Below are positions 1 to 64,000 of a stretch of DNA of 64,000 nt, piece by piece. The stretch covers positions 102,001 through 166,000 of the forward strand of contig NZ_CP047135.1 of the NCBI RefSeq assembly GCF_009832905.1, in the 5' to 3' direction. This DNA comes from Stenotrophomonas sp. 364 (lineage in GTDB: Bacteria > Pseudomonadota > Gammaproteobacteria > Xanthomonadales > Xanthomonadaceae). Within the stretch, counting starts at the first letter, position 1. Each line of letters begins with the position of its first letter. The notes beneath the pieces were generated by a model that saw only the letters and a program-made list of their open reading frames with translations, did not search any database and was not told where the DNA came from. A program made the position numbers and the translations under genes.

Positions 1-2
1 GG

Positions 3-2342
3 CTGGGCAAGCTCGGCGGCGGCGAACTCAATTTCAGCTCCGATGTCGACCTGGTCTACGCCTACCCGCAAGGCGGTGAATCCGACGGCGCGCGCCCGCT
101 GGCCGCCGAGGAATACTTCGCCCGGCTCGGCCAGCGCCTGGCGCGGCTGCTGGACGAAACCACCGTGGACGGCTTCAGCCACCGCGTCGACCTGCGCCTG
201 CGTCCGTTCGGCAGTGCCGGCCGGGTGGCGCTGTCGTTTGCCGGCATGGACCAGTACTTCCAGCGCGAAGGCCGCGACTGGGAACGCTACGCCTGGCTCA
301 AGGCGCGCGCGGTGGCCGGCGACATCGCCGCCGGTGAAGCGTGGCTGCAGACGCTGCGCCCGTTCGTGTACCGCCGCTACCTCGATTTCACCGCACTCGA
401 TGGCCTGCGCGAGATGAAGGCGGCGATCACCGCCGAAGTCTCGCGCCGGGAAATGTTCGACGACATCAAACGTGGCCCCGGCGGCATCCGCGAAATCGAA
501 TTCCTGTGCCAGGCCCTGCAGCTGATCCGCGGCGGTCGCGAAGCCAGCCTGCGCGAACGCCGCCTGCTGCATGCGCTGCCCGCGCTGGTGGCGTGTGGGC
601 AGATGGCTGTGCAGGACGGTGACGACCTGCTGCATGCCTACGGCTTTCTGCGCCGGCTGGAAAACCGCCTGCAGATGCTGCGCGATGCGCAGACCCACGC
701 GCTGCCGACCGACCCCACCGACCGCCTGCGCATCGCCACCGGCCTGGGCTACCCCGACTGGGACGCGCTGGTGGCCGCGCTGGAGGTGCAACGCACCCGG
801 GTCAGTACCGAGTTCGGCGCGCTGCTGGCCCCGCGCAAGGGCCAGGCCGCGCCCAATGCGCTGTCCAACTACTGGCGCGGCCTGCCCGACAACGGCAGCG
901 CCGAGATCCTCGCCGAGGCCGGCTTCCACGACCCGCACAGCGCCGACCAGTCGCTGCGCGATTTCGCGCAGTCGCTTGGCGTGAAGTCGCTGTCCGACAG
1001 CGCCCGCGCGCGACTGGACCGCGTGCTGCCGGCGCTGCTGCACGCCGCCACCCGGTCGCCCCAGCCCGACGCCGCGCTCAAGCGCGTGCTCGGCCTGCTG
1101 CAGGCCATCCTGCGCCGCACCAGCTACCTGGCGCTGCTGGACGAACAACCCAGCGCGCTGGCGCGGCTGGTGGACGTATTGGCGCGCAGCGCGCTGCTGG
1201 CCGAACGGCTGGCGGCCTACCCATTGCTGCTGGATGAGTTGCTGGATGTCCGTGTGTCCGGGCCGATGCCCGACGCGGACGCGATGCAGGCCGAGTGCGA
1301 TGCCGCGCTGGCCGTGGACGATCCCGAAGCCGCGCTGCGCCTGCTCAACGAAACCCGCCTGGCGCTCAGCTTCCGCATGGCGCTGGCCACCCTCGACGGC
1401 CGCCAGCGCGCCGTGGACAGCACCCGGCAGCTGGCCGAACTGGCCCAGGCGGTAGTGGTGACCGTGCATGCGCTGGCTGCCGCCGACATGCAGCAGGCGC
1501 ACGGCGTGATCCCCGGCGGACGCTTTGCGATCATCGGCTACGGCAGCCTGGGCGGGCTGGAATTGGGCTTCGGCTCGGACCTGGACCTGGTGTTCCTGCA
1601 CGACCACCCGGCCGACCAGGACAGTAGCGACGGCAAGCGCCCGCTCGACCCGGGCCGCTGGTATGCACGCTTGGCACAGAAGGTGATGGCCCTGCTGGGC
1701 GCGGTCACCGCCGCCGGCCGCCTGTACGACATCGACGTGCGCCTGCGCCCGGACGGTGGCAAGGGCGCGCTGGTGTCCTCGCTGGCCAGCTACACCGAGT
1801 ACCAGCGCGAGCGTGCGTGGACCTGGGAACACCAGGCGCTGGTACGCGCACGTGGCATCGCCGGCGACGCCACCCTGCTGGCCGATTTCGAACGCGTGCG
1901 CGCGCAGACGCTCGCCCGGCCCCGCGATACCGACGTGCTCTACGCAGACGTCATAAAAATGCGCGCACGCATGCGCACCGAACTGGACCGCAGCGACGCC
2001 GCGCGGCTGGACCTGAAGCAGGGCGCCGGTGGCATCGTCGACCTGGAATTCCTGCTGCAGATCGGCGTCCTCGACAGCGCCGGCGCGCATCCGCAGGTGT
2101 TGGAACCGCGCGACACGCCCGGCCTGATCGACGCCCTGGCCACCATCGCCTGGTTGCCTGGCGGCACCCGCCAGGGCCTGCATGACGCGCACGCCGCACT
2201 GCTGGACGTCGGCCTGGCCTGCACCCTCGACCGCCGCCCGCGCCTGGCCGCGCCCACGCCCGCGCTGGAAGAAGCCCGCGCGGTCATCAGCGCCGCCTGC
2301 GAAGCAGCCGGCCTCCCGTTCCAGACCCCGCACCCCGCGTAG
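3..2342 (+). CDS. glnE: Bifunctional glutamine synthetase adenylyltransferase/adenylyl-removing enzyme, 5'-truncated by the window
   Basis: GlnE attaches AMP to and removes AMP from glutamine synthetase in response to PII, setting nitrogen assimilation. The frame is open from the window edge. The first visible residues, [17 protein letters not shown], are the catalytic motif of the N-terminal adenylyl-removase domain, so roughly 160 N-terminal residues lie outside. The second nucleotidyltransferase motif, [18 protein letters not shown] (near nucleotides 1540-1590), marks the C-terminal adenylyltransferase domain. The visible part has 779 codons against a usual protein of about 940 residues. 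The stop codon TAG (2340-2342) is the TAG of a GTAG-type REP element, so the repeat abuts or supplies the gene's end. Confidence 0.95.
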
Positions 2343-2570
2343 CGCCGGGCGCTGCCCGGCTTGCATCAGGCCGTCATGACACAAGCCACCGCGTAGAGCC
2401 GGGCTCTGCCCGGCTTGCATCAGGCGGTCACGATGTCTGACCGGAAAGCAGCCGGGCAGCGCCCGGCGCTACGCCGCGCGTGCCAAACGTGGCACGGCGA
2501 CCGCCATCGCGTTGCATCTGGAATTCGCTCGGGACACCCGCCCCCGTAGAGCCGGGCTCTGCCCGGCTGC
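2339..2570. repeat. Cluster of four SMAG-type GTAG REP palindromes
   Basis: Four GTAG-headed palindromes lie between glnE and the next gene: 2339-2362 (+), 2392-2418 (+), 2449-2472 (inverted, ending CTAC) and 2546-2570 (+). Each has a GCCGGGC/GCCCGGC stem with a short TCT or GCT loop. They match the SMAG family of Stenotrophomonas maltophilia, which is mobilised by RAYT transposases. Such elements can fold in RNA and influence 3'-end stability. The first overlaps the glnE stop codon. Confidence 0.9.
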
Positions 2571-2618
2571 ACTTCGCCCGGCACCCCGCAGCCACCGCGC
2601 AGCCCCCATGGGGTGGCT

Positions 2619-3245
2619 CTACCCCCGCAACACGCGCTGCACCAAGGCCCGGTCGCGTTCACCACGGCGCAGGATGGCGCGGCGTTGCAGCGCGTCGCGC
2701 AGCTGGGGGGCGTCGGCCGCCAGGCCATTGCGCTGCGCGATGTACAGCACCGTCTGCAGCGGCCAGGCGTAGAACGCGCTGTGCGCCACCACGTCATCGA
2801 TCAGCGCCACCGGCACCGTACGCCAGGCCAACGCGCGCGTCAGCGCGGCATCGGCCAGGCGGTCGACCAGCTGCTGCGCCAGTGCATCGGCATCGTGGGT
2901 GCCGGCCCGCACGATCACGCCACTGTGGCCGGCAAAGCCGGGCATGCCGCCGGCCGTGGACATCACCGCCAGCAGCATGTCCGGGTTGGGCAACGCCGAA
3001 GTGGTGCCGTCGGCCCACGTCCTGCAGAACGCCATTGCCGTGGGGCAGTGCACGGTCAACGTTGCCGCCCAGCCCCCTGCCGCACGCAGCGGGTACAGCC
3101 CGGCGCTGGCCAGTTCGGTCTTCCCCTCACGCACCACCCAGTCCAGACCGCGCGTACGCACGTCGGCGTGGGTGGCAGCAACGGCGGCCATGCGTACGCG
3201 CACCTGGCGCTCCACGGCAATCTTGTAGGTGGCATCGGTTTCCAT
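2619..3245 (-). CDS. Hypothetical protein, about 208 residues
   Basis: I do not recognise this protein. It has no signal peptide or clear membrane segment, looks soluble and is rich in alanine. One segment contains PDMLLAVMSTAGGMPGF, followed by a VIVRAGTHDADALAQQLVDRL stretch that could be a helical domain. The start is set at the ATG at 3245 (METDATYK). A GTG 30 bases further upstream (3275) is in frame and cannot be excluded. It reads towards glnE, separated by the SMAG cluster, and lies downstream of the queuosine-precursor transporter gene on the same strand, with 60 bases between them. Confidence 0.6.
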   Translation of the reverse strand: METDATYKIAVERQVRVRMAAVAATHADVRTRGLDWVVREGKTELASAGLYPLRAAGGWAATLTVHCPTAMAFCRTWADGTTSALPNPDMLLAVMSTAGGMPGFAGHSGVIVRAGTHDADALAQQLVDRLADAALTRALAWRTVPVALIDDVVAHSAFYAWPLQTVLYIAQRNGLAADAPQLRDALQRRAILRRGERDRALVQRVLRG

Positions 3246-3305
3246 CGCTACAGCCTGTTGCACCCACGTGCGCACTGTCCAGCCAGTGCACGGCCGCCGC
3301 AGGGT

Positions 3306-3860
3306 TTACGCCGCGCGCGGCGCCATCTTCCACAGCAACGCGCGGAACGGCGCCAGCAGAAACACACCGATGGTGAGCTTCACCGCCAGGTCGCCCGCGG
3401 CCCAGCTCACCCACGGCAAGCTGGAGCCGGCAAAGGCGATGCTCCAGAAGATCGTCGTGTCCAGCGTGGCGCTGCAGGTGGTGGCCACCATCGGCGCGCG
3501 CCACCAGTGCCCGCGGCGCAGCCGGTCGAACACGGTGATGTCCAGCAGCTGCGCGGCAATGAAGGCCAGGCACGAGGCCACCGCGATGCGCGGCGTGGCG
3601 ATCCAGATCGACAACACCACCGCCAGCGCGAACCCCGCCCAGGCCACCTTGCGCGCGGCCTGCGGCCCGAAGCGCCGATTGATCAGGTTGCTCACCAGGA
3701 ACGCCACCGGGTAGCTGAAGGCGCCCCAGGTCAGCCAGTCGTTGATCGGGTACTGCACCAGCACGTTGCTGCCCAGCACCACCGCGCCCATGGCCAGCAC
3801 CGCCAGCAACAGCGCGCGCGGGGTCAACGGGGCAAAGGTGATCGAAGGACGCACAGACAT
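3306..3860 (-). CDS. yhhQ: Queuosine precursor transporter (VUT family, YhhQ-like)
   Basis: This is a small integral membrane protein of 184 residues with about six hydrophobic segments. It matches the VUT/DUF165 family, whose E. coli member YhhQ imports the queuosine precursors preQ0 and preQ1 for tRNA modification. Recognisable features are the LVSNLINRRFGPQAARKV loop, the CLAFIAAQLLDITVFDRLR segment (the family's characteristic Q-x-x-D-I pattern) and a following SATLDTTIFWSIAF segment. The length is slightly shorter than the E. coli protein (about 220). The ATG at 3860 has only a weak ribosome-binding site. Confidence 0.85.
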   Translation of the reverse strand: MSVRPSITFAPLTPRALLLAVLAMGAVVLGSNVLVQYPINDWLTWGAFSYPVAFLVSNLINRRFGPQAARKVAWAGFALAVVLSIWIATPRIAVASCLAFIAAQLLDITVFDRLRRGHWWRAPMVATTCSATLDTTIFWSIAFAGSSLPWVSWAAGDLAVKLTIGVFLLAPFRALLWKMAPRAA

Positions 3861-3936
3861 GGCGCACCGGGGGAAGTCAGGGAAGCGGCGGATTATCCGG
3901 GCTTGGGCGGCGCGGGGCCACCCCGGGCCGGTTCAT

Positions 3937-4452
3937 CTAGAAGCGTTCGCTCATGCTGGTGGCCGTCGCGGTGGTCGTCGGCAGGAACGCCAGCGCCGCG
4001 CCGTTGGCGTTGGCAACGGTCCAGCCGGCACCGGCCGGGGTCGGTTTGAAGTCCAGCACGTCGCCCGCCTTCACGCCGGTGGCGGGGTTGTCGGCACGGG
4101 CCGGCCATTCCACCACCGCCAGCTCGTCCGGCGCCTGCGGGTTGCGCAGGTCCACGCGGTAAGCGCCATCGGGCTGCTGGGCCACGCGTTCCACGGTCAG
4201 GGGCGGCAGCGGCCCGGCCTTCTTCGCCGCGGCCCGGGCAGCGCGGTTGTGCGGCATCGAGGCGTCATGCAGTTCGCTGACCCCCAGCGCGCTCAACCAC
4301 ACCGGTGCGGTGATCACCGCCAGGCTCACCACCGAGGTGGCCAGCACGCTGCTGGTCACCGGCGAGGCGCGGCTCAGGTCCTGCGCCGACGCGGGCAGGG
4401 CGGGGGCCAGCAGTGCCACCGCCAGCACAGAAAGCGCGAATGTCTTTGTCAT
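3937..4452 (-). CDS. Secreted/membrane-anchored hypothetical protein, tandem paralogue 1
   Basis: This 171-residue protein has a cleavable-looking signal (MTKTFALSV ... PASAQ), a hydrophobic segment containing SVVSLAVITAPVWLSALGVS, a basic Ala/Lys stretch, and a C-terminal domain with the pattern LPPLTVERV ... NPQAPDELAV ... GAGWTVANANG. It is clearly homologous to its upstream neighbour (4464-4985): the order of segments and the LPPLTVE, NPQAPD and GAGW(T/N)VANA motifs are shared. I know no function. The C-terminal domain looks like a small beta-rich module on the outer face of the inner membrane. The 11-base gap to the neighbour implies one operon. Confidence 0.75.
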   Translation of the reverse strand: MTKTFALSVLAVALLAPALPASAQDLSRASPVTSSVLATSVVSLAVITAPVWLSALGVSELHDASMPHNRAARAAAKKAGPLPPLTVERVAQQPDGAYRVDLRNPQAPDELAVVEWPARADNPATGVKAGDVLDFKPTPAGAGWTVANANGAALAFLPTTTATATSMSERF

Positions 4453-4463
4453 GCGGCAGCGCC

Positions 4464-4985
4464 TTACCAGCGCGTACTCGGCTGCGCCGCGTCCGGGTCG
4501 GTGGGCAGGAACGCCAGCGTGGTGCCCTGCGCATTGGCCACGTTCCAGCCGGCGCCGCCCTCGGTGGGGGTGAAGGCCAGCACGTCGCCCACGGCCACGG
4601 CGGTTACCGGGCTGTCGGCCTGGGCCGGCCACTGCAGCACGGCCAGGTCATCGGGCGCCTGCGGGTTCTGCAGGGCCAGCTGGATGCCGCCATCGGCGGT
4701 GTGCTCCACCTTTTCCACGGTCAGCGGCGGCAGCGGCTGGGCCTTCTTCGCCTCGGCGCGTGCGCGGCTGCGCCGGGCCGAACCGTCGCTGGCCTTGCTC
4801 ACCCCGGCCGAGACCATCCAGATCGGCGCGGTGATCACCACCACGCTCACGATCGAGGTCACGATGACGCTGCTGGCCACCGGGTGCTTGTTCCCGGTCA
4901 ACATCTGCGCCGAGGCAGGCACGCTGGTGGCGCACAACGCAACGGCCAGCAGCGGCGAAACGGTAAGGCGGGCAATCCGTGTCAT
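4464..4985 (-). CDS. Secreted/membrane-anchored hypothetical protein, tandem paralogue 2
   Basis: This 173-residue protein is paralogous to the gene that follows it. It has a signal sequence ending PASAQ, a hydrophobic segment with VITAPIWMVSAGVS, a basic linker (SARRSRARAEAKKAQ) and the conserved LPPLTVEKV, NPQAPDDLAV and GAGWNVANAQG motifs. The start is the ATG at 4985, supported by AAGGA eight bases upstream. A longer reading from 5057 would disrupt the signal peptide. It lies 68 bases downstream of the DUF2145 gene on the same strand, suggesting a three-gene unit of exported proteins of unknown role. Confidence 0.75.
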   Translation of the reverse strand: MTRIARLTVSPLLAVALCATSVPASAQMLTGNKHPVASSVIVTSIVSVVVITAPIWMVSAGVSKASDGSARRSRARAEAKKAQPLPPLTVEKVEHTADGGIQLALQNPQAPDDLAVLQWPAQADSPVTAVAVGDVLAFTPTEGGAGWNVANAQGTTLAFLPTDPDAAQPSTRW

Positions 4986-5053
4986 CAGCGTTTCCTTGGG
5001 GGCATCCGTATAAGGCCGGCAGTATGCCTGCAATCGTGCTGCCCGCAGCTGAC

Positions 5054-5917
5054 TCACGGCTTGGGCGCGGTAATGCCGTCCACCGCCACGTGCGCGATCG
5101 GCAGTTCCATCTGCAGCCCCTTCTGCTGCTGCACGAAGTCGAACACCGATTCCACCGTCACCACCGAGTAATTGCCCGAAATGCGCTCGCCCGCCGGGTG
5201 GTCGGTAACGGCCGCATTGGGCACGAAGAAGCGTGCGCCCAAGCGCTTGGCCACGCCGATGTGCAGCGTGCTGGGCCGGTACTTATGCTGCTTCAACCAG
5301 GCCTGCGCCTGGGTGCGGTTGACGATGAGCGTGCCATCTTCATTCTGCGCCAACGCCGCCGCCAGCACTTCCAGTATCCATTGGTTGGAGTTCTGGTATT
5401 CGGTACTGAACGGGTAGGCCACCACGCTGTAGCGTGTTTCGTGCAGGGCGCGTGCCTGGATGGCGGGTTGGGTCAGCATCGTTTTCAACGTCGCCCGCAG
5501 CGCCGGCGTGGGCACGCCGATGCGCAGGTCGGTATGCGCCGAGGTTTCACCGATGAAGGTAGCCACGCCTTCGCGGAACAGGTGCGAATCGGCGGTCTTG
5601 CACGGGTTGAGCAGGTGCACCGCGCGCCACTGGCCGTCGTCCCCGCGCAGCAGGAACGCCACGTGGCTGTGGCGCAACCCGTACTTGCTCAGGTCCTGGC
5701 CGCCGCGTGCCACCAGCACCACGTCCACACCGTCCAGCGCATCCAGTGCGTCGGTGGTTGCCAGCGCCACATCGAACATCGACGCCAGCGCGGCCGGCGT
5801 CGGGTAGCGCTCCACGCACTGCGGTTCGGCGTGGGCGAGCGCGGCAGTGCCCAGCAGCAGCCCACACAGCAGCGCCTGGCGCAGGCGCGTGATCATCGCA
5901 GGGCGGCGGTCTTCCAT
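5054..5917 (-). CDS. DUF2145 family exported protein
   Basis: This 287-residue protein has an N-terminal signal (LLCGLLLGTAALAHA). It matches from memory the DUF2145 family: VVLVARGGQDLSKYGLRHSHVAFLLR, then a QWRAVHLLNPC block and YQNSNQWILEVLAAAL. The conserved H (SHVAF), C (LNPC) and N-Q-W residues look like a papain/NlpC-type arrangement, which is an inference. Function is unknown. The start ATG at 5917 has GGGAG upstream; the ATG at 5896 would give a more compact signal peptide. It is the first of three same-strand genes for exported proteins. Confidence 0.65.
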   Translation of the reverse strand: MEDRRPAMITRLRQALLCGLLLGTAALAHAEPQCVERYPTPAALASMFDVALATTDALDALDGVDVVLVARGGQDLSKYGLRHSHVAFLLRGDDGQWRAVHLLNPCKTADSHLFREGVATFIGETSAHTDLRIGVPTPALRATLKTMLTQPAIQARALHETRYSVVAYPFSTEYQNSNQWILEVLAAALAQNEDGTLIVNRTQAQAWLKQHKYRPSTLHIGVAKRLGARFFVPNAAVTDHPAGERISGNYSVVTVESVFDFVQQQKGLQMELPIAHVAVDGITAPKP

Positions 5918-5954
5918 GAGGCGTGTTCTCCCACGGCACGGTGCCGCCGGCGCA

Positions 5955-6923
5955 TCATACCGGCAGCAGACGCGCCTGCACTTCGGCGGCGATGCGCGTG
6001 GTCTCGCGCAGCGGTTCGATGCGCCCGTCGGTGTGCCAGTCCAGCCAGCGCGCTTGCAACCGCCCGCGTTCGCGCAGCGCCTGTTGGAACTGCGCCAGCC
6101 GCGCCTGCGCCTGGTCGGCCAGCGCCACCGCCACCGGCATGCGCGTGGCGCACGCCTCGGACAGCAGGTTCACCGAATCGGGCGACACCACCACGCGGTT
6201 GGCCCAACCCAGCAGCCCCGCATACGGATTGACGCCGTCGCCGCCGTCACCCCAGATCACATGCGGAACATCGGCGAAGGCACTGCGCAGCGCGCCCACC
6301 AGTGCCGGCGGCGTGCGCCGCGAGGTGGTGGCCAGCAGACTGCCGCCCTCGGCACGCAGCTGTGCGGCCAACTGCTGGAACACCTGCACCATGTGCGGCT
6401 CGTGCCACGGCGCGTGCGGGGTAGGGCCACCCACCAGCAACGCAGTACGCGGGCCGGGCAGTGCACCGAAGGCGGCAAACGCCGCGCGCCCGCACGCCAG
6501 CCAGTCATCGTTGACCGGGTTCAGGCTGCCCAGCAGGGTCAGGACGTTGCTGCCGCGCAGGCGGTCGTGTTCGGGCACCACCACCAGGTCCCAGTGCCGC
6601 GCGCTGATCCGCGGGTCCAGAATCTGCACCACCTTGGTGCCGCCCCGGCGCAGTTCGCGCAGCGCCCCGGCGGCTTGCCGGCCACAGCCGATGGCCAGCT
6701 GCGGGTGTTCGGCGGCCAGCTGTTGGAAGGCCTCGCCGAATCCGCGGGCGGCGCCCGGCAGCCAGCGCGGCGCCAGCCAGCGCCACGGCGCGCGCGGGGT
6801 CAGCACCAGCGGTTGATGCGCGCCCCGTTTCAGTGCCGACGCCAGCGCCACCGCCTGCCGCACATTGCCGGCACGGCCGTCAGTGATCGTCCAGGGCGGA
6901 CTCCATCGTTTCACGTATGGCAT
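5955..6923 (-). CDS. ELM1/GtrOC1-like family protein (DUF1022)
   Basis: This 322-residue protein resembles the bacterial relatives of plant mitochondrial-fission protein ELM1. Those relatives have a GT-B-like fold and are often found with lipid A or LPS genes. Visible landmarks are [18 protein letters not shown] at the N-terminus, [46 protein letters not shown] and a C-terminal [24 protein letters not shown], typical of nucleotide-sugar-binding GT-B proteins. The precise substrate is unknown. It ends 37 bases before the DUF2145 gene on the same strand and may be co-transcribed with it. Confidence 0.75.
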
Positions 6924-7053
6924 TAATTCGTTTCAGTCAGGCTGGGTGTTGCAACTGTCACGACACTCTACACTGCCAGCCTTCGCCCCTCCCACGGTCA
7001 CCCCGACCAGCCGGCAGGCGACACCCGGTTTCTCCCCCTTTTCTGGAGGCTTC

Positions 7054-7644
7054 ATGTCCCACGTGCTCAACGATGCTGCGCTTGACCAGCTGTTCCGTAC
7101 CGCCCGCACCCAGAACGCCTTCCTCGACACCCCCGTCGAAGACAGCCAGCTGCAGGCGCTGTACGAGCTGCTGAAGTGGGGCCCGACCGCGGCCAACGGC
7201 AGCCCGGCGCGCTTCGTGTTCGTGAAGAGCCCCGAAGCCAAGGCCAAGCTTGCCCCGGCCCTGTCTGAAGGCAACCACGACAAGACCCTGGCCGCGCCGG
7301 TCACGGTGATCGTCGCCTTCGACGAAGACTTCCACGAAAAGCTGCCCTACCTGTTCCCGCACACCGACGCCAAGGCGTGGTTCGACGGCCCGCGTGAAGC
7401 CCGTACCGAAGGCGCCTTCCGCAACGGCAGCCTGCAGGGCGCCTACCTGATCCTGGCCGCCCGCGCGCTGGGTCTGGATGCCGGCCCGATGTCCGGCTTC
7501 GACAATGCCAAGGTCGACGAAGCCTTCTTCAAGGGCACCGCGATCAAGTCGAATTTCCTGGTCAACTTGGGGTACGGTGATTCTTCGGGCCTGTTCCCGC
7601 GGCTGCCCCGCCTGAGCTTCGACGAAGCAGCACGCATCGCATAA
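7054..7644 (+). CDS. rutE: Malonic semialdehyde reductase, RutE/HadB-type nitroreductase family
   Basis: This is a 196-residue flavin reductase closely resembling E. coli RutE, which reduces malonic semialdehyde to 3-hydroxypropionate. Shared segments include [18 protein letters not shown], the [14 protein letters not shown] block, [29 protein letters not shown] and [22 protein letters not shown]. The length equals the E. coli enzyme. The ATG at 7054 follows a strong TGGAGG. No other rut genes are nearby, so its physiological substrate here may be another aldehyde or enone. A GCCCGTC/GACGGGC hairpin follows the stop. Confidence 0.85.
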
Positions 7645-7663
7645 GCGTTTCCGCCAGACCCCG

Positions 7664-7690
7664 GCCCGTCTGAGCGGACGGGCTGTTTGT
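7664..7690 (+). terminator. Hairpin after the RutE-like gene, likely terminator
   Basis: A seven-base stem GCCCGTC/GACGGGC (7664-7670 and 7677-7683) with loop TGAGCG is followed by TGTTTGT. The tail is only moderately T-rich, so it may be leaky into the YceI gene 44 bases downstream. Confidence 0.55.
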
Positions 7691-7733
7691 CTCACCTTTG
7701 TACTTTTCCCTTCGCATTCGAGAGAGACCTGAC

Positions 7734-8441
7734 ATGACCATGACCCGCAAACTGCTGTTGCCGCTGGCCCTCACCCTGGCCATCGCCGCCTGCTCCAAGC
7801 CGGCCGACGAAGCTGCTGCCCCGGCCGCCGACGCTGCTCCGGCCGCTGCCGCCACCACCCCGGCTGCCGACGCCGCTGCTGCTCCGGCCGCCCCGGCTGC
7901 CGAGGCCATCCAGATCGCTTCGGGCACCTACAAGCTCGACCCGACCCACACCGACGTGCTGGCGCAGTGGAGCCACTTCGGCTTCTCGCACCCGACCGCG
8001 CACTTCGGCGCGGCCGAAGGCACCCTGGTGTATGACGCGGCCGACGTGACCAAGTCCACCGTGGAAGTGAAGCTGCCGCTGACCGGCCTCAACAGCTTCA
8101 CCGCCAAGTTCGACGAGCACCTGAAGAGCGCCGACTTCTTCGACGCCGCCAAGTTCCCGGCGGCTTCGTTCAAGAGCACCAAGGTGGAAGCCAACGGCAC
8201 CAACAAGCTCACCGTCACCGGCGACCTGACCATCAAGGACATCACCAAGCCGGTGACCCTGGATGTGACGATCAACGGCGGTGGCGAGCACCCGATGGCC
8301 AAGGTGCCGGCTGCCGGCTTCGACGCCACCACCACCATCAAGCGCAGCGATTTCGGCGTGGGCGCGTATGCCCCGAACGTCAGCGATGAAGTGAACATCC
8401 GCATCACCACCGAAGCCACCGGCGAAAAGCCGGCTGCCTGA
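7734..8441 (+). CDS. YceI-family lipoprotein
   Basis: This 235-residue protein begins at the ATG at 7734, preceded by GAGAGA. The N-terminus is a lipoprotein signal with lipobox IAAC (MTRKLLLPLALTLAIAAC). A low-complexity Ala/Pro/Asp linker of about 50 residues follows, then a YceI lipocalin-like domain: SGTYKLDPTHTDVLAQWSHFGFS, FDEHLKSADFFDAAKFP, VTGDLTIKDITKPVTLDV and FDATTTIKRSDFGV. YceI domains form beta-barrels that bind isoprenoid-type lipids such as quinones. Anchoring through lipid and a flexible linker suggests a periplasmic carrier at the outer membrane. A strong terminator follows. Confidence 0.9.
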   Translation: MTMTRKLLLPLALTLAIAACSKPADEAAAPAADAAPAAAATTPAADAAAAPAAPAAEAIQIASGTYKLDPTHTDVLAQWSHFGFSHPTAHFGAAEGTLVYDAADVTKSTVEVKLPLTGLNSFTAKFDEHLKSADFFDAAKFPAASFKSTKVEANGTNKLTVTGDLTIKDITKPVTLDVTINGGGEHPMAKVPAAGFDATTTIKRSDFGVGAYAPNVSDEVNIRITTEATGEKPAA

Positions 8442-8467
8442 TCGGTTGCTGATGTAGAAACAGCAGA

Positions 8468-8493
8468 AAGCCCGCCGAAAGGCGGGCTTTTTG
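8468..8493 (+). terminator. Rho-independent terminator after the YceI gene
   Basis: A perfect nine-base stem AAGCCCGCC/GGCGGGCTT with a GAAA tetraloop is followed by TTTTTG. It lies 26 bases past the stop codon. Confidence 0.92.
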
Positions 8494-8584
8494 TTTGGGT
8501 GGTGCAGGGGGGGCGTGGCGCACCGTTGTTTGCGTGACGCCCGTTGATTGCGTGGCCCCTCCCTTGTCCGTGTCGTCCCCCGGG

Positions 8585-8667
8585 GTAGAGCCGACCGTTG
8601 GTCGGCTGCCGTTGCATTTACGTCGTGCACCGATTGCCGCGACAGCCGACCAACGGTCGGCTCTACC
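8585..8667. repeat. Inverted pair of SMAG-type REPs (GCCGACC stem variant)
   Basis: GTAGAGCCGACC with a complementary GGTCGGC arm (8585-8610) faces an inverted copy (8643-8667) ending CTAC. The stem sequence differs from the GCCGGGC elements elsewhere in the window, so it represents another SMAG subgroup. The pair lies in the promoter-proximal gap upstream of the 8729 gene and could fold into one long hairpin. Confidence 0.88.
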
Positions 8668-8728
8668 GGGGTGGGCCATCGCCGCATCGCCTACACTCCC
8701 CCGCTTCACGCACAACAGGAGCACACCC

Positions 8729-9553
8729 GTGCAAGACGCACAGTATTGGATGATGGAATTCTGGACCGGCCTGAGCCTGCTCGACCTGGTCGGCGGCAGC
8801 CTGATCGGCACACTGGTCGGCCTGGGCCTGGGCATCGCCACCTGGCTCGCCATGCATCGCCGCCGCTGGTTCGCCCGGCGCAACCGCTGGCACCATTACA
8901 CCCTGGCGACCTACGTGGTGCTGCTGCCGCTGCTGTTCGCCTTCACCGGCCTGCAGCTGGGCTTTGCCGCCGGCGCGCAGCGCGCGCTGTACAAACAGAT
9001 CGACCATTTCCAGCCGCACCTGCAGACCCTGGTGGCCAGCTGGATGGTGGATTTCGAACAGTCCCTCGACGATCCCGCCCTCGCCACGTTGATGCGCAGC
9101 GATGCGACCGTGCACGACGCCACCCGCCAGGTGGTGGACGCCTACCTGGCCGATCACCCGTTGCCCGGGGCCAGCTACCTGCAGGGCGAAGGCACGCTCA
9201 CACGCTGGACCCGCAGCGGCATTCAACACGTGCGCAGCGCGTTGATGTCGCAATGGGTGGAAGACAGCGTGTCCAAGGAAGTGGCCGGCTACAGCGGCGT
9301 GGACAAGAAGGTCTTCCGCGAAGCGCTGGGCATGCGCATGAACGAGTTGCTGCACACCAAAGGCGTCATCCGCCTGCTCAAGGCGCAGCTCACCAGCATG
9401 ATGCCCGGCCTCTATTTCGGCCTGCTGCTGCCGCTGCTGATCATCATGGCGCTGGTACTGATCGAGGTAGGCCTGGCCAAGCGTTATGGCTGGCGGCGTG
9501 TGGCGGCGAACGTAACTGACGCATCATCCAAGTCGGCGGCCATGAACGCTTGA
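8729..9553 (+). CDS. Membrane protein of unknown function
   Basis: This 274-residue protein is not recognised as a named family. It has hydrophobic segments near residues 15-40 (LVGGSLIGTLVGLGLGIATWLA), 57-80 (TYVVLLPLLFAFTGLQLGFAAG) and 232-257 (YFGLLLPLLIIMALVLIEVGL). Between the second and third is an extra-membrane region of about 150 residues containing W, D and Q-rich helices. The start is the GTG at 8729, preceded by AGGAG; earlier in-frame starts run through the SMAG pair and are unlikely. The last codons (AACGCTTGA) are part of a 117-base unit duplicated downstream. Confidence 0.7.
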   Translation: MQDAQYWMMEFWTGLSLLDLVGGSLIGTLVGLGLGIATWLAMHRRRWFARRNRWHHYTLATYVVLLPLLFAFTGLQLGFAAGAQRALYKQIDHFQPHLQTLVASWMVDFEQSLDDPALATLMRSDATVHDATRQVVDAYLADHPLPGASYLQGEGTLTRWTRSGIQHVRSALMSQWVEDSVSKEVAGYSGVDKKVFREALGMRMNELLHTKGVIRLLKAQLTSMMPGLYFGLLLPLLIIMALVLIEVGLAKRYGWRRVAANVTDASSKSAAMNA

Positions 9554-9778
9554 CCCAAGCGACGTAGCGCCGGGCTCTGCCCGGCTGCCTTTCGTTCCGG
9601 CGTCGTGGATGTCGGACACAAGCCGGGCAGAGCCCGGCTCTACGCGGTTGCTGTCGTTACCAACGCTTGACCCAAGCGACGTAGCGCCGGGCTCTGCCCG
9701 GCTGCCTTTCGTTCCGGTGTCATGGCTGCCGGACACAAGCCGGGCAGAGCCCGGCTCTACGCGGTTGCGGTGCCCCAT
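9545..9778. repeat. Tandem 117-base duplication carrying four SMAG REPs
   Basis: Two near-identical units start at 9545 and 9662. Each contains AACGCTTGACCCAAGCG, a GTAG-type REP (9564-9588; 9681-9705), a spacer, and an inverted REP ending CTAC (9620-9642; 9737-9760). The copies differ at only a few spacer bases. The unit includes the last codons and stop of the preceding gene, so the duplication copied the gene end together with the REP pair. Confidence 0.9.
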
Positions 9779-9798
9779 GCCCGCGCGCGGCGTTGCGC

Positions 9799-10236
9799 TT
9801 ACTCCGCCGCTACCGCTGCGGCCACCTTGCCCAGCCACGCGGTGGCAAAGTCGGTGGGCAGCCGGCGTGCCGGTGCGGTCAACCCGCCGTCGCGCAGGAA
9901 GGCGTGCGTGGCCTGGGCGAAATTCTGCCGGGCAATCAGCGCGGCCTGCTTCACCGTGGCCTGCTGCTTGCGCAGCTGCACGATCTGCAGGCTCGGCTTA
10001 CCGGGCGCGGCAAACTTCTGGTACCGGCGCAGCTCATCGGCCACCAGGCCGATATCCGCGTTGGCCTGCACCAGCGCCGTCAGCGCCTGTGCCAGCGGCA
10101 CCATCGCCGCGCGCAGCGGCGCCACGTTGCCGCCCACCGACGGCGCCAGCGCGGTCAGCGCGGCATCCAGGGCGGGGTCGGCGCGCTCGGCGCGGGCGAT
10201 CAGGTCGGCCAGCGCCGAAGAAGAAACTGCTTGCAT
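9799..10236 (-). CDS. Small hypothetical protein, 145 residues
   Basis: I do not recognise this protein. It is an alanine-rich, apparently all-helical soluble protein with a pattern of leucine/alanine heptads (ADLIARAERADPALDAALTALAPSV; LAQALTALVQANADIGLVADEL) and a C-terminal LPTDFATAWLGKVAAAVA. The ATG at 10236 is preferred to the upstream GTG at 10254. It could be a helical-bundle accessory protein. Only coding bias and the intact frame support it. Confidence 0.55.
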   Translation of the reverse strand: MQAVSSSALADLIARAERADPALDAALTALAPSVGGNVAPLRAAMVPLAQALTALVQANADIGLVADELRRYQKFAAPGKPSLQIVQLRKQQATVKQAALIARQNFAQATHAFLRDGGLTAPARRLPTDFATAWLGKVAAAVAAE

Positions 10237-10475
10237 GGAAAAGCACCGGCCCAAAACGCGATTGTCGCATTCGCAGCCGGTGCCCGTCGCGGTCTGACTA
10301 CCGCCAACCGCCTCGGCGGGGTTCCCGCCGTCCTTCCACCACGCGGCGCTGCAGGCAGGCCGCAGTAACGGGCTTCCACCCGCGGTAGCCGCCCGGGCCC
10401 CGCTCGCACCAACGACAGCCCGCTGTCGCTACCGTGGCCCGGCACCCGCACACAGCACCGGGGAGGCAGCGCGGC

Positions 10476-11273
10476 TCAATCCCCGTCGTGCTCGTCGGCG
10501 TGGGCCTTCCAGTAACCGGTCGAGCGGATCCAGTCCTTGGGCACGCCCAGGTGGCCTTCGATGTATTTGCGCATCATCCGCGCCCGGCGCGACTCGGTGG
10601 CGATCCAGTAGAACGTGTCGCCCTCGGGCTCCTCGAAATCGGTCAGCACGTCTTCCAGCAGCGTGCTGCTGGCCGCATCGAAGCCGTTGCGCTCCAGCCA
10701 CGACACCCGGATGCGGTCATCCTCCGGCAGTTCCTGGCGGTCGCCCGACTCGGGAATCTCGATATACACATCGGCCTGCGCGCCTTCCGGCAGCGTCTCC
10801 AGCCAGCGGCCAATCGCCGGCAGCGCGGTCTCATCGCCAATCAGCACGTAGGTGTCGTAGTCCGGTGCGGTCATGTGCGAGCCGCGCGGGCCGCCCACCG
10901 CGATCGCGTCGCCCGGCTGCGCGTTGGCGGCCCAGCTCGACGCGACGCCGTGACCATGCATGACGAAATCCAGCGCCAGCTCACCGGCCTCGAGGTCCCA
11001 CCAGCGCGGGGTGTAGTCGCGGGCGGGCGAGGGCTGCTGGCCTTCCGGGTAGCGCGGGCCTTCCGGGGTCATCAACGGCACCACGAACTGCCCCTCGGCA
11101 TTGGGGAAGAACAGCTTCACGTGGTCGTCGGGCGAGGGCGAATCGAAGCCCTCCAGCGCCGGCCCGCCCACGATCACCCGGCGCATGCACGGGCTGATCT
11201 CTTCGGTGCGCAGCACCTGCAGCGGACGGAACTTCACGGTATGACGCAGCAGTTTGTTTTCATGCACAGCCAT
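10476..11273 (-). CDS. Siderophore-interacting protein (FAD/NAD(P)-binding ferric-siderophore reductase)
   Basis: This 265-residue SIP-family flavoprotein is related to ViuB and YqjH, which reduce iron in ferric siderophores in the cytoplasm. Motifs visible are MRRVIVGGPALEGFDSP, the FAD-binding RDYTPRWWD (R-x-Y-T), HGHGVASSWAANAQPGD, VGGPRGS and YVLIGDETALPAIGRWLE, with a C-terminal EHLGVPKDWIRSTGYWKAH typical of the family. The ATG at 11273 has AGGTG upstream. The gene lies 102 bases downstream of a PadR regulator on the same strand, a common arrangement in which the regulator controls the reductase. Confidence 0.9.
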   Translation of the reverse strand: MAVHENKLLRHTVKFRPLQVLRTEEISPCMRRVIVGGPALEGFDSPSPDDHVKLFFPNAEGQFVVPLMTPEGPRYPEGQQPSPARDYTPRWWDLEAGELALDFVMHGHGVASSWAANAQPGDAIAVGGPRGSHMTAPDYDTYVLIGDETALPAIGRWLETLPEGAQADVYIEIPESGDRQELPEDDRIRVSWLERNGFDAASSTLLEDVLTDFEEPEGDTFYWIATESRRARMMRKYIEGHLGVPKDWIRSTGYWKAHADEHDGD

Positions 11274-11375
11274 GGGGAACACCTGTAATCAAATGCGCCG
11301 CAGCGCGGCGTAGGGGGAAGACCTGGCTGGCCGGGGCTGGCTGGGTCGAATACGTGGAAGGGGGCAACGGCATGC

Positions 11376-11879
11376 TCAGCGTCCTTGCCCGCGGATATGG
11401 GTGGCGGCGTCACGCAGGGCCTGCGCCACGCTGCTGGCGTTGGTCTCGTTCCAGCGGCCGTGGCACAGGCCCAGCGCGGTTTTCAGCTCGCGCAGGGCAT
11501 CGCGCACGCTGGGCGGCAGGTTGGCCTTGGTGATCGTGCGCGCGCTGTCGCGCACCCGGCGCAGCGCCGCGTCCACATCTTCGCGCTGCGCGGCCAACTC
11601 GGCCACCCCCAGCGCGCTCAGCTGGTAGCGCTTGCGCCCGCCGTCCTCGATGGCGCCCACCCAGCCGGCCGCCTCGAACTGCGCCAGCACCGGGTAGATC
11701 GAGCCCGCGCTGGGCGTGTATACCCGCACGAACATATCGCTGATCAGCTGGATCAACTCGTAGCCATGGCGCGGCTGCTCGCCCAGCAGCGCCAGCATCA
11801 GCAGGCGCAGGTCGCCGCGGCTGAGCGGGCGTGCGGTCAGCGGGCGGGCAGGGCGGTCGACGTCGCGCGGAGCGGTCAT
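11376..11879 (-). CDS. PadR-family transcriptional repressor
   Basis: This 167-residue protein has the winged-helix PadR domain: DLRLLMLALLGEQPRHGYELIQLI, YTPSAGSIYPVLAQFEAAGWV and GGRKRYQLSALGVAEL. A C-terminal helical dimerisation region follows. E. coli YqjI, a PadR relative, represses the siderophore reductase yqjH in response to metals, and the downstream SIP gene suggests a similar pairing. Two CGATATATCG palindromes lie directly upstream, the nearer one touching the start codon, so the gene is probably autoregulated. Confidence 0.9.
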   Translation of the reverse strand: MTAPRDVDRPARPLTARPLSRGDLRLLMLALLGEQPRHGYELIQLISDMFVRVYTPSAGSIYPVLAQFEAAGWVGAIEDGGRKRYQLSALGVAELAAQREDVDAALRRVRDSARTITKANLPPSVRDALRELKTALGLCHGRWNETNASSVAQALRDAATHIRGQGR

Positions 11880-11916
11880 TTCGATATATCGAATGCGATG
11901 GCGGAACGATATATCG
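11880..11916. promoter_or_regulatory. Twin palindromic operator of the PadR gene
   Basis: TTCGATATATCGAA (11880-11893) ends exactly at the PadR start codon. A second copy, CGATATATCG, is at 11907-11916. The centre-to-centre distance is about 25 bases. Palindromes of this type are bound by PadR/YqjI-like repressors. The TATAT core may double as the -10 region. If so, the leader is very short. Confidence 0.75.
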
Positions 11917-12338
11917 AAATCTCGTCCGCCGCCAGCAACGGCGCGCGCACGGCAGGCATGCGTTCAGGTGCATCCCGCCTGCGACGGTGCGTAGCTGTGG
12001 TGGAACAATTCGCCCCCTCGCCGGGACCCGGTGGACCTACCCGAGGCGCGCACCAGCGCCGCACTTGGCAGCGCCAACCGCCCGCAGCGCCCGCGCCAGC
12101 TGCATCGGCTTGTCCAGCGCTGTCCTTCTGACCTGCCGGCGTCATCGCGCCCGCCCATGCTTAACGCGCGCGTGGAACCGTGGCGGCGGGGCAAAACCGT
12201 GGCCCAGGCTGTCCCCAAGGACACCGTCCCATCGTCCATACGCACCCGTAGCGAAGTAAGCAAACCCTAGGGTGCGCTACACTTTGCGGCTAGAAATCTA
12301 AAACAGTCGCGCGCGTGCGTGCGGTCATGGGAGCGCAA
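11917..12338. other. Intergenic region upstream of aceE
   Basis: The roughly 420 bases between the PadR operator and aceE hold no convincing gene. Short frames on both strands have arginine/proline-rich, shadow-like compositions. A TACACT hexamer at 12279-12284 could be part of the aceE promoter, but no good -35 partner is visible. Confidence 0.5.
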
Positions 12339-15026
<2,688 letters not shown>

Positions 15027-15054
15027 GCTTAGGATTTAAGAGTAATTGCAACAA

Positions 15055-15083
15055 GGGGGCGAACAGTTCGCCCCCATTTTTTT
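15055..15083 (+). terminator. Rho-independent terminator after aceE
   Basis: Stem GGGGGCGAA/TTCGCCCCC with a CAG loop is followed by ATTTTTTTG. Base composition changes sharply to AT-rich just after it, marking the left edge of the accessory region. Confidence 0.93.
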
Positions 15084-15139
15084 GTGTGATGTGTAATTTC
15101 CATTAATCACAAAAACTCAACCTCAAGGAATTGGTTGCT

Positions 15140-16441
15140 GTGAGAATTCTTCAGTTTGCCGCAAAAAGAGTTCACAATAGATATGATTATGATATGGAGT
15201 TCAATGAGGAAATTACATTTCTCGTTGGAATTAACGGGAGTGGTAAAACAACTTCTCTCCGTTTACTGCAGGCAATGCTCGCTTTCGATCTAACGACGCT
15301 GCTTTCCATAAAATTCAGCGAATTGCGAGTGGTAATTAATTCTGAGTCTAAATTCTTCGATTACAGAATTATTAGCGACAAAAAGAACCTGGTCTTTGTT
15401 ATGAATGGCGAAGACTTGGGGCATAGAGTGGCGAGGTTGGACGATGAAAAGCTCGCAATGTACTCGAAGGTTGAGCGAATCGAAGGTTATGTAGAGGATC
15501 AGCGCGTCGATCTAATCCAGCGCATGAATCAGACATTTCCTGCGTTTATGCGATTGGGGCGGCCTTTATTCCTCGGCCTGGAGCGGCGCGCGGCCAGACT
15601 GGATATTGAGCCATTCTACTTTGACGAAGATGTTGGAGTAACTAGCTATTCCTCTAAACGGTCATGGGCGAGCAAGGGCATCGTTGAGGGTTTGGATAGT
15701 TCTCAGTTTCTTATCGAACGAGCCTTTAGAAAGTACAGAAAGGCCAGTGACAGCATCGGTGCGCGACTTACAAATACGGTCGTCGGTTCGATGTTTGATT
15801 ACATTGAGTTCAATCCTGATGAGCTACAGGGCGGGGATAGGAATGCTGCTGATTTTCGCTCCCTGTATGACCGTAGGCGTGAGATTGAGGCACTCGCGGC
15901 TCGTCTCGGAGGGAGCGCGGGTGCTGAAAAGCAGATAAGTGAGTTCTTCTCAAAGATGCAGGCTGTGCTCGAGCAATCTCGAGGTGCTGCAAGTATTGAA
16001 TGGCTTATGAATCGGTCACAGATCAAGAGGATTCATAAGCTGCTTGAGGAGATGGAACGTCAGAAGACTCAAGCCGAGCGGTTTTACGTTCCGATTGAGA
16101 ATTTTCTCGACGGAATTAACAGTTTTCTCAGGGACTCAAGGAAAGTCGCGTCCGTTGATTCTATTGGGAAGCTTAAGGTAACGCAGGAAGGGGTTGACCT
16201 CCCCCTCTCAAGCCTTTCCTCTGGCGAGAAACAGCTTCTAATTATGCTCGCCCACGCTTGGTTTGGTCGGGGTAGCAAGGGTGTGTTGATTGTCGATGAG
16301 CCGGAGCTCTCGCTGCATTTGAGGTGGCAGGAGCGATTGGTTGATGAAATTTCCAAGGGTGCAAAAAGTCAAATGATCTTTGCAACGCACTCTCCAGAAA
16401 TCATTGGATTTAAGAAAAATAACTGCGTATACGTCGGGTGA
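15140..16441 (+). CDS. AAA/ABC-type ATPase of a PARIS-like (AriA) defence pair
   Basis: This 433-residue ABC-type ATPase of the SMC/OLD-related class has Walker A GINGSGKT (residues 30-37), signature SSGEKQ (360-365), Walker B VLIVDEPE (382-389) and ATHSPE (415-420). The middle is helical with coiled-coil character. The GTG at 15140 is preferred because AAGGA lies ten bases upstream; a TTG at 15131 is too close. The next gene, three bases downstream, encodes a DUF4435 protein. ATPase plus DUF4435 is the layout of PARIS (AriA/AriB), which senses phage anti-restriction proteins and aborts infection. The gene is far more AT-rich than its neighbours, so it was recently acquired. Other OLD/RloC-like two-gene systems remain possible. 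Confidence 0.8.
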   Translation: MRILQFAAKRVHNRYDYDMEFNEEITFLVGINGSGKTTSLRLLQAMLAFDLTTLLSIKFSELRVVINSESKFFDYRIISDKKNLVFVMNGEDLGHRVARLDDEKLAMYSKVERIEGYVEDQRVDLIQRMNQTFPAFMRLGRPLFLGLERRAARLDIEPFYFDEDVGVTSYSSKRSWASKGIVEGLDSSQFLIERAFRKYRKASDSIGARLTNTVVGSMFDYIEFNPDELQGGDRNAADFRSLYDRRREIEALAARLGGSAGAEKQISEFFSKMQAVLEQSRGAASIEWLMNRSQIKRIHKLLEEMERQKTQAERFYVPIENFLDGINSFLRDSRKVASVDSIGKLKVTQEGVDLPLSSLSSGEKQLLIMLAHAWFGRGSKGVLIVDEPELSLHLRWQERLVDEISKGAKSQMIFATHSPEIIGFKKNNCVYVG

Positions 16442-16444
16442 TCG

Positions 16445-17329
16445 ATGAACAGGGACTTGTCTGTCGGCCTTCCGGTCAGGGGGCTTGCTGCTCGCTATGC
16501 CGAAGCAGCTCTTTATCACAATTATAATGATATAGATGTTTACATTGAGGACACCGCTGAGGGCTATAGAAAGCTCTACGCGATAGTCCTAGCTAGGCTA
16601 TTTTCGGCAGATGGAATTGCCTTGGACAGGGTGTTTCCTTTAGGTAGCCGTGGGCAAGTTCTGAAAGCTGCGAGAAAGGATGATGGTTGCGGTAGGAAGT
16701 CACTCTTCATTGTTGATGGTGATCTGTATCTGCTCGGTGGCGAGTATGAGGATATCCCTGAATCAGTATTTGTATTGCCTAGATACTGCATCGAGAATTT
16801 TCTAATCGACTCATCTGCAATTCTCAGAGTGCTCTATGAAGATGCGCCGGAGATGGATATGGATGAGCTTAAGATTAAGTGTGATTTTGAGGGTTGGTTC
16901 AGTTCGAGCCGGGAGAATCTAAAGGAGCTTTTTGTTTGGTTTGCTGTCTCGCATTCGCTCGCGGCTGGAATTCAAACCGTATCGATGCGATATCAAGCGA
17001 TATGCAAGAATGGAGATGGTGATGTCGATTCACTCAAGGTGCGCCTAGTAGTTGACGAAATATCTCGCGATCTTTCTGTTCGTTTTGGTCAGGAGGCGGT
17101 CTCATCTGCTCTGGAATCTGTTCGACAAAAGGTTGACGAATCCTCTTGTTTTATAACTAACTACGTCTCCGCTAAGGATTTTGTTCTGCCGCTTTTGCTG
17201 ATTAGGGGGCGGGCAGTGTCTGGGAGTAAAGCTGCAAACCTAAACCTTAAAGTAAGAGTGGCTCGAGTTTGTTCTTTACATGGCTTGGACCCCATCGTAG
17301 AGCGAGTTAGAAGACTTGCTGCCGCGTAG
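16445..17329 (+). CDS. DUF4435 (Toprim-like) effector of a PARIS-like (AriB) defence pair
   Basis: This 294-residue protein has features of DUF4435: VYIED (E35, D36), IVDGD (D91, D93) and YCIENFLI (about 114-121). The acidic residues correspond to a Toprim-type metal site. In PARIS, AriB is released by AriA on phage sensing and acts as a tRNA-cutting effector. That role is known for the family and only inferred here. It starts three bases after the ATPase stop, so translation is coupled. It shares the AT-rich composition and codon use of its partner, unlike the flanking genes. Confidence 0.8.
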   Translation: MNRDLSVGLPVRGLAARYAEAALYHNYNDIDVYIEDTAEGYRKLYAIVLARLFSADGIALDRVFPLGSRGQVLKAARKDDGCGRKSLFIVDGDLYLLGGEYEDIPESVFVLPRYCIENFLIDSSAILRVLYEDAPEMDMDELKIKCDFEGWFSSSRENLKELFVWFAVSHSLAAGIQTVSMRYQAICKNGDGDVDSLKVRLVVDEISRDLSVRFGQEAVSSALESVRQKVDESSCFITNYVSAKDFVLPLLLIRGRAVSGSKAANLNLKVRVARVCSLHGLDPIVERVRRLAAA

Positions 17330-17465
17330 TGCGAAAAATTTTCCTCATCATTAATACGGTCTTGGCGGAGATGAAACCCCCGTCAAGATCGGTCTTCGTC
17401 CTCCGTCGTGTGAGAGCTTTGACATCAAGGCGAGATTGCACGGTCAGTGGTGGTGGTTTAGCTGG

Positions 17466-18239
17466 CTACCACTCGCACTGCGACCGATGCCATTCCAGCA
17501 GGTCCGCGCCGACTGCGTGCCGCCTTTCGGCCGGCTCCGCCAATCTCAAGCCATCTAGGTTTCCGTACTCGGTCGCAAGTAGGGAGGGCGCGGCCTGCAA
17601 AAGCCTCGATTTCGGCTCCACGCTGATGAGGTATAGATCGAAGAGAGTATGAACATCCGCCCGTAGTAGAAGGCCGTTTGAAAGGACGTTGGTAGCTGCG
17701 CCTCGATACGGATGGACGTGAGCCGCCTCAAGCACATCCACAACGCTCGACCGGGTCATAGCGCACCGGCCGCTGTACGCCTGGAGTAGGGCGCTCCGGA
17801 ACGCGCCCTGGCCCTGGCGTCGAACAATGGTGGCAATAACCTTCTGCCTCTGGTCCTCGGCATCATATGTGGAGAATGCGAGCGACTCTTCAGCAATCCT
17901 TCTCTCTAATTGAAGTTGATTTCGAGTCGTCCCTGACGTTGCCGTGTATGAAGAAGGAGCTGGTGCCCCCGATAGGAGCTTCAGCAACCGACCAGTGACC
18001 TCGGGGCCAACATTCGCTGCCGGCCGCAGTCCGGCGAGCCAGGGCTGTTGGAGTTGATCGAGTACATGGGAAATGTTCTGCATCCGGTACTCCCAGGCTT
18101 TTGGGGTACGGCCGTGCAGTTCTGCAAGCTCTCGATAGATCAGGGCCTTATTGAAAGACCGACCATTTGCGGAGCGCAACTGCATCAGTCGGTAGGCATC
18201 AACCGCAGCCGCCAGCTGATCTTGAGTCCATTCGTCCAC
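17466..18239 (-). CDS. HNH endonuclease, restriction-like
   Basis: This 257-residue protein has a helical N-terminal domain (WTQDQLAAAVDAYRLMQ ... AWEYRMQNISHVL) common in type IV-like HNH nucleases. The C-terminal HNH_2-type fold has C159 (SGRCAMT), H174 and H176 (EAAHVHPY), N188 (NVLSNGLLL) and H197 (DVHTLFDLY). It probably cuts foreign or modified DNA. It is convergent with the PARIS-like pair, with 136 bases between the stops. Composition is intermediate between the AT-rich pair and the chromosome, consistent with an accessory gene that arrived separately. Confidence 0.85.
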   Translation of the reverse strand: MDEWTQDQLAAAVDAYRLMQLRSANGRSFNKALIYRELAELHGRTPKAWEYRMQNISHVLDQLQQPWLAGLRPAANVGPEVTGRLLKLLSGAPAPSSYTATSGTTRNQLQLERRIAEESLAFSTYDAEDQRQKVIATIVRRQGQGAFRSALLQAYSGRCAMTRSSVVDVLEAAHVHPYRGAATNVLSNGLLLRADVHTLFDLYLISVEPKSRLLQAAPSLLATEYGNLDGLRLAEPAERRHAVGADLLEWHRSQCEW

Positions 18240-18326
18240 TTCCGCCCCTCTTCGCGCCTATGCGAATCGCCGATTCGATAGGTCCAAAGTATGCCGGACG
18301 CGTGGCCACGTGCCGCAACCAGCCTG

Positions 18327-18542
18327 TCAGCTGCTGAGAACTAGCCTATGCGGGGGCCAAAAAGTGTCCACTCGACAAAGCTCATAGTCCTCCCCAAACG
18401 CCAACGCAGCCTCCCTGGCCGGCAAGTCCGAGTAGCACTCCAACAGGTACTGATCCATGCCCGCATCCGCATGGTCGATAGCGAAGAAGCCCAACATGGC
18501 TTCGTCGAACGCCTCAAGCCAATCCCCGTCAATCCTGGTCAT
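18327..18542 (-). CDS. Small acidic protein, 71 residues
   Basis: I do not recognise this protein. It is acidic, with regularly placed aromatic residues (DWLEAFDEAMLGFFAIDHADAG; YLLECYSDLPAREAALAFGEDYELC) and no signal or membrane segment. The ATG at 18542 is preceded by a strong GGGAGG eight bases upstream, which decides it over the longer frame from 18707. It lies between the HNH nuclease and the SymE-like toxin region. It could be an inhibitor or immunity-type protein; that is a guess from its size and charge. Confidence 0.6.
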   Translation of the reverse strand: MTRIDGDWLEAFDEAMLGFFAIDHADAGMDQYLLECYSDLPAREAALAFGEDYELCRVDTFWPPHRLVLSS

Positions 18543-18724
18543 CTGTGGTCCTCCCGATAGGCCAGAGAGGATGCCGCCACCCCGTCCCAAGGCCTGCGAC
18601 TGAACCGGGCCGATTGCGTCGCACCGTAGACGCCGCCAACCAACCCCCACCAGATCAACAGGAACAAGCGATTTCCCATCCTCAGCACCAACGCGCATGG
18701 TGTTCATCGGAGCGTAGAAACTCT

Positions 18725-18877
18725 TCTAGTAGCAGAATGTTGGACGTCTATTTGTCGGGAGGGTGGCTAATACAACACCCTCGTGGAAATACGCCCGCCG
18801 GTTGCTACTAGACGGTTTCTAACCTCCCGACACCCTTGCCATCCCGGCAAGGGCAAGCCCTGCAGGAGGTCCAACAT
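18725..18877 (+). ncRNA. C4-like antisense/leader RNA controlling the SymE-like gene
   Basis: Three pairs of exactly complementary segments are interleaved in the leader of the SymE-like gene. TCTAGTAGCA (18725-18734) pairs with TGCTACTAGA (18803-18812). ATGTTGGAC (18737-18745) pairs with GTCCAACAT (18869-18877), which includes the first two bases of the start codon. GTCGGGAGG (18754-18762) pairs with CCTCCCGAC (18823-18831). Local hairpins GGGTG/CACCC (18761-18780) and CCCTTGCC/GGCAAGGG (18833-18853) add structure. The pattern of an upstream target, a processed antisense segment and a repeated target at the ribosome-binding site recalls the C4 RNA of phages P1 and P22. The family assignment is from memory. 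Confidence 0.6.
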
Positions 18878-19175
18878 GTTGACGCCGTGGGAAGACGAAC
18901 CCGATGACGCGCGCCCCAAGCGCAAACCCTACGCCCGCCCCGCACGCAGCTACCGCGTAGGCGCGCTGACGTACCCGGACCGCGAAGAGTGCGGTCCCAC
19001 CGAAATTGTTCCCTACCTCAAGCTGCGCGGCCGCTGGCTGGACAAGCTCGGCTTCGACGTAGGCGCCCGCCTGAAGGTGGAGGCCACGCACGGCATCATC
19101 ACCCTTACGGTGGTGGAGCGGCCCGTGCCGGTGGTCAAGAAGATCCCCCGCAAGTTGCAGCGCCGCACCGGCTGA
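18876..19175 (+). CDS. SymE-like type I toxin
   Basis: This 99-residue basic protein has the SymE core YLKLRGRWLDKLGFDVGARLKVEATHGIITLTVVE, an AbrB/SpoVT-like fold turned into a toxin. In E. coli, SymE is an SOS-induced RNA-associated toxin or nucleoid-condensing protein held down by the antisense RNA SymR. The ATG at 18876 follows AGGAGG; longer in-frame starts run into the leader RNA. The start region is complementary to a segment 130 bases upstream, consistent with RNA-level control. A CCCACCCG/CGGGTGGG hairpin follows the stop. Confidence 0.8.
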   Translation: MLTPWEDEPDDARPKRKPYARPARSYRVGALTYPDREECGPTEIVPYLKLRGRWLDKLGFDVGARLKVEATHGIITLTVVERPVPVVKKIPRKLQRRTG

Positions 19176-19376
19176 GCGCCCGCGCCCACCCGCCGGGTGG
19201 GCCGTTGCACGGCCAGTGTCCGCCAGCCCCTGCGGGCGGCCTGGCCGCACAGCCGCAGTGCATGCCCCGTTTCGGCAGCGCTGTGCTGTGGCAGGCGCAA
19301 ACGCCAGCACGTCACTGCACGCCCGGTGCAGTGTGGATGTACAACCAGTTTCATAACCCAGCAGTGGGAGGAACGC

Positions 19377-19709
19377 ATGAGCAAGAGTGTCTTCATGCAG
19401 TTGGAAATGGCCGCTGGCCTGCGCGCCAGCTTTCAGCACGCGGCGGCGCGCGAACACCGTCCCGCCGCACAGGTGCTCCAGCGGTTGATGCGGGAGTATG
19501 TGGTGCGGCAATCGTGTGTGGATGCCGAGCAAGAGGCGGGCCCCTTCGACGCGGTCGAGCGGGTGGCAGGCGCGGTGGCCCTGGAGGGGGCGAGGGTGGC
19601 CAGGTGTGAGCCGGAGGCGGCGCCGTGCTTCGAAGGCGGCGACCGGGATCTGGAGGCAATGGTGGCCCGGCAGCTTGGGTGGCGGTGTTCGCCGTTTGGG
19701 GTGGGGTGA
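19377..19709 (+). CDS. Ribbon-helix-helix antitoxin-like protein
   Basis: This 110-residue protein has an N-terminus, MSKSVFMQLEMAAGLRASFQ then HRPAAQVLQRLMREYV, that fits a ParD/RelB-type ribbon-helix-helix antitoxin. The longer C-terminus (VERVAGAVALEGARV ... LEAMVARQLGWRC) is not typical. The ATG at 19377 follows GGGAGG. No toxin of the RelE/ParE type is adjacent, so it is either an orphan or a regulator in its own right. It follows the SymE-like gene by 201 bases on the same strand. Confidence 0.6.
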   Translation: MSKSVFMQLEMAAGLRASFQHAAAREHRPAAQVLQRLMREYVVRQSCVDAEQEAGPFDAVERVAGAVALEGARVARCEPEAAPCFEGGDRDLEAMVARQLGWRCSPFGVG

Positions 19710-20227
19710 GCGGGCTTGCTATGGGGAAGAGCTAGGCTTTCATCAAAGGTGAGCGCTAATGATGGAAGCTCAGCTCCGCCCCTTCAGTGGGATCAACGTC
19801 GGAAACCAATGCTCGTTAAGGCATTCATCGCGTAAGGGGGGAATGCGCCCGCCGGGCGCATACTCGGTTTCTAGCCTCCCGGCACCCTTTCGCCTGCCTA
19901 GGCGAAAGCCACTGCCGTCTGGGGCGGACACCATGCGCAACGTCACCACTCGCCAAACCACTTGCAGCCGAGCATCCGCCAATGTCTCGCATTGTTGCAG
20001 CGCGACACCCACTGGAGACCAAGCCATGACCCCGCCCGCCGGGCGCCTCGCCTTGTCAGAAGTGGTCGATCCCTTCCGCCGCGCCCGGAACTGTGCCGGC
20101 CCATCTGGCGCGCCTCGTTCGATGTCTGTTGCCTGGCGTGGGGCCTGATCCCAGTAAAGGTGTGGGGAGCGGCTAGTCAAGCTGACACGGCAGGAGGGCG
20201 CGGGTTGAGGAAAGGACAGCCCACCGG
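19710..20227. other. Region with a partial second copy of the C4-like element
   Basis: No convincing gene is present. At 19843-19861 a perfect ATGCGCCCG/CGGGCGCAT hairpin is followed by CGGTTTCTAGCCTCCC (from 19865). That segment differs from the first copy (18813 onward) at two of the first 24 bases, and a TCGCCT/AGGCGA hairpin follows it. The 5' partner arms of the first copy are missing. A 72-codon frame opens at 19933 but lacks recognisable features. The segment looks like a decayed phage- or island-derived duplicate. Confidence 0.5.
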
Positions 20228-21790
20228 TCAACAGGCGGCGGGCTGCGCCGGTTGCAGCCACCGCCGCAGCATGTCATCCAACGCCGCTGCAGGTTGATCA
20301 AGCGCCAACACGTGCACGCCGGTGCGGTTCTCCGCATGAAAGGCAGGTACCTCCAGCCAGGGCGCGTCACCCCCCGCAGGCACCAGAAGCAGGGAGCAGT
20401 CCGGGCGCTGGCCGTCCCATCGCAGCGCATCCTGGTAGAGGTGCGCCGAGCGCATGGCCTGCAGGATGTTGTGCCGGCCAGTGCGGTACTTCGCATCCAG
20501 CACCAGCATCCGCCGGGCGCCCGCGATCTCCGTGGTCACCAGGATGTCTGGCTTCAACTGCAGCGAGATACTCCGCAGCCCCTTGGATGCACCCTCGGCA
20601 GTCACGAGCGTTCGCTGCAGCGAGGCTTCCACGCGTGTATGCCCGGCGGCTCCCACGTAGCGAATCACGTCCACCGAAGTTTGCGTCCCGCGTGCCCATG
20701 CCAGGCCCGGGAACAGCGTGCGCAGGCTGTCCAGAATGCGCACGTAGCACCAGCGTTCGTAGATCTCCCAGGTGGGGCTGAGCCACAGTTGCTCGTCGCG
20801 ATCCGGCCCGGCCACGCCCGGCCGCAGCGTTGCCCACCCCAGGCGATACGCGCGCGCGTACTCCGGATGCGCGGAGATCGCGGTCAACCCTGCCGCACCC
20901 ACCTCGCGGCGGCTCACGTTTGCGTAGGGGGATAGCTTTGCCAGTGACTGCAGGCGGCTTGCCTGTGCCTCCAGATACTCAAGCTTGCGGCCAATGCGGC
21001 AGGCCAGCGGCGTGCGTGCGCCTTCTTCTTTGTCCACGGCGGCCAACTTCGCCAGGCCGCTGGCCACGTGTGCGCAGCGTAACCGTACCTGTGACAGCGT
21101 TGCCGCCAATGCGCGGTTGGCTGGGTTATCCAGGTTCTCAGCCGATTGAACGACCTCCAACAAGGGCGTACTGCCTGCGGCGGAAGGCTGCCTGCGCAGC
21201 AGCCCCGCCGTTTCGGCCCGTGCCATCAGCCGCCGGGCCGAGGTAGCGTCAATTCGCCTCACCCGCTGGAAGGGAACCTGCCTGCGCTCGTGTTGCAGCC
21301 GGGTCAGGGGGCGCGCGGCCACCTGCTGCAGCGCTTTGATGAGCCCTTCCGAGTGTCGGCGCAGCCGGGCGTACTGAAGAAACAACGTGGTCACATCGCC
21401 GACAACGCCGATGTTGCCCTGCGCGGCTTCCGAACCCAACAGCAGGGCGGGGTCGAACGCCTGGATCTGCGCCATCATCTGCTGGTAGAGCGCAGCGCCC
21501 ATCTTGCGCGCATCCGGTGCCACATCCAGACGATAGCTCGCCAACGGCCGGCCGAGGCTGTCCACCACCTCGGCCGATACCTCACCGGCATAGAAGCCCG
21601 CCTGCCAGCGCAGTACAGGCCCCGCCGCGGTGGATACCGGCTCCACCGCGGCTTCGTCGATGTACAACGTGGCGCCGTCCGGCAGCACCTGGAACTCGTA
21701 GACGCCCGTTTCTCGGAAGCCACTGCAGCAATCGCCCGGGGACACCTCAAAGCGGGTACGCGCCTGGTCATGGCAGATAAGAACGATCAT
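20228..21790 (-). CDS. McrC-like DUF2357 restriction nuclease
   Basis: This 520-residue protein has an N-terminal beta-rich domain and a long helical middle. Its C-terminal PD-(D/E)xK nuclease core has KPDILV (D415), LVLDAKYR (D432, K434) and a following ALRWDGQRPDCSLLLVPA strand. The layout is that of DUF2357/McrC-type partners of McrB GTPases, which cut modified DNA. It starts four bases after the McrB-like stop, so the two are one transcription unit. No strong ribosome-binding site is visible, in line with translational coupling. Confidence 0.85.
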   Translation of the reverse strand: MIVLICHDQARTRFEVSPGDCCSGFRETGVYEFQVLPDGATLYIDEAAVEPVSTAAGPVLRWQAGFYAGEVSAEVVDSLGRPLASYRLDVAPDARKMGAALYQQMMAQIQAFDPALLLGSEAAQGNIGVVGDVTTLFLQYARLRRHSEGLIKALQQVAARPLTRLQHERRQVPFQRVRRIDATSARRLMARAETAGLLRRQPSAAGSTPLLEVVQSAENLDNPANRALAATLSQVRLRCAHVASGLAKLAAVDKEEGARTPLACRIGRKLEYLEAQASRLQSLAKLSPYANVSRREVGAAGLTAISAHPEYARAYRLGWATLRPGVAGPDRDEQLWLSPTWEIYERWCYVRILDSLRTLFPGLAWARGTQTSVDVIRYVGAAGHTRVEASLQRTLVTAEGASKGLRSISLQLKPDILVTTEIAGARRMLVLDAKYRTGRHNILQAMRSAHLYQDALRWDGQRPDCSLLLVPAGGDAPWLEVPAFHAENRTGVHVLALDQPAAALDDMLRRWLQPAQPAAC

Positions 21791-21794
21791 CGGC

Positions 21795-24068
21795 TCAGCG
21801 CCAGAACCGCGCGCTACCCTGCTCGTGCAGGTCCACGGTGAGCTCCTTCACCTTGGTGGCCGATGTGTCCAACTGGTGCGCGGCAAGAACGGTGCTTACC
21901 GCCGCGAATGCCTCACGCAGCCGCCGGGTGTCCTCGCCGCGCAGTTTGGGCAGCACCTTGGCATACACAGAGAGATCCAACGCTTGGCGGGCGGTGAGCT
22001 CGCCACCGTCCACACCGGCCTCCACATAGCCCAGTACATCCCCGATGGTGCGCCAGCCAAAGTGCAGCCGCACCGCGCGCAGGGGGGCCATCAGTTCGGC
22101 CAGCACTGTCTTTACCAAGGTCAGGTCATCCGGTGCCAACGTGGTGGTGGTCCAACCCGGATACTGTTCCACTTGGATGTCCCAGAACTCGATGACCGTG
22201 CTGCGGTCGAGCACTTTGTCGCTCAGGCCGTGGGTGGTCTCATCCATGTTCACGGTGCCGATGATGACCAGGTTGGCGGGGTAGGGCAGGCGGCCGGGTA
22301 CATCGCCCACCTCATCGCCCAATGCGTGGAGCTCGATGTCATCGCCGGTTTCCATCGCCGACAGCAGCGGCGCCAGATACTGCTCGGGGTGCGACAGGTT
22401 CATCTCATCCAGCAGCACAACGTAGGGCCGGTCGGGATCGGCGCTGGCGCGCAGCAGGAACTCCAGAAAGCCAGTGCGCATGTACACATCGGTGTCGATG
22501 GGGTTCACATAGCCCAGCAGGCTGCTCGGGTCATGCCAGCCCGGTTGAACCGCCACTACATGCCAGCCCTTCTGGTCGCCAGGTTCCTCATCGGCATGAG
22601 CCCACAGCGCCTTGGCGTACCCCATGGCCAACAGGGTCTTGCCGGCACCGCTCAGGCCAGTGAGCACGGCAAAATGACGGCGCGGGTGGCGCCGGTTCCA
22701 CACGCCGGTGTGCAGCTGGGTAATCAGGCTCGGATCAAATGCCAGGTCCTTGCCAAATGAGGCTTTGATGGCCTGCACCGACGGAAGCTGCGACCACAGG
22801 TCATCCACCTCGGTCACTACCGAGGTGCTGGCAGTGTCTGCCGCTTCCTTGGCCCGTGCGGGTAGCTCGCCGGGCTTCCAATGGATACGTGAGGCCCACT
22901 CCCGGCCCCGCGGCGTAAGGTGCAGCACTTTGGCTGCATCCAACTCTGCCAGCTCCATGCCTTTGATCCAGTTGATCAGCACGGTAGGGGCGAAATTGCT
23001 GGTCCAGCCCGGGTTGACCCGCTGCAGCCGGCTGATGGCCTGTTTCTGCGGCAACGGCGCTTGGTCGAGCGCGTGCAGCAGGTTGTCAAAACCGAGAATC
23101 TGGGTAAGCAGCCAGTCCGATACGTCTTCAGCCTCACCAGATTCCAGCAATGCCTCGCCCCGGGGGGTGAGATACAGGTCGTCGCCCGTAGAGCGAAGCG
23201 CGCCCCACTCGGCGATGAGCGCGTTGAGGTTGGTGCCCAAGGAGTTGGTTGCCAGCTTTGGGTTAACCGAGCGGATGTGCTCCAGGAAGTCGGCGCGCTT
23301 GCAGCCATCTTTTGCGAAAGCCAGCATGGCCACCACGCTGGGCACCGAGCCGTTGATGGCCAGCATGCCGCGCCGCCGGCGCTCGGCTGGAAGAGGGTTG
23401 AGCTTCAGCTCGCTGGGTGATTCGCCGGGCACCTCGGTGGCGGCGTCGCTTTTCTCTTGCACAAAATGCACGAATAGCGCCCACGCCAGGGTCATGCGCT
23501 CTTCGCGGCTGGTGATCGCCACGCCCGCTTCATCAAAGCGCTGCAACACGCGCTGGTGAAGCTCGGTGCGGTGATCCAGACCCGTGCTCAGCCCCATCGC
23601 CTTGCCCAGCGCCCGCAGCTTCTGGTAATGGGCCACCGTGGTGAAGTGCGCCGGCCACAGGGAGGCGAACACGCGATACATCTTCAGCCGGGGGCGTTTG
23701 GGGACCAGTGCAAGCACGCTGTCGTCAAGGCGCTCCCATGCGGCGCCAAACCAGGCGATGCGCTCATCCTCGCTGGCGGGGAGCTCGGCCTGCTTGAGGT
23801 CCCAGAGCATCTCGGCAATGGCGTTGCTGGCGATCACGGCCGATACGTCGATGTGGCCCTGGCCGGTGGCCGCGATCGTGCGCTCTTCCCACAGCTCCCG
23901 CTGAAACGCTGCGCTTACGAACGTATCGTGGTCGGCGGCCTCAACCCGCGCCAGCCACGTGGAGAGCCGCAAGATCCAGCCATCCAGGTGATGCCACTTG
24001 CGGTGCTGCTCAAGCGCGGCATGGCAGGCATCGGCCAGCCCGGTATTGCTCATAAGATCGATGGTCAC
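21795..24068 (-). CDS. McrB-like AAA+ ATPase/GTPase
   Basis: This 757-residue protein has a C-terminal AAA_5 motor with Walker A GLSGAGKT (471-478), Walker B VVLLDEMNLS (550-559) and the McrB-class sensor VNMDETTHGLSDKVLDR (606-622). The first 450 residues are helical and carry two winged-helix-like repeats ending in LYLTPRGEALLES and LHLTPRGREWASR, likely used for target recognition. The GTG at 24068 has AAGGGA upstream; the ATG at 24053 is the alternative. With the DUF2357 nuclease it forms a type IV-like modification-dependent restriction pair. Confidence 0.85.
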   Translation of the reverse strand: MTIDLMSNTGLADACHAALEQHRKWHHLDGWILRLSTWLARVEAADHDTFVSAAFQRELWEERTIAATGQGHIDVSAVIASNAIAEMLWDLKQAELPASEDERIAWFGAAWERLDDSVLALVPKRPRLKMYRVFASLWPAHFTTVAHYQKLRALGKAMGLSTGLDHRTELHQRVLQRFDEAGVAITSREERMTLAWALFVHFVQEKSDAATEVPGESPSELKLNPLPAERRRRGMLAINGSVPSVVAMLAFAKDGCKRADFLEHIRSVNPKLATNSLGTNLNALIAEWGALRSTGDDLYLTPRGEALLESGEAEDVSDWLLTQILGFDNLLHALDQAPLPQKQAISRLQRVNPGWTSNFAPTVLINWIKGMELAELDAAKVLHLTPRGREWASRIHWKPGELPARAKEAADTASTSVVTEVDDLWSQLPSVQAIKASFGKDLAFDPSLITQLHTGVWNRRHPRRHFAVLTGLSGAGKTLLAMGYAKALWAHADEEPGDQKGWHVVAVQPGWHDPSSLLGYVNPIDTDVYMRTGFLEFLLRASADPDRPYVVLLDEMNLSHPEQYLAPLLSAMETGDDIELHALGDEVGDVPGRLPYPANLVIIGTVNMDETTHGLSDKVLDRSTVIEFWDIQVEQYPGWTTTTLAPDDLTLVKTVLAELMAPLRAVRLHFGWRTIGDVLGYVEAGVDGGELTARQALDLSVYAKVLPKLRGEDTRRLREAFAAVSTVLAAHQLDTSATKVKELTVDLHEQGSARFWR

Positions 24069-24371
24069 TACGAAATCCCTTTGTTGATGTCGCGATCACT
24101 GGCCAAAGCCGATGCGTAACAGGATAGAGGCGCTTCAGGGGCGTATCCACCGTTTGATGCGCGGGCAATAGTGCACTGAATACTGCTGCGGATACGCCAT
24201 CAACATGGCGGCCAGCACCCCATACCACCATCGTAGCGAGTGGTCATCCGCTACCGTGGGGTGCCACCTTACTCGCCCATTGCGCCGCGCCTCGATCATC
24301 TGAACGGCTGACTGTAGAGTGTTGTACCCACTTGGCTCACAGCAAGCACTGCTGCGCAGCTGCCACCTCCG
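24069..24371. promoter_or_regulatory. Gap upstream of the McrB-like gene with an inverted repeat
   Basis: No gene is seen in these 303 bases. GCACCCCA (24215-24222) and TGGGGTGC (24257-24264) form an eight-base inverted repeat around CGTAGCG and CGCTACC segments that could extend the fold. The length of the gap suggests a separate promoter for the McrB/McrC pair, or a terminator for the genes upstream. Confidence 0.45.
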
Positions 24372-24791
24372 TCAGCAGCCGCAGAGGGTCTTAAGCAGAT
24401 CATGGGAAACCAACAGCGCGAGCAGGAGATCGGCAATCTGTTGGCTGAAATAGCCCGCCAGCACTACCGACAGCGCCTTGAGCATCAAATCCATCGGCAT
24501 GGTCAGCCGCCTGCAATACTCAAACTCATGGCAGATGATTCGATGCAGGCGGACGCCATACCGTGCTTCGGCGGCCAGTACGCCCTTCACGCCTGCTACC
24601 ACCCGCGCTCTGAACTCACGGTAGTCGCCCCACTCCATGGCGTGAACTGGCAGGGTGCCGTCGATCACGTTCCGCCAGGTTTCCTTCTTGCTTGACAGCT
24701 CATAACGAACGCGATCGAGGCCCTCCCACTCTCTCAAGAGACTGAGTGAAAGTTCAAACTCATTCTTCCCCATGTTCTCTTCGATGCTCAT
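24372..24791 (-). CDS. Small protein with hydrophobic C-terminal tail, 139 residues
   Basis: I do not recognise this protein. The N-terminal 90 residues are charged and helical (FELSLSLLREWEGLDRVRYELSSKKETWRNVIDG; YREFRARVVAGVKGVLAAEARYGVRLHRIICHEFEYCRRL). The last 40 residues are hydrophobic (LMLKALSVVLAGYFSQQIADLLLALLVSHDLL), possibly a membrane anchor or amphipathic helix. The ATG at 24791 follows AAGGA. It starts 29 bases after the WYL gene, so the two are probably co-transcribed. Confidence 0.65.
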   Translation of the reverse strand: MSIEENMGKNEFELSLSLLREWEGLDRVRYELSSKKETWRNVIDGTLPVHAMEWGDYREFRARVVAGVKGVLAAEARYGVRLHRIICHEFEYCRRLTMPMDLMLKALSVVLAGYFSQQIADLLLALLVSHDLLKTLCGC

Positions 24792-24820
24792 CGCAATCCT
24801 TGTTTAGTTGAACGAACGTG

Positions 24821-25855
24821 CTACGTCGCTACGCTTTCCGCCATCTGCGCGCCCAGAGGGCAGCCATACCCGGCCACTGCCGCGCGCAGGTCCGCAGCAA
24901 TTTCCTCACGCAGGTGCGCCGGTGCTTCCACCTGTACATGGCGACCAAACCCCATCAGCCACCAGCGCAGCGATTGATCATCTTCTACCGTGGCGTGCAG
25001 CCTTATCTGGTCATCGCCCAGGGGCTGGATTACCTGATCGGCTGACAGCGGCGTGTCGCGCAGATGCTCGGCCGCAGCCGTATGGAAGCGCACCACCAGT
25101 GCGATCTGCCCCCGGCCCTGGAACGCGGTGGCCACCGTGGATGCGTACTGCTGAAACTCGAAGCCCTCCGGCGCGTTGGCTGGCTCGTCCAGCACCTGCG
25201 TGCGCGAGAGGCGGTGCAGCGCCAGGTGCCGCACATCGGGGTAGTGGCGCAACGTGCAGACCAGGTACTGCGCGGGGCCTCGCACGATCAGCCCGAGTGG
25301 GTGCATCACCATTTCCTTGGGCTCATCGGTCCCCTTGCTGCGGTACCAGCCGGTGAGGCGTCGCTGCAGCAGGAGCGCCCGGTGCACATCCACCTGCACG
25401 GCCATGGCCACCTCCGGCGCCTTGAGCGCCATGCCCGTCGGCAGAATGGCGGTGCGCCGATGCCATTCGCTCCAGCCGGTGGCGGCAACTTCGCCCCGCG
25501 CCATGTCGAACACGGGCATCAGTTCATTCATGGCAGTGGCAGGCAGCAGGCTGCGAAGGTGCGCTTGTGAGAGCAGCAGCGCCACGCTCTGCGAGGTAGA
25601 CAGGCGGGGCGTGAAGGCAAAATTGGCGTCCTTGCTCCAGCTCCAGCCAAAGGGCTTGTCGCTCTCATCCACGACCAGCTGGAACCGCGAGGACAGATTC
25701 TGCAGGTCCCGCTCGATGGTGCGGCTGGTGGTGGTGAAGCCCAACTCAATGAGCGCCTGACGAATCTGTTTGGCGGTGATGCGGCGCGGAGCGCGTGGGA
25801 TCAGGCGCAGCATCTCCCATTGGCGCATGAGGGTGTCACTGGAACGGTCTTTCAT
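24821..25855 (-). CDS. WYL-domain transcriptional regulator
   Basis: This 344-residue protein has an N-terminal winged helix (RQWEMLRLIPRAPRRITAKQIRQALIELGFTTTSRTIERDLQNLSSRF), a WYL sensor domain (HRALLLQRRLTGWYRSKGTDEPKEMVMHPLGLIVRGPAQYLVCTL) and a C-terminal WCX-like domain (HTAAAEHLRDTPLSADQ ... WWLMGFGRHVQVEAP). WYL proteins bind nucleic-acid-type ligands and commonly regulate phage-defence operons. The ATG at 25855 is chosen over the in-frame start at 25966, which would add a low-complexity tail. It sits inside the leftward defence array and probably controls it. Confidence 0.88.
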   Translation of the reverse strand: MKDRSSDTLMRQWEMLRLIPRAPRRITAKQIRQALIELGFTTTSRTIERDLQNLSSRFQLVVDESDKPFGWSWSKDANFAFTPRLSTSQSVALLLSQAHLRSLLPATAMNELMPVFDMARGEVAATGWSEWHRRTAILPTGMALKAPEVAMAVQVDVHRALLLQRRLTGWYRSKGTDEPKEMVMHPLGLIVRGPAQYLVCTLRHYPDVRHLALHRLSRTQVLDEPANAPEGFEFQQYASTVATAFQGRGQIALVVRFHTAAAEHLRDTPLSADQVIQPLGDDQIRLHATVEDDQSLRWWLMGFGRHVQVEAPAHLREEIAADLRAAVAGYGCPLGAQMAESVAT

Positions 25856-25927
25856 CCGTGCAGCCTTTGGCACTGCTGTCGCCTTGGGGGGCGCTGCAGT
25901 GCAGAGAGTGGGAACAGGGGAAGCGGG

Positions 25928-25957
25928 CCGGCTACCCGACCGCTGTCGGGTAGCCGG
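25928..25957 (-). promoter_or_regulatory. Perfect 13-base hairpin between the 341-residue protein gene and the WYL gene
   Basis: CCGGCTACCCGAC and GTCGGGTAGCCGG are exact complements around a CGCT loop. No T-run follows on the coding strand, so it is not a classical terminator. It may be an operator for the adjacent WYL regulator or an mRNA-processing signal that uncouples expression of the two parts of the array. Confidence 0.6.
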
Positions 25958-25966
25958 AATGCACAC

Positions 25967-26992
25967 TCAGGCAGCCGCCGGCGCAGCTTGCTCCTGCAGC
26001 TGGGCCAGCACGCCATCCACGTCGCGCACGGTCTTCTCGGTGGAGAGCACTAGTGCGCCATCCTTGTCCAGGATCGGCGTATCCACCATGAGCTTGATCA
26101 ACTGTGCGATCTTGACCGCCCGGAAGATCTTCTCGCGCGTCTCCAGCGGGTAGGTGCTGAAGTCCTGGCCATGCGCCGCGATGGCGGCGCGGATGTCCGC
26201 AACGCCACGGCGCAGGGGCATGCCGAGCTTGGAGAAGGTCTTGTTGGCCAGTGTGGTGATCACCTGCACGGCGGCCAGGCGCTCGGCGGCCAGTACGGCC
26301 TCATCGTAGTGCGTGCGCGCCACTTCTTTGTTGCGCTTGGCGGTGGACAGCGCGGCGTCGGCCTTGGCGCCGACCACCAGGCCGAAGATCGCCAACGCCG
26401 GGCCGGCTACCAGTCCGCCCAGCACCATGGTGCCGCCGGCCATGCCAAAGCCACCGGCAGACAGCGCGCCACCACCCAACCATGCCAGGGTGGCATTGGT
26501 GGCCGCCGCACCGCTCAGCGTGGAGATGGCGGTGCCGGTGCTGGCGCTGGCCAGCAGGAAGGTGCCGTTGTACGCGCCAAACGCCAGCGCTGCGCCGCTG
26601 CCGAGGCCTGCGCCAACGCCCAGGCCGGAATCCATCAACAGCTGGTAGTCGCGGCGCAGCCCATCGAGGGAGACGACGGAGAAATCACCGTCAACCAACT
26701 TCTCCAGCTCCGGTGAGCTCACGCTGTCCACGTTCTTCAACTTGCCGAAGGCCTCGACGAAGTCTTTGATGGCACCGTTGAACGAGCGCAATTTGCGCGC
26801 GCCGTAGTCCTCCAGCACGGCGTTGGTTTTCTTACGCTGGTCATCCAACAGCTTGGTGCCACGGCTGATCAGCTGGTTGGCATCTGCGTTGGCGACGTTG
26901 GCGTCCTTGTGGTCAGACACCGCCTTGCCACCTTTGTACAGGCCGTAAATCGCACTGGCGGCCATGGCCGCGCCGACAAACACTGGAATCAT
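25967..26992 (-). CDS. Glycine-rich membrane protein of the TerB-associated module
   Basis: This 341-residue protein has an N-terminal hydrophobic segment (MIPVFVGAAMAASAIYGLY), a helical region, and a long glycine/alanine-rich hydrophobic middle of about 90 residues (GLGVGAGLGSGAALAFGAYNG ... LGGLVAGPALAIFGLVVGAKADAAL). A coiled-coil-prone stretch rich in A, E and K and a helical C-terminus follow. Glycine-zipper segments of this kind insert into or remodel membranes. The ATG at 26992 has GGAG upstream. It follows the TerB-like gene by 12 bases. I know no named function; it resembles the 516-residue protein of the same array in overall design. Confidence 0.7.
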   Translation of the reverse strand: MIPVFVGAAMAASAIYGLYKGGKAVSDHKDANVANADANQLISRGTKLLDDQRKKTNAVLEDYGARKLRSFNGAIKDFVEAFGKLKNVDSVSSPELEKLVDGDFSVVSLDGLRRDYQLLMDSGLGVGAGLGSGAALAFGAYNGTFLLASASTGTAISTLSGAAATNATLAWLGGGALSAGGFGMAGGTMVLGGLVAGPALAIFGLVVGAKADAALSTAKRNKEVARTHYDEAVLAAERLAAVQVITTLANKTFSKLGMPLRRGVADIRAAIAAHGQDFSTYPLETREKIFRAVKIAQLIKLMVDTPILDKDGALVLSTEKTVRDVDGVLAQLQEQAAPAAA

Positions 26993-27004
26993 GTTCTGCT
27001 CCGT

Positions 27005-27559
27005 TTACTCAAGGATGATGGCGATGGTGCGGCTGGCTTCGGCATTGATGCTCATGGCGCGCTCCAGCAGGTCGGCATAGGTGTAAGGGTCCACGCCGAA
27101 TCTATCGGCCAGCCAGCGCAGCTGGGCTTCCTCCACGCTGGAGACTTCGCCGTCGGCCAAGGCCAGCAGCATCAACTCATACAGCATCACTTTCGGTGAG
27201 GAGGGCTGCATGGACTCGGTGAGTGTGTCGTCCACCAGGGTGCCAAGCAGGTCGCAGGCCACGCGAGCGCGCTCGTCCGGATCGGCCTGGCGCAGCAGGG
27301 GCAACTGCTTGAGGCGCGCGAGCAGGTCTTTGGTTACGCCATCGGCGCGGTATACCTTCCCGCACTCGCGTGCGAAGTTGTCGAAGATGGCGCGCTCGTG
27401 CTCGGATTCGGCCAGGCTCACATTGCTCAGGTCGGTATCACCGGTGAGCTCGTCGTGGGCTTTGCCATCCCACAGCAGGGTGTTGTCGCTAACGCTCATG
27501 AGGCGAGCAACCTTGAGGAAGGTCGCCTGCTCGGCGTCGGGCAGCAAGTACAGGAACAT
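27005..27559 (-). CDS. TerB-like protein
   Basis: This 184-residue protein fits the TerB/tellurite-resistance superfamily of helical, acidic proteins: FLYLLPDAEQATFLKVARLMSVSDN at the start, VMLYELMLLALADGEVSSVEEAQLRWLADRFGVDP near the end. The 'LALADGEVSSVEEAQL' block corresponds to the D/E-rich metal-binding helix-turn-helix of TerB. TerB-family proteins act at the inner membrane in stress and phage-response systems. The ATG at 27559 is preceded by GGAGAG. It is flanked by two glycine-rich membrane proteins, implying a shared membrane complex (inference). Confidence 0.75.
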   Translation of the reverse strand: MFLYLLPDAEQATFLKVARLMSVSDNTLLWDGKAHDELTGDTDLSNVSLAESEHERAIFDNFARECGKVYRADGVTKDLLARLKQLPLLRQADPDERARVACDLLGTLVDDTLTESMQPSSPKVMLYELMLLALADGEVSSVEEAQLRWLADRFGVDPYTYADLLERAMSINAEASRTIAIILE

Positions 27560-27650
27560 CGTCTCTCCGGAGGGTCAAGATGAGGCGCTGAATCAGCAAC
27601 GGCGGCCAGCGCGCGCAGGGATTGGCCGCCTGAATAAAGCTCTGGTACGG

Positions 27651-29201
27651 CTAGAGCCGAAGCGGTTGATCGCTGGCCATGAACATCTCGAACTCGCCCA
27701 TGCAGCCAAATTCCAGCGTGGCACCGAGCAGCGTGGCGTAGCTGTTGATCGCCGTGGCGAAGGCATCCACCTCCAGTGCAGCCGCGCTGGCATCCAGTGC
27801 AAGGAGCAGGTCGGTTGTGGCTGCGCGCATAGCAGGCAGTTCGGCCACCATGAACATCGCCAGTGCCTCACGCTGCCGCTGGATTTCTTCACGGGCGGCT
27901 TGATGCAGCTCGATGGCCTGGTCCAGTGCTTCCTTGGCCAGGGCGGCGTTCTTGCCGGCCAGCATCGCTTCGCGATAGAACATCGAGGACAACGTGCAGC
28001 CGATCATGCCGCCGATGGCAGCGCCCAGCACGGGAATGGGAATGGCCACTTGGCCCAGTGCGGCCATCATGCCCGACGCCAGCATGCCAGCGCCTTTCTC
28101 GCCGATCTCCTCCATGAACTGCAGGCCGTCTATCTCGCTGTTGGCGTAGCGCTTGATGCTCACCCCCATCGTGATGCACACGTTGACCACCATCGCCGGG
28201 GCAGCGGTGCGCGATAGCGTCTGCAGGCCCTGGCTGCTGGATTGCTGCATCACCGAGGTGAGCGTGGCGCCCGCTGCTGTGGAGGCATAGCCCAGCCCAG
28301 CGGCCTTGGCGGTGCCGATGGCCACCGCACCTACGGCTGCCTTCATCTGCTGGCGCTCGGTGGCCACCAGGAAGGCATTGGTGGCCAGGCTGATGGCGGC
28401 ACCGACCATGGCGCCGCCTTTGGCGCCCTCCATGCCGGCACGGTGGGTGGTATGGGCGATGTCACGCAGCGTGGCGATACGGGGGTGGGTGCGATAGAAG
28501 AGCGCATCCTCGCTGGTCAGGCCGGCATCCTTTAGGTTACCGGCCAGTTGATCGTAGTTGTCGGCATGCTCGCGCAGGCGAGCGGCCACCTCCGGCTTGC
28601 CCAGTGCATCCACCGCATCGGCGTTGGCGCGCAGCTTGGCCGCTTCCGAGCGGCAGGTGGCCTCTGCGCCGGCCATCTGCTCGGAGGGCAGCTCCAGCTT
28701 GATGCCACGGTAGCGGGCAAACTCGCCATCGGGCTTGGCAATCTTGTTCAGCAGCGCGTCGCAGTTCTTGGCAGCGACAAACTTCATCTGCCCCTCGCTG
28801 CCCATGACCACTTGACCATCAAGCACCTGTAGCCGGTCAACGACGGGGTGGTTGCGCTTGTACTCGGGGTGATCATCGCTACGCACGGTGCGTACCGGCG
28901 AGCCGTTGATGATCGCCTCGGCATTATCGCGGCTGGTGGCGGCCACTTCAGCGGCATAGCCGGCCTGGCTGGCCAGCACCTTGGCGGCATGATCGGCCGG
29001 CACGCTGTAACCGGCGATGGTCTTCAGGCCCAGGGCAAACGTCTCGCCGGTGACGGCATCACGGCCGGTGTAGCCTTTGATGTACTCGGCACCGGCAGCG
29101 CCATAGCGCTGAACCACTTCGAGGGTAGATGCCGCCACGGCGGCGTCTACTGCTTCCCTGGTAACAGGCGCTGCGGCCTGATCCTTTGCATTTTGTTCCA
29201 T
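27651..29201 (-). CDS. Large glycine-rich membrane-associated protein of the TerB module
   Basis: This 516-residue protein has a soluble helical N-terminal half that includes AAEVAATSRDNAEAIINGSPVRTVRSDDHPEYKRNHP. From about residue 260 onwards the sequence is hydrophobic and glycine/alanine-rich (GGAMVGAAISLATNAFLVA, VGAVAIGTAKAAGLGYASTAAGATL, GMLASGMMAALGQVAIPIPVLGAAIGGMIGCTLSSMFY). A coiled-coil and helical tail follow. The ATG at 29201 has GGAGG nine bases upstream; the GTG-type extension from 29258 is unlikely. It is the first gene of the leftward array. The layout suggests a pore or membrane-bending component, but I do not know a characterised homologue. Confidence 0.7.
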   Translation of the reverse strand: MEQNAKDQAAAPVTREAVDAAVAASTLEVVQRYGAAGAEYIKGYTGRDAVTGETFALGLKTIAGYSVPADHAAKVLASQAGYAAEVAATSRDNAEAIINGSPVRTVRSDDHPEYKRNHPVVDRLQVLDGQVVMGSEGQMKFVAAKNCDALLNKIAKPDGEFARYRGIKLELPSEQMAGAEATCRSEAAKLRANADAVDALGKPEVAARLREHADNYDQLAGNLKDAGLTSEDALFYRTHPRIATLRDIAHTTHRAGMEGAKGGAMVGAAISLATNAFLVATERQQMKAAVGAVAIGTAKAAGLGYASTAAGATLTSVMQQSSSQGLQTLSRTAAPAMVVNVCITMGVSIKRYANSEIDGLQFMEEIGEKGAGMLASGMMAALGQVAIPIPVLGAAIGGMIGCTLSSMFYREAMLAGKNAALAKEALDQAIELHQAAREEIQRQREALAMFMVAELPAMRAATTDLLLALDASAAALEVDAFATAINSYATLLGATLEFGCMGEFEMFMASDQPLRL

Positions 29202-29454
29202 GTGCCGTGTCCTCCGTGGAGCGTGGCGTGTAGCGGGAGTTCCATCTTCATCGTGCATAGCGACAGTGGATGTCGCAGCGCGCCGTACGCCCTGACATCG
29301 GCAGGGCGGGCCATATCTTTAGGGTCACTATTGTCGAGGCAATCGATATGGGCGCCATGCGACATGGTTTGTCGGAGCACGCATCAGGATCAACGGCGAA
29401 GGATCAATTCTGGGCACGGACGCTCGACTCTCTCGACACGCTGGAAGGACGATC

Positions 29455-29556
29455 ATGTTCAAAATTATTGGCGCAGTGGTGGTGTACGGATTCGCCGTGT
29501 ATGGACTTGGGCAGTGGATGGCGGACAAGGCGGCCGTTGAGGACGGTCGGCTCTGA
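29455..29556 (+). CDS. Tiny single-span membrane protein, 33 residues
   Basis: MFKIIGAVVVYGFAVYGLGQ is a membrane helix followed by a short charged tail (WMADKAAVEDGRL). AAGGA lies five bases upstream of the ATG. The size and hydrophobicity fit small inner-membrane stress proteins. It reads away from the 516-residue gene, 253 bases from that gene's start. No function is known. Confidence 0.6.
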   Translation: MFKIIGAVVVYGFAVYGLGQWMADKAAVEDGRL

Positions 29557-29620
29557 GTTGGCCTGTGTACTTGTGCAGAAGCGTTATTTGCCCAGCCGGC
29601 CGCAGCCGGCTGGGCCCCCC

Positions 29621-29827
29621 TCACCGCGTATGACACACCGGCGAGCAGGTGGCGCAGCCATCGCTGTTGGCATGGAAGCGCTTGGCTTCCCGCACGGCGG
29701 ACTGGCAGGTGGTGTGCTCGCCCAGTGCCGTCTTGGAAATGACAGCGCTCAACCAGCGGCAATCCTGGCGGTGCACTTCATGTTCGCCCGTGCGCTGGGC
29801 GTGGTTGTTGACATAGCACTGAGCCAT
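29621..29827 (-). CDS. Small cysteine-rich conserved protein, 68 residues
   Basis: The protein has MAQCYVNNHAQRTGEHEVHRQDC, then LGEHTTCQSAVREAK and a C-terminal DGCATCSPVCHT. This layout (YVN-N-AQ...EVH...C, LGE...C..AV..AK, DGC..CS..CH) matches a widespread small-protein family of unknown function found near mobile and accessory genes. The paired Cys and His residues may bind zinc. It is on the minus strand, convergent with the tiny membrane protein. Confidence 0.7.
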   Translation of the reverse strand: MAQCYVNNHAQRTGEHEVHRQDCRWLSAVISKTALGEHTTCQSAVREAKRFHANSDGCATCSPVCHTR

Positions 29828-30201
29828 CTATGGCCTCTTTGCATCCGCGCGATGTTGCGCGCTATCGACTATCCGCATTTGGGCCAGAATGTGTTGCGAC
29901 GCGTGTCAATGCCCGCGCATGGCAGCGAATAGGAATTTGATGAAAAGCAGGGAAGTGGGAGATGTGTCCCGCGAGGATTGCGCACGGAAAGCGAGTCGCC
30001 AGAAAATCGCAACGTCGATTGGCCCACCCCCAAGCGGAATGGCACGTGCAGAGCCGGGAATGCTGGCGCTCAGTGCAGTAGGAAGACTCTCATTTTGTTC
30101 AAATAATGAAGCATGTCTCGTAAATGAGTACACATGGCAAGGAGAAACATGGATGACCGCTGCTAGCCTTTCAGCACATCAATAAAAGCCAAGGATATGG
30201 C
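29828..30201. other. Intergenic region before the PAAR effector
   Basis: No gene is supported in these 374 bases. The sequence becomes AT-rich from about 29930. An AAGGA at 30191-30195 serves the PAAR gene. Several ATG-initiated frames stop within a few codons. Confidence 0.5.
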
Positions 30202-32055
30202 GTGGGACGCACCGTAATAGTTGTGGGCGATCGCACCAGCAGCGGCGGCACCGTACTCACCGGTTCGCCCTTCACCGACATCAACGGCATGGCCATCGCC
30301 CGCATAGGCGACAAAGCCTTCTGCCCCAAACACAACGGCCCATTTCCCATCATCACGGGTGACACCACGTTTCTCGTGGATGGCCAGCCCTTGGCGTGTG
30401 AGGGTGACTACATCGCCTGCGGTTGCCAGTTGGTGGCGGTGAAGCAGAGCACGGTAACTGTGGAGTCGGGCGGTAGTGCGGCGCCCAGTGCCCGCAGTAC
30501 CGCGGGCGCTGCAGCGGTGCCGCCCGCGGGTGGGTTTGTCGCGGCGGGTACCAAGGCCATGCCAGCGCAACGCGCGCCGGTCAAGCAGGACATCCTGCTG
30601 CACTACCACTACGGCGACCTCGACCGCACCCCGGTGCGCGGTGTGGCCTACCAGGTGATGCTGCCCGACGACAGCATCCGCACCGGCCACCTGGACGACG
30701 AGGGCCGCGCGCGTATACCCGAGGTCACCGTGGGCCCGGTACAGATGGTGCAGGTGCTGTTCCAGCCTGACGAGCCCGACGAAGACAACGCCCCCATCCT
30801 GGCCGCACGCGCGCGGCTGAAGGCGGCCCTGGACGCCATCGTAGTGCAGACCCGCACTGACATGGCGCCGGAATGGCAGCAGTGGGACCAGGCCGGCAAC
30901 GCCATACGCTGGGGCCTGCAGCGCGGCAACCAGGCGCTGGGCATGGGGCAGGGCACGTGGGACTACGTGGCCGGCACCGTGGAAACAGCGGTGGACATGG
31001 CCGTGCTCATGTACAAGGCCGACCGCGAGCTCAAAGAGTGGACCCGCCTGCTGCTCACCGGCGACCGCGACGGCCTGGACCGCAAGATCGCCGCCCTGCG
31101 CGCCACCGGCGGCAAGGTCATGGACGCCGCCAGTGAGGCCAAGGAGCTGTTCAATCTGCTGATCGAGGACCCCGGCATCACCGAGATGCTGCCGTCCTTC
31201 GGCGTGGCCTGGTGGGAGGCGGTACCGCCCGACGAGCAGGAACGTATCGAGGCCCGCTTCAGCTCACAGATCATGGTGGACGTGGTGGTGTCCATCCTGC
31301 TGGCCGCCGTCACCGTGGAATTGGGCGGCGCCGGCGGCTTTGGCTATGCTGCGGCCAAGGCGGGCAACACGGCCGCCGGCGTGGGCAAGAAGCTGCTGCA
31401 CCTGATGGAAGAGGTGGAGGACGCGTTCAAGGGCCTGGCCAAGGTGCTGAAGACGCGCAAGCGACGTCAGGCCGATGGCAACCGCACGCCGGATGGTGGC
31501 AGGAAGATCGAGACCAAGCGGTTGCCGAAGCGGATGCCGCGGAAGAAGTTGCCTTGTTTTAGCCCGCAAAAGCTACCTGCCTCGAAGTACCCGGAGATGG
31601 ACCGGCAGTTGAAGGGTCAGGAGCAGGGACTGAACGATATGAGCGTTGAGGAGTACCTTGAAGCCCGGAAGGCATTCGATCCGAAGAACCGAGACCGAAC
31701 CGTCTCGGTGGATGCCCGTGCTGAGTACAGGGCCAGTATCTATGACAAGCAGTACCGGCTGCTACGCAGGCAGCGCGTGTCTCCATCTGAAGCTCGTGAA
31801 GCAGCGGAGAAGCACGCCGATGACACAATGAAGGTGATGAACGCACTGCATAATCCTGATCTGGTTGCAGGTGGCACGGATAGGATTGATGACTTCGGAG
31901 ACGGAGAGGTGAACCAGACAATTGGCCGTCAGTGGAAGCTCAAGAAGAAGGGAGAAACCGCTCGCATTGAAGAGTTGGACGCGGCGGCTGCCAAGCTTCC
32001 TGCAAGCGAGCGCGGAATGACCAAGATGAATGGCGGATTGGAGCGCTGCAGATGA
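30202..32055 (+). CDS. PAAR-domain type VI secretion effector with Ntox15 DNase C-terminus (Tde-like)
   Basis: This 617-residue protein has an N-terminal PAAR domain (1-85; VGDRTSSGGTVLTGSPFT, INGMAIARIGDKAFCPKHN, CGCQLVAVKQ) that caps the type VI spike. An Ala/Pro linker and a middle domain of about 230 residues follow, then a hydrophobic segment (about 355-390, MVDVVVSILLAAVTVELGGAGG) and a C-terminal Ntox15 toxin. The toxin's HxxD motif is H538-A-D-D541, with a downstream VNQTIGRQWK motif. Agrobacterium Tde effectors with this domain degrade DNA in recipient cells. The GTG start has AGGA six bases upstream. No VgrG or sheath genes are in the window. The toxin part is visibly less GC-rich, suggesting a swapped-in domain. 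Confidence 0.88.
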   Translation: MGRTVIVVGDRTSSGGTVLTGSPFTDINGMAIARIGDKAFCPKHNGPFPIITGDTTFLVDGQPLACEGDYIACGCQLVAVKQSTVTVESGGSAAPSARSTAGAAAVPPAGGFVAAGTKAMPAQRAPVKQDILLHYHYGDLDRTPVRGVAYQVMLPDDSIRTGHLDDEGRARIPEVTVGPVQMVQVLFQPDEPDEDNAPILAARARLKAALDAIVVQTRTDMAPEWQQWDQAGNAIRWGLQRGNQALGMGQGTWDYVAGTVETAVDMAVLMYKADRELKEWTRLLLTGDRDGLDRKIAALRATGGKVMDAASEAKELFNLLIEDPGITEMLPSFGVAWWEAVPPDEQERIEARFSSQIMVDVVVSILLAAVTVELGGAGGFGYAAAKAGNTAAGVGKKLLHLMEEVEDAFKGLAKVLKTRKRRQADGNRTPDGGRKIETKRLPKRMPRKKLPCFSPQKLPASKYPEMDRQLKGQEQGLNDMSVEEYLEARKAFDPKNRDRTVSVDARAEYRASIYDKQYRLLRRQRVSPSEAREAAEKHADDTMKVMNALHNPDLVAGGTDRIDDFGDGEVNQTIGRQWKLKKKGETARIEELDAAAAKLPASERGMTKMNGGLERCR

Positions 32056-32729
32056 TTAGCATGCTGGATGACGATTTCGAGTACTTCTATCAACGTGCCG
32101 GCTTCGGTCCGTGCTTGGATGCGGTGAGCCCCAGTCAACATCAGATTGAAAGCTACCGGCGAAAGCTCCCCTCAAAGCTGCTTTCCTACTGGGATACCTA
32201 CGGGTTCGCAGGGTATGGACAAGGACTGTTTTGGATGACTGATCCCGATGAGTACGCGGAAGTACTCAACGCCTGGATCTATGGCACCAGGTTCTACCGG
32301 CAGGACGAGTATTCCGTGGTGGGACGAACGGCGTTCGGAAGGCTGATGGTCTGGGGGAAGCGAACTGGATTCAGCCTTAACATTCATTGCCCACTTGGCA
32401 TGATCTTTCCACACGAAGACTCGATTGAAATGAGTGACGAGGAAGCGGACTTTCAGGTCGAAACCTGGTTGAGTGGTATGCAAAAGAGCATGCTCGATCT
32501 ACCGGACGTAGATGAGCGGCCGCTGTTCGAGCGGTGCTTGAGTCTTCTGGGTCCACTGGGGCGCGAAGAAATGTATGGCTTCGTTCCCGCGTTGGCTATG
32601 GGAGGATCCAAGCGATTGGATCGGTTGCAGAGAGTCAATGCAGTTGAACATTTGATGTTCCTGGCGCAGCTGACTGAGCCAACGGTAATGCTGGATATCA
32701 ACAAGGAGGCGGGGCGCCTTGGGCTTTGA
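32052..32729 (+). CDS. Tdi1-like immunity protein (GAD-like/DUF1851)
   Basis: This 225-residue protein has a GAD-like N-terminus (DDFEYFYQRAGFGPCLDAVSPSQ, YRRKLPSKLLSYWDTYGFAGYGQGLFWMTDPDEYAEVLNAWI) and a DUF1851-type C-terminus (ERCLSLLGPLGREEMYGFVPALAMGGS). These are the domains of Tdi1, the immunity partner of the Tde1 DNase. Its ATG overlaps the effector stop (ATGA), so toxin and antidote are translationally coupled. Composition is as low in GC as the toxin domain. Confidence 0.88.
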   Translation: MISMLDDDFEYFYQRAGFGPCLDAVSPSQHQIESYRRKLPSKLLSYWDTYGFAGYGQGLFWMTDPDEYAEVLNAWIYGTRFYRQDEYSVVGRTAFGRLMVWGKRTGFSLNIHCPLGMIFPHEDSIEMSDEEADFQVETWLSGMQKSMLDLPDVDERPLFERCLSLLGPLGREEMYGFVPALAMGGSKRLDRLQRVNAVEHLMFLAQLTEPTVMLDINKEAGRLGL

Positions 32730-33150
32730 AGCCGTTTCTGACGTAGGTAAGACCCTAAAGGTCACCCGATTTTGGATCCGAAGCCCGAACACTCACCAAC
32801 GCCTTCCTGAGCTCGAAGCCATGCAAGATGAAGACGAAGATTTCGAAGGCAAGTACTGGTACGGCAAAGTCGACTACACCCTGCGCCGTAGCCGCTGGGA
32901 ACGGGAGCGCGGCGCACCTGAGGAAGAAGGCTTGGTCGCCTTCCTCGCGTCGGGTTGCTCGATCGAGGACAGTACCGAACGACTCTACTATGAGCTGCTG
33001 GCGAGGCATCTGGACATGGCTCCCGACGGCGAATACCAACTGGGCGCGCCCGCCGAAGCCGCCGCGGCCATAGGCCCGGAGCTGGCAGCATGCATGTTGC
33101 GATTGTGCGAAGCCGAACCCATTGCCTTTGGCCCATTCCCCTTCGACTAA
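32719..33150 (+). CDS. Acidic hypothetical protein downstream of the immunity gene, 143 residues
   Basis: I do not recognise this protein. It is acidic (QDEDEDFEGKYWYGKVDYTLRRSRWERERGAPEEEG) and its C-terminal half is alanine/glutamate-rich and helical (YYELLARHLDMAPDGEYQLGAPAEAAAAIGPELAACMLRLCEAEP). The TTG at 32719 overlaps the immunity gene by 11 bases and has GGAGG upstream. An ATG at 32821 lacks a ribosome-binding site. Its position suggests a second immunity or accessory protein. Confidence 0.6.
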   Translation: MGFEAVSDVGKTLKVTRFWIRSPNTHQRLPELEAMQDEDEDFEGKYWYGKVDYTLRRSRWERERGAPEEEGLVAFLASGCSIEDSTERLYYELLARHLDMAPDGEYQLGAPAEAAAAIGPELAACMLRLCEAEPIAFGPFPFD

Positions 33151-33297
33151 TTGCCGCCCCCAAGCACCCACCCCCACACCCTGCTACCATTCCCCGGCAT
33201 TCCAGCCAGCCAGCCCACGCACACATGCGGGACCGGCCGTCACACGTACGGCCCAGCGAGCCAGGACACCCTCCCGTGCCCATTCAAGGACGCTCGC

Positions 33298-34443
33298 ATG
33301 TACCCTCGTTCCCTTCTCCGTTCGGCCGCGCTGGCCCTCGCCGTCACCCTGTCCCTTGGCACCCCCTCGGCATTCGCCGTGGGCAAGGCCACCCCGGCTG
33401 CCGAAACCGCAGCCGCCGTGCTGCGCAAGCCCGTTGCCCAGGGCCTGTATGAGCTGGCCTACAGCCCCACGGTAGACGTGGTGTACGTGGCCTCGTCCGG
33501 TGGCTTCGGCGATGCCGCTGGCCCGGCGCAGCTGTTGCTGCTGGACCCCAACACCCTCGACCTTGAAGCGCAGATCCCGCTGGAGCGTAAAGCCTTCGGC
33601 CTGGTGCTGGACGACGCCAACCACCGCCTGTACATCGGCAACACCGTGGACACCTCGGTCACCGTGGTGGATACCAACACCCACAAGGTGGTGGGCATCG
33701 TGCAGCTGATGGAAAAGAAGGTGGGCAAGGACGGCAAGGCCGCCTACACCCATGACCTGCGCGAGCTGGTGGTCGATGGCGCGGCCAACCGCCTGTATGT
33801 CACCGGCCACTCCAGCGACGGCAGCGTGCTGTTCGTGGTGGACACGCAGTCGCTGAAGGTGCTCAACACTATTCCGGGCCTGGGCAACGCCAAGGCACCG
33901 GGCCTGGCGCTGGATGCCAAGGGCAAGCGCGTGTACACCTCCAACCTGCTGGCCGAAGTGGTCACCGTGGGCACCGACAGCGGCAAGGTGGAGCAGCGCT
34001 TCAAGGTGAGCGCCGAGCAGCCGATGAACATCGCGCTGGAGCCGTCGGGCAAGCGCCTGTACGTCACCGACCAGGGCTCGGAGATGATCCGCAAGTACCA
34101 GGCCAGCAGCTCGGGCTTCACCTCCACCCACCCGGGCCAGCGCGTACTGGTGCTGGATCGCACCACCGGCAAGGAACTGGCCAGCATCCCCACCGACGCG
34201 GGTCCGCTGGGCATCCTGCTGGATGCCAAGCGCAAGCGCCTGTACGTAACCAATCGTGAGGCGGGCACAGTGACGTCGTACAACAGCGATACGTACAAGC
34301 CGCTCAGGACCTACTCGGTGCCCACGCACCCGAACAGCCTGGCGCTGGATGCGAAGAAGAACGTGCTGTACGTGACCGTCAAGAACGGCGACAACGAGGC
34401 CAAGGGTAGCCGCGAGTCGGTGGCGCGGATTCAGCTGGACTGA
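33298..34443 (+). CDS. YncE-like secreted beta-propeller protein
   Basis: This 381-residue protein has a signal peptide (MYPRSLLRSAALALAVTLSLGTPSAFA) and a series of about six to seven repeats with the pattern 'LALDAKGKRVYTSN..AEVVTVGTDSGK' and 'LYVTNREAGTVTSYNSDTYK', typical of YVTN/YncE propellers. YncE-like proteins are periplasmic and their ligands are uncertain. The ATG at 33298 follows AAGGA. A clear terminator is downstream. Codon use is again that of the core chromosome, marking the right edge of the accessory region. Confidence 0.85.
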   Translation: MYPRSLLRSAALALAVTLSLGTPSAFAVGKATPAAETAAAVLRKPVAQGLYELAYSPTVDVVYVASSGGFGDAAGPAQLLLLDPNTLDLEAQIPLERKAFGLVLDDANHRLYIGNTVDTSVTVVDTNTHKVVGIVQLMEKKVGKDGKAAYTHDLRELVVDGAANRLYVTGHSSDGSVLFVVDTQSLKVLNTIPGLGNAKAPGLALDAKGKRVYTSNLLAEVVTVGTDSGKVEQRFKVSAEQPMNIALEPSGKRLYVTDQGSEMIRKYQASSSGFTSTHPGQRVLVLDRTTGKELASIPTDAGPLGILLDAKRKRLYVTNREAGTVTSYNSDTYKPLRTYSVPTHPNSLALDAKKNVLYVTVKNGDNEAKGSRESVARIQLD

Positions 34444-34455
34444 TGCGGTGATGCC

Positions 34456-34490
34456 GTGCCCATCCGCAGGCGCGGGTGGGCACGGTTTTG
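34456..34490 (+). terminator. Rho-independent terminator after the YncE-like gene
   Basis: GTGCCCATCCGC (34456-34467) pairs with GCGGGTGGGCAC (34472-34483), with one G-U pair and a short loop. GGTTTTG follows. Confidence 0.85.
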
Positions 34491-34647
34491 GCGAGGATGG
34501 GTCCGCAAGTAGATACTGACCTTGCTCCAAGCAGAAACCCAATAAGCTTCGTAAAGCATGGGCGTCATTCGCGCGAGTTAACTTATAGCTGAATTTCTAC
34601 CGAATGATGCCGCTAGATCAGATAAGCGAAAGGGAGTTTTGACCAAG

Positions 34648-35421
34648 ATGGACCTTGATGCATGGAAGACGATCTTCACCGGTGCCACCGTCCTGGTGAG
34701 CCTTGTACTGGCCGCTTGGAGTATTCGTAAAGACATTCATGCACGAAAGGGACTGCTCAGGGACGACTTCCGTTTTGCGTTGGAGCTTCACAAGGCCAAG
34801 CGGGAGACTGCGTTCACGCCTATGCTCTCAGAGCGCGGGTACTGGGCTCTCATCGGTCGAACGGACATCCCGTATCGCGAAATTGAACATCTGGCATCGT
34901 TTTCCGAGCCGGCTCTCGCATTGAAATTCTATCCGGCTGCCCGAAAGCGACTGCATTTCGACGCTGCGCGGAAGGGGCTTGCGCTTCAGTTCAAAGGCTG
35001 GAGCAGGCACAAAATCTGGCGCAAGTTCGTTTCGATCGCCAGTTGGCTGGGCTACATCGTATTCTACGTGGCGGCAACGTCTCCGCTGCTTTTTCACGCC
35101 GCGAAGGAGCTCACCGGAAGTCAGATGTTCTCACTCGTGGCACTGACTATTCCCACGTTTCTCCCGCTTTCGATACTGTCTCTCCGTTCGGGAGTCAGCG
35201 TGACTCGCGCAGAACGCTTGATTGAGCTACAGGAAAGAACGCGCGTACTTCACTTGGAAGATGCCGCGACGGACGAATCAGTCGACCCCGCTGGCAGTTG
35301 CTTGCCCATTCGGCTCGACGTCGCTGCGCCCGTTGAGTCTGTTAGGGTCTCCATTCAATCCGTTCTCGGTGTCGCTGCGGTAGCGGCGTTGACGTTGCTG
35401 TATTTGCGCCCTCGTAGGTAG
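34648..35421 (+). CDS. Membrane protein of unknown function, 257 residues
   Basis: The ATG at 34648 is chosen because GGGAG lies ten bases upstream; a TTG at 34639 is too close. Hydrophobic segments occur near residues 8-25 (FTGATVLVSLVLAAWSI), 131-150 (IASWLGYIVFYVAATSPLLF), 163-182 (LVALTIPTFLPLSILSL) and at the C-terminus (VLGVAAVAALTLLYL). The cytoplasmic stretch between the first and second contains AKRETAFTPMLSERGYWALIGR. I do not recognise the family. GC content is lower than the neighbours, so it may be accessory. Confidence 0.65.
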   Translation: MDLDAWKTIFTGATVLVSLVLAAWSIRKDIHARKGLLRDDFRFALELHKAKRETAFTPMLSERGYWALIGRTDIPYREIEHLASFSEPALALKFYPAARKRLHFDAARKGLALQFKGWSRHKIWRKFVSIASWLGYIVFYVAATSPLLFHAAKELTGSQMFSLVALTIPTFLPLSILSLRSGVSVTRAERLIELQERTRVLHLEDAATDESVDPAGSCLPIRLDVAAPVESVRVSIQSVLGVAAVAALTLLYLRPRR

Positions 35422-35640
35422 TCGAGATCGCATGCGGGGCATGTGAGAAAGAGCCCCGCGTCGGTCAGGCCTTCAGGCATGAGGCCTGTATGGTGATGGA
35501 AGTCGCGCTTGTCCCTGCGCTCCGCGCCCCTGAAATCACAGCGTCGTTGCGACACCTAGGTGCGGCCGCAATGACAATGCTCCGTTGCGCGATAATCAAC
35601 GGTCGCGTCCATCGTAGACGCACCGCTACCGAGATCACGG

Positions 35641-36684
35641 ATGTCCCCACCTTCCCCGCGCACCCTCACCGCGATGCCCGCCGAACTCCGCTCCCGTTTG
35701 CAGGCCGACCTCACCCGCCAACGCGCCGCCGGCAATCTGTGGCTGTTGATTGCCGTCTGCCTGGCCGTTGCGATCACCGCCTACTTCGGTTGGCTGGGTC
35801 TGCACCGCGCGCATGCTGCGCCCACCTGGGTGCCGATGATTCTGGCAGCGGTGATGGGGTTGGCGGGCATCGTCGCGGCGGCGCTGGTGCGGCAGCGTCG
35901 CCTGGTGTGGTTGCGCGAGGCACTGGCATCTTCCGAGGTGGCGGTGATGGAGGGTGCGCTGCAGTCCGCCGAGATCCTGCCGCAGCAGGCACGCTTCGCG
36001 CGGGCGCCACGCAGCTACGTGCTGGGCGACTACCGCCACGTGGTGCTGGAGGAATCGCCAAGCACCGACGCGCTCTCCGGCTTCGTACCGCAGCATGTCG
36101 TAGGCCCCGCACCGGGCACGCCGCTGCGCCTGGTATGGAGCGCGGCGCATCCCGGTCACCTGCTCCAGGTGGACTACCCCGGCATGACGGCGGTGGCCGA
36201 TGCGCCCGCAGCGATGAATGCGCAGGATTGGCGCGACCTCCGCGCGCGCCCGATGGCGGCGCTGCGCGCAGCAGCATGGCTGGGCGCGGCCATGGTGGCC
36301 GGACTGGCCGCCATGGCGCTCCTGCTGCCAACCGTGAGCCGCGGTTTCAGCGTGTGGCTGTGGGTCGGTCTGCTGGTGCTCACAGTGTGGCTGTTGGGCA
36401 CGTGGGTGCCTGCCCTCCGCATGTGGCTGCAGCGCGACACGGTGCGCCGCCACACGATTGCCGGGCCGGTGCAGGAGGTGATGCAGGCGCGTCGCAATGA
36501 CGGCCGCCAGGGCGTGGAGCACGCACTGTTCGCGCGGCTGGGCGGGGAGTGGCATCTGCTGCAGACCGCCGGCAGTGCCAGCGGGCTGCAGGCAACCGTG
36601 GCGCCGGGTATGCCGCTCAGTGTCTCCTACGCGGTGCTTGGCGCGCGCCGCGTGCAACTGCGGCATTCCGCCTCCGCAGACTGA
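35641..36684 (+). CDS. Membrane protein of unknown function, 347 residues
   Basis: Two N-terminal helices (LWLLIAVCLAVAITAYFGWLGL and VPMILAAVMGLAGIVAAALV) and two central helices (AAWLGAAMVAGLAAMALLL and VWLWVGLLVLTVWLLGTWV) flank two soluble domains. The second soluble domain ends in PGMPLSVSYAVLGARRVQLRHS. It is not a family I can name. The ATG at 35641 lacks a strong ribosome-binding site; the ATG at 35674 is an alternative. It is convergent with the serine hydrolase gene. Confidence 0.65.
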   Translation: MSPPSPRTLTAMPAELRSRLQADLTRQRAAGNLWLLIAVCLAVAITAYFGWLGLHRAHAAPTWVPMILAAVMGLAGIVAAALVRQRRLVWLREALASSEVAVMEGALQSAEILPQQARFARAPRSYVLGDYRHVVLEESPSTDALSGFVPQHVVGPAPGTPLRLVWSAAHPGHLLQVDYPGMTAVADAPAAMNAQDWRDLRARPMAALRAAAWLGAAMVAGLAAMALLLPTVSRGFSVWLWVGLLVLTVWLLGTWVPALRMWLQRDTVRRHTIAGPVQEVMQARRNDGRQGVEHALFARLGGEWHLLQTAGSASGLQATVAPGMPLSVSYAVLGARRVQLRHSASAD

Positions 36685-36739
36685 GGGACCCATCAACGGC
36701 CGTGCGCGGCAGCTTGGTTGGCCGCCGCGCACGTCACTG

Positions 36740-38299
36740 TCACTTGCGCACGTAGTACGCGCGTGCCTCGCCATGCACCACGCTCAACGCGTTGACCTTG
36801 CCCCACGCATCGCGGTGGAACTCGATCTGCAGTCCGTCGATATCCGGTGACACGAAGCGGTTGGGGGCAAGCGGCAGTACGTGCCCGTCCTGCGGCCGCC
36901 CGGCAACGCCCACGCGCACCTGTCCGTCGGCCACCTTCACCTGCAATGCCGGAATGTCGAAGATGTCGGCCAGGGCGCGGCGGTGTGCCATGGGCACGCT
37001 GCGGTCCTGCTCGAACACGCCGGCGTAGTCGGCATAGGCGGGTGCGCGCAGGTCCAGCGCGATAGGGCGGACGGGCGGGTTCACACCACGGCCCAGTGCG
37101 TCGGACAGGGCATTGCGGATCTCGGTGGTGAGCTCGGCGCCGTTCTCGCCATTGGTGAGGATGACCAGGCCGTCGCCGCTGTCCAGATAGCCTTCGATCC
37201 AGGCGCGGTAGCTGTCGTTGGAGCCGCCGTGGTGGAAGATGCGGGTGGCGCCGCTGCCGTCCAGGCGCGGGCCCAGGCCATGCCAGCTCGGCGATACCTT
37301 GGTCATCATGTCGATGGCGATCGGCTGCGGCAGGAAGCCGCCTGGCGCGCGATAGCTGTTGGTCAGCGCCGCCACCAAGGCGGCCAGGTCATTGGCGCTG
37401 GTCCACAGGCCTGACGCGCCGGCTTCGGGGAACGTCTGCCAGCCGCGCGGCAGGGCGGTGGGGGCGCCGTCGCCGTCGTGGGCCTTGGCGATGTTGTCGA
37501 GGGTGTCCGGCGGGGTGGTGAAGCGGCTGCGCTGCATGTGCAGCGGTGCGAACACCTGCGTGCGGGCCAGTGCGTCCAGCGGCTGGCCGCTGGCATCTTC
37601 AAGCACCTGCTGTTCCACCATCACCCCGCCGCCGGAATAGTCGCCGCGCTCGCCGGGGGCGTGGATCAGGCGCACCGGTGTGTTCTTCGCCGGGGCGATG
37701 CCGTCCAGCGTTTGCAGCAGCGTGGGCAGTGGTTCGCCCGGCAGGTAGTCGGCAAAGCCGTGCACGCCCAGCCCGGCGGTGTGCGACATCAGCATGCGCA
37801 GGCTCACCTGCGGGGTCGGGGTGGTGGGCGTCGCCGGTATCTTCCAGCTGCGCAGGTAGCGGCTGATGTCCTGGTCCAGCGCGAGGCTGCCATCGGCTAC
37901 GAGCCGCAGCGTGGTGGCCGCGGTGATGACCTTGCTGACCGAGCCCACCGAGAACAACGTGTCCGCGTTCACGGCATCGCGGCTACCGGCCTGGCGCAGG
38001 CCGTAGCCGGCGCTGTGCACCAGCTTGCCATCACGCAGCACCGCAATGGCGACACCGGGCACGTGGTAGTGAGCCATGCGCGCCTGCAGCGACCAGCGCG
38101 GCAGCGGGTCGCTGGCGGGCACCACGCTGGGGCGCAGGCCGGCGGTCAGTGCGCCGTCGATGGCGGTGTCGTGGCGGTCGGCGGCGAAGGCGGGCAGGGC
38201 CAGCAGCAGTGAAAGCGTGGTGGCCAGCGCGCCGCGCAGCAGGATATGGCGGTGCGGCAGGACGGTGGCGGCAGGGGAAGCGCGACGGATCGAAACCAT
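36740..38299 (-). CDS. Serine hydrolase, beta-lactamase class C/penicillin-binding-protein-like
   Basis: This 519-residue exported protein has a signal peptide ending AAD, a SVSK tetrad (S120, K123), a YSGG motif (Y221) and an HHGGSN motif near residue 350 in the place of KTG. The PF00144 fold also includes HYHVPGVAIAVLRDGKLVHSAGYG and MLMSHTAGLGVHGF. A C-terminal beta domain of about 130 residues completes it, a size usual for esterase- or D-peptidase-type members rather than AmpC (about 380). It lies 143 bases downstream of the BlaR-like gene, suggesting it is the regulated target. Confidence 0.85.
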   Translation of the reverse strand: MVSIRRASPAATVLPHRHILLRGALATTLSLLLALPAFAADRHDTAIDGALTAGLRPSVVPASDPLPRWSLQARMAHYHVPGVAIAVLRDGKLVHSAGYGLRQAGSRDAVNADTLFSVGSVSKVITAATTLRLVADGSLALDQDISRYLRSWKIPATPTTPTPQVSLRMLMSHTAGLGVHGFADYLPGEPLPTLLQTLDGIAPAKNTPVRLIHAPGERGDYSGGGVMVEQQVLEDASGQPLDALARTQVFAPLHMQRSRFTTPPDTLDNIAKAHDGDGAPTALPRGWQTFPEAGASGLWTSANDLAALVAALTNSYRAPGGFLPQPIAIDMMTKVSPSWHGLGPRLDGSGATRIFHHGGSNDSYRAWIEGYLDSGDGLVILTNGENGAELTTEIRNALSDALGRGVNPPVRPIALDLRAPAYADYAGVFEQDRSVPMAHRRALADIFDIPALQVKVADGQVRVGVAGRPQDGHVLPLAPNRFVSPDIDGLQIEFHRDAWGKVNALSVVHGEARAYYVRK

Positions 38300-38442
38300 G
38301 CGGAACCTCGGGGTGGGGTGTGCGGGCAGGAAAACCGGTGCGGCGTTGCCAAACGCAGGCCGCAGCCGGCCGGTGATGGCCGGGCGGCCACCACGTGGGG
38401 GTGCTGTTGCAGGGACGGGTTACGCGCGGTGTGCGCGTGGGC

Positions 38443-39996
38443 TCAGCGGCGGCCGGTGACGGCGCCGCGCTGGATCAGGTAGTCGCGCACGCGGCTGTTG
38501 CGCGCCTGGTTCAATGGCGAGCGCCACTGCCCGGCGTCGGCCACCACGCCCAGGTTGACGTCGGCACCGTGGTTGACCAGGTAAGCCACGGTGTCCACGT
38601 CGCCGGAGCGGGCGGCGTTGATCAGCGGGGTCTCGTCGTAGGCGACGATGCGGTTGACGTCGGCGCCGGCGTCTACCAGCCGTTCCACCACGGGCAGGTG
38701 GCCGCGGCGGGCGGCGGCGATCAGCGGGTTGCCGTCGCCACGCGAGGCCAGGTCCGGCGCGGCACCCAGGGCGAGCAGCGCGTCTACCGTGGCCAGGTGC
38801 CCGTGGCGCGCGGCGGCGATGAGCGCGGTGCCGTCACCGGGGAGTTGGGTATCCACCGCGACGCCGGCCTGCACCAGCTGCCGGACCTGGGGGAGGTCGC
38901 CGTCTGCGGCGGCGTCGAGCAGGCGCTCGGCCTGTGCCGATGCGGTGCGTATGGCGGTGTCGCTGTTGGGCGCCACCATGGTTGGCGTGCCCAGGCGCGG
39001 GGTGGCCGCGACGGTGACGCCCACGTGGGTGGCCAGCGCGGCCAGGCACAGTGCGCTCCACCGCACCCGGGTACGCCAGCTCACCTGCCCACGCTGCAAC
39101 TGCAGCAGCCCGTCCACGCGCTGCGTCAGCCCACTGCGGCTACCCGACATGCCCACGGCCAAGGCGGCGCGCTGCGGGCGTTGCTGCACCATGCCGGCGA
39201 TACCGCGCAGCAGCGAATCTGCGTAGTCGCGGCCACTGCTGGAGCGGTGTGCGGCGCGGGCATCGCAGGCCATTTCGCGGGCCAGCTCCAGCCGGTTGCC
39301 CAGCATGCGCAGGCACGGGCTCCACCAATACACCGCAAGCAGAGTGCGCTGCAGGGCGGTTACCCAGAGATCACGGCGCTGCACGTGCGCGGCTTCATGC
39401 AGCAACAGGTCGCGCAGCGCCGGGGGCGACAGCGTGCGGGCCAGATGCGGTGGGACCAGGATGCGCGGCGCGAACAGGCCCACCACCATCGGGCCGGCCA
39501 CTGCATCGGAAAGTGCGACGCAGCTGCCGCGCGGCAGTGCCGGGCCGAGCAGGGCGTCCAGTGCGGGGGCAGTACGCGCGGCACGGTGCAGCCGGCGGGC
39601 CTGCCAGATGCCCTGCGCCAGGCGCAGCAGTCCCCACAGCGTGCCGAGCAGCCAGATCATCGCCAATGCCTGCAGCGCGGTGGATACGTAAGCGGACAGT
39701 GTTGCAGTGGGTGACGCTGGCGCGGCCGGCACAGCCGAGGCCGGTAGTGGGGTCGACTGTGCTGCAGTGGGCAGGGCCACCGCAGCCTCAGCTACGGTGA
39801 CCGCTTCGCGGGGCAGCAGCACCAGCAGCGGCGACACCGCAGCCAGTGCGAAGGCCCCGCACAGCAGCCACGAGCGTGCCTCGGCGCTGAGGCGCGCGCG
39901 CTGCACTACCAGCAGCACCAGGGCCAGCAACAGCGCGGCATGCCACAGGTGCTGCACGGCCACGGTCAGCAGGGTGTGGGTGGCGGATGCGCTCAT
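38443..39996 (-). CDS. BlaR1/MecR1-like M56 membrane peptidase with C-terminal ankyrin repeats
   Basis: This 517-residue protein has N-terminal membrane helices (ALLLALVLLVVQ, LCGAFALAAVSPLLVLL, TALQALAMIWLLGTLWGLL). The M56 metallopeptidase core has HEAAH (200-204) followed by RRDLWVTALQRTLLAVYWWSPCLRMLGNRLELAREMACDARA. Instead of the penicillin-binding sensor of BlaR1, the C-terminus (about 350-515) carries four to five ankyrin repeats (DGTALIAAARHGHLATVDALLALGA; NPLIAAARRGHLPVVERLVDAGAD; TPLINAARSGDVDTVAYLVNHGAD). It overlaps the BlaI-like gene by four bases. The peptidase probably cleaves the repressor, with the ankyrin part in place of a ligand domain (inference). Confidence 0.88.
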   Translation of the reverse strand: MSASATHTLLTVAVQHLWHAALLLALVLLVVQRARLSAEARSWLLCGAFALAAVSPLLVLLPREAVTVAEAAVALPTAAQSTPLPASAVPAAPASPTATLSAYVSTALQALAMIWLLGTLWGLLRLAQGIWQARRLHRAARTAPALDALLGPALPRGSCVALSDAVAGPMVVGLFAPRILVPPHLARTLSPPALRDLLLHEAAHVQRRDLWVTALQRTLLAVYWWSPCLRMLGNRLELAREMACDARAAHRSSSGRDYADSLLRGIAGMVQQRPQRAALAVGMSGSRSGLTQRVDGLLQLQRGQVSWRTRVRWSALCLAALATHVGVTVAATPRLGTPTMVAPNSDTAIRTASAQAERLLDAAADGDLPQVRQLVQAGVAVDTQLPGDGTALIAAARHGHLATVDALLALGAAPDLASRGDGNPLIAAARRGHLPVVERLVDAGADVNRIVAYDETPLINAARSGDVDTVAYLVNHGADVNLGVVADAGQWRSPLNQARNSRVRDYLIQRGAVTGRR

Positions 39997-40388
39997 GACG
40001 ATTTCCCCGGGGTGGCCGCGTCGTCAACACGCTTCTGCAGGGCGGCCAGTTCGTCGGCGTCCATGTTGTGTTCGTCGATGAGGTGCTGGGCCAGCACGCT
40101 GGGCGAGTCGTTGAAGAACGACTTGAGCAGGTTTTCCAGGGCCTGGCGGCGGGCCTCGCTGCGGCTGATGGCGGCGCTGTAGATGAACGCGCGGCCTTCG
40201 CTGCGGTAGGTCACCAAGCCTTTCTTTTCCAGCACTTTGAACATGGTCAGCACGGTGGTGTAGGCCACCGGCTTCTTCTTCGACAGCGCGTCGGTTACCT
40301 CGCGCACGGAGGCTTCCTTGGTCTTCCATAGCACTTCCAGGATGCGGCGCTCGGAGTCGGTCAGGGTGGGCGAGCTGGGGCGGGCCAT
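39993..40388 (-). CDS. BlaI/MecI/CopY-family repressor
   Basis: This 131-residue protein has a winged helix (LTDSERRILEVLWKTKEASVREVTDALS, VAYTTVLTMFKVLEKKGLVTYRSEGRAFIYSA) and a C-terminal dimerisation and cleavage region (ALENLLKSFFNDSPSVLAQHLIDE). It is the first gene of the BlaI-BlaR-hydrolase row, overlaps the M56 gene by ATGA, and probably represses the row by binding the dyads upstream of its own start. Confidence 0.93.
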   Translation of the reverse strand: MARPSSPTLTDSERRILEVLWKTKEASVREVTDALSKKKPVAYTTVLTMFKVLEKKGLVTYRSEGRAFIYSAAISRSEARRQALENLLKSFFNDSPSVLAQHLIDEHNMDADELAALQKRVDDAATPGKSS

Positions 40389-40406
40389 GGGCTGTCTACT
40401 GGTTTT

Positions 40407-40463
40407 TTAGTTGATGATCGGATCGTGCGCCCGCCGCGCTTGGCATGTCAACTATGTAATTAG
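40407..40463. promoter_or_regulatory. Promoter/operator of the BlaI-like gene
   Basis: On the minus strand a perfect -35 TTGACA lies at 40450-40445, 60 bases upstream of the start codon. ACTATGTAATTAGT (40450-40463) is a dyad with ACTA/TAGT arms. TAGTTGA (from 40408) and TCAACTA (40447-40453) form a wider inverted repeat around it. BlaI-type repressors bind short TAC/GTA-type dyads in this position. The exact site is inferred. Confidence 0.6.
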
Positions 40464-40927
40464 TAATGGGGCACCTCATGCGCCATGCGTGGATGCCTGA
40501 TGGCGCATGACGGCGGGTCGGCTGGGCGGGTTCGAAACGCGCGCGCTCAGGCGCTGGCTACGCACGTTGTCTTGCTGCTCGTGCAGGCCGTGCTACGGAC
40601 GGCCGGAGATGCGGCGCACCCCTGCGAACGCGGCGCGGCGGGGCAACATTGGCATGCCCCGGCTGGCGCGGTACTGCGCAATGCCCTGCGCAGCGCGGCG
40701 CGCGAGGCGGGGTGTGCGCCCACGCCGTGCAGCAGCAACGTGCGGGCCAGACCGCCGCAGGCAACGCGTGGCAGGGCCAGCACGGCGGGGGCGGTGGCGC
40801 GGGGATAAAGCGGGCGAAGGTCCATCTGTCCCGGTCTCTTTGGGGTGGTACGTGCTGCAGCATGCGGCGTGCCTGTCTCATCGATTGAGACAGGCACTGC
40901 CGCTACCCCGGCCCACACGTTGGAAGG
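40464..40927. other. Gap between the BlaI-like and GAF-domain genes, with a perfect hairpin
   Basis: No gene is convincing in these 464 bases; frames on both strands have shadow-like Ala/Arg/Cys/Pro composition. GTGCCTGTCTCA (40869-40880) and TGAGACAGGCAC (40885/6-40896) form a perfect 12-base stem downstream of the GAF gene stop. It lacks a T-tail but may still end that transcript or act as a protein-binding dyad. Confidence 0.5.
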
Positions 40928-41854
40928 TCAGTGGCCCCGCTGCTTGGCGGCGCTCAGCGCCTGGTCCGCGCGCAGGAACACGGCGGTGGTGGATTCGCCG
41001 CGATCGGTGGACGCCGCGCCCAGCAGCAAGGGCGTGCCGAGTCGTTGCAGGGTGTCATCCGCGACCGCCTCAAAGGCGGCGACGGTGTCCGGGGCATGGG
41101 CGCTGCCCAGCACTGCGATGAACTCGCCGCTGCCGGTGACCCGGTTGAGGCTGTCGCCGCGGTCCAGCTGCAGGCACTGCTCCAGCGCGACGTCCAGTTG
41201 CTGCAGGTGGCGGTCCAGCGTGCGCTCCCCCAGCTGCTGTGCCAGCGTGGCCAGATCCTGCAGTTCCAGGATCACCACGGTGTAGGCGCTGGCCGGGTCG
41301 GGCGACGTTTCCTCCGCTGGCACGGCGTGGTCGAGGATGGCGGCCACCTGTTGGTCGCGTTCGCGGCTGCGGCTTTCCATCAGGGTCATGGTCAGCCGGG
41401 CCAGCGCCTGCAACGCATCGCGCTGCACGGCATTGAGTTCGCGCGGGGTGACGTCCACCACGCACACGCTGCCCACCGCCGCGCCCTGTTCGGTGACCAG
41501 GGGCATGCCGGCGTAGAAACGTGCGCCGATGTCGTTCAGGACGGGGTTGTCGGCGAAGCGCGCGTCCTGCGCCAGGTCGCCGATTTCCATCAACCGGTCG
41601 GGCTGGCGGATGGCGTGGTCGCATACGGCCACATTGCGCTCGGTCTGCATCCCGTCCAGCCCGGTGCGCGCCTTGAACCACTGGCGGTCACGGTCGATCA
41701 GGGTGACCAGCGCCATCGGTGTTCCGCATACGGCGGCCGCCACCTTGACGATGTCGTCGTAGGCCGGCTCGGGCAGGCTGCCCACGATATGCAGGGCGTC
41801 CAGGGCGCGTTGGCGGTCGGCTTCGGTGGCGGGCGCAGGCGAGGGTGGGGTCAT
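40928..41854 (-). CDS. GAF-domain protein with degenerate GGDEF domain
   Basis: This 308-residue protein has an N-terminal GAF domain (ALHIVGSLPEPAYDDIVKVAAAVCGTPMALVTLIDRDRQWFKARTGL ... FYAGMPLVTEQGAAVGSVCVVD) followed by a GGDEF-like domain. In that domain the signature reads GSGEF instead of GGDEF, and the metal-binding and I-site residues are not apparent. It is unlikely to make cyclic-di-GMP and more likely acts as a GAF sensor or GTP/c-di-GMP binder. It is a single gene, convergent with the BlaI group. Confidence 0.8.
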   Translation of the reverse strand: MTPPSPAPATEADRQRALDALHIVGSLPEPAYDDIVKVAAAVCGTPMALVTLIDRDRQWFKARTGLDGMQTERNVAVCDHAIRQPDRLMEIGDLAQDARFADNPVLNDIGARFYAGMPLVTEQGAAVGSVCVVDVTPRELNAVQRDALQALARLTMTLMESRSRERDQQVAAILDHAVPAEETSPDPASAYTVVILELQDLATLAQQLGERTLDRHLQQLDVALEQCLQLDRGDSLNRVTGSGEFIAVLGSAHAPDTVAAFEAVADDTLQRLGTPLLLGAASTDRGESTTAVFLRADQALSAAKQRGH

Positions 41855-42088
41855 GCACTGTCCTGATGGCGTCGTCGATATCGCAAGCGTAGAGCACGTC
41901 GGTGCGTGGAAGGGTTAACCCGGGGTGGATGCCCCGCGCTGCGGTTGATGCCCGATTCATCCCCTACCTGCCGCACGGTGCGCCCGGCTGTGCAGGCGGC
42001 GTAGAGAGTGCGGCGGATTTTTTCACAGGCCGTGCGGTGCCGCCTGCCTAGCATCGGCACTCTCTTTCCGCCCACACACGGAGTTTCC

Positions 42089-42901
42089 ATGACTGCTTCC
42101 CGCGTTCGCCTGCACGTTGAAGATACCGGCGGTACCGGCCGCCCGGTGGTGTTGATCCACGGCTGGCCGCTGTCTGCCGAATCCTGGAAGGCGCAGGTGC
42201 CGGTGCTGAAGGACGCCGGCTACCGCGTGGTGGCCTACGACCGCCGTGGCTTCGGGCGCTCGGACAAGCCGTCCGATAGCTACGAGTACGACACGCTGGC
42301 CGACGATCTGGCCGGGGTGATCAACGACCTCGGCCTGCAGGATGTCACGCTGGTGGGCTTCTCGATGGGCGGCGGCGAAGTGGCGCGCTACATCGCCCGC
42401 CATGGCGAGCAGCGCTTGCACAGCGTGGTGTTCGCCTCGGCCGTGCCGCCCTACATGCTCAAGACCGATGACAACCCCGAAGGTCCGTTGACCCAGGCCA
42501 AGGCCGATGAGATGAAGCAGGGTCTGGAACGCGATCGCGATACGTTCTTCGACGGCTTCACCAAGGACTTCTTCAGCGCCAACGGGGAGCTCAAGGTCAG
42601 CGAGAAAGAGCGCCAGGAGGCCATCGCCTTGTGCAAGCAGTCCGACCAGACCGCCGCGCTGGGCTGCATGAAGGCCTTCGGCACCACCGACTTCCGCGAG
42701 GACCTGAAGAAGGTCACCGTGCCCACCTTGGTGCTGCACGGCGACAGCGATGGCACGGTGCCGTACGAGGGTTCAGGCAAGCGTACCCACGCGGCCATTG
42801 CCGGCAGCGAGGCGGTGGTGTTGAAGGACGCCCCGCACGGCTGCAACGCCAGCCACGCCGAACAGTTCAACGCGGCGTTGGTCGCGTTCCTGGCCAAGTA
42901 A
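42089..42901 (+). CDS. Alpha/beta hydrolase, haloperoxidase/arylesterase type
   Basis: This 270-residue protein has oxyanion-hole HGWPLSAESW, nucleophile elbow GFSMGGGE (S92), acid D221 (HGDSDGTVP) and base H250 (DAPHGCN). The layout matches cofactor-free chloroperoxidase/arylesterase enzymes, which hydrolyse small esters and form peracids as a side reaction. The ATG at 42089 has GGAG five bases upstream. No signal peptide is seen, so it is cytoplasmic. Confidence 0.9.
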   Translation: MTASRVRLHVEDTGGTGRPVVLIHGWPLSAESWKAQVPVLKDAGYRVVAYDRRGFGRSDKPSDSYEYDTLADDLAGVINDLGLQDVTLVGFSMGGGEVARYIARHGEQRLHSVVFASAVPPYMLKTDDNPEGPLTQAKADEMKQGLERDRDTFFDGFTKDFFSANGELKVSEKERQEAIALCKQSDQTAALGCMKAFGTTDFREDLKKVTVPTLVLHGDSDGTVPYEGSGKRTHAAIAGSEAVVLKDAPHGCNASHAEQFNAALVAFLAK

Positions 42902-42921
42902 CGGTGCGGTAGCATCTGCCC

Positions 42922-43095
42922 ATGCGCCAGACCCGCACCCCGCCGTGGAAGAAGCCCAACCCCAAGAGCGGGGCCTCGCGCCCGTTGTCACCGGCACAGA
43001 AAGAAGCCGCACGGCAACGGGCTGAAGAAAACGGCCGGGCGTATCCAAACCTGGTGGACAACATGTGGGCGGCAAAGCTGCCGCGCGGGGAGTAA
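42922..43095 (+). CDS. Small basic conserved protein, 57 residues
   Basis: MRQTRTPPWKKPNPKSGASR, then PLSPAQKEAARQRAEENGR and a YPNLVDNMWAAK tail. The 'WKKPNPKSG ... LSPAQK..A..RA...GR.YPNLVDNM' pattern recurs in small proteins of Pseudomonas and Xanthomonadaceae as I remember them; function is unknown. It lies 20 bases after the hydrolase stop and is probably co-transcribed with it. Confidence 0.7.
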   Translation: MRQTRTPPWKKPNPKSGASRPLSPAQKEAARQRAEENGRAYPNLVDNMWAAKLPRGE

Positions 43096-43138
43096 CGCGC
43101 CCCGCTCACGCGCCGTCGCCCGGAAACGGGCGGCGACG

Positions 43139-43981
43139 TCAGCGGCGAACCGCGAGCACGCCGTCCATGGCCAGGTCGGCCTTGAAACCGGCCTTCTCCA
43201 GGCGCTTGGCCACTTCACGCGGCACATCGCGGCCGCTGGTGAGTTTGTTCGGCGCGCCGGTGTAGTGGAACATGCGCCCGCCCTTGCGTATCACCCGCGC
43301 CAACTGGTCGTAGAACACCTGCGAATACAGCTCGCCGGCAATGCCGAAACGCGGTGGGTCGTGCAGGATGGCGTCGACCGAACTGGATTCGAGCGCTTCA
43401 ATGGCCTGTGACACGTCGGCATGGGTCAGCGACAGGCGCCCGCCGCTGCTGGCCGCCTCCGGGTCGGGCGACCATGGGTTGAGCATGCGCAGCCACAGGA
43501 CGTCCGGGTTCTTCTCGAACGACTGGATGCGGGTGACGCCCCCTTCCAGGCAGCACGCCGCGAAGTAGCCGAGCCCGCCGCAGGTATCGAGCACGGTCTT
43601 GCCGGCCGGGGCAATCAGCGCCACCTTGCGCCGCGCGTCTTCAAACGGCGACACCTGCGCGCTGGGCAGCATCTTGATGCCGTCGATCTCGAAAGTGGGA
43701 GCATCCCACTCGGTGGGCACCAGTTTGATCAGCGCCGAGCCGAAGCGCGACACCGCCAGGAATTCTTCGCCATCCCAGTAATACAGGGTGCGGTCTTTGG
43801 TTTTGCCCGGGTAGTCGTAGCGCTCGCCCTTCCACAGCCAGTGGTCGGCAGCCAGCGTGGCGGTGCCGGTGGACAGGCCGAGGTCGAGCGAGCCGGTCCA
43901 TTCGTTCGCGCCGCTGTCGCGGGCGCGGGTGAGGGCTTCGGCAAGCGGGCGGGTCAGCAGGGGGCCGGTGTAATGGGGCAC
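43139..43981 (-). CDS. SAM-dependent methyltransferase
   Basis: This 280-residue protein has a class I methyltransferase core with motif I VLDTCGGLGYFAACCLEGG, an acidic E after strand 2 (IQSFEKNPDVLWL), motif IV DAILHDPPRFG and a following YDQLARVIRKGGRMFHYTG. The DPPRFG motif resembles RNA or N-methyltransferases, and the overall look is of the spermidine-synthase-like group. The N-terminal 100 residues (GSLDLGLSTGTATLAADHWLWKGERYDYPG) form an extra beta-rich domain. The substrate is unknown. Confidence 0.8.
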   Translation of the reverse strand: MPHYTGPLLTRPLAEALTRARDSGANEWTGSLDLGLSTGTATLAADHWLWKGERYDYPGKTKDRTLYYWDGEEFLAVSRFGSALIKLVPTEWDAPTFEIDGIKMLPSAQVSPFEDARRKVALIAPAGKTVLDTCGGLGYFAACCLEGGVTRIQSFEKNPDVLWLRMLNPWSPDPEAASSGGRLSLTHADVSQAIEALESSSVDAILHDPPRFGIAGELYSQVFYDQLARVIRKGGRMFHYTGAPNKLTSGRDVPREVAKRLEKAGFKADLAMDGVLAVRR

Positions 43982-44138
43982 GGGAGTGGGGGCGCCGGGG
44001 CTGCGGGGCAGCGTGGCGTCAGGTCAGCCAGGGGAAGGCATCGTACCTGAGACCGCGGCCGGAGGCAGGCTGCGGCCGGGCAGGAGGCTCTATAGTACCG
44101 GCGGCATACCGCGCTGCAGGGCCTTACAGGGAATCGAC

Positions 44139-44948
44139 GTGGTCACACCGTTGGAATACATCCGCCGTTTGTCGCGCTGGGCGCGCGCGCTGATGATGCT
44201 GGGCGTCGTGTTGGTTACCGGCTGCAGCGCGCCGCATGGCCCGCCGGCAGGCGCCTTGCAGGACGTGCAGTCCATCGAGATCCGCTACCAGTACAGCGGC
44301 TGGGGCCGGGTGGACGAAGTGCATCGGTTGGAACCGGGCGCTGGCCGACGCACCTTCCAGCGCAGCTCGCAGCTGGACAGCCAGGAAGACCCGGATGCGG
44401 TGGTGACCGATGCGATCCCGGCGCAACGCGTTGCCGAGCTGCTGTGGGCGGTTTCTGCTCCACCGTGGCCGCGCGAGCGCGGCGTGGACGCGGTGGCGCG
44501 CCGGGTGCGGCCAGCGCGGATACTGGAGCAGGTGCTGTCGTACTATTCGACGCCGGAACGCGGTTGCACCCCGCGCGCGTTCGAGGCCAGGGCGCATGCG
44601 CTGCTGCAGCGCGACTCCCTGAAGGGACAGCTGGGCCGTTACTACGCCAACGGCATCTGGACCGACGATGACCCCGCCATGCGAGTGGTCATCCGCTACG
44701 AGCACCGACCAACGCAGGTGCTGGCCTCCAACGAGCGCACGTTGCTGATGCTGCCGTGGGTGCTGGGTGACCCCGGCGCAGGCGATGCCGCCGTGACCAC
44801 CTGGTCGGTGCCGGTCAGTCAGGCGCTGCGCCGGCTGCTGCCCGAATCCTCCAAGGCGTTTGAACGGCTGGGCCGGCGCGAGGACGGGAGCCTGGTGGAG
44901 CGGATCGCCGCCACCGCGCGGGTGGCCTGCAAGGTGCAGCATCGCTGA
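44139..44948 (+). CDS. Lipoprotein of unknown function, 269 residues
   Basis: The GTG at 44139, preceded by GGGA, gives a lipoprotein signal (ALMMLGVVLVTGC, lipobox VTGC). The mature part is mixed alpha/beta with YQYSGWGRVDEVHRLEPGAG, AELLWAVSAPPWPRERGVD and DDDPAMRVVIRYEHRPTQVLASNERTLLMLPWVL. I do not recognise a domain. It is convergent with a truncated paralogue of the lipoprotein at 45867-46292. Confidence 0.65.
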   Translation: MVTPLEYIRRLSRWARALMMLGVVLVTGCSAPHGPPAGALQDVQSIEIRYQYSGWGRVDEVHRLEPGAGRRTFQRSSQLDSQEDPDAVVTDAIPAQRVAELLWAVSAPPWPRERGVDAVARRVRPARILEQVLSYYSTPERGCTPRAFEARAHALLQRDSLKGQLGRYYANGIWTDDDPAMRVVIRYEHRPTQVLASNERTLLMLPWVLGDPGAGDAAVTTWSVPVSQALRRLLPESSKAFERLGRREDGSLVERIAATARVACKVQHR

Positions 44949-44960
44949 GGAAGGTGCGCG

Positions 44961-45212
44961 TCAGGTGCCGTAGCGCGACAGCGTTCCGCGGCTGAACAAC
45001 CACTGGCAGCGTTGCTTGCGCATCGCACGCACCTTGCCGCGTTCAATCACCACATGCGCCTCGTTCAGCGCATCGCCCTGGACGCGTGCACCGGCCTTGA
45101 AACGGAACACGCCACTCTGGCCGTCCGGGGTCAACAGGGCTTCTTCGATCTGGGCAAGTTCGCCGGCACTGAACAGGGCCGCGCGCTGTTCGTCGTCGGG
45201 GGGTGCAGGTGA
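44961..45212 (-). pseudogene. 5'-truncated relative of the neighbouring lipoprotein
   Basis: About 83 codons (DDEQRAALFSAGELAQIEEALLTPDGQSGVFRFKAGARVQG ... RKQRCQWLF) align by eye with the C-terminal half of the lipoprotein at 45867-46292: A.I...L..P.G..G.F.F..GA...G, ending in a conserved C. No signal peptide and no plausible start precede the homologous part; the frame upstream is non-coding in character. The RAYT transposase gene lies between the two copies, so a duplication followed by loss of the 5' half is likely. Confidence 0.5.
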
Positions 45213-45357
45213 CCGCGCAGTGTAACGTCGCCACCCCGATGAGGGGATGTCTGACCCTCCCCGACTCGTTTGATGACAGCAGCATGCGCGGCTTTCCCAG
45301 CCAGCGGCGCTGCGTGTCCTGATCGTTGCGGCGCGGGCGGACACGGACACTGCGTGC

Positions 45358-45843
45358 ATGACCTGCGATCACCTCCCTTGGCAGCCTGGCAACGCGTACT
45401 TCTTCAGTGCACACCTGCACCGTGCCCACACCGGGTTGCTGGTGGAGCACGCACAGGCATTACGGCTGGCGTTCCGGGTGGCGCAGCAGGCACGGCCGTT
45501 CCGCATCGACGCCATCGTGGTGCTGCCCGACCATCTGCATGGCGTGTGGACGCTGCCGGCGGGCGACGATGACGGGCACCGGCGCTGGACACAGATCCAG
45601 GCCATCTTCGACCGTCACCTGCCGGGCAAGCCGCCGCGCGCGGTGCTACGTCGCGATCGTTCCGCGCGGCCGCTGTGGCACAGCAGCTTCCGTGAGCATC
45701 GCATCCTGGACGAGGACGACTTCCATCGGCACGTGGCCTATGTGCACCAGAACCCGGTAAAGCACGGCCACGTGCGCGATGCAATGGAGTGGCCGTACAG
45801 CTCCATCCATCGCACGGGGCGGCAGGAGGAGGCACCATGCTGA
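45358..45843 (+). CDS. REP-associated tyrosine transposase (RAYT, Y1_Tnp/IS200-like)
   Basis: This 161-residue single-strand transposase has the HUH-type motif H59-L-H61 in LPDHLHGVW, a conserved PLWHSSFREHRILDEDDF block and the catalytic tyrosine Y128 in VAYVHQNPVKHG. RAYTs cut and join GTAG-headed REPs and are thought to spread them, so this gene is a candidate driver of the SMAG elements in the window. No GTAG palindrome flanks it closely, unlike many Stenotrophomonas RAYT loci. The ATG at 45358 has no strong ribosome-binding site. Confidence 0.92.
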   Translation: MTCDHLPWQPGNAYFFSAHLHRAHTGLLVEHAQALRLAFRVAQQARPFRIDAIVVLPDHLHGVWTLPAGDDDGHRRWTQIQAIFDRHLPGKPPRAVLRRDRSARPLWHSSFREHRILDEDDFHRHVAYVHQNPVKHGHVRDAMEWPYSSIHRTGRQEEAPC

Positions 45844-45866
45844 GGTAATGCCCGTTGGCGCCAGGA

Positions 45867-46292
45867 TCAGCCGCAGCGTACCTTGAACACCGGCCCGGCC
45901 CCGATCAGCACCAGGGCCATGTAGTCGCTGTTCTTGTCCTTGCCCTTGAGCGTGGCGCCCGGGTTGAAGTGGAAGATGCCGAACCCGCCGTTGGGCCGGA
46001 CCAGCGCCTTGTCGATCTGGTCGGCATCGTCCTTGAAGTAGCGGGCGATGTCCGCGCGCGAGGACACCTGCAGTGCGGTGGGGTCGCGCTGCCATTGCTC
46101 GTCGCGGTTGAAGCTGACGAAGTACTGGCCCTGCTGCTGCTCGATGCGGAACTCGGCGGGTTTGCGTGCGTGGGTGGCGTAGCAGCCCAGCAGGGGATCG
46201 GCAGAGAACACGCCCGCGCCGTTGTCGTGGTTGCCGCAGGCGCCAAGCAGCAGTACCGGGGCAAGCAGAAGCAGTGAAACGGCGGGGCGCAT
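45867..46292 (-). CDS. Small lipoprotein, 141 residues
   Basis: The N-terminus is a lipoprotein signal (LLLLAPVLLLGAC, lipobox LGAC). The mature protein has GVFSADPLLGCYATHARKPAEFRIEQQQGQYFVSF and a C-terminal IDKALVRPNGGFGIFHFNPGATLKGKDKNSDYMALVL ending in C. It is a relative of the truncated copy at 44961-45212. The function is unknown. Three cysteines in the mature part may pair. Confidence 0.75.
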   Translation of the reverse strand: MRPAVSLLLLAPVLLLGACGNHDNGAGVFSADPLLGCYATHARKPAEFRIEQQQGQYFVSFNRDEQWQRDPTALQVSSRADIARYFKDDADQIDKALVRPNGGFGIFHFNPGATLKGKDKNSDYMALVLIGAGPVFKVRCG

Positions 46293-46424
46293 GGCGGTGA
46301 CCTCCTACGGCGATAGGCGCAGTCTAGGCAACCTCGTCCAACGACGCCGTGTAGAGAGCCCAGCGTGTACGCCACTGGCATGCGCCAGGGTGTACGTTGG
46401 TGGCAGTCCAGACGAGCAGCGCCC

Positions 46425-46757
46425 GTGCCCCCGCACCCCCGTCCGCCACCGGCGACATCGTTCCAACCACGGCAACCCGCAGCCCGGCCCCCGTTAATGG
46501 GCGTGTGCAGCTTCCTCGGGCTACCGCTGGGCGCTGCGGCCTACTGGCTGGCAGACATGGGCGGGCAGGGGGCTGCGGGTGTGGGCAGCAGCATCACGGG
46601 CGCCATCGGCGTGCTGGCGGCGGCAGGCGTGGGGATGGTGGCCAGCATCGCCTCGCGCGAGCGCCAGGAGCGCTGGCCGTGGTTGGGCGTTTCCGGTGCC
46701 CTGGTCAGCAAGGCGCCGCTGCTGCTTTTCATCGTGGCCTTCATCGTGCATCACTGA
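46425..46757 (+). CDS. Small membrane protein, tandem paralogue A (110 residues)
   Basis: The GTG at 46425 starts a protein with a Pro-rich N-terminus followed by MGVCSFLGLPLGAAAYWLADMGGQGA, IGVLAAAGVGMVASIASRERQERWPWLG and a hydrophobic C-terminus. Three hydrophobic segments are predicted. Length and motifs are the same as in the next gene (46852-47184). The 35 bases before both GTG codons are also alike (GTACG.TGG.GGCA.TCCAGACGAG.AGCGCC). Function is unknown. Confidence 0.65.
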   Translation: MPPHPRPPPATSFQPRQPAARPPLMGVCSFLGLPLGAAAYWLADMGGQGAAGVGSSITGAIGVLAAAGVGMVASIASRERQERWPWLGVSGALVSKAPLLLFIVAFIVHH

Positions 46758-46851
46758 GGGCTCTGCGCCCAGACGCTGCAGCCACCTAATGCACTTCCAC
46801 GGGGATGTGGCTCTGGGTGTACGGTGGAGGCATTCCAGACGAGTAGCGCCT

Positions 46852-47184
46852 GTGCCCCAGGACACCCTTTCGCCCGCACCAGCATCCGTGCCCGCACCAC
46901 CGCGTGCCACGCGCGCACCCCTGTTAGGGCTGTGCAGTTTCCTTGGCCTGCCCGTGGGCGGTGCGGCCGGCTGGCTGGCCGGCGTGGCCAATCACGGCGT
47001 CATTGCCGGGGCCGGGACCACCGGGGTCGCCATCGGCGTGCTCGCGGCGGCGGCCGTGGGGCTGGTAGCCAGCATGGCCTCGCGGGTGCGCCAGGAACGC
47101 TGGCCGTGGCTGGGGATCGTCGGTGCGGTGGTCAGCACGGCACCATTGGCGCTGTTCCTCGTGTCGATGCTGCTGCACCGCTGA
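46852..47184 (+). CDS. Small membrane protein, tandem paralogue B (110 residues)
   Basis: The sequence LLGLCSFLGLPVGGAAGWLAG ... IGVLAAAAVGLVASMASRVRQERWPWLGIVGAVVSTAPLALFLVSMLL parallels paralogue A throughout (CSFLGLP, IGVLAAA.VG.VAS.ASR.RQERWPWLG). It has the same length and the same GTG start context. The two are separated by 94 bases. Function is unknown; the conserved RQERWPWLG loop between hydrophobic segments may be the functional face. Confidence 0.65.
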   Translation: MPQDTLSPAPASVPAPPRATRAPLLGLCSFLGLPVGGAAGWLAGVANHGVIAGAGTTGVAIGVLAAAAVGLVASMASRVRQERWPWLGIVGAVVSTAPLALFLVSMLLHR

Positions 47185-47189
47185 AGGTT

Positions 47190-48185
47190 TCAGGCGGCCG
47201 GTAGCGCATCTACCCGATGTACTTCCACCGTGACGTGCACCAGTTCGTCGTGGATCGACAGTGCTTCGCGAATACGGTCGGCATCCAGTTCCGCGGCCGT
47301 GACCACGCTGGCGACCACGGCGAACTTGCCGCGTCCAACCTGCCACACATGCAGGTCGGCCAGGCGCGCCGGCCACGGGCCCTGTTCGATCACTTCCCGC
47401 ACTTCGGCCACTACCGGCGCGTCCATCTGCGCGTCCAGCAGCACGCGCCCGGTGTCGCGCAGCAGGCCGACTGCCCACACGGTTACCAGTACCGCGCCCA
47501 CCAGGCCCATCACCGGGTCCAGCCAGGCCGCGCCCCATACCTTGCCGGCGATCAGGGCGACGATGGCCAGTACGGACGTGGCCGCATCCGCAATCACGTG
47601 CAGGTAAGCAGAGCGCAAGTTGAGATCCTGCGCCGGGTGATCGTGATCGTGCGCGTGCGGATGTGAGTGACCATGACCATGTGCGTGGCCGTGATGATGT
47701 GCATGATCGTGCCCATGACCATGCCCATGACCATCGCGCAGCCACCAGGCACAGAGCAGGTTCACCGCCAGGCCCGCCACGGCGATCGCGATGGCCTGGT
47801 CGTAATGAATGGCGCTGGGCGCGAACAGCCGTTGCGCGGACTGCACCGCCATCAGCAGTGCAACACCCAGCAGCGCGATGGCGCTGGTGTAGCCGGCCAG
47901 GATCTCGATCTTCCACGTACCGAAGGCAAAGCGGCCGTCATGCGCGTAGCGGCGGGCACAGGCATAGGCGAATGCCACCAAGCCCAGTGCCAGCGCGTGT
48001 GAGCTCATGTGCCAGCCATCGGCCAGCACGGCCATGGAGTTGAACCACCAGCCGCCGACGATTTCCACCAGCATCATCACCGTGGTCAGCCACAACGCGC
48101 GGCGCGTGCTGCGTTCGGCCAGGGGGTTGCCATCGTCGAAGTGATGGGTGTGGCGGCGGGCGTGGGCGGCGGCGGCGAGGGTCAT
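47190..48185 (-). CDS. dmeF: Cation diffusion facilitator, DmeF-type Co/Ni efflux transporter
   Basis: This 331-residue CDF transporter has an N-terminal HARRHTHHF, six membrane segments with the metal site ADGWHMSSHALALGL (H and D residues) and HVIADAATSVLAIVALIAG, and a long His-rich loop of alternating H, G and D (about residues 155-185) between segments IV and V. The C-terminal domain is cytoplasmic. The family exports divalent metals, here probably cobalt and nickel. The ATG at 48185 is chosen because earlier in-frame starts lie within or beyond the operator (48202-48220). It is divergent from its regulator. Confidence 0.9.
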   Translation of the reverse strand: MTLAAAAHARRHTHHFDDGNPLAERSTRRALWLTTVMMLVEIVGGWWFNSMAVLADGWHMSSHALALGLVAFAYACARRYAHDGRFAFGTWKIEILAGYTSAIALLGVALLMAVQSAQRLFAPSAIHYDQAIAIAVAGLAVNLLCAWWLRDGHGHGHGHDHAHHHGHAHGHGHSHPHAHDHDHPAQDLNLRSAYLHVIADAATSVLAIVALIAGKVWGAAWLDPVMGLVGAVLVTVWAVGLLRDTGRVLLDAQMDAPVVAEVREVIEQGPWPARLADLHVWQVGRGKFAVVASVVTAAELDADRIREALSIHDELVHVTVEVHRVDALPAA

Positions 48186-48201
48186 GGCGAGGTCATGTGA
48201 A

Positions 48202-48220
48202 TATACCCCCATAGGGTATA
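48202..48220. promoter_or_regulatory. CsoR/RcnR-type operator between the dmeF and regulator genes
   Basis: TATACCCCCATAGGGTATA is a dyad with seven-base arms TATACCC/GGGTATA around five central bases. Such C-tract dyads are the sites of CsoR/RcnR/FrmR repressors. Its position, 12 bases from one start and 17 from the other, allows control of both genes. Confidence 0.85.
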
Positions 48221-48231
48221 TTATTCGGCCC

Positions 48232-48507
48232 ATGTCACATGTCCAACAACGCCGAAAGGCGCTGCTCGCCCGGGTCCGCCGCATGGCCGGCCAGGTGGCC
48301 GCGCTGCAGAGTTCTCTGCAGTCCGAGCAGGCCGACTGCACCGATGTGCTGATGCAGGCCTCAGCCGTACGCGGTGCCGCCCACGGCCTGCTGATGGCCT
48401 TGCTGGACGAGCACCTTCAAGAGCACGTGGTGAGCCCGACCGATCCGGTCGAGCGCGCCGCCGAGGCCCAGGTACTGGTCAAGCTGCTGCGCGCCTACGG
48501 GAAGTAA
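48232..48507 (+). CDS. CsoR/RcnR-family metal-responsive repressor (DmeR-like)
   Basis: This 91-residue all-helical protein has RRKALLARVRRMAGQVAALQSSLQ, C36 in ADCTDVLMQASAVRGAAHGLLMALLDEHLQEHVV and a helical C-terminus. The cysteine plus the His of AAHG and DEH correspond to the metal-binding C-H-H residues. Proteins next to dmeF sense Ni/Co (DmeR/RcnR). The ATG follows the operator by 11 bases, so the leader is short. Confidence 0.9.
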   Translation: MSHVQQRRKALLARVRRMAGQVAALQSSLQSEQADCTDVLMQASAVRGAAHGLLMALLDEHLQEHVVSPTDPVERAAEAQVLVKLLRAYGK

Positions 48508-48582
48508 GCGCCCAGCAATTTTTGCAGCTGCTCGTGGTACGCCCGCGTGCAGTTTGTCCGAGGGGGAATGCGTGGGCGCGGC

Positions 48583-49275
48583 TTACCGTACCGAAATGGT
48601 GCCGGTAGCATTGCCGCATTGCTTCGGTACGCAACCTTCCATGCCCGTGGTTACAAAACGCGGCTGGTGAACAATGCAGCTCACCTGCGCGATATGACTC
48701 CCAGTGAATGGATTTGCGAAATACTTCGAGAAGTAGGTGCTGCATCGACCGTCGACCTGCACGCCTCCCTGCATTGACCCAGCTTGAGAGCTCTGGAAGC
48801 GAACGTTACCGGTGGAGAGGAAGTTTGTCCCGGCCAGGGCGCTACCAGTGGGGGCGTTTGCAACAACAAAATCCACTGAGCGAGGCGGCAGGTCTGTGGA
48901 GCGTTCCCCGTCGGGTAGTTCTTCGTCCTGACCATGCTCGATAACGCTATTGCAATGCCAACCGGTGGCCTCGCCCACGAAGATGGCCGTGCCTCCGATC
49001 GCCGGTTCAAGTCCATCCACGTCACAGAGCGCGCGGTGGTACGCCTGGGTCGCACTGCTCTGGTCCTCAAACGTGTAATGCAGATTCCCGTCCTCGCCGA
49101 CCCGAAGCTTCTGCTGAACCGCCATGTGCCCACCGCCAAAGTCGGACCATTCCCTGGTTTGCAGCACGATGCGTTGCCCCGATGCATCGAAGGTGACTGA
49201 ATCCTGTGGTGGTTGTTGTCCATCGGCGTGGGCGTGAAGCGGCAGAAGGGCGAGCAAAGCAATGGAGAATTTCAT
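48583..49275 (-). CDS. Exported hypothetical protein, 230 residues
   Basis: The protein has a signal peptide (MKFSIALLALLPLHAHA) and a mature region rich in beta-strand patterns, with DFGGGHMAVQQKLRVGEDGNLHYTFEDQSSATQAYHRALCDVDG, TGWHCNSVIEHGQDEELPDGE and six cysteines, likely paired. I recognise no family. The ATG at 49275 has GAGG upstream. GC content is lower than the surroundings, so it may be a recent arrival. Confidence 0.65.
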   Translation of the reverse strand: MKFSIALLALLPLHAHADGQQPPQDSVTFDASGQRIVLQTREWSDFGGGHMAVQQKLRVGEDGNLHYTFEDQSSATQAYHRALCDVDGLEPAIGGTAIFVGEATGWHCNSVIEHGQDEELPDGERSTDLPPRSVDFVVANAPTGSALAGTNFLSTGNVRFQSSQAGSMQGGVQVDGRCSTYFSKYFANPFTGSHIAQVSCIVHQPRFVTTGMEGCVPKQCGNATGTISVR

Positions 49276-49427
49276 TCTTAACAACCTCATGAAGAATCAG
49301 GATCTCCATGTTGGGCTGAGTCAACAGCGTGGAATGTGCCCCGGTTCCATCAACGCGTTGTCCGCAAATCTTCAATTGCATGGCAACGTCCACGTCAATT
49401 GATACGTGCAATGAGCACGTGGCCCGC

Positions 49428-49799
49428 TCAATGCCGATGCCGCCGCCATGCGTTCCACACATGCGTGGCCGCCAGCAGCAGGCTGCCGGCGACGGTCATC
49501 GGCGTTTCGCTGTCGTGACTGGGCCACTCGGCGGCGCCGGCCAGCAACAGCAGCAGGCCCAGCGCGGCGCTGGTGACGGCGGCCGCAGGCAGGCGCTGCT
49601 GGCGGTGCGCGCGCCACAGGGCGAAGCCGGTCAGCGGGGCGGCGATGCCCACGAACAGCACGTGCACCCACTCGGCCTGTGCCCACACCCCGAACAAGGG
49701 CAGGGTGGCGGCCAGGATCGGCAGTGCCAGGCAGTGCAGCAGGCACAGGCTGGACAGGGCGATGGCGCCGGCATCGAGCAGGGTTGAGGAACGCTTCAT
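49428..49799 (-). CDS. MerC-domain membrane protein
   Basis: This 123-residue protein has four hydrophobic segments. The first, ALSSLCLLHCLALPILAA, carries the paired cysteines of MerC (C-x2-H-C). MerC proteins carry mercuric ions across the inner membrane. MerC-like proteins next to Zur boxes are probably zinc-linked instead (inference). It is divergent from zigA across the Zur-like box. Confidence 0.85.
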   Translation of the reverse strand: MKRSSTLLDAGAIALSSLCLLHCLALPILAATLPLFGVWAQAEWVHVLFVGIAAPLTGFALWRAHRQQRLPAAAVTSAALGLLLLLAGAAEWPSHDSETPMTVAGSLLLAATHVWNAWRRHRH

Positions 49800-49819
49800 G
49801 GGGGTGGGGCCCGGATCAG

Positions 49820-49843
49820 TGAATGTTATATAGTAACATTTCA
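49820..49843. promoter_or_regulatory. Zur-like box between the MerC-domain gene and zigA
   Basis: The core is GTTATATAGTAAC, flanked by AAT and ATT arms, giving a near-perfect 24-base palindrome. The Zur consensus GTTATA-N-TATAAC is matched at 11 of 13 core bases. It lies 24 bases from the zigA start and 20 from the MerC start, so both are probably repressed by zinc-bound Zur. Confidence 0.85.
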
Positions 49844-49867
49844 TTCCACTGCGAACCCTGTCCCTCC

Positions 49868-51199
49868 ATGAACGCCACTGCTGCCTCCACCGATGCCCGC
49901 CTGCCGGTAACCGTCTTGTCCGGTTTCCTTGGCGCCGGCAAGACCACGCTGCTCAACCAGCTGCTGCGCAACCGCGAGGGACGGCGGGTGGCGGTGATCG
50001 TCAACGACATGAGCGAGATCAACATCGACGCGCAGCTGGTGCGCGATGGCGGCGCGGCACTGCGGCGTACCGAAGAGACCCTGGTGGAGTTCAGCAATGG
50101 CTGCATCTGCTGCACTCTGCGCGACGATCTGCTGCAGGAGGTCAAGCGGTTGGCCGCCGAAGGCCGCTACGACTACCTGCTGATCGAATCGACCGGTATC
50201 GCCGAACCGATGCCGGTGGCGGCCACGTTCTCGGTACGCGATGAGGACGGCTTCTGCCTCAACGACATCGCACGGTTGGATACGATGGTGACGGTGGTGG
50301 ATGGGCAGCAGTTCCTGCACGACTTCGGCTCGACCGACCGGCTTGCCGACCGTGGCCAGGAGGCCGGTGCCGATGACGTGCGTGGGGTGGTGAACCTGCT
50401 GGCCGAGCAGATCGAGTTTGCCGACGTGATCGTGGTGAGCAAGTGCGACCTGATCACCGACGACACGCTGCAGTCGACCCTGGCCGTGCTGCGCGCGATG
50501 AACCGCGAGGCGCGACTGGTGTTGTCCGAGCACGGCAACGTGCCGCTGCACGAGGTGCTGGACACGCACCGCTTCGACTACATCAAGGCGCAGCTGGCAC
50601 CGGGCTGGATGCAGGCGCTGCGTGGTGTGCATACGCCGGAGACCGAGGAGTACGGCATCAGCAGCTTCCTGTACCGGGCGCGCCGGCCGTTCCACCCGCA
50701 GCGCTTCGCGCAGCTGCTGCAGCAGGGGCTGGGGCCGGTGATTCGCAGCAAGGGGTTCTTCTGGCTGGCCAACCGCATGGACTGGGTGGGCGAGCTGTCC
50801 AGCGTGGGCGCGGCTACCCGCACCGAGGCTGCCGGTTTTTGGTACGCCTCGCGCCAGCGGGTGGAGGCCGGGCTGGAAGACACCCCGCCACTGCTGCCAC
50901 CGCCGCAGGTGCCGTACACCGACGTGGGCTGGGTGCGCCAACAGGCCGCCTGCTGGACCGCGCCCATGCCGGGCATGGACGAGGTGGGCGATGCCGGCGA
51001 GTACCAGGCCATGCGCCGGATGTGGCACCCGTGGTGGGGCGATCGCCGCCAGGAGCTGGCGGTGATCGGGGTGGAGATGGACGAGCGCGCGGTGCGTGCC
51101 GAGTTCGACGCCTGCCTGCTTACCGATACCGAGATGCGCGCCGGGCCGATGCTGTGGCAGCTGCTTCCCGACGCGTTCCCGGCGTGGTCGCGGCACTGA
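49868..51199 (+). CDS. zigA: COG0523 zinc metallochaperone GTPase, ZigA-like
   Basis: This 443-residue P-loop GTPase has [12 protein letters not shown] (Walker A), the COG0523 metal motif GCICC (CxCC), [11 protein letters not shown] (Walker B/switch) and SKCD (base specificity). The C-terminal CobW domain follows, with the [13 protein letters not shown] region. ZigA/COG0523 proteins insert zinc into key enzymes under zinc limitation. The Zur-like box upstream supports this. The ATG at 49868 was chosen over the frame start at 49823, which lies in the operator. Confidence 0.92.
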
Positions 51200-51208
51200 C
51201 GGCGACGC

Positions 51209-52819
51209 TTATACCGCCGTCAACGACCAGCCTTCGGCGCCCGCGTCCATGTAGTGGGTGAGCCCCACGGCGTCGAGCAGCGCCGGGTCGTGCGAGACGA
51301 GCATCAGCGTGCCTCGGAACTGGCTGAGCATCTGCTCTAGCGCGGCCAGGGAAGGCAGGTCGAGGTGGTTGCCGGGTTCGTCGAGCAGCAGCAACTGCGG
51401 CGGCGCGTGCGCGTACAGTACGGCAGCGAGCGCGGCTTTCAGGCGCTCGCCGCCGCTCAGCGTGGACAGCGGGCGCAGGCTGCGTTCGGCGTCCAGCCCG
51501 AGCAGCGCGAGCCGGGTGCGCGCATCGGCGTCGCCGGCGTCGGGGTGGGCATCGCGCAGCAGCGAGAGCGCCGTTGCCTGCGCGGGGAGCGACGACAGGG
51601 ATTGGTCGAGCAGCGCGGTGCGTGCGGCCACCGCGCAGGTGCCGGCGACGGCCTCACACTGGCCGGCCAGCAGTCGCAGCAACGTGGATTTGCCGCTGCC
51701 GTTCGGGCCGCGCACGCCGATGCGTTGGCCGCGCTGCACCTGCACGGTGAGGCGCTGCCACGGTGGCGACACCCACGGCAGCTGGACGTCGGTGAGCTCG
51801 GCCACGCGCTGCGGCCCGGGCTCTACCTGGCGGGGGGCCAGCAGGGCAATCCCGGTGGCATCGTCCAGCTGCGCAGCGGCTTCGCGCACGCGGGCGTCCA
51901 CCACCGCGCTGCGCTCCAGCTGCTGGGCCTGCCAGCGCCCGGCACTGTGTTCGCTGCGGTTCTTCATGCCGCCGAGCAGGATCGGCGCCTGGTTGGCCGT
52001 ACGCGCGGTGCGCTGCGCGCGTGACTGGCGGTGCTCAAGCCGTTCGCGTTGTTCGCGCGCGGCATCCTGCTGCTGGCGCCGTTCGCGCTTGCGCAGGGCG
52101 AGCAGTTCGGTGGCGGCGCTGTGCTCGTCGTGCTTCTGCGCGGCATACAGGTCGTAGTTGCCGCCGTAGCTGCGCAGCCCGCCCGGCGACAGTTCCACAA
52201 TGCGCTGCATCGCGCGCAGCACGTGGCGGTCGTGGCTGATCACGATCAGGCCGCCGCGCCAGTGCGCCAGCGCATCCAGCAGCCGCGCGCGATGGCGGGC
52301 ATCGAGGTGGTTGCTGGGCTCGTCGAGGATCAGGCCGTCGGCCTGCGACAGCAGCGCACCCCCCAGGGCCACCTGCATGGCCTGGCCGCCGCTGAGCGAG
52401 GCGGCCGGTTGCGCCGGGTCCAGCGGCGGCAAGCCCAATTGCTGCCACTGTGCCTGCAGCTCTTCGCGGATGTTCCAGCGCTCGCCTACCGCGCTGAAAT
52501 CGGCGGGATCGACACTGCCGGCCTCGATGCGCGCCAACGCATCCAGCAGTGGGGCCACGCCGGCCAGGGCGGCGATGCTGCCCGGCGGGGCACCACTGTG
52601 CTGGGCCAGCAGGTGCACGCGGCCGCTGCGCTGCACCTGGCCGGCGCTGGGCGCGCGCTGGCCGGCCAACACACGGGCCAGCACGCTCTTGCCCACGCCA
52701 TTGCGCCCGACCAGGCCGGTCGGGGTGGTGTCGAAGTGGGTGCTGATATCGGAAAACAGGACCCGCCCATCGGGCAGGGTGCAGGTCACGCGGTCGAGCG
52801 TGAGGGAAAATGCGGTCAT
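51209..52819 (-). CDS. ABC-F family ATPase
   Basis: This 536-residue protein has two ATP-binding cassettes in one chain without membrane segments. The first has GLVGRNGVGKSVL, SLSGGQAMQ and LILDEPSNHLD. The second has GVRGPNGSGKSTLL, LSGGERLK and LLLLDEPGNHLD. Between them is a charged, Arg/Gln-rich linker of about 100 residues. ABC-F proteins act on the ribosome (translation factors or antibiotic protection). The ATG at 52819 follows TGGAGG at five bases. Confidence 0.92.
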   Translation of the reverse strand: MTAFSLTLDRVTCTLPDGRVLFSDISTHFDTTPTGLVGRNGVGKSVLARVLAGQRAPSAGQVQRSGRVHLLAQHSGAPPGSIAALAGVAPLLDALARIEAGSVDPADFSAVGERWNIREELQAQWQQLGLPPLDPAQPAASLSGGQAMQVALGGALLSQADGLILDEPSNHLDARHRARLLDALAHWRGGLIVISHDRHVLRAMQRIVELSPGGLRSYGGNYDLYAAQKHDEHSAATELLALRKRERRQQQDAAREQRERLEHRQSRAQRTARTANQAPILLGGMKNRSEHSAGRWQAQQLERSAVVDARVREAAAQLDDATGIALLAPRQVEPGPQRVAELTDVQLPWVSPPWQRLTVQVQRGQRIGVRGPNGSGKSTLLRLLAGQCEAVAGTCAVAARTALLDQSLSSLPAQATALSLLRDAHPDAGDADARTRLALLGLDAERSLRPLSTLSGGERLKAALAAVLYAHAPPQLLLLDEPGNHLDLPSLAALEQMLSQFRGTLMLVSHDPALLDAVGLTHYMDAGAEGWSLTAV

Positions 52820-52994
52820 GCGACCTCCAGGGATGCCGTGGGTTCCCTTCACGCACGGGGCGGGAAGGACACAGGCCGTCAAACAGACGGCGGGGCATCA
52901 CTGGCGCATGCGGGCATACCTCATTACACAGGCGACTGGCTGTCGCGCCGCCAGTATAGGTTTGCGCCGCGCCAAGGGAGTGAATGCACGCTGT

Positions 52995-53909
52995 TCAACA
53001 GCTCACGCCGGTGAGCCGGGCGCTGACGAAATCGATGAATACCCGTAGCTTGGGCAGCACGTGGCGGCCTGACGGCCACAGCAGGTGGAAGGTGCCGCAG
53101 GCGTGGATCTGCTCGGGCAGCACGCGCACCAGGCGGCCATCGGCCAGCGCATCGCGTACCGAGTGCTCGGGGATATAGGCGATGCCGCGCCCGGCCAGCG
53201 CGAAGGCCAGGCGCGCCTCGATGGTGTTGGCCACCATCGACACCGGCAGCTCCAACGGCGGTTCCCCGGACGCGCGTGGCAGCGGCCACGGCTCCAGCTT
53301 GCCGCTGCTGGGGAAGCGATAGTGCAGGCAGTCGTGCTGGAGCAGCTCGTGCGGGGCCTGGGGCGTGCCGCGCCGTGCCAGATACTCCGGCGAGGCCACC
53401 AGGTAGCGGGGGAACACGCCCAGCCGGCGCGCGCTGAGCCGCGAGTCGGACGGCTCACCCACGCGCAGCACCGCGTCGAAGCCTTCTTCGACCACATCGA
53501 CCAGGCGGTCGTCGAAATCCAGCTCCAGGCGGATGCCGGGGTAGGTGGCCATGAACGCGGACAGGATCGGCAGCGACAGGTCACCCACCAGCGGCAGGCT
53601 GAGCCGCAGCACGCCACACGGGGCGGCGACCTGCTGGGCCAGTTCGGTGCGGCCGGCGTCCAGCTCGTCGAGGATGCGCCGGCAGCGCAGCAGGAAGCGC
53701 TCGCCCTCGGCGGTCAGGGTCACGCTGCGCGTGCTGCGATGGAACAGGCGCACGCCCAAGGCCTGCTCCAGGCGGGTGATGGTCTTGCCGGTGGCCGAAG
53801 CCGACACGCCGAGCAGGCGCCCGGTGTCGACGAAGCTGCGGGTGTCGGCCACGTGCACGAAGGTCTGCAGGTTGCCGATGTTGTCCAAAGCCGACATGGC
53901 CGAACTCAT
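52995..53909 (-). CDS. LysR-family transcriptional regulator
   Basis: This 304-residue protein has an N-terminal helix-turn-helix (LQTFVHVADTRSFVDTGRLLGVSASATGKTITRLEQALGVRLFHRSTRSVTLT) and an effector domain (GVLRLSLPLVGDLSLPILSAFMATYPGIRLELDFDDRLVDVVEEGFDAVLRVGE). The start is the ATG at 53909, with the ATG at 53897 the alternative. It is divergent from the MFS transporter gene 318 bases away, a layout typical of a LysR regulator and its efflux target. Confidence 0.9.
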   Translation of the reverse strand: MSSAMSALDNIGNLQTFVHVADTRSFVDTGRLLGVSASATGKTITRLEQALGVRLFHRSTRSVTLTAEGERFLLRCRRILDELDAGRTELAQQVAAPCGVLRLSLPLVGDLSLPILSAFMATYPGIRLELDFDDRLVDVVEEGFDAVLRVGEPSDSRLSARRLGVFPRYLVASPEYLARRGTPQAPHELLQHDCLHYRFPSSGKLEPWPLPRASGEPPLELPVSMVANTIEARLAFALAGRGIAYIPEHSVRDALADGRLVRVLPEQIHACGTFHLLWPSGRHVLPKLRVFIDFVSARLTGVSC

Positions 53910-54227
53910 GGGGAAAGGCGCCACTCTAGCGGCCCCGCGCGGCGGTGGCGCGGGGCCGGTGGGATGCAGCGGTGCGTGCCACGCTGGCATCGGCTGCATC
54001 CCTTGCTGGTACGGGGTCTGCGCCGATTGCGGAATGCAGTGTCCGGAATGTCTGGACCGCTGACTGGGTGTTTGGCGCGCCGTCGAACGCCGAGCATGGC
54101 GCTCCCCCTGTTGCTGGAATACCGCCATGTGCTCCGTGCTTGATGCGCCCCTCCTTACCCCGCTGCGGCTGGCCGCCGTTGATGCCGTACTGCCCGCCGC
54201 CCCCGCCTGCCGCGGCGGGGCACGGGC
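53910..54227. other. Divergent promoter region between the LysR and MFS genes
   Basis: No gene is evident in these 318 bases. No clear T-N11-A dyad was picked out. The region should hold both promoters. Confidence 0.5.
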
Positions 54228-55448
54228 ATGAGCGGCACAGGCATGAGTGGCGAGGCCGGCACGTGTGCGCTTGCCGCGGAGCCCACGGCGGCCGAGCGGT
54301 TGCCGTTGTCCGGGTTGCTGGCGCTGGCCTGCGCCGGCTTCATCACCATCCTCACCGAAGCCTTGCCAGCCGGGCTGCTGTCGCCGATGAGTGCCGATCT
54401 GGGCGTCAGCCGCGCGTTGGTGGGGCAGTTGGTGACCATCTATGCGTTCGGCTCGCTGGTGGCGGCGTTGCCGATGACCGCCCTCACCCAGCGGCTGCCG
54501 CGGCGACCGCTGCTGTTGGCCGCGATTGCCGGGTTCGTGGTGGTCAACACGGTGACCGCACTGACGCACCATTACGCGGTGATGCTGGTGGCGCGCTTCG
54601 TCGCCGGCATCAGCGCGGGCCTGTTGTGGTCGTTGGTGGCCGGCTATGCCAGCCGCATGGTGGCGCCGCGGTTGCAGGGGCGCGCCATTGCGGTGGCAAT
54701 GGTGGGGACGCCGCTGGCGTTGTCGCTGGGCATTCCCGCCGGTACGCTGCTTGGGCAGACCATCGGCTGGCGCTGGGCGTTCGCGCTGATGTCGCTGCTG
54801 AGCGTAGGCCTGCTGGTGTGGGCGCGGCTGGCCCTGCCCGCGCTGTCGGCTCCGGGCGCGGGCGCGCGGCAGACGCTGGGTGCGGTATGGCGGCTGCCGG
54901 GCATGCGCGCGGCGCTGTTGACCATGTTCCTGTTCGTGCTGGCGCACAACGTGCTGTACACCTACATCGAACCGTTTGCGGCGTTGTCCGGCGCGGTGGC
55001 CTGGCTGGACCGGCTGCTGCTGGTGTTCGGCGTGGCCGCACTGGTGGGGATCTGGATCACCGGGTTGTGGGTGGACCGCTGGCTGCGCGTGCTGGTGCTG
55101 GCCAGCACGGTCGGGTTCGTGCTGGCGGCGTTGGCCTTCGCGCTGTGGCCCGCATCGGCCTGGGTGCTGGTGCTGGGCACGGTGGTGTGGGGCATGGCGT
55201 TCGGCGGCGTGCCCACGTTGTTCCAGACCGCCGTGGCGCGCCGCGCCGGGGTGGCCGGCGACATCGCACAGTCGTTCGTGGTCACCGGCTGGAACCTGGC
55301 CATCGCCATTGCCGGGGTGGTGGGTGGGGTGATGCTGGAAACGTGGGGCGAGCGGTGGCTGCCGGGGGTGGTGCTGGTACTGCTGGTTGCCACGGTACTG
55401 CTAGTGCTGCGCCGGCCGGGCGCGTGGGCGCCCACGTCAGGGACGTAG
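54228..55448 (+). CDS. MFS transporter, likely efflux
   Basis: This 406-residue protein has twelve hydrophobic segments and looks like the DHA1/sugar-efflux type: LPAGLLSPMSADLGVSRALVGQLVTIYAFGSLVAALPMTALTQRLPRRPLLLAAI, RFVAGISAGLLWSLVAGYASRMV and a second bundle. The ATG at 54228 has weak support. The TAG stop (55446-55448) is the TAG of a GTAG REP. Its likely regulator is the divergent LysR gene; the substrate is not known. Confidence 0.88.
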   Translation: MSGTGMSGEAGTCALAAEPTAAERLPLSGLLALACAGFITILTEALPAGLLSPMSADLGVSRALVGQLVTIYAFGSLVAALPMTALTQRLPRRPLLLAAIAGFVVVNTVTALTHHYAVMLVARFVAGISAGLLWSLVAGYASRMVAPRLQGRAIAVAMVGTPLALSLGIPAGTLLGQTIGWRWAFALMSLLSVGLLVWARLALPALSAPGAGARQTLGAVWRLPGMRAALLTMFLFVLAHNVLYTYIEPFAALSGAVAWLDRLLLVFGVAALVGIWITGLWVDRWLRVLVLASTVGFVLAALAFALWPASAWVLVLGTVVWGMAFGGVPTLFQTAVARRAGVAGDIAQSFVVTGWNLAIAIAGVVGGVMLETWGERWLPGVVLVLLVATVLLVLRRPGAWAPTSGT

Positions 55449-55513
55449 CGCCTGGCTCTGCCCGGCTGCTTTGCCGCAGGAATGCCGAACTGCCGGGCAG
55501 AGCCCGGCACTAC
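55445..55513. repeat. Inverted pair of SMAG-type REPs
   Basis: GTAG-headed palindrome at 55445-55468 (first arm GCCTGGC, one mismatch) and an inverted copy at 55491-55513 ending CTAC. The first GTAG supplies the stop codon of the MFS gene. Confidence 0.88.
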
Positions 55514-55567
55514 GTGTTCTGGCGACGCACCACGTGTTCTGGTCAGGCACCACGTGTTCTGGCCCCG
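55512..55567. repeat. Three 20-base tandem repeats
   Basis: ACGTGTTCTGG begins at 55512, 55532 and 55552. The first two units continue with CGACGCACC and TCAGGCACC, and the third is incomplete. The array abuts the inverted REP and lies 45 bases upstream of the deacetylase gene, so it could affect that gene's promoter. Confidence 0.88.
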
Positions 55568-55611
55568 TATGACACTTGGTTTAAGGTGGCAGCACGGATC
55601 AGGAGGGTTGC

Positions 55612-56583
55612 GTGCGCCACATCGTACTGCGTTGGATGGGACTGGGATTGCTGGGACTTGCCGCGGCCGTGCAGGCCGCGCCGGACCAGCGCATTGCGTT
55701 GACCATCGACGACCTGCCCTGGCAGCGGCTGGATGAGCGCGACGATCCGGAGCTGGCACAACGCCACGCGCAGCTGCTTGCCGCGCTGAAGGCGGCGCAG
55801 GTGCCGGTGGTGGGCTTCGTCAACGAGATCAAGCTGGAGCGCGATGGCCAGGTGCAGCCGGCGCGTGTGCAGATGCTGCGCGACTGGCGCGATGCGGGGT
55901 TCGAACTGGGCAACCACACCCGTGGCCATGTGGACCTGCATGCGATCGGGCTGGAGGCCTACGAGCAGGACATCCTGCGTGGCGAGCAGACCCTGCGCCC
56001 GTTGCTGGCCGAACGCGGGCAAGCTCCGCGCTGGTTCCGCCACCCGTACTTGCGTGCCGGGGAGACCCCGGAGCAACGCGCTGCGCTGGCTGCCTTCCTG
56101 GACCAGCACGGGTATCGCATCGCGCCGGTCACGGTGGACAACAGCGAGTGGATCTGGGCCTTCGCCTACGACCATGTGCGTGACACCGAGGCCGACCCGG
56201 TAGTGCGCGAGGCGCGGCTGCGCCAGCTGCGACGTGGGTATGTGCCCTACATGCTGAACAAGCTGGACTACTACGAAGACCAGTCGCGGCAGCTGCTGGG
56301 CCGGTTGCCGGCGCAGGTGTGGTTGATGCATGCCAATGCGCTCAACGCGGCCAGTATCGACGAACTGATCGCCGCTACCCGTCGCCGGGGCTACACGTTC
56401 ATTACCCTGGAGCAGGCGCTGCAGGACCCGGCCTATGCACACGCCGATGGCTACAACGGCGCCGGCGGCATCAGCTGGATCCACCGCTGGGCGATGGCAG
56501 AGGGCAGGCCGCGCAGCTTCTACGCCGGCGAGCCCAAGGTGCCGCGCTGGGTGCTGGAGTTGGCGGGTATTGCGGACGAGTAG
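55612..56583 (+). CDS. Polysaccharide deacetylase (NodB-like), exported
   Basis: This 323-residue protein has a signal peptide (LRWMGLGLLGLAAAVQAA) and a NodB domain: TIDDLPW with D33 and D34 (catalytic base and metal ligand), and the metal-binding GNHTRGH (H102, H106), then WFRHPYLRAGETPEQRAAL. The C-terminal motif VWLMHANALNAASIDEL holds a further His (H in LMH). It probably removes acetyl groups from cell-wall or exopolysaccharide sugars in the periplasm. The GTG at 55612 has GGAGG five bases upstream. Confidence 0.9.
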   Translation: MRHIVLRWMGLGLLGLAAAVQAAPDQRIALTIDDLPWQRLDERDDPELAQRHAQLLAALKAAQVPVVGFVNEIKLERDGQVQPARVQMLRDWRDAGFELGNHTRGHVDLHAIGLEAYEQDILRGEQTLRPLLAERGQAPRWFRHPYLRAGETPEQRAALAAFLDQHGYRIAPVTVDNSEWIWAFAYDHVRDTEADPVVREARLRQLRRGYVPYMLNKLDYYEDQSRQLLGRLPAQVWLMHANALNAASIDELIAATRRRGYTFITLEQALQDPAYAHADGYNGAGGISWIHRWAMAEGRPRSFYAGEPKVPRWVLELAGIADE

Positions 56584-56601
56584 GGCAGGTCCCCGGAACA
56601 C

Positions 56602-56670
56602 GTGGTGCCGGGCTCTGCCCGGCAGTTCCGCATTACCGCATAACGGCAGCCGGGCAGAGCCCGGCTCTAC
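56602..56670. repeat. Inverted SMAG-type REP pair
   Basis: A palindrome with a degenerate head (GTGGT in place of GTAG, 56602-56625) faces a typical inverted copy (56646-56670) ending CTAC. Confidence 0.82.
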
Positions 56671-56733
56671 GTGTGGCGGTGGGCCCCCGGCGCGTGGCGA
56701 CGCGTTTTACCGCCACGGCGCCCCACTGGTCAT

Positions 56734-56758
56734 GCGGCGCGGCAGAGCCCGCCGCTAC
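56734..56758 (-). repeat. Degenerate SMAG REP overlapping the EAL-gene stop
   Basis: On the minus strand the sequence reads GTAGCGGCGGGCTCTGCCGC. The stem has mismatches compared with the GCCGGGC type. The TAG of its GTAG is the stop codon of the EAL gene (56755-56757). Confidence 0.65.
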
Positions 56759-58353
56759 TCCACCGCGCTGTTCGGGTTCTGGAAGTTCTCGCGGGCCTTG
56801 CCGTACTGCTGCAGGCGCTGGTGGTGGAAGGCGATGAAGGCCTCCGGGGGCAGCGCACGCGAGAACAGCCAGCCTTGCCCGAACTCCACCTGGCGGGCTT
56901 GCAGGTAGGCCAGCTGGGCGGGTGTTTCGATGCCCTCGGCCACGGTGAACAGGCCCAGCGTCTTGGCCATGTCGATGATGTGCGAGGTGACCGGGCTGGT
57001 GGCGCTGTCGGTGCCGATGGCATCGATGAACGACTTGTCGATCTTCAAGGCATCCAGCGGCAGCTGCTGCAGGTACTGCAGGCTGGAATAACCCACGCCG
57101 AAATCGTCGATGGCCACGCAGTGGCCGGTACGCCGGGCGATGGCCAACGTGTTGCGCGCACGCTGGATGTCGATGAAGCCGCGCTCGGTGGCCTCCAGCC
57201 AGATCTGCTGCGGATGGATGCCGGTGCCGGCCAGTTTGGCCGCCAGCACCTTGAGCGCGCGGCCGCTGCTGACATCGGCGGCCGACAGGTTGATGGCGAT
57301 ATGCGCGCTGCGGTCCTGGACCAGCAGTTCGCGCATGTCATCAATGACGCGCTCGATCACCTGGTCGGTCAGTGCGTCGATCAGGCCGTGTTCCTCGGCC
57401 AGCGGAATGAATAGGTCCGGGCGCACGTGGCTGCCGTCGGGCCGGGTCCAGCGCACCAGCGATTCGGCACCCACGCAGATACCGGTGTCCAGCTCGATGA
57501 TGGGCTGGTAGTGCATGTGGAATTCGCGCCGTCGCACCGCCGTGACCAGTTCCCCGCGCAGCGACAACCGCCGCCGCGACAGCCACACCACCGCGCCGAT
57601 CGCGGCCAGCGCGCCCAGAACGCCCAGCGGGATGAACTGCCGGAACTGCTCGCGGAAACTGGCCAGCAGGTCGGTACGCGGGGCGGTGGCGATGGCCAGC
57701 CATTCCTGGTCCTGCGCGGTGGCATACAGGGTGTGGCTGTCCATGCCGCTGTGCGGGTTGCGCAGCAGGCGTTGCAGCAGGGGCTGGTCGAGCAGGTCCT
57801 GCTGGGCCATCAGGCGCCCGTCGGGGCTGGCCACGGCCAGGCGCACGTTGGGATCGGCGATGACGTCCACGAAGCGGGACGGGTCCATCAGGATGTCGTA
57901 GCGGCCCAGGTGCAGCGCGATCAGCGGCGACCCATCCCCGGCAATCGGTCGCACCCCCAGGGTGATGCCGGCGCCGTCGGCGGTGATGTGGTCTGGCGTC
58001 GGCTCGGGTACGTGGGCCTCCATCATGCCCCAGGAGGTGCACCGCAGCCGGCCGTCCTCGAAGTAGCCCACCTGTTCGGCAGAGTGCGTGCTCAGGGTGA
58101 GCGCCCGCATCAGGTGCAGGTGGTCGGCAGAGCACGGTTCCAGCGGGCTCTGGTTGAGCCGGCGCAGGGCCAGCATCCCGGCCTCGTAGGCGCGGTTGGC
58201 GCGCAGCAGGGTGCGCTCGGCGGTCAGCTGGAGGCGGGCAGCCTCCGCTTCGTTGGCGCGGCTCCAAGTGAAGTACACCAGCGCGGCGATCGGCACGAAG
58301 GCGCCGAGCAGGGCGAACAGCACGGTGGCGGCGATGATCCTGGCGCGGTTCAA
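56755..58353 (-). CDS. Membrane CSS-domain/EAL cyclic-di-GMP phosphodiesterase
   Basis: This 532-residue protein has an N-terminal membrane helix (ATVLFALLGAFVPIAALVYF) and a periplasmic CSS-type sensor (EPCSADHLHLMRALTLS ... GRLRCTSWG). A second helix (PLGVLGALAAIGAVVWL) leads into an EAL domain with ESLVRW (E-S-L in place of E-A-L), NLSAADV, LEATERGF, IDDFGVGYSSLQYLQQLPLDALKIDKSFI and AEGIETPAQLAYL. All metal and catalytic motifs are present. CSS-EAL proteins respond to periplasmic thiol redox and DsbA/B state. The TAG stop comes from a REP GTAG. Confidence 0.92.
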   Translation of the reverse strand: MNRARIIAATVLFALLGAFVPIAALVYFTWSRANEAEAARLQLTAERTLLRANRAYEAGMLALRRLNQSPLEPCSADHLHLMRALTLSTHSAEQVGYFEDGRLRCTSWGMMEAHVPEPTPDHITADGAGITLGVRPIAGDGSPLIALHLGRYDILMDPSRFVDVIADPNVRLAVASPDGRLMAQQDLLDQPLLQRLLRNPHSGMDSHTLYATAQDQEWLAIATAPRTDLLASFREQFRQFIPLGVLGALAAIGAVVWLSRRRLSLRGELVTAVRRREFHMHYQPIIELDTGICVGAESLVRWTRPDGSHVRPDLFIPLAEEHGLIDALTDQVIERVIDDMRELLVQDRSAHIAINLSAADVSSGRALKVLAAKLAGTGIHPQQIWLEATERGFIDIQRARNTLAIARRTGHCVAIDDFGVGYSSLQYLQQLPLDALKIDKSFIDAIGTDSATSPVTSHIIDMAKTLGLFTVAEGIETPAQLAYLQARQVEFGQGWLFSRALPPEAFIAFHHQRLQQYGKARENFQNPNSAVE

Positions 58354-58615
58354 GCAGACCTCGATGCCGTGGGTGGGAAGCAGCGTGCGGCGCTCACGAA
58401 CTGGATCCCCTGTGGGCCGCCGCGCTATCTCACCACCTGTCGGCCGGATTTGGAACCGGGATCGTCCGGCAGGCCCGTCAGGGCACTCCCCGCCCGGCCG
58501 TCAGGCGCTGCCGGGGAAGGCAAAACCGACATCAGCGGGCCATCGCTGCACGCAACAGTGGCGCGGCGGCCAGCGGTCTTCTATGTTCAGAGCCTTCGCC
58601 CTGCTGGCCCCGCCC

Positions 58616-59995
58616 ATGACCGATCCCGCCGTGCCGCCGGAACACCTCCGGCGCAGCCTGTCCAACCGCCACCTGCAGCTGATCGCCATCGGGGGTGCCA
58701 TCGGCACCGGCCTGTTCATGGGCTCGGGCAAGACCATCAGCCTGGCCGGCCCCTCCATCGTGCTGGTCTACCTGATCATCGGCGCGATGCTGTTCTTCGT
58801 GATGCGCGCGATGGGCGAGCTGCTGCTGTCCAACCTGGAGTACAAGTCGTTCATCGACTTTTCCACCGACCTGCTCGGGCCGTGGGCCGGCTTCTTCTGC
58901 GGATGGACCTACTGGTTCTGCTGGATCATCACCGCCATCGCCGATGTGATCGCCATCGCCGCCTATGCGCAGTTCTGGTTTCCAGAACTGGCGCCCTGGA
59001 TACCGGCGCTGCTGTGCGTGATCCTGCTGCTCAGCCTGAACCTGGTCACGGTGAAGCTGTTCGGTGAAATGGAGTTCTGGTTTGCGCTCATCAAGATCAT
59101 CGCCATCTGCGCGCTGATCATCACCGGCTTCGGGCTGGTGGCGTGGGGCTTCACCTCGCCGTCGGGCCACCAGGCCTCGTTCGCCAACCTGTACAACGAC
59201 GGCGGCATGTTCCCGATGGGCATGGCCGGGTTCTTCGCCGGCTTCCAGATCGCGGTGTTCGCCTTCGTCGGCATCGAACTGGTCGGCACCACCGCCGCTG
59301 AAACCGCCGATCCCGAGCGCAACCTGCCCAAGGCGATCAACTCCATCCCGGTGCGCATCATCGTGTTCTACGTGCTGGCGCTGATCGCGATCATGGCCGT
59401 CACCCCCTGGCGCGAGGTGGTGCCGGGCAAGAGCCCGTTCGTGGAGCTGTTCGTGCTCGCCGGCATTCCGGCCGCGGCCAGCCTGATCAACTTCGTGGTG
59501 CTCACCTCGGCCACCTCGTCGGCCAACAGCGGCATCTTTTCCACCAGCCGCATGATGTACGGGCTGGCCGAAGAGCGGCACGCCCCGAGCTTCTTCGCGC
59601 GGTTGTCGCGGGCGGCGGTACCGGCGCGGGGCCTGCTGTTCTCGTGCATCTGCCTGCTTCTGGGCACCATGTTGATCTACCTGATCCCCAACCTGGTTAC
59701 CGCCTTTACCCTGGTCACCACGCTGGCGGCCGTACTGTTCATGTTCGTGTGGTCGCTGATCCTGTGTTCGTACATCGTGTACCGCCGCCGTCGCCCGCAG
59801 TTGCACGCGGCGTCCAGGTTCAAGATGCCGGGCGGCGTCTTCATGTGCGGGGTCTGCCTGGCGTTCTTCGTGTTCGTGCTGGTGCTGCTGACCCTGCAGC
59901 CGGACACCCTGTACGCGCTGGCGATCAGCCCGCTGTGGTTCCTGCTGCTGGGCCTGGGCTATGCGGCCAAGCGCCTGATCGGCGGCAGCCGCTGA
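58616..59995 (+). CDS. cycA: D-serine/D-alanine/glycine permease
   Basis: This 459-residue protein has twelve membrane helices and is closely similar to E. coli CycA, with IAIGGAIGTGLFMGSGKTISLAGPS, AMGELLLSNLEYKSFIDF, FAGFQIAVFAFVGIELVGTTAAETADP and SANSGIFSTSRMMYGLA. It takes up D-serine, D-alanine and glycine, and D-cycloserine enters by it. The ATG at 58616 aligns with the E. coli N-terminus; the ATG at 58583 would add eleven residues. Confidence 0.94.
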   Translation: MTDPAVPPEHLRRSLSNRHLQLIAIGGAIGTGLFMGSGKTISLAGPSIVLVYLIIGAMLFFVMRAMGELLLSNLEYKSFIDFSTDLLGPWAGFFCGWTYWFCWIITAIADVIAIAAYAQFWFPELAPWIPALLCVILLLSLNLVTVKLFGEMEFWFALIKIIAICALIITGFGLVAWGFTSPSGHQASFANLYNDGGMFPMGMAGFFAGFQIAVFAFVGIELVGTTAAETADPERNLPKAINSIPVRIIVFYVLALIAIMAVTPWREVVPGKSPFVELFVLAGIPAAASLINFVVLTSATSSANSGIFSTSRMMYGLAEERHAPSFFARLSRAAVPARGLLFSCICLLLGTMLIYLIPNLVTAFTLVTTLAAVLFMFVWSLILCSYIVYRRRRPQLHAASRFKMPGGVFMCGVCLAFFVFVLVLLTLQPDTLYALAISPLWFLLLGLGYAAKRLIGGSR

Positions 59996-60099
59996 CGCTG
60001 GTACCGGGCCTGCCGTGGTGGCCGGCCCGGTATTCACCTTCGGTTCGCAGCCGGGGCCGGATGATCGCGCCGCACCCTACCGTGCCCCGATCCGAGCCC

Positions 60100-60873
60100 A
60101 TGAAACCGACCCTGCCTGCCGCGTTGGCCCTGTTGTCGATGCTGCTGCCGTGGTCGGCGTCGGCGCGCACGGTGTACCGTTGCGTGCGGGACAACACCGT
60201 GAGCCTGGCCACCGCGCCCGAGCCGGGCTCGACGTGCACGCCGCAGCAGATCGATGACAGCGCCGTGCAGACCCCCAACCTGTGGGGCAACATGGGCATC
60301 TTCAGCGGCACCCTGTACGAACGCGAGCAGGAGGGCGCGCTGGTGTATTCCACGCGCAACCTGCCGGGCTCACGGGTGTTCCTGAAGTTCACCGTGGCCA
60401 CCCCGCCCGGCGAGCCGGCGCACGAGGGGCTGGGCAAGGTGGGCACGCCACAGCTCAACCGCCATGCCAAACAGTTCAAGGCGGCCGCCAAGGCCACCGG
60501 GGTGGACGATGCCTGGCTGCGTGCGATTGCCCATGCCGAAAGCGGCTTCGATGCCGGTGCGATATCGCCCAAGGGCGCGCAGGGCGTGATGCAGCTGATG
60601 CCCGACACCGCCACCGAATGGGGCGTAGCCGACCCGCTGTCGGCCGAGCAGTCCATCAACGGGGGCGCGCGCTACATGAAGGCGCTGCTGAAGCGCTACA
60701 AGGGCGACCGCACCCTGGCGGCGGCCGCCTACAACGCCGGTATCGGCGCGGTGACCCGCTACAAGGGTGTGCCGCCGTACGCCGAAACCCTGGCGTACGT
60801 GGAAAAGGTCAGCGCGTTGTACCAGCGCTACCGCGAGGCGATGGGGTTCAAGGTGGAAACGCCGGCGCGTTGA
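60100..60873 (+). CDS. Exported lytic transglycosylase, SLT domain
   Basis: This 257-residue protein has a signal peptide (LPAALALLSMLLPWSASA), a TVYRCVRDNTVSLATAPEPGSTC segment typical of DUF4124-like regions, and a C-terminal SLT domain with catalytic E147 in AIAHAESGFDAGAISPKGAQGVMQLMPDTA, and GGARYMKALLKRY ... AAAYNAGIGAV. It cleaves peptidoglycan glycan strands in the periplasm. The ATG at 60100 is preferred to the in-frame ATG at 60061, which would place extra residues before the signal. Confidence 0.92.
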   Translation: MKPTLPAALALLSMLLPWSASARTVYRCVRDNTVSLATAPEPGSTCTPQQIDDSAVQTPNLWGNMGIFSGTLYEREQEGALVYSTRNLPGSRVFLKFTVATPPGEPAHEGLGKVGTPQLNRHAKQFKAAAKATGVDDAWLRAIAHAESGFDAGAISPKGAQGVMQLMPDTATEWGVADPLSAEQSINGGARYMKALLKRYKGDRTLAAAAYNAGIGAVTRYKGVPPYAETLAYVEKVSALYQRYREAMGFKVETPAR

Positions 60874-60892
60874 CCGCGGCGTGCCGGTGGTC

Positions 60893-62398
60893 TCACCGCC
60901 AGGCGCCGCGGCCGTAGATGGGCAGGGTCTCGCGGCGGCCGACCCGTTCCAGCGCGGCGCGCACATCGGGGCGTTTCAACAGTGCTTCCCAGCGTGCGTC
61001 GTTGTCCACGTCGGCGGGCATCGGCGGCAGCATGCGGAAGTTCTGCATCAGCTGCAGCAGGTCCTGGCGGCGCCGGGGCGACTGCAGTTCGGCGATGACC
61101 CAGCGGGCCGCCTCGTCGGTGCGCTGCTCTGCCAGCAGCACGTCCACGTACACGCTGCGGCCCTCGTCCTGGTTGGCCTGCAACCACTGGCGGGCCTGCG
61201 CCGACCGCGCGGTATCCCCCTGCGACCGGTACGCGCTGAAGCGGATCCACTGGCGCAGGTACTCACCGAACATCGGTGCCTCATCCAGCCCGTCCAGGGT
61301 CTGCAGGGCGCGGGCCGGTTTGGCGCTGGCCAGGTACCAGCTGGCCAGGTAGAGCCGCTGCAGCGGGTTCACCGTGTCGCCCTCGTTGGTGAGCGTACTG
61401 GCCAGCTCCAGCGTTGCCTCCGTCTGGTCGTCCTGGCCCAGCCGGTGCTGGGCCACGGCGCGGTGCAGCAGCACCCACGCCGCATAGGCACCACCGGGAA
61501 AGCTGCGCGGGGCGCCGGCCTCGGTCAGGCGCGCATGGAGCGGGTCCGTAGCGGTCAGCACCTGCGCGTGCTCGCCCAGCAACAGCAGGGTGTCGGTAAG
61601 CGCGGCGAGGTCGCTGGCCTCTGGCTGCAACAAGGCCGACACGCGCAGGGCATCGGCATGGCGACGCGCCGATTGCAGCGGATCGAAGCGCGGATCGCGG
61701 CGGTCGACCACGGCATCGAAACGCTTGTCGCTGCGCAGCGCAACCACTTCGATCGGCGCATCGATGCGCGCCACGGTGGCGGCCAGGCGCTGCTGTTGCC
61801 CGGCATCGGCCTGCAGCGTGGCCAGCGTCAACCACACGGCCGTCGGCTCCAGGCCATCGACCTTCCACTGTCGGTCGAACAGCGCCTCCAGCAGCGCGCG
61901 GTAATCATCTGGCTGCTCCTGCAGCGCATCGCCCAGCCGGTACACCAGCGGGGCATCGATGTCGGCCAGGAACCGGTCCGATGCACGCAGCGAGCGGGTG
62001 ATCAGGTCGGCGCCCTGCACCGGTTGGTCCTGCAGCAGCTTCAGGCGACCCAGCACATACAGCGCACGTGCGTCATCGGGCGCCTGCTTCAGCGCGGCGT
62101 CCAGGTAGCGCTGCGCCTCCTGCGGCTGGCGCGCGTTGAAGGCCGTGCGCCCGGCACTGACCAGCCCTTCCAGGCGCTGTACGGCATCCAGGGTGGCCAC
62201 GTCCGGATCGTTGAACACGCGCTCGAAGCCGATCAGCGCACCCACGCTGTCGCCCTGCTCGGCCAATGCGATGGTGTCGACCAAGCGCTGCGCGAGCGCG
62301 TGTTCAGACGGTGCGGCCACCGGCGTCGCGGCGAGTGCTGGTGCGCCGGAGATCGCCAGCAGCAGGGACAGGGCGAGGCGATGGTGCGGGCGGTGCAT
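60893..62398 (-). CDS. Exported TPR-like repeat protein
   Basis: This 501-residue protein has a signal peptide (LALSLLLAISGAPALA) followed by helical repeats of about 34 residues, for example GRTAFNARQPQEAQRYLDAALKQAPDDARALYVLGRLKLLQ, LYLASWYLASAKPARALQTLDGLDEAPM and VYVDVLLAEQRTDEAARWVIAEL. No catalytic motif is seen. It is probably a periplasmic scaffold for other proteins. AAGGA precedes the ATG at 62398. It is convergent with the transglycosylase gene. Confidence 0.75.
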   Translation of the reverse strand: MHRPHHRLALSLLLAISGAPALAATPVAAPSEHALAQRLVDTIALAEQGDSVGALIGFERVFNDPDVATLDAVQRLEGLVSAGRTAFNARQPQEAQRYLDAALKQAPDDARALYVLGRLKLLQDQPVQGADLITRSLRASDRFLADIDAPLVYRLGDALQEQPDDYRALLEALFDRQWKVDGLEPTAVWLTLATLQADAGQQQRLAATVARIDAPIEVVALRSDKRFDAVVDRRDPRFDPLQSARRHADALRVSALLQPEASDLAALTDTLLLLGEHAQVLTATDPLHARLTEAGAPRSFPGGAYAAWVLLHRAVAQHRLGQDDQTEATLELASTLTNEGDTVNPLQRLYLASWYLASAKPARALQTLDGLDEAPMFGEYLRQWIRFSAYRSQGDTARSAQARQWLQANQDEGRSVYVDVLLAEQRTDEAARWVIAELQSPRRRQDLLQLMQNFRMLPPMPADVDNDARWEALLKRPDVRAALERVGRRETLPIYGRGAWR

Positions 62399-62521
62399 GG
62401 CGCATCCTTGCGTGGGGTCTGCGGCGATTGAACCTGTAACCGCGCAGCCGCACAAGCGCATGGGGTGTGCAGATGCGCAGGCAGCGTTTAAGGTCTACGC
62501 CGGACAAGCACAGGGACGGCA

Positions 62522-64000
62522 ATGAAACGTTGGCAGGTCATGATCGGCGGAGTGGTGGCGATCACCGCTGCGGCACTCGCATGGACGTCTTTCGACATGC
62601 CTGCACGGGCGCCGGTTGAACAGGGCCCGGTACCCACGCCGCTGGCGTGGCAGGCGCAGATGGAGGTGCTCGCCGGTGATGGGGTGGGTGGACTGCGTGA
62701 TGGTGCCGGTGCGCAGGCGCGCTTCGCCGATCCGTATGCGCTGGCGGTTGATGCGCACGGCGTTGCCTACATCGCCGATGCCGGCGACAACAACCGTATC
62801 CGCCGGGTGTATCCCGATGGGCGCGTGGATACGTTGGCCGGCACCGGAGAGGGCTGGCGCGACGGGCCCGGTGCGCAGGCGCAGTTCCATACCCCATCCG
62901 GCATCGCGCTGGATGCCGCGGGCAACGTGTACGTGGCCGACACCGGCAACCACCGCATCCGCCGGATCGGCGCCGATGGCGTGGTGAGGACGCTCGCTGG
63001 CGACGGGGTGGCGGGCTTTGCCGATGGCCCGGCCGCGCAGGCGCGGTTCGATGCGCCGATGGGCGTGGCCGTGGATGCCAGCGGCCGCGTGTACGTGGCC
63101 GATACCTACAACGACCGCATCCGGGTGATCGAGCCCGATGGCACGGTGCGCACGGCAGCAGGCGGTGAGCAGCCGGGCAACGTCGATGGGTTCGGTGCCG
63201 AGACGCGGCTGGATACGCCGGTGGCCCTGGCGCTGGACTCGCACGGCAACCTGTTGATCGCCGACCTGTACAACAACGCCATCCGGCGGCTGTCGCCGGA
63301 CGGCATGCTGCGCACCCAGGTGGCCGACGGCAGCGTGATGAGCGGTCCGTTGTCGGTGGCCGTTACGCATGATGATGTGCTGTACGTGGGCGACATCAAC
63401 GGCAAGGTGGTGCAGGTGTCCACACAGGGCCACCAGGTGGCGTTGGCCGGTGTTTCACCGCAGCCGCGCTTTGCGCGGCCCAGCGGGCTGGCGCTGGATG
63501 CGCAGGGCGCTGTCTACCTGGCCGATGCCGCGGCGTACCGCGTGCACCGCTTGCGTCCGCTGGACATCGGTGCGGTGCCGGCACCGGCATTGACCGGTCC
63601 CGCTGCCGACGCCCCGCTGCCGGTGACGCGCGGGCGCTGGCCGCTGGCTCCCCAGGACGGGTGGCATGAAGTGGTGGGCACGCTGGGTGAGGTACGCGGC
63701 AACTTCAGCGGCGAGAGCCGCCACCACCTGCACGGCGGCTTCGATATCCGCGGCGATGTCGGCCAGCGCGTGCTGGCCATCTCCGATGGCAAGGTCGACA
63801 GCGCCTTTGCCAGCTGGTCGGTCGGCGGGCAGGCCGAAGGCATGGCGCTGGGTCGGCTCAAGTACATCCACATGCAGGTGGGGCGCGATCCGCGTGGCCA
63901 GCCGTTCGACGCCCGCTGGCAGCAGGTGCTGGGGGTGGATGGCAAACTGGAACGGGTACGCGTGCGCCGTGGCACGCGCTTCCATGTGGGCGAGCCGCTG
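62522..64000 (+). CDS. NHL-repeat protein with C-terminal M23-like domain, 3'-truncated by the window
   Basis: The visible 493 residues begin with a signal anchor (MIGGVVAITAAALAW). About five to six NHL/propeller repeats follow (RFADPYALAVDAHGVAYIADAGDNNRIRRVYPDGRVDTLAG; HTPSGIALDAAGNVYVADTGNHRIRRIGADGVVRTLAG; DAPMGVAVDASGRVYVADTYNDRIRVI). The C-terminal part starts at GRWPLAPQDGWHEVVG and contains HHLHGGFDIRGDVGQRVLAISDGKV, which resembles the H-x3-D motif of M23 (LytM-type) peptidases. The frame stays open at the window end. An NHL propeller joined to an M23-like domain is uncommon. It reads away from the TPR gene, 123 bases off. Confidence 0.82.
   Translation, partial: MKRWQVMIGGVVAITAAALAWTSFDMPARAPVEQGPVPTPLAWQAQMEVLAGDGVGGLRDGAGAQARFADPYALAVDAHGVAYIADAGDNNRIRRVYPDGRVDTLAGTGEGWRDGPGAQAQFHTPSGIALDAAGNVYVADTGNHRIRRIGADGVVRTLAGDGVAGFADGPAAQARFDAPMGVAVDASGRVYVADTYNDRIRVIEPDGTVRTAAGGEQPGNVDGFGAETRLDTPVALALDSHGNLLIADLYNNAIRRLSPDGMLRTQVADGSVMSGPLSVAVTHDDVLYVGDINGKVVQVSTQGHQVALAGVSPQPRFARPSGLALDAQGAVYLADAAAYRVHRLRPLDIGAVPAPALTGPAADAPLPVTRGRWPLAPQDGWHEVVGTLGEVRGNFSGESRHHLHGGFDIRGDVGQRVLAISDGKVDSAFASWSVGGQAEGMALGRLKYIHMQVGRDPRGQPFDARWQQVLGVDGKLERVRVRRGTRFHVGEPL

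Follow-up and report, generated by a model that had tools for sequence, protein, structure and literature searches.

Seven leftward genes of Stenotrophomonas sp. 364 very probably comprise two adjoining units, a WYL-linked TerB/membrane-protein cassette and a McrBC-like pair

We analysed a row of seven genes in Stenotrophomonas sp. 364. They lie in a stretch of 64,000 nucleotides (contig NZ_CP047135.1, positions 102,001 to 166,000), which is called the window below and to which all positions refer. An earlier sequence-only reading had proposed that the seven genes may be one composite phage-defence system. We re-derived the open reading frames and obtained seven leftward genes on the minus strand from 29201 to 20228, in the order claimed, and the six intergenic gaps were again 91, 12, 111, 29, 303 and 4 bases. 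The features are listed below.

29201-27651, minus strand: g1, M516, 516 aa (535 aa with the upstream ATG)
27559-27005, minus strand: g2, TerB-like protein, 184 aa
26992-25967, minus strand: g3, M341, 341 aa
25928..25957, no strand: perfect 13-bp inverted repeat with a 4-base loop, between M341 and WYL
25855-24821, minus strand: g4, WYL-WCX regulator, 344 aa
24791-24372, minus strand: g5, 139-aa orphan ORF
24138..24371, minus strand: apparent decayed WYL C-terminal fragment, 78-codon open frame in the 303-bp gap
24068-21795, minus strand: g6, McrB-like AAA+ protein, 757 aa
21790-20228, minus strand: g7, McrC-like DUF2357 + PD-(D/E)XK nuclease, 520 aa
24821-29201, minus strand: Unit A (WYL regulator, M516, TerB-like protein, M341)
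20228-24068, minus strand: Unit B (McrB-like/DUF2357 pair)

The start of the WYL gene was taken at the ATG that gives MKDRSS, a start common with the S. rhizophila gene; the mechanical ORF begins at GTG 25966. The assignment of g4 as a WYL regulator was borne out by Pfam (WYL 2.9e-12, WCX 4.9e-20), and g4 matched WYL chains of the PDB at 3.5e-10, in alignments to solved chains that start only at residue 155 or 173. For g7, the call of a DUF2357 McrC-like nuclease agreed with matches to DUF2357 (2.5e-7) and PDDEXK_7 (2.2e-6), both above the cut-off. The McrB-like call for g6 was upheld by weak Pfam AAA matches and by the PADLOC profile PDC-M26A (1.5e-36). We also accept g2 as TerB-like. Its Pfam TerB match (3.4e-4) supports this, though below the Pfam cut-off, and its identity is also backed by a family HMM and by conserved residues. 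Counterparts in Bifidobacterium matched Pfam TerB at 1.7e-8 (L053, above the cut-off) and 7.8e-5 (L051, just below it), and the Bifidobacterium middle genes matched our own TerB family HMM at 3.8e-6 to 5.7e-4, out of sample.

Both membrane proteins had been described as glycine-rich. The description fits M341 (11.1% glycine), which has 9 GxxxG motifs vs 4.2 in shuffles, an excess matched by 1 of 500 shuffles. It does not fit M516 (8.5% glycine), where 4 GxxxG motifs were counted vs 3.7 in shuffles and the count was equalled or exceeded in 268 of 500. In M341 long helices surround a Gly-rich hydrophobic centre (about 122-207, from hydrophobic windows). PADLOC profiles place M341 as a relative of PDC-M09A (8.6e-24) and M516 as a relative of PDC-M09B (1.1e-11); these two and PDC-M26A are all unnamed candidates.

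A species-level genome collection, scanned once with an M516 alignment, yielded 29 loci, 21 of which had full 10-kb flanks, and all seven proteins were used as tblastn queries. M341 was present in 29/29 loci, always on the strand of M516 and downstream of it. TerB was found by tblastn in 22/29 loci. With the family HMM and Pfam it was detected between M516 and M341 in 26/29, intact in 25 and in one (L047, Pseudomonas putida) broken up by about 2.5 kb that contain two ORFs. In L035, L039 and L049 no gene lies between M516 and M341. The cassette ranges over Gammaproteobacteria, Betaproteobacteria, Enterococcus and Bifidobacterium. M516 distances correlate with those of M341 (Mantel r = 0.67, reached by 0/2000 permutations, 23 rows) and less with those of WYL (r = 0.30, 2/2000 permutations, 23 rows), and shared ancestry alone could produce both correlations.

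A link of the WYL gene to the trio of M516, TerB and M341 is supported. It was detected by HMM near the trio in 22/29 loci, 15 of which were in the HMM training set and 7 outside it. Among the Pseudomonadota loci that retain upstream sequence the count was 22 of 24 (there are 25 such loci in all; L040 is cut at its start, hence 24 were counted). tblastn with g4 alone recovered 16 of the 22 WYL loci, and at the other six WCX-family matches apparently lie at the corresponding contig coordinates. WCX genes are few in most of the 29 genomes, 1-3 per genome of 2.7-8.6 Mb.

The claimed link of McrBC to the trio was not observed. Using the sequence available for each locus (full 10-kb flanks in 21), tblastn detected relatives of g6 and g7, and likewise of g5, in 0/29 loci. 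DUF2357 above the cut-off was found in 0/29 whole genomes, and two sub-threshold matches sit outside the loci. Further, full-length g6 relatives were present in 4 of 395 family genomes, namely our own, G387, G270 and G036; partial, weaker matches occurred in nine further family genomes (E 8e-5 to 1e-39), and the class-level sample gave one partial match. G270 and G036 belong to two other genera and have relatives of both g6 and g7, at 58% and 53-54% identity. The trio is absent from the 19.5-kb stretch around these pairs, and neither genome is among the 4 with an M516 match in the 395 family genomes. Since 29 trio loci lack g5-g7 and g6/g7 pairs occur without the trio, the units are separable both ways.

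One homologue of g5, 96% identical, was found in a search of 5.8 billion proteins, and the gene is probably not part of a conserved system. The 303-bp gap contains 33 aa that resemble a WYL C-terminus, with 48% identity to g4 and 54% identity over 26 aa to the S. rhizophila WYL; the 78-codon frame is longer than this WYL-matching part. The fragment is apparently what remains of a second or older WYL gene, and its presence makes the gap look like a junction and not like the interior of an operon.

A single composite system of seven genes, in which McrBC would detect and the trio would be the back-up, draws on the common strand, the short gaps and the same gene order in G387. However, G387 is a near relative that shares the whole stretch as a near copy (96% DNA identity over window positions 18353-32296), while none of the 29 species loci shows the composite arrangement. 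In S. rhizophila (L021/L025) the trio and WYL are present at 85-90% identity but g5-g7 are missing; g5 is an orphan, and an apparent decayed WYL piece sits in the gap. The composite reading did not survive the neighbourhood check, whose outcome is the one that the earlier reading had named as refuting it; it is largely refuted by the 0/29 loci together with the trio-less pairs of G270 and G036, and we reject it as very improbable. The earlier reading had also allowed that the 303-base gap could make McrBC a separate unit, and this fallback is the one that agrees with units found apart in both directions. We are highly confident that the array is made of two adjoining units.

The sequence of unit B marks it as a restriction pair of McrBC-like (type IV) kind. 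Walker A (GLSGAGKT, at 471) and Walker B (VLLDEMN, at 551) of g6, and the fusion in g7 of DUF2357 to a PD-(D/E)xK nuclease with a PD...DAK motif at 414-434, resemble McrBC type IV systems and CoCoNuTs as outlined in PMC11090510. Unlike in the systems outlined there, neither NxxD after Walker B nor a known reader domain was found in g6. Its only NxxD string, NPID at 522, precedes Walker B, which is followed by NMDETT, and residues 1-440 gave no Pfam match to a modified-base reader domain. Comparison of g6 with E. coli McrB chains reached E 0.18 at best. The triad of TerY VWA, phosphatase and kinase, as described for the CoCoNuT with TerY-P in PMC11090510, was absent by Pfam among the seven proteins. 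Directly upstream of the pair in G270, on the same strand, are hsdM, hsdS and hsdR (type I R-M). The ORFs upstream of the pair in G036 are near-equal in size to these hsd genes, a resemblance by size alone.

The position of WYL in unit A varies. It lies downstream of M341 in Stenotrophomonas loci and upstream of the trio in the other WYL-bearing loci (divergent in L050). The WYL proteins of Stenotrophomonas have a mean identity of 64% among themselves and 27% to the rest, whereas M516 has 53% identity across the same divide; these values suggest that the regulator was probably exchanged. The 13-bp inverted repeat between M341 and WYL occurs in one copy in the window, where 0 are expected. An inverted-repeat search found no palindrome common to the window and the relatives. 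The repeat is possibly an operator, a REP-like element or a processing signal.

The N-terminus of M516 has an E...D-x15-QxK pattern with conserved E85, D122 and Q138-M-K140. In the aligned columns of the best 120 of 373 homologues, E85, Q138 and K140 are kept in 120/120 and D122 in 119/120; QxK is displaced by two columns in 2 of 26 alignment rows. D and QMKF are retained in M516 relatives of Enterococcus and Bifidobacterium at 25-29% identity. They fit the conserved D...(D/E/Q)xK pattern of PD-(D/E)XK nucleases, in a QxK variant. Hydrophobic stretches of the protein lie at about 262-280, 328-346 and 378-407. The predicted order of elements in the N-terminal domain is a-b-b-b-a-b (AF2 secondary structure, low confidence).

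The AF2 models of M516 (pLDDT 52) and M341 (pLDDT 58) were too poor for use, and Foldseek against the PDB returned coiled-coil or unrelated rows. Against a viral library Foldseek gave nothing at 1e-3. Sequence searches of the PDB with alignments A1, A2 and A4 and with g1, g2 and g7 gave no significant match, and the profiles of M516 and M341 have no mutual similarity. Comparison by hhalign with Mrr (15 of 29 loci) and NERD (9 of 19 loci), counted on right-strand rows, was uninformative, and the positive control failed too. From its conserved residues, the M516 N-terminus may be a PD-(D/E)XK-like nuclease that precedes a hydrophobic C-terminus. We tentatively call M516 a putative membrane nuclease, an assignment that in our view falls slightly short of an even chance.

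M516 and M341 could instead form a membrane-damaging (abortive) effector, a helical pore or a dynamin-paddle-like insert, triggered by TerB and repressed by WYL; the QxK residues would then be structural. The GTPase domain of bacterial dynamins (LeoBC) has no counterpart in M341 by Pfam. We consider such an effector unlikely.

Related modules with other partners were also observed. In two Stenotrophomonas congeners (G245 and G836; loci L063 and L064) the order is WYL, M341 relative and a protein of 544/551 aa. The M341 relatives match PDC-M09A at 3.2e-20 and 1.4e-17, and the 544/551-aa protein matches PDC-M40B. The N-terminus of the latter gave no Pfam match and has the string DHV...N...SNLQST...INSSKG, which we take to be HNH-like; its C-terminus is hydrophobic as judged by eye. 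An Azospirillum plasmid carries WYL, M516, M341, a 309-aa protein and a PD-(D/E)XK-annotated gene, with adjoining helicase genes and no TerB detected by the family HMM. From these few gene sets, M341 and WYL appear to be a shared chassis with different nuclease-like partners. A broader proposal would be a widespread class of membrane-seated nuclease defences made of several genes, in which WYL-controlled M341 and exchangeable nuclease/hydrophobic-tail proteins, with TerB as a coupler, would destroy incoming phage DNA. We regard this generalisation as doubtful. The exchangeable partners in such a class would be of QxK type in M516 and presumably HNH-like in the L063/L064 module.

We also assessed how unit A is distributed. 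Full-length M516 was present in 3/395 family genomes (our own, G387 and G379), with a weak match in one more (G122); S. rhizophila L025 is apparently the same contig as G379. Among congeners unit A is counted as present in 5/91, our own included. The class-level sample held no further trio (our own only, among 369 genomes), and an Enterobacter trio used as a query gave no match in E. coli genomes. Matches were obtained in 2/72,556 plasmid records (one of them partial) and in 0/50,697 phage records. A collection of viral contigs contributed one locus, L067, close to the terminus of a 51-kb contig. The neighbour of the cassette in both S. rhizophila and S. maltophilia PC315 is a relative of the beta-propeller gene of the window (33151-34443), in the opposite orientation, a layout suggestive of a hotspot or of a local rearrangement.

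TerB and WYL proteins are known from stress contexts as well. Unit A might be an envelope- or stress-response module that is not anti-phage, in which WYL would be a stress regulator and TerB would act as it does in tellurite/stress operons. Its rarity on mobile elements is in line with this, as is the finding that most genes around the scanned Bifidobacterium and Enterococcus loci are metabolic. However, the presence of the cassette is patchy, PDC-M09 is listed in PADLOC, and some neighbourhoods contain defence genes, and a stress module seems improbable to us. Among the families listed, neighbours matched ZacA, ZacB, ZacC, JukA, HEC-05, MzaC and IetA, as single or paired ORFs. This tally covered 129 of 154 ORFs (24 ORFs of four Gram-positive loci and a further ORF of 2004 aa were omitted), had no background set and used a greedy ORF picker that sometimes picks the wrong strand. 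Together with the PDC-M09A and PDC-M09B profiles, these matches link unit A to defence, and we think it rather likely that unit A is a defence system.

A literature search, with preprints outside its scope, returned no paper naming PDC-M09 and none that was recognised, from titles and abstract openings, as describing this cassette. The main text of the DefensePredictor paper (PMC13092281) contains neither 'TerB' nor 'WYL'. The resemblance of unit A to PDC-M09 lies in the matches of g3 and g1 to the two M09 profiles and in the adjacency of these genes, with TerB in between. Unit A differs in that TerB and WYL match no M09 profile, the make-up and activity of PDC-M09 being known here from profile names alone.

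What was established here is which genes are present, how they are ordered and conserved, that the units are separable, and which residues are conserved. Starting from there we infer membrane insertion, a nuclease, WYL control and an anti-phage role, and in our reading unit A is a nuclease system tethered to the membrane and controlled by WYL. The WYL protein would keep the cassette quiet until a ligand from infection or DNA damage releases it. The hydrophobic C-terminal half of M516 would anchor it at the inner membrane, and the N-terminal PD-(D/E)XK-like (D...QxK) domain would supply the nuclease. M341 would insert in or line the membrane as the membrane part of the complex, and TerB would couple M516 and M341 at the cytosolic face. 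Phage DNA would be cut on entry at the membrane, or the membrane would be damaged, in the manner of SNIPE, which uses a different nuclease.

SNIPE is described in PMC13190303 as an inner-membrane-held nuclease that cuts phage DNA during injection, a single protein with an N-terminal TM, DUF4041 and a GIY-YIG nuclease. By analogy with this description (PMC13190303), a nuclease confined to the membrane could cut incoming DNA while leaving the chromosome intact. The likeness is confined to this proposed logic: M516 has no DUF4041 or GIY-YIG Pfam match, and its hydrophobic part is C-terminal, unlike SNIPE as described there. BrxR and CapW, WYL regulators presented in PMC9122601 and PMC9122588, offer a model for repression until a ligand appears and, like g4, are WYL transcription factors encoded next to defence-like operons. 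Differences lie in the WCX C-terminus of g4 and in its position, which varies among lineages. TerB is recorded in the defence systems Shango and Bunzi in the account of PMC10952713, and a TerB domain in a defence-type operon is what unit A has in common with them; their profile names are absent from the PADLOC matches of g1-g3, in a library that may not include them.

We judge the full picture, with unit A acting as proposed and unit B as a McrBC-like pair side by side, to be evenly balanced. One McrBC-like pair has a type I R-M operon attached to it in one genus and the unit A cassette next to it in another. A seven-gene row that looked like chance is replaced by a four-gene cassette whose M516-TerB-M341 order is kept from Proteobacteria to Bifidobacterium. 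The database candidate PDC-M09 gains two likely further parts, TerB and WYL, and E85, D122, Q138 and K140 of M516 are named residues that bear on the putative nuclease mechanism.

We observed several defence-like and toxin genes near the array in the window:

15131-17329 (+), AAA_21 ATPase (PADLOC AriA, 4.3e-34), then a DUF4435 protein (5.3e-22)
17466-18239 (-), HNH_2 endonuclease
18783-19175 (+), SymE-type toxin family protein (7.1e-11)
30202-32729 (+), PAAR-Ntox15 protein, then a GAD-like/Tdi1-like immunity gene

The ATPase and its DUF4435 neighbour make up a PARIS-like pair; AriB of PARIS is a DUF4435 protein. The HNH_2 protein showed partial likeness to phosphorothioate-DNA restriction enzymes, with a score far under the cut-off of the model. 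The PAAR-Ntox15 and GAD-like/Tdi1-like genes are a predicted type VI secretion effector-immunity pair.

Two repeats were detected in the window. A perfect 13-bp inverted repeat, present in a single copy, lies at 25928-25957 between the genes of the WYL protein and M341, the smaller of the two PADLOC-candidate relatives (M341 and M516) of the cassette. The sequence GGTAGAGCCGACC occurs twice, at 8584-8596 and 8655-8667, in opposed orientation, and these facing copies resemble the GTAG repeats of Stenotrophomonas.

The cassette varied in other species. At the Pseudomonas putida locus (L047, 11574-14738) the TerB gene is split by approximately 2.5 kb of sequence that carries a 258-aa and a 456-aa ORF, both on the same strand. 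In S. acidaminiphila (L031, 11518-12771) M516 and M341 flank two tandem TerB genes. At L045 (10001-11510) the M516 match was split into two pieces in different frames, which may reflect either a disrupted gene or an assembly error at that place. Directly upstream of M516 at the Oceanospirillum locus (L043, 9163-10032) lies an ion-channel-like gene (Ion_trans, 2.1e-21); no WYL gene was found at this locus.

Two Stenotrophomonas congeners carried a module of WYL, an M341 relative and a PDC-M40B protein:

L063, 7962-11863, and L064, 7135-11125; PDC-M40B protein of 544/551 aa

The PDC-M40B proteins have an HNH-like N-terminal string and a hydrophobic C-terminus. The LeoBC dynamin-like profile weakly matched the M341 relatives of L063 (8.9e-7), L064 (2.9e-5) and a further locus, L055 (9.9e-4), yet no GTPase domain was seen.

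Relatives of the McrBC-like pair were located in a genome of another genus (G270) in an operon-like row:

L023, 8763-19256, single strand: hsdM, hsdS, hsdR, McrB-like, DUF2357 nuclease

ORF sizes in a second such genome (G036, L024) were nearly equal to those of this row, in which a type I restriction-modification system has a McrBC-like pair joined on.
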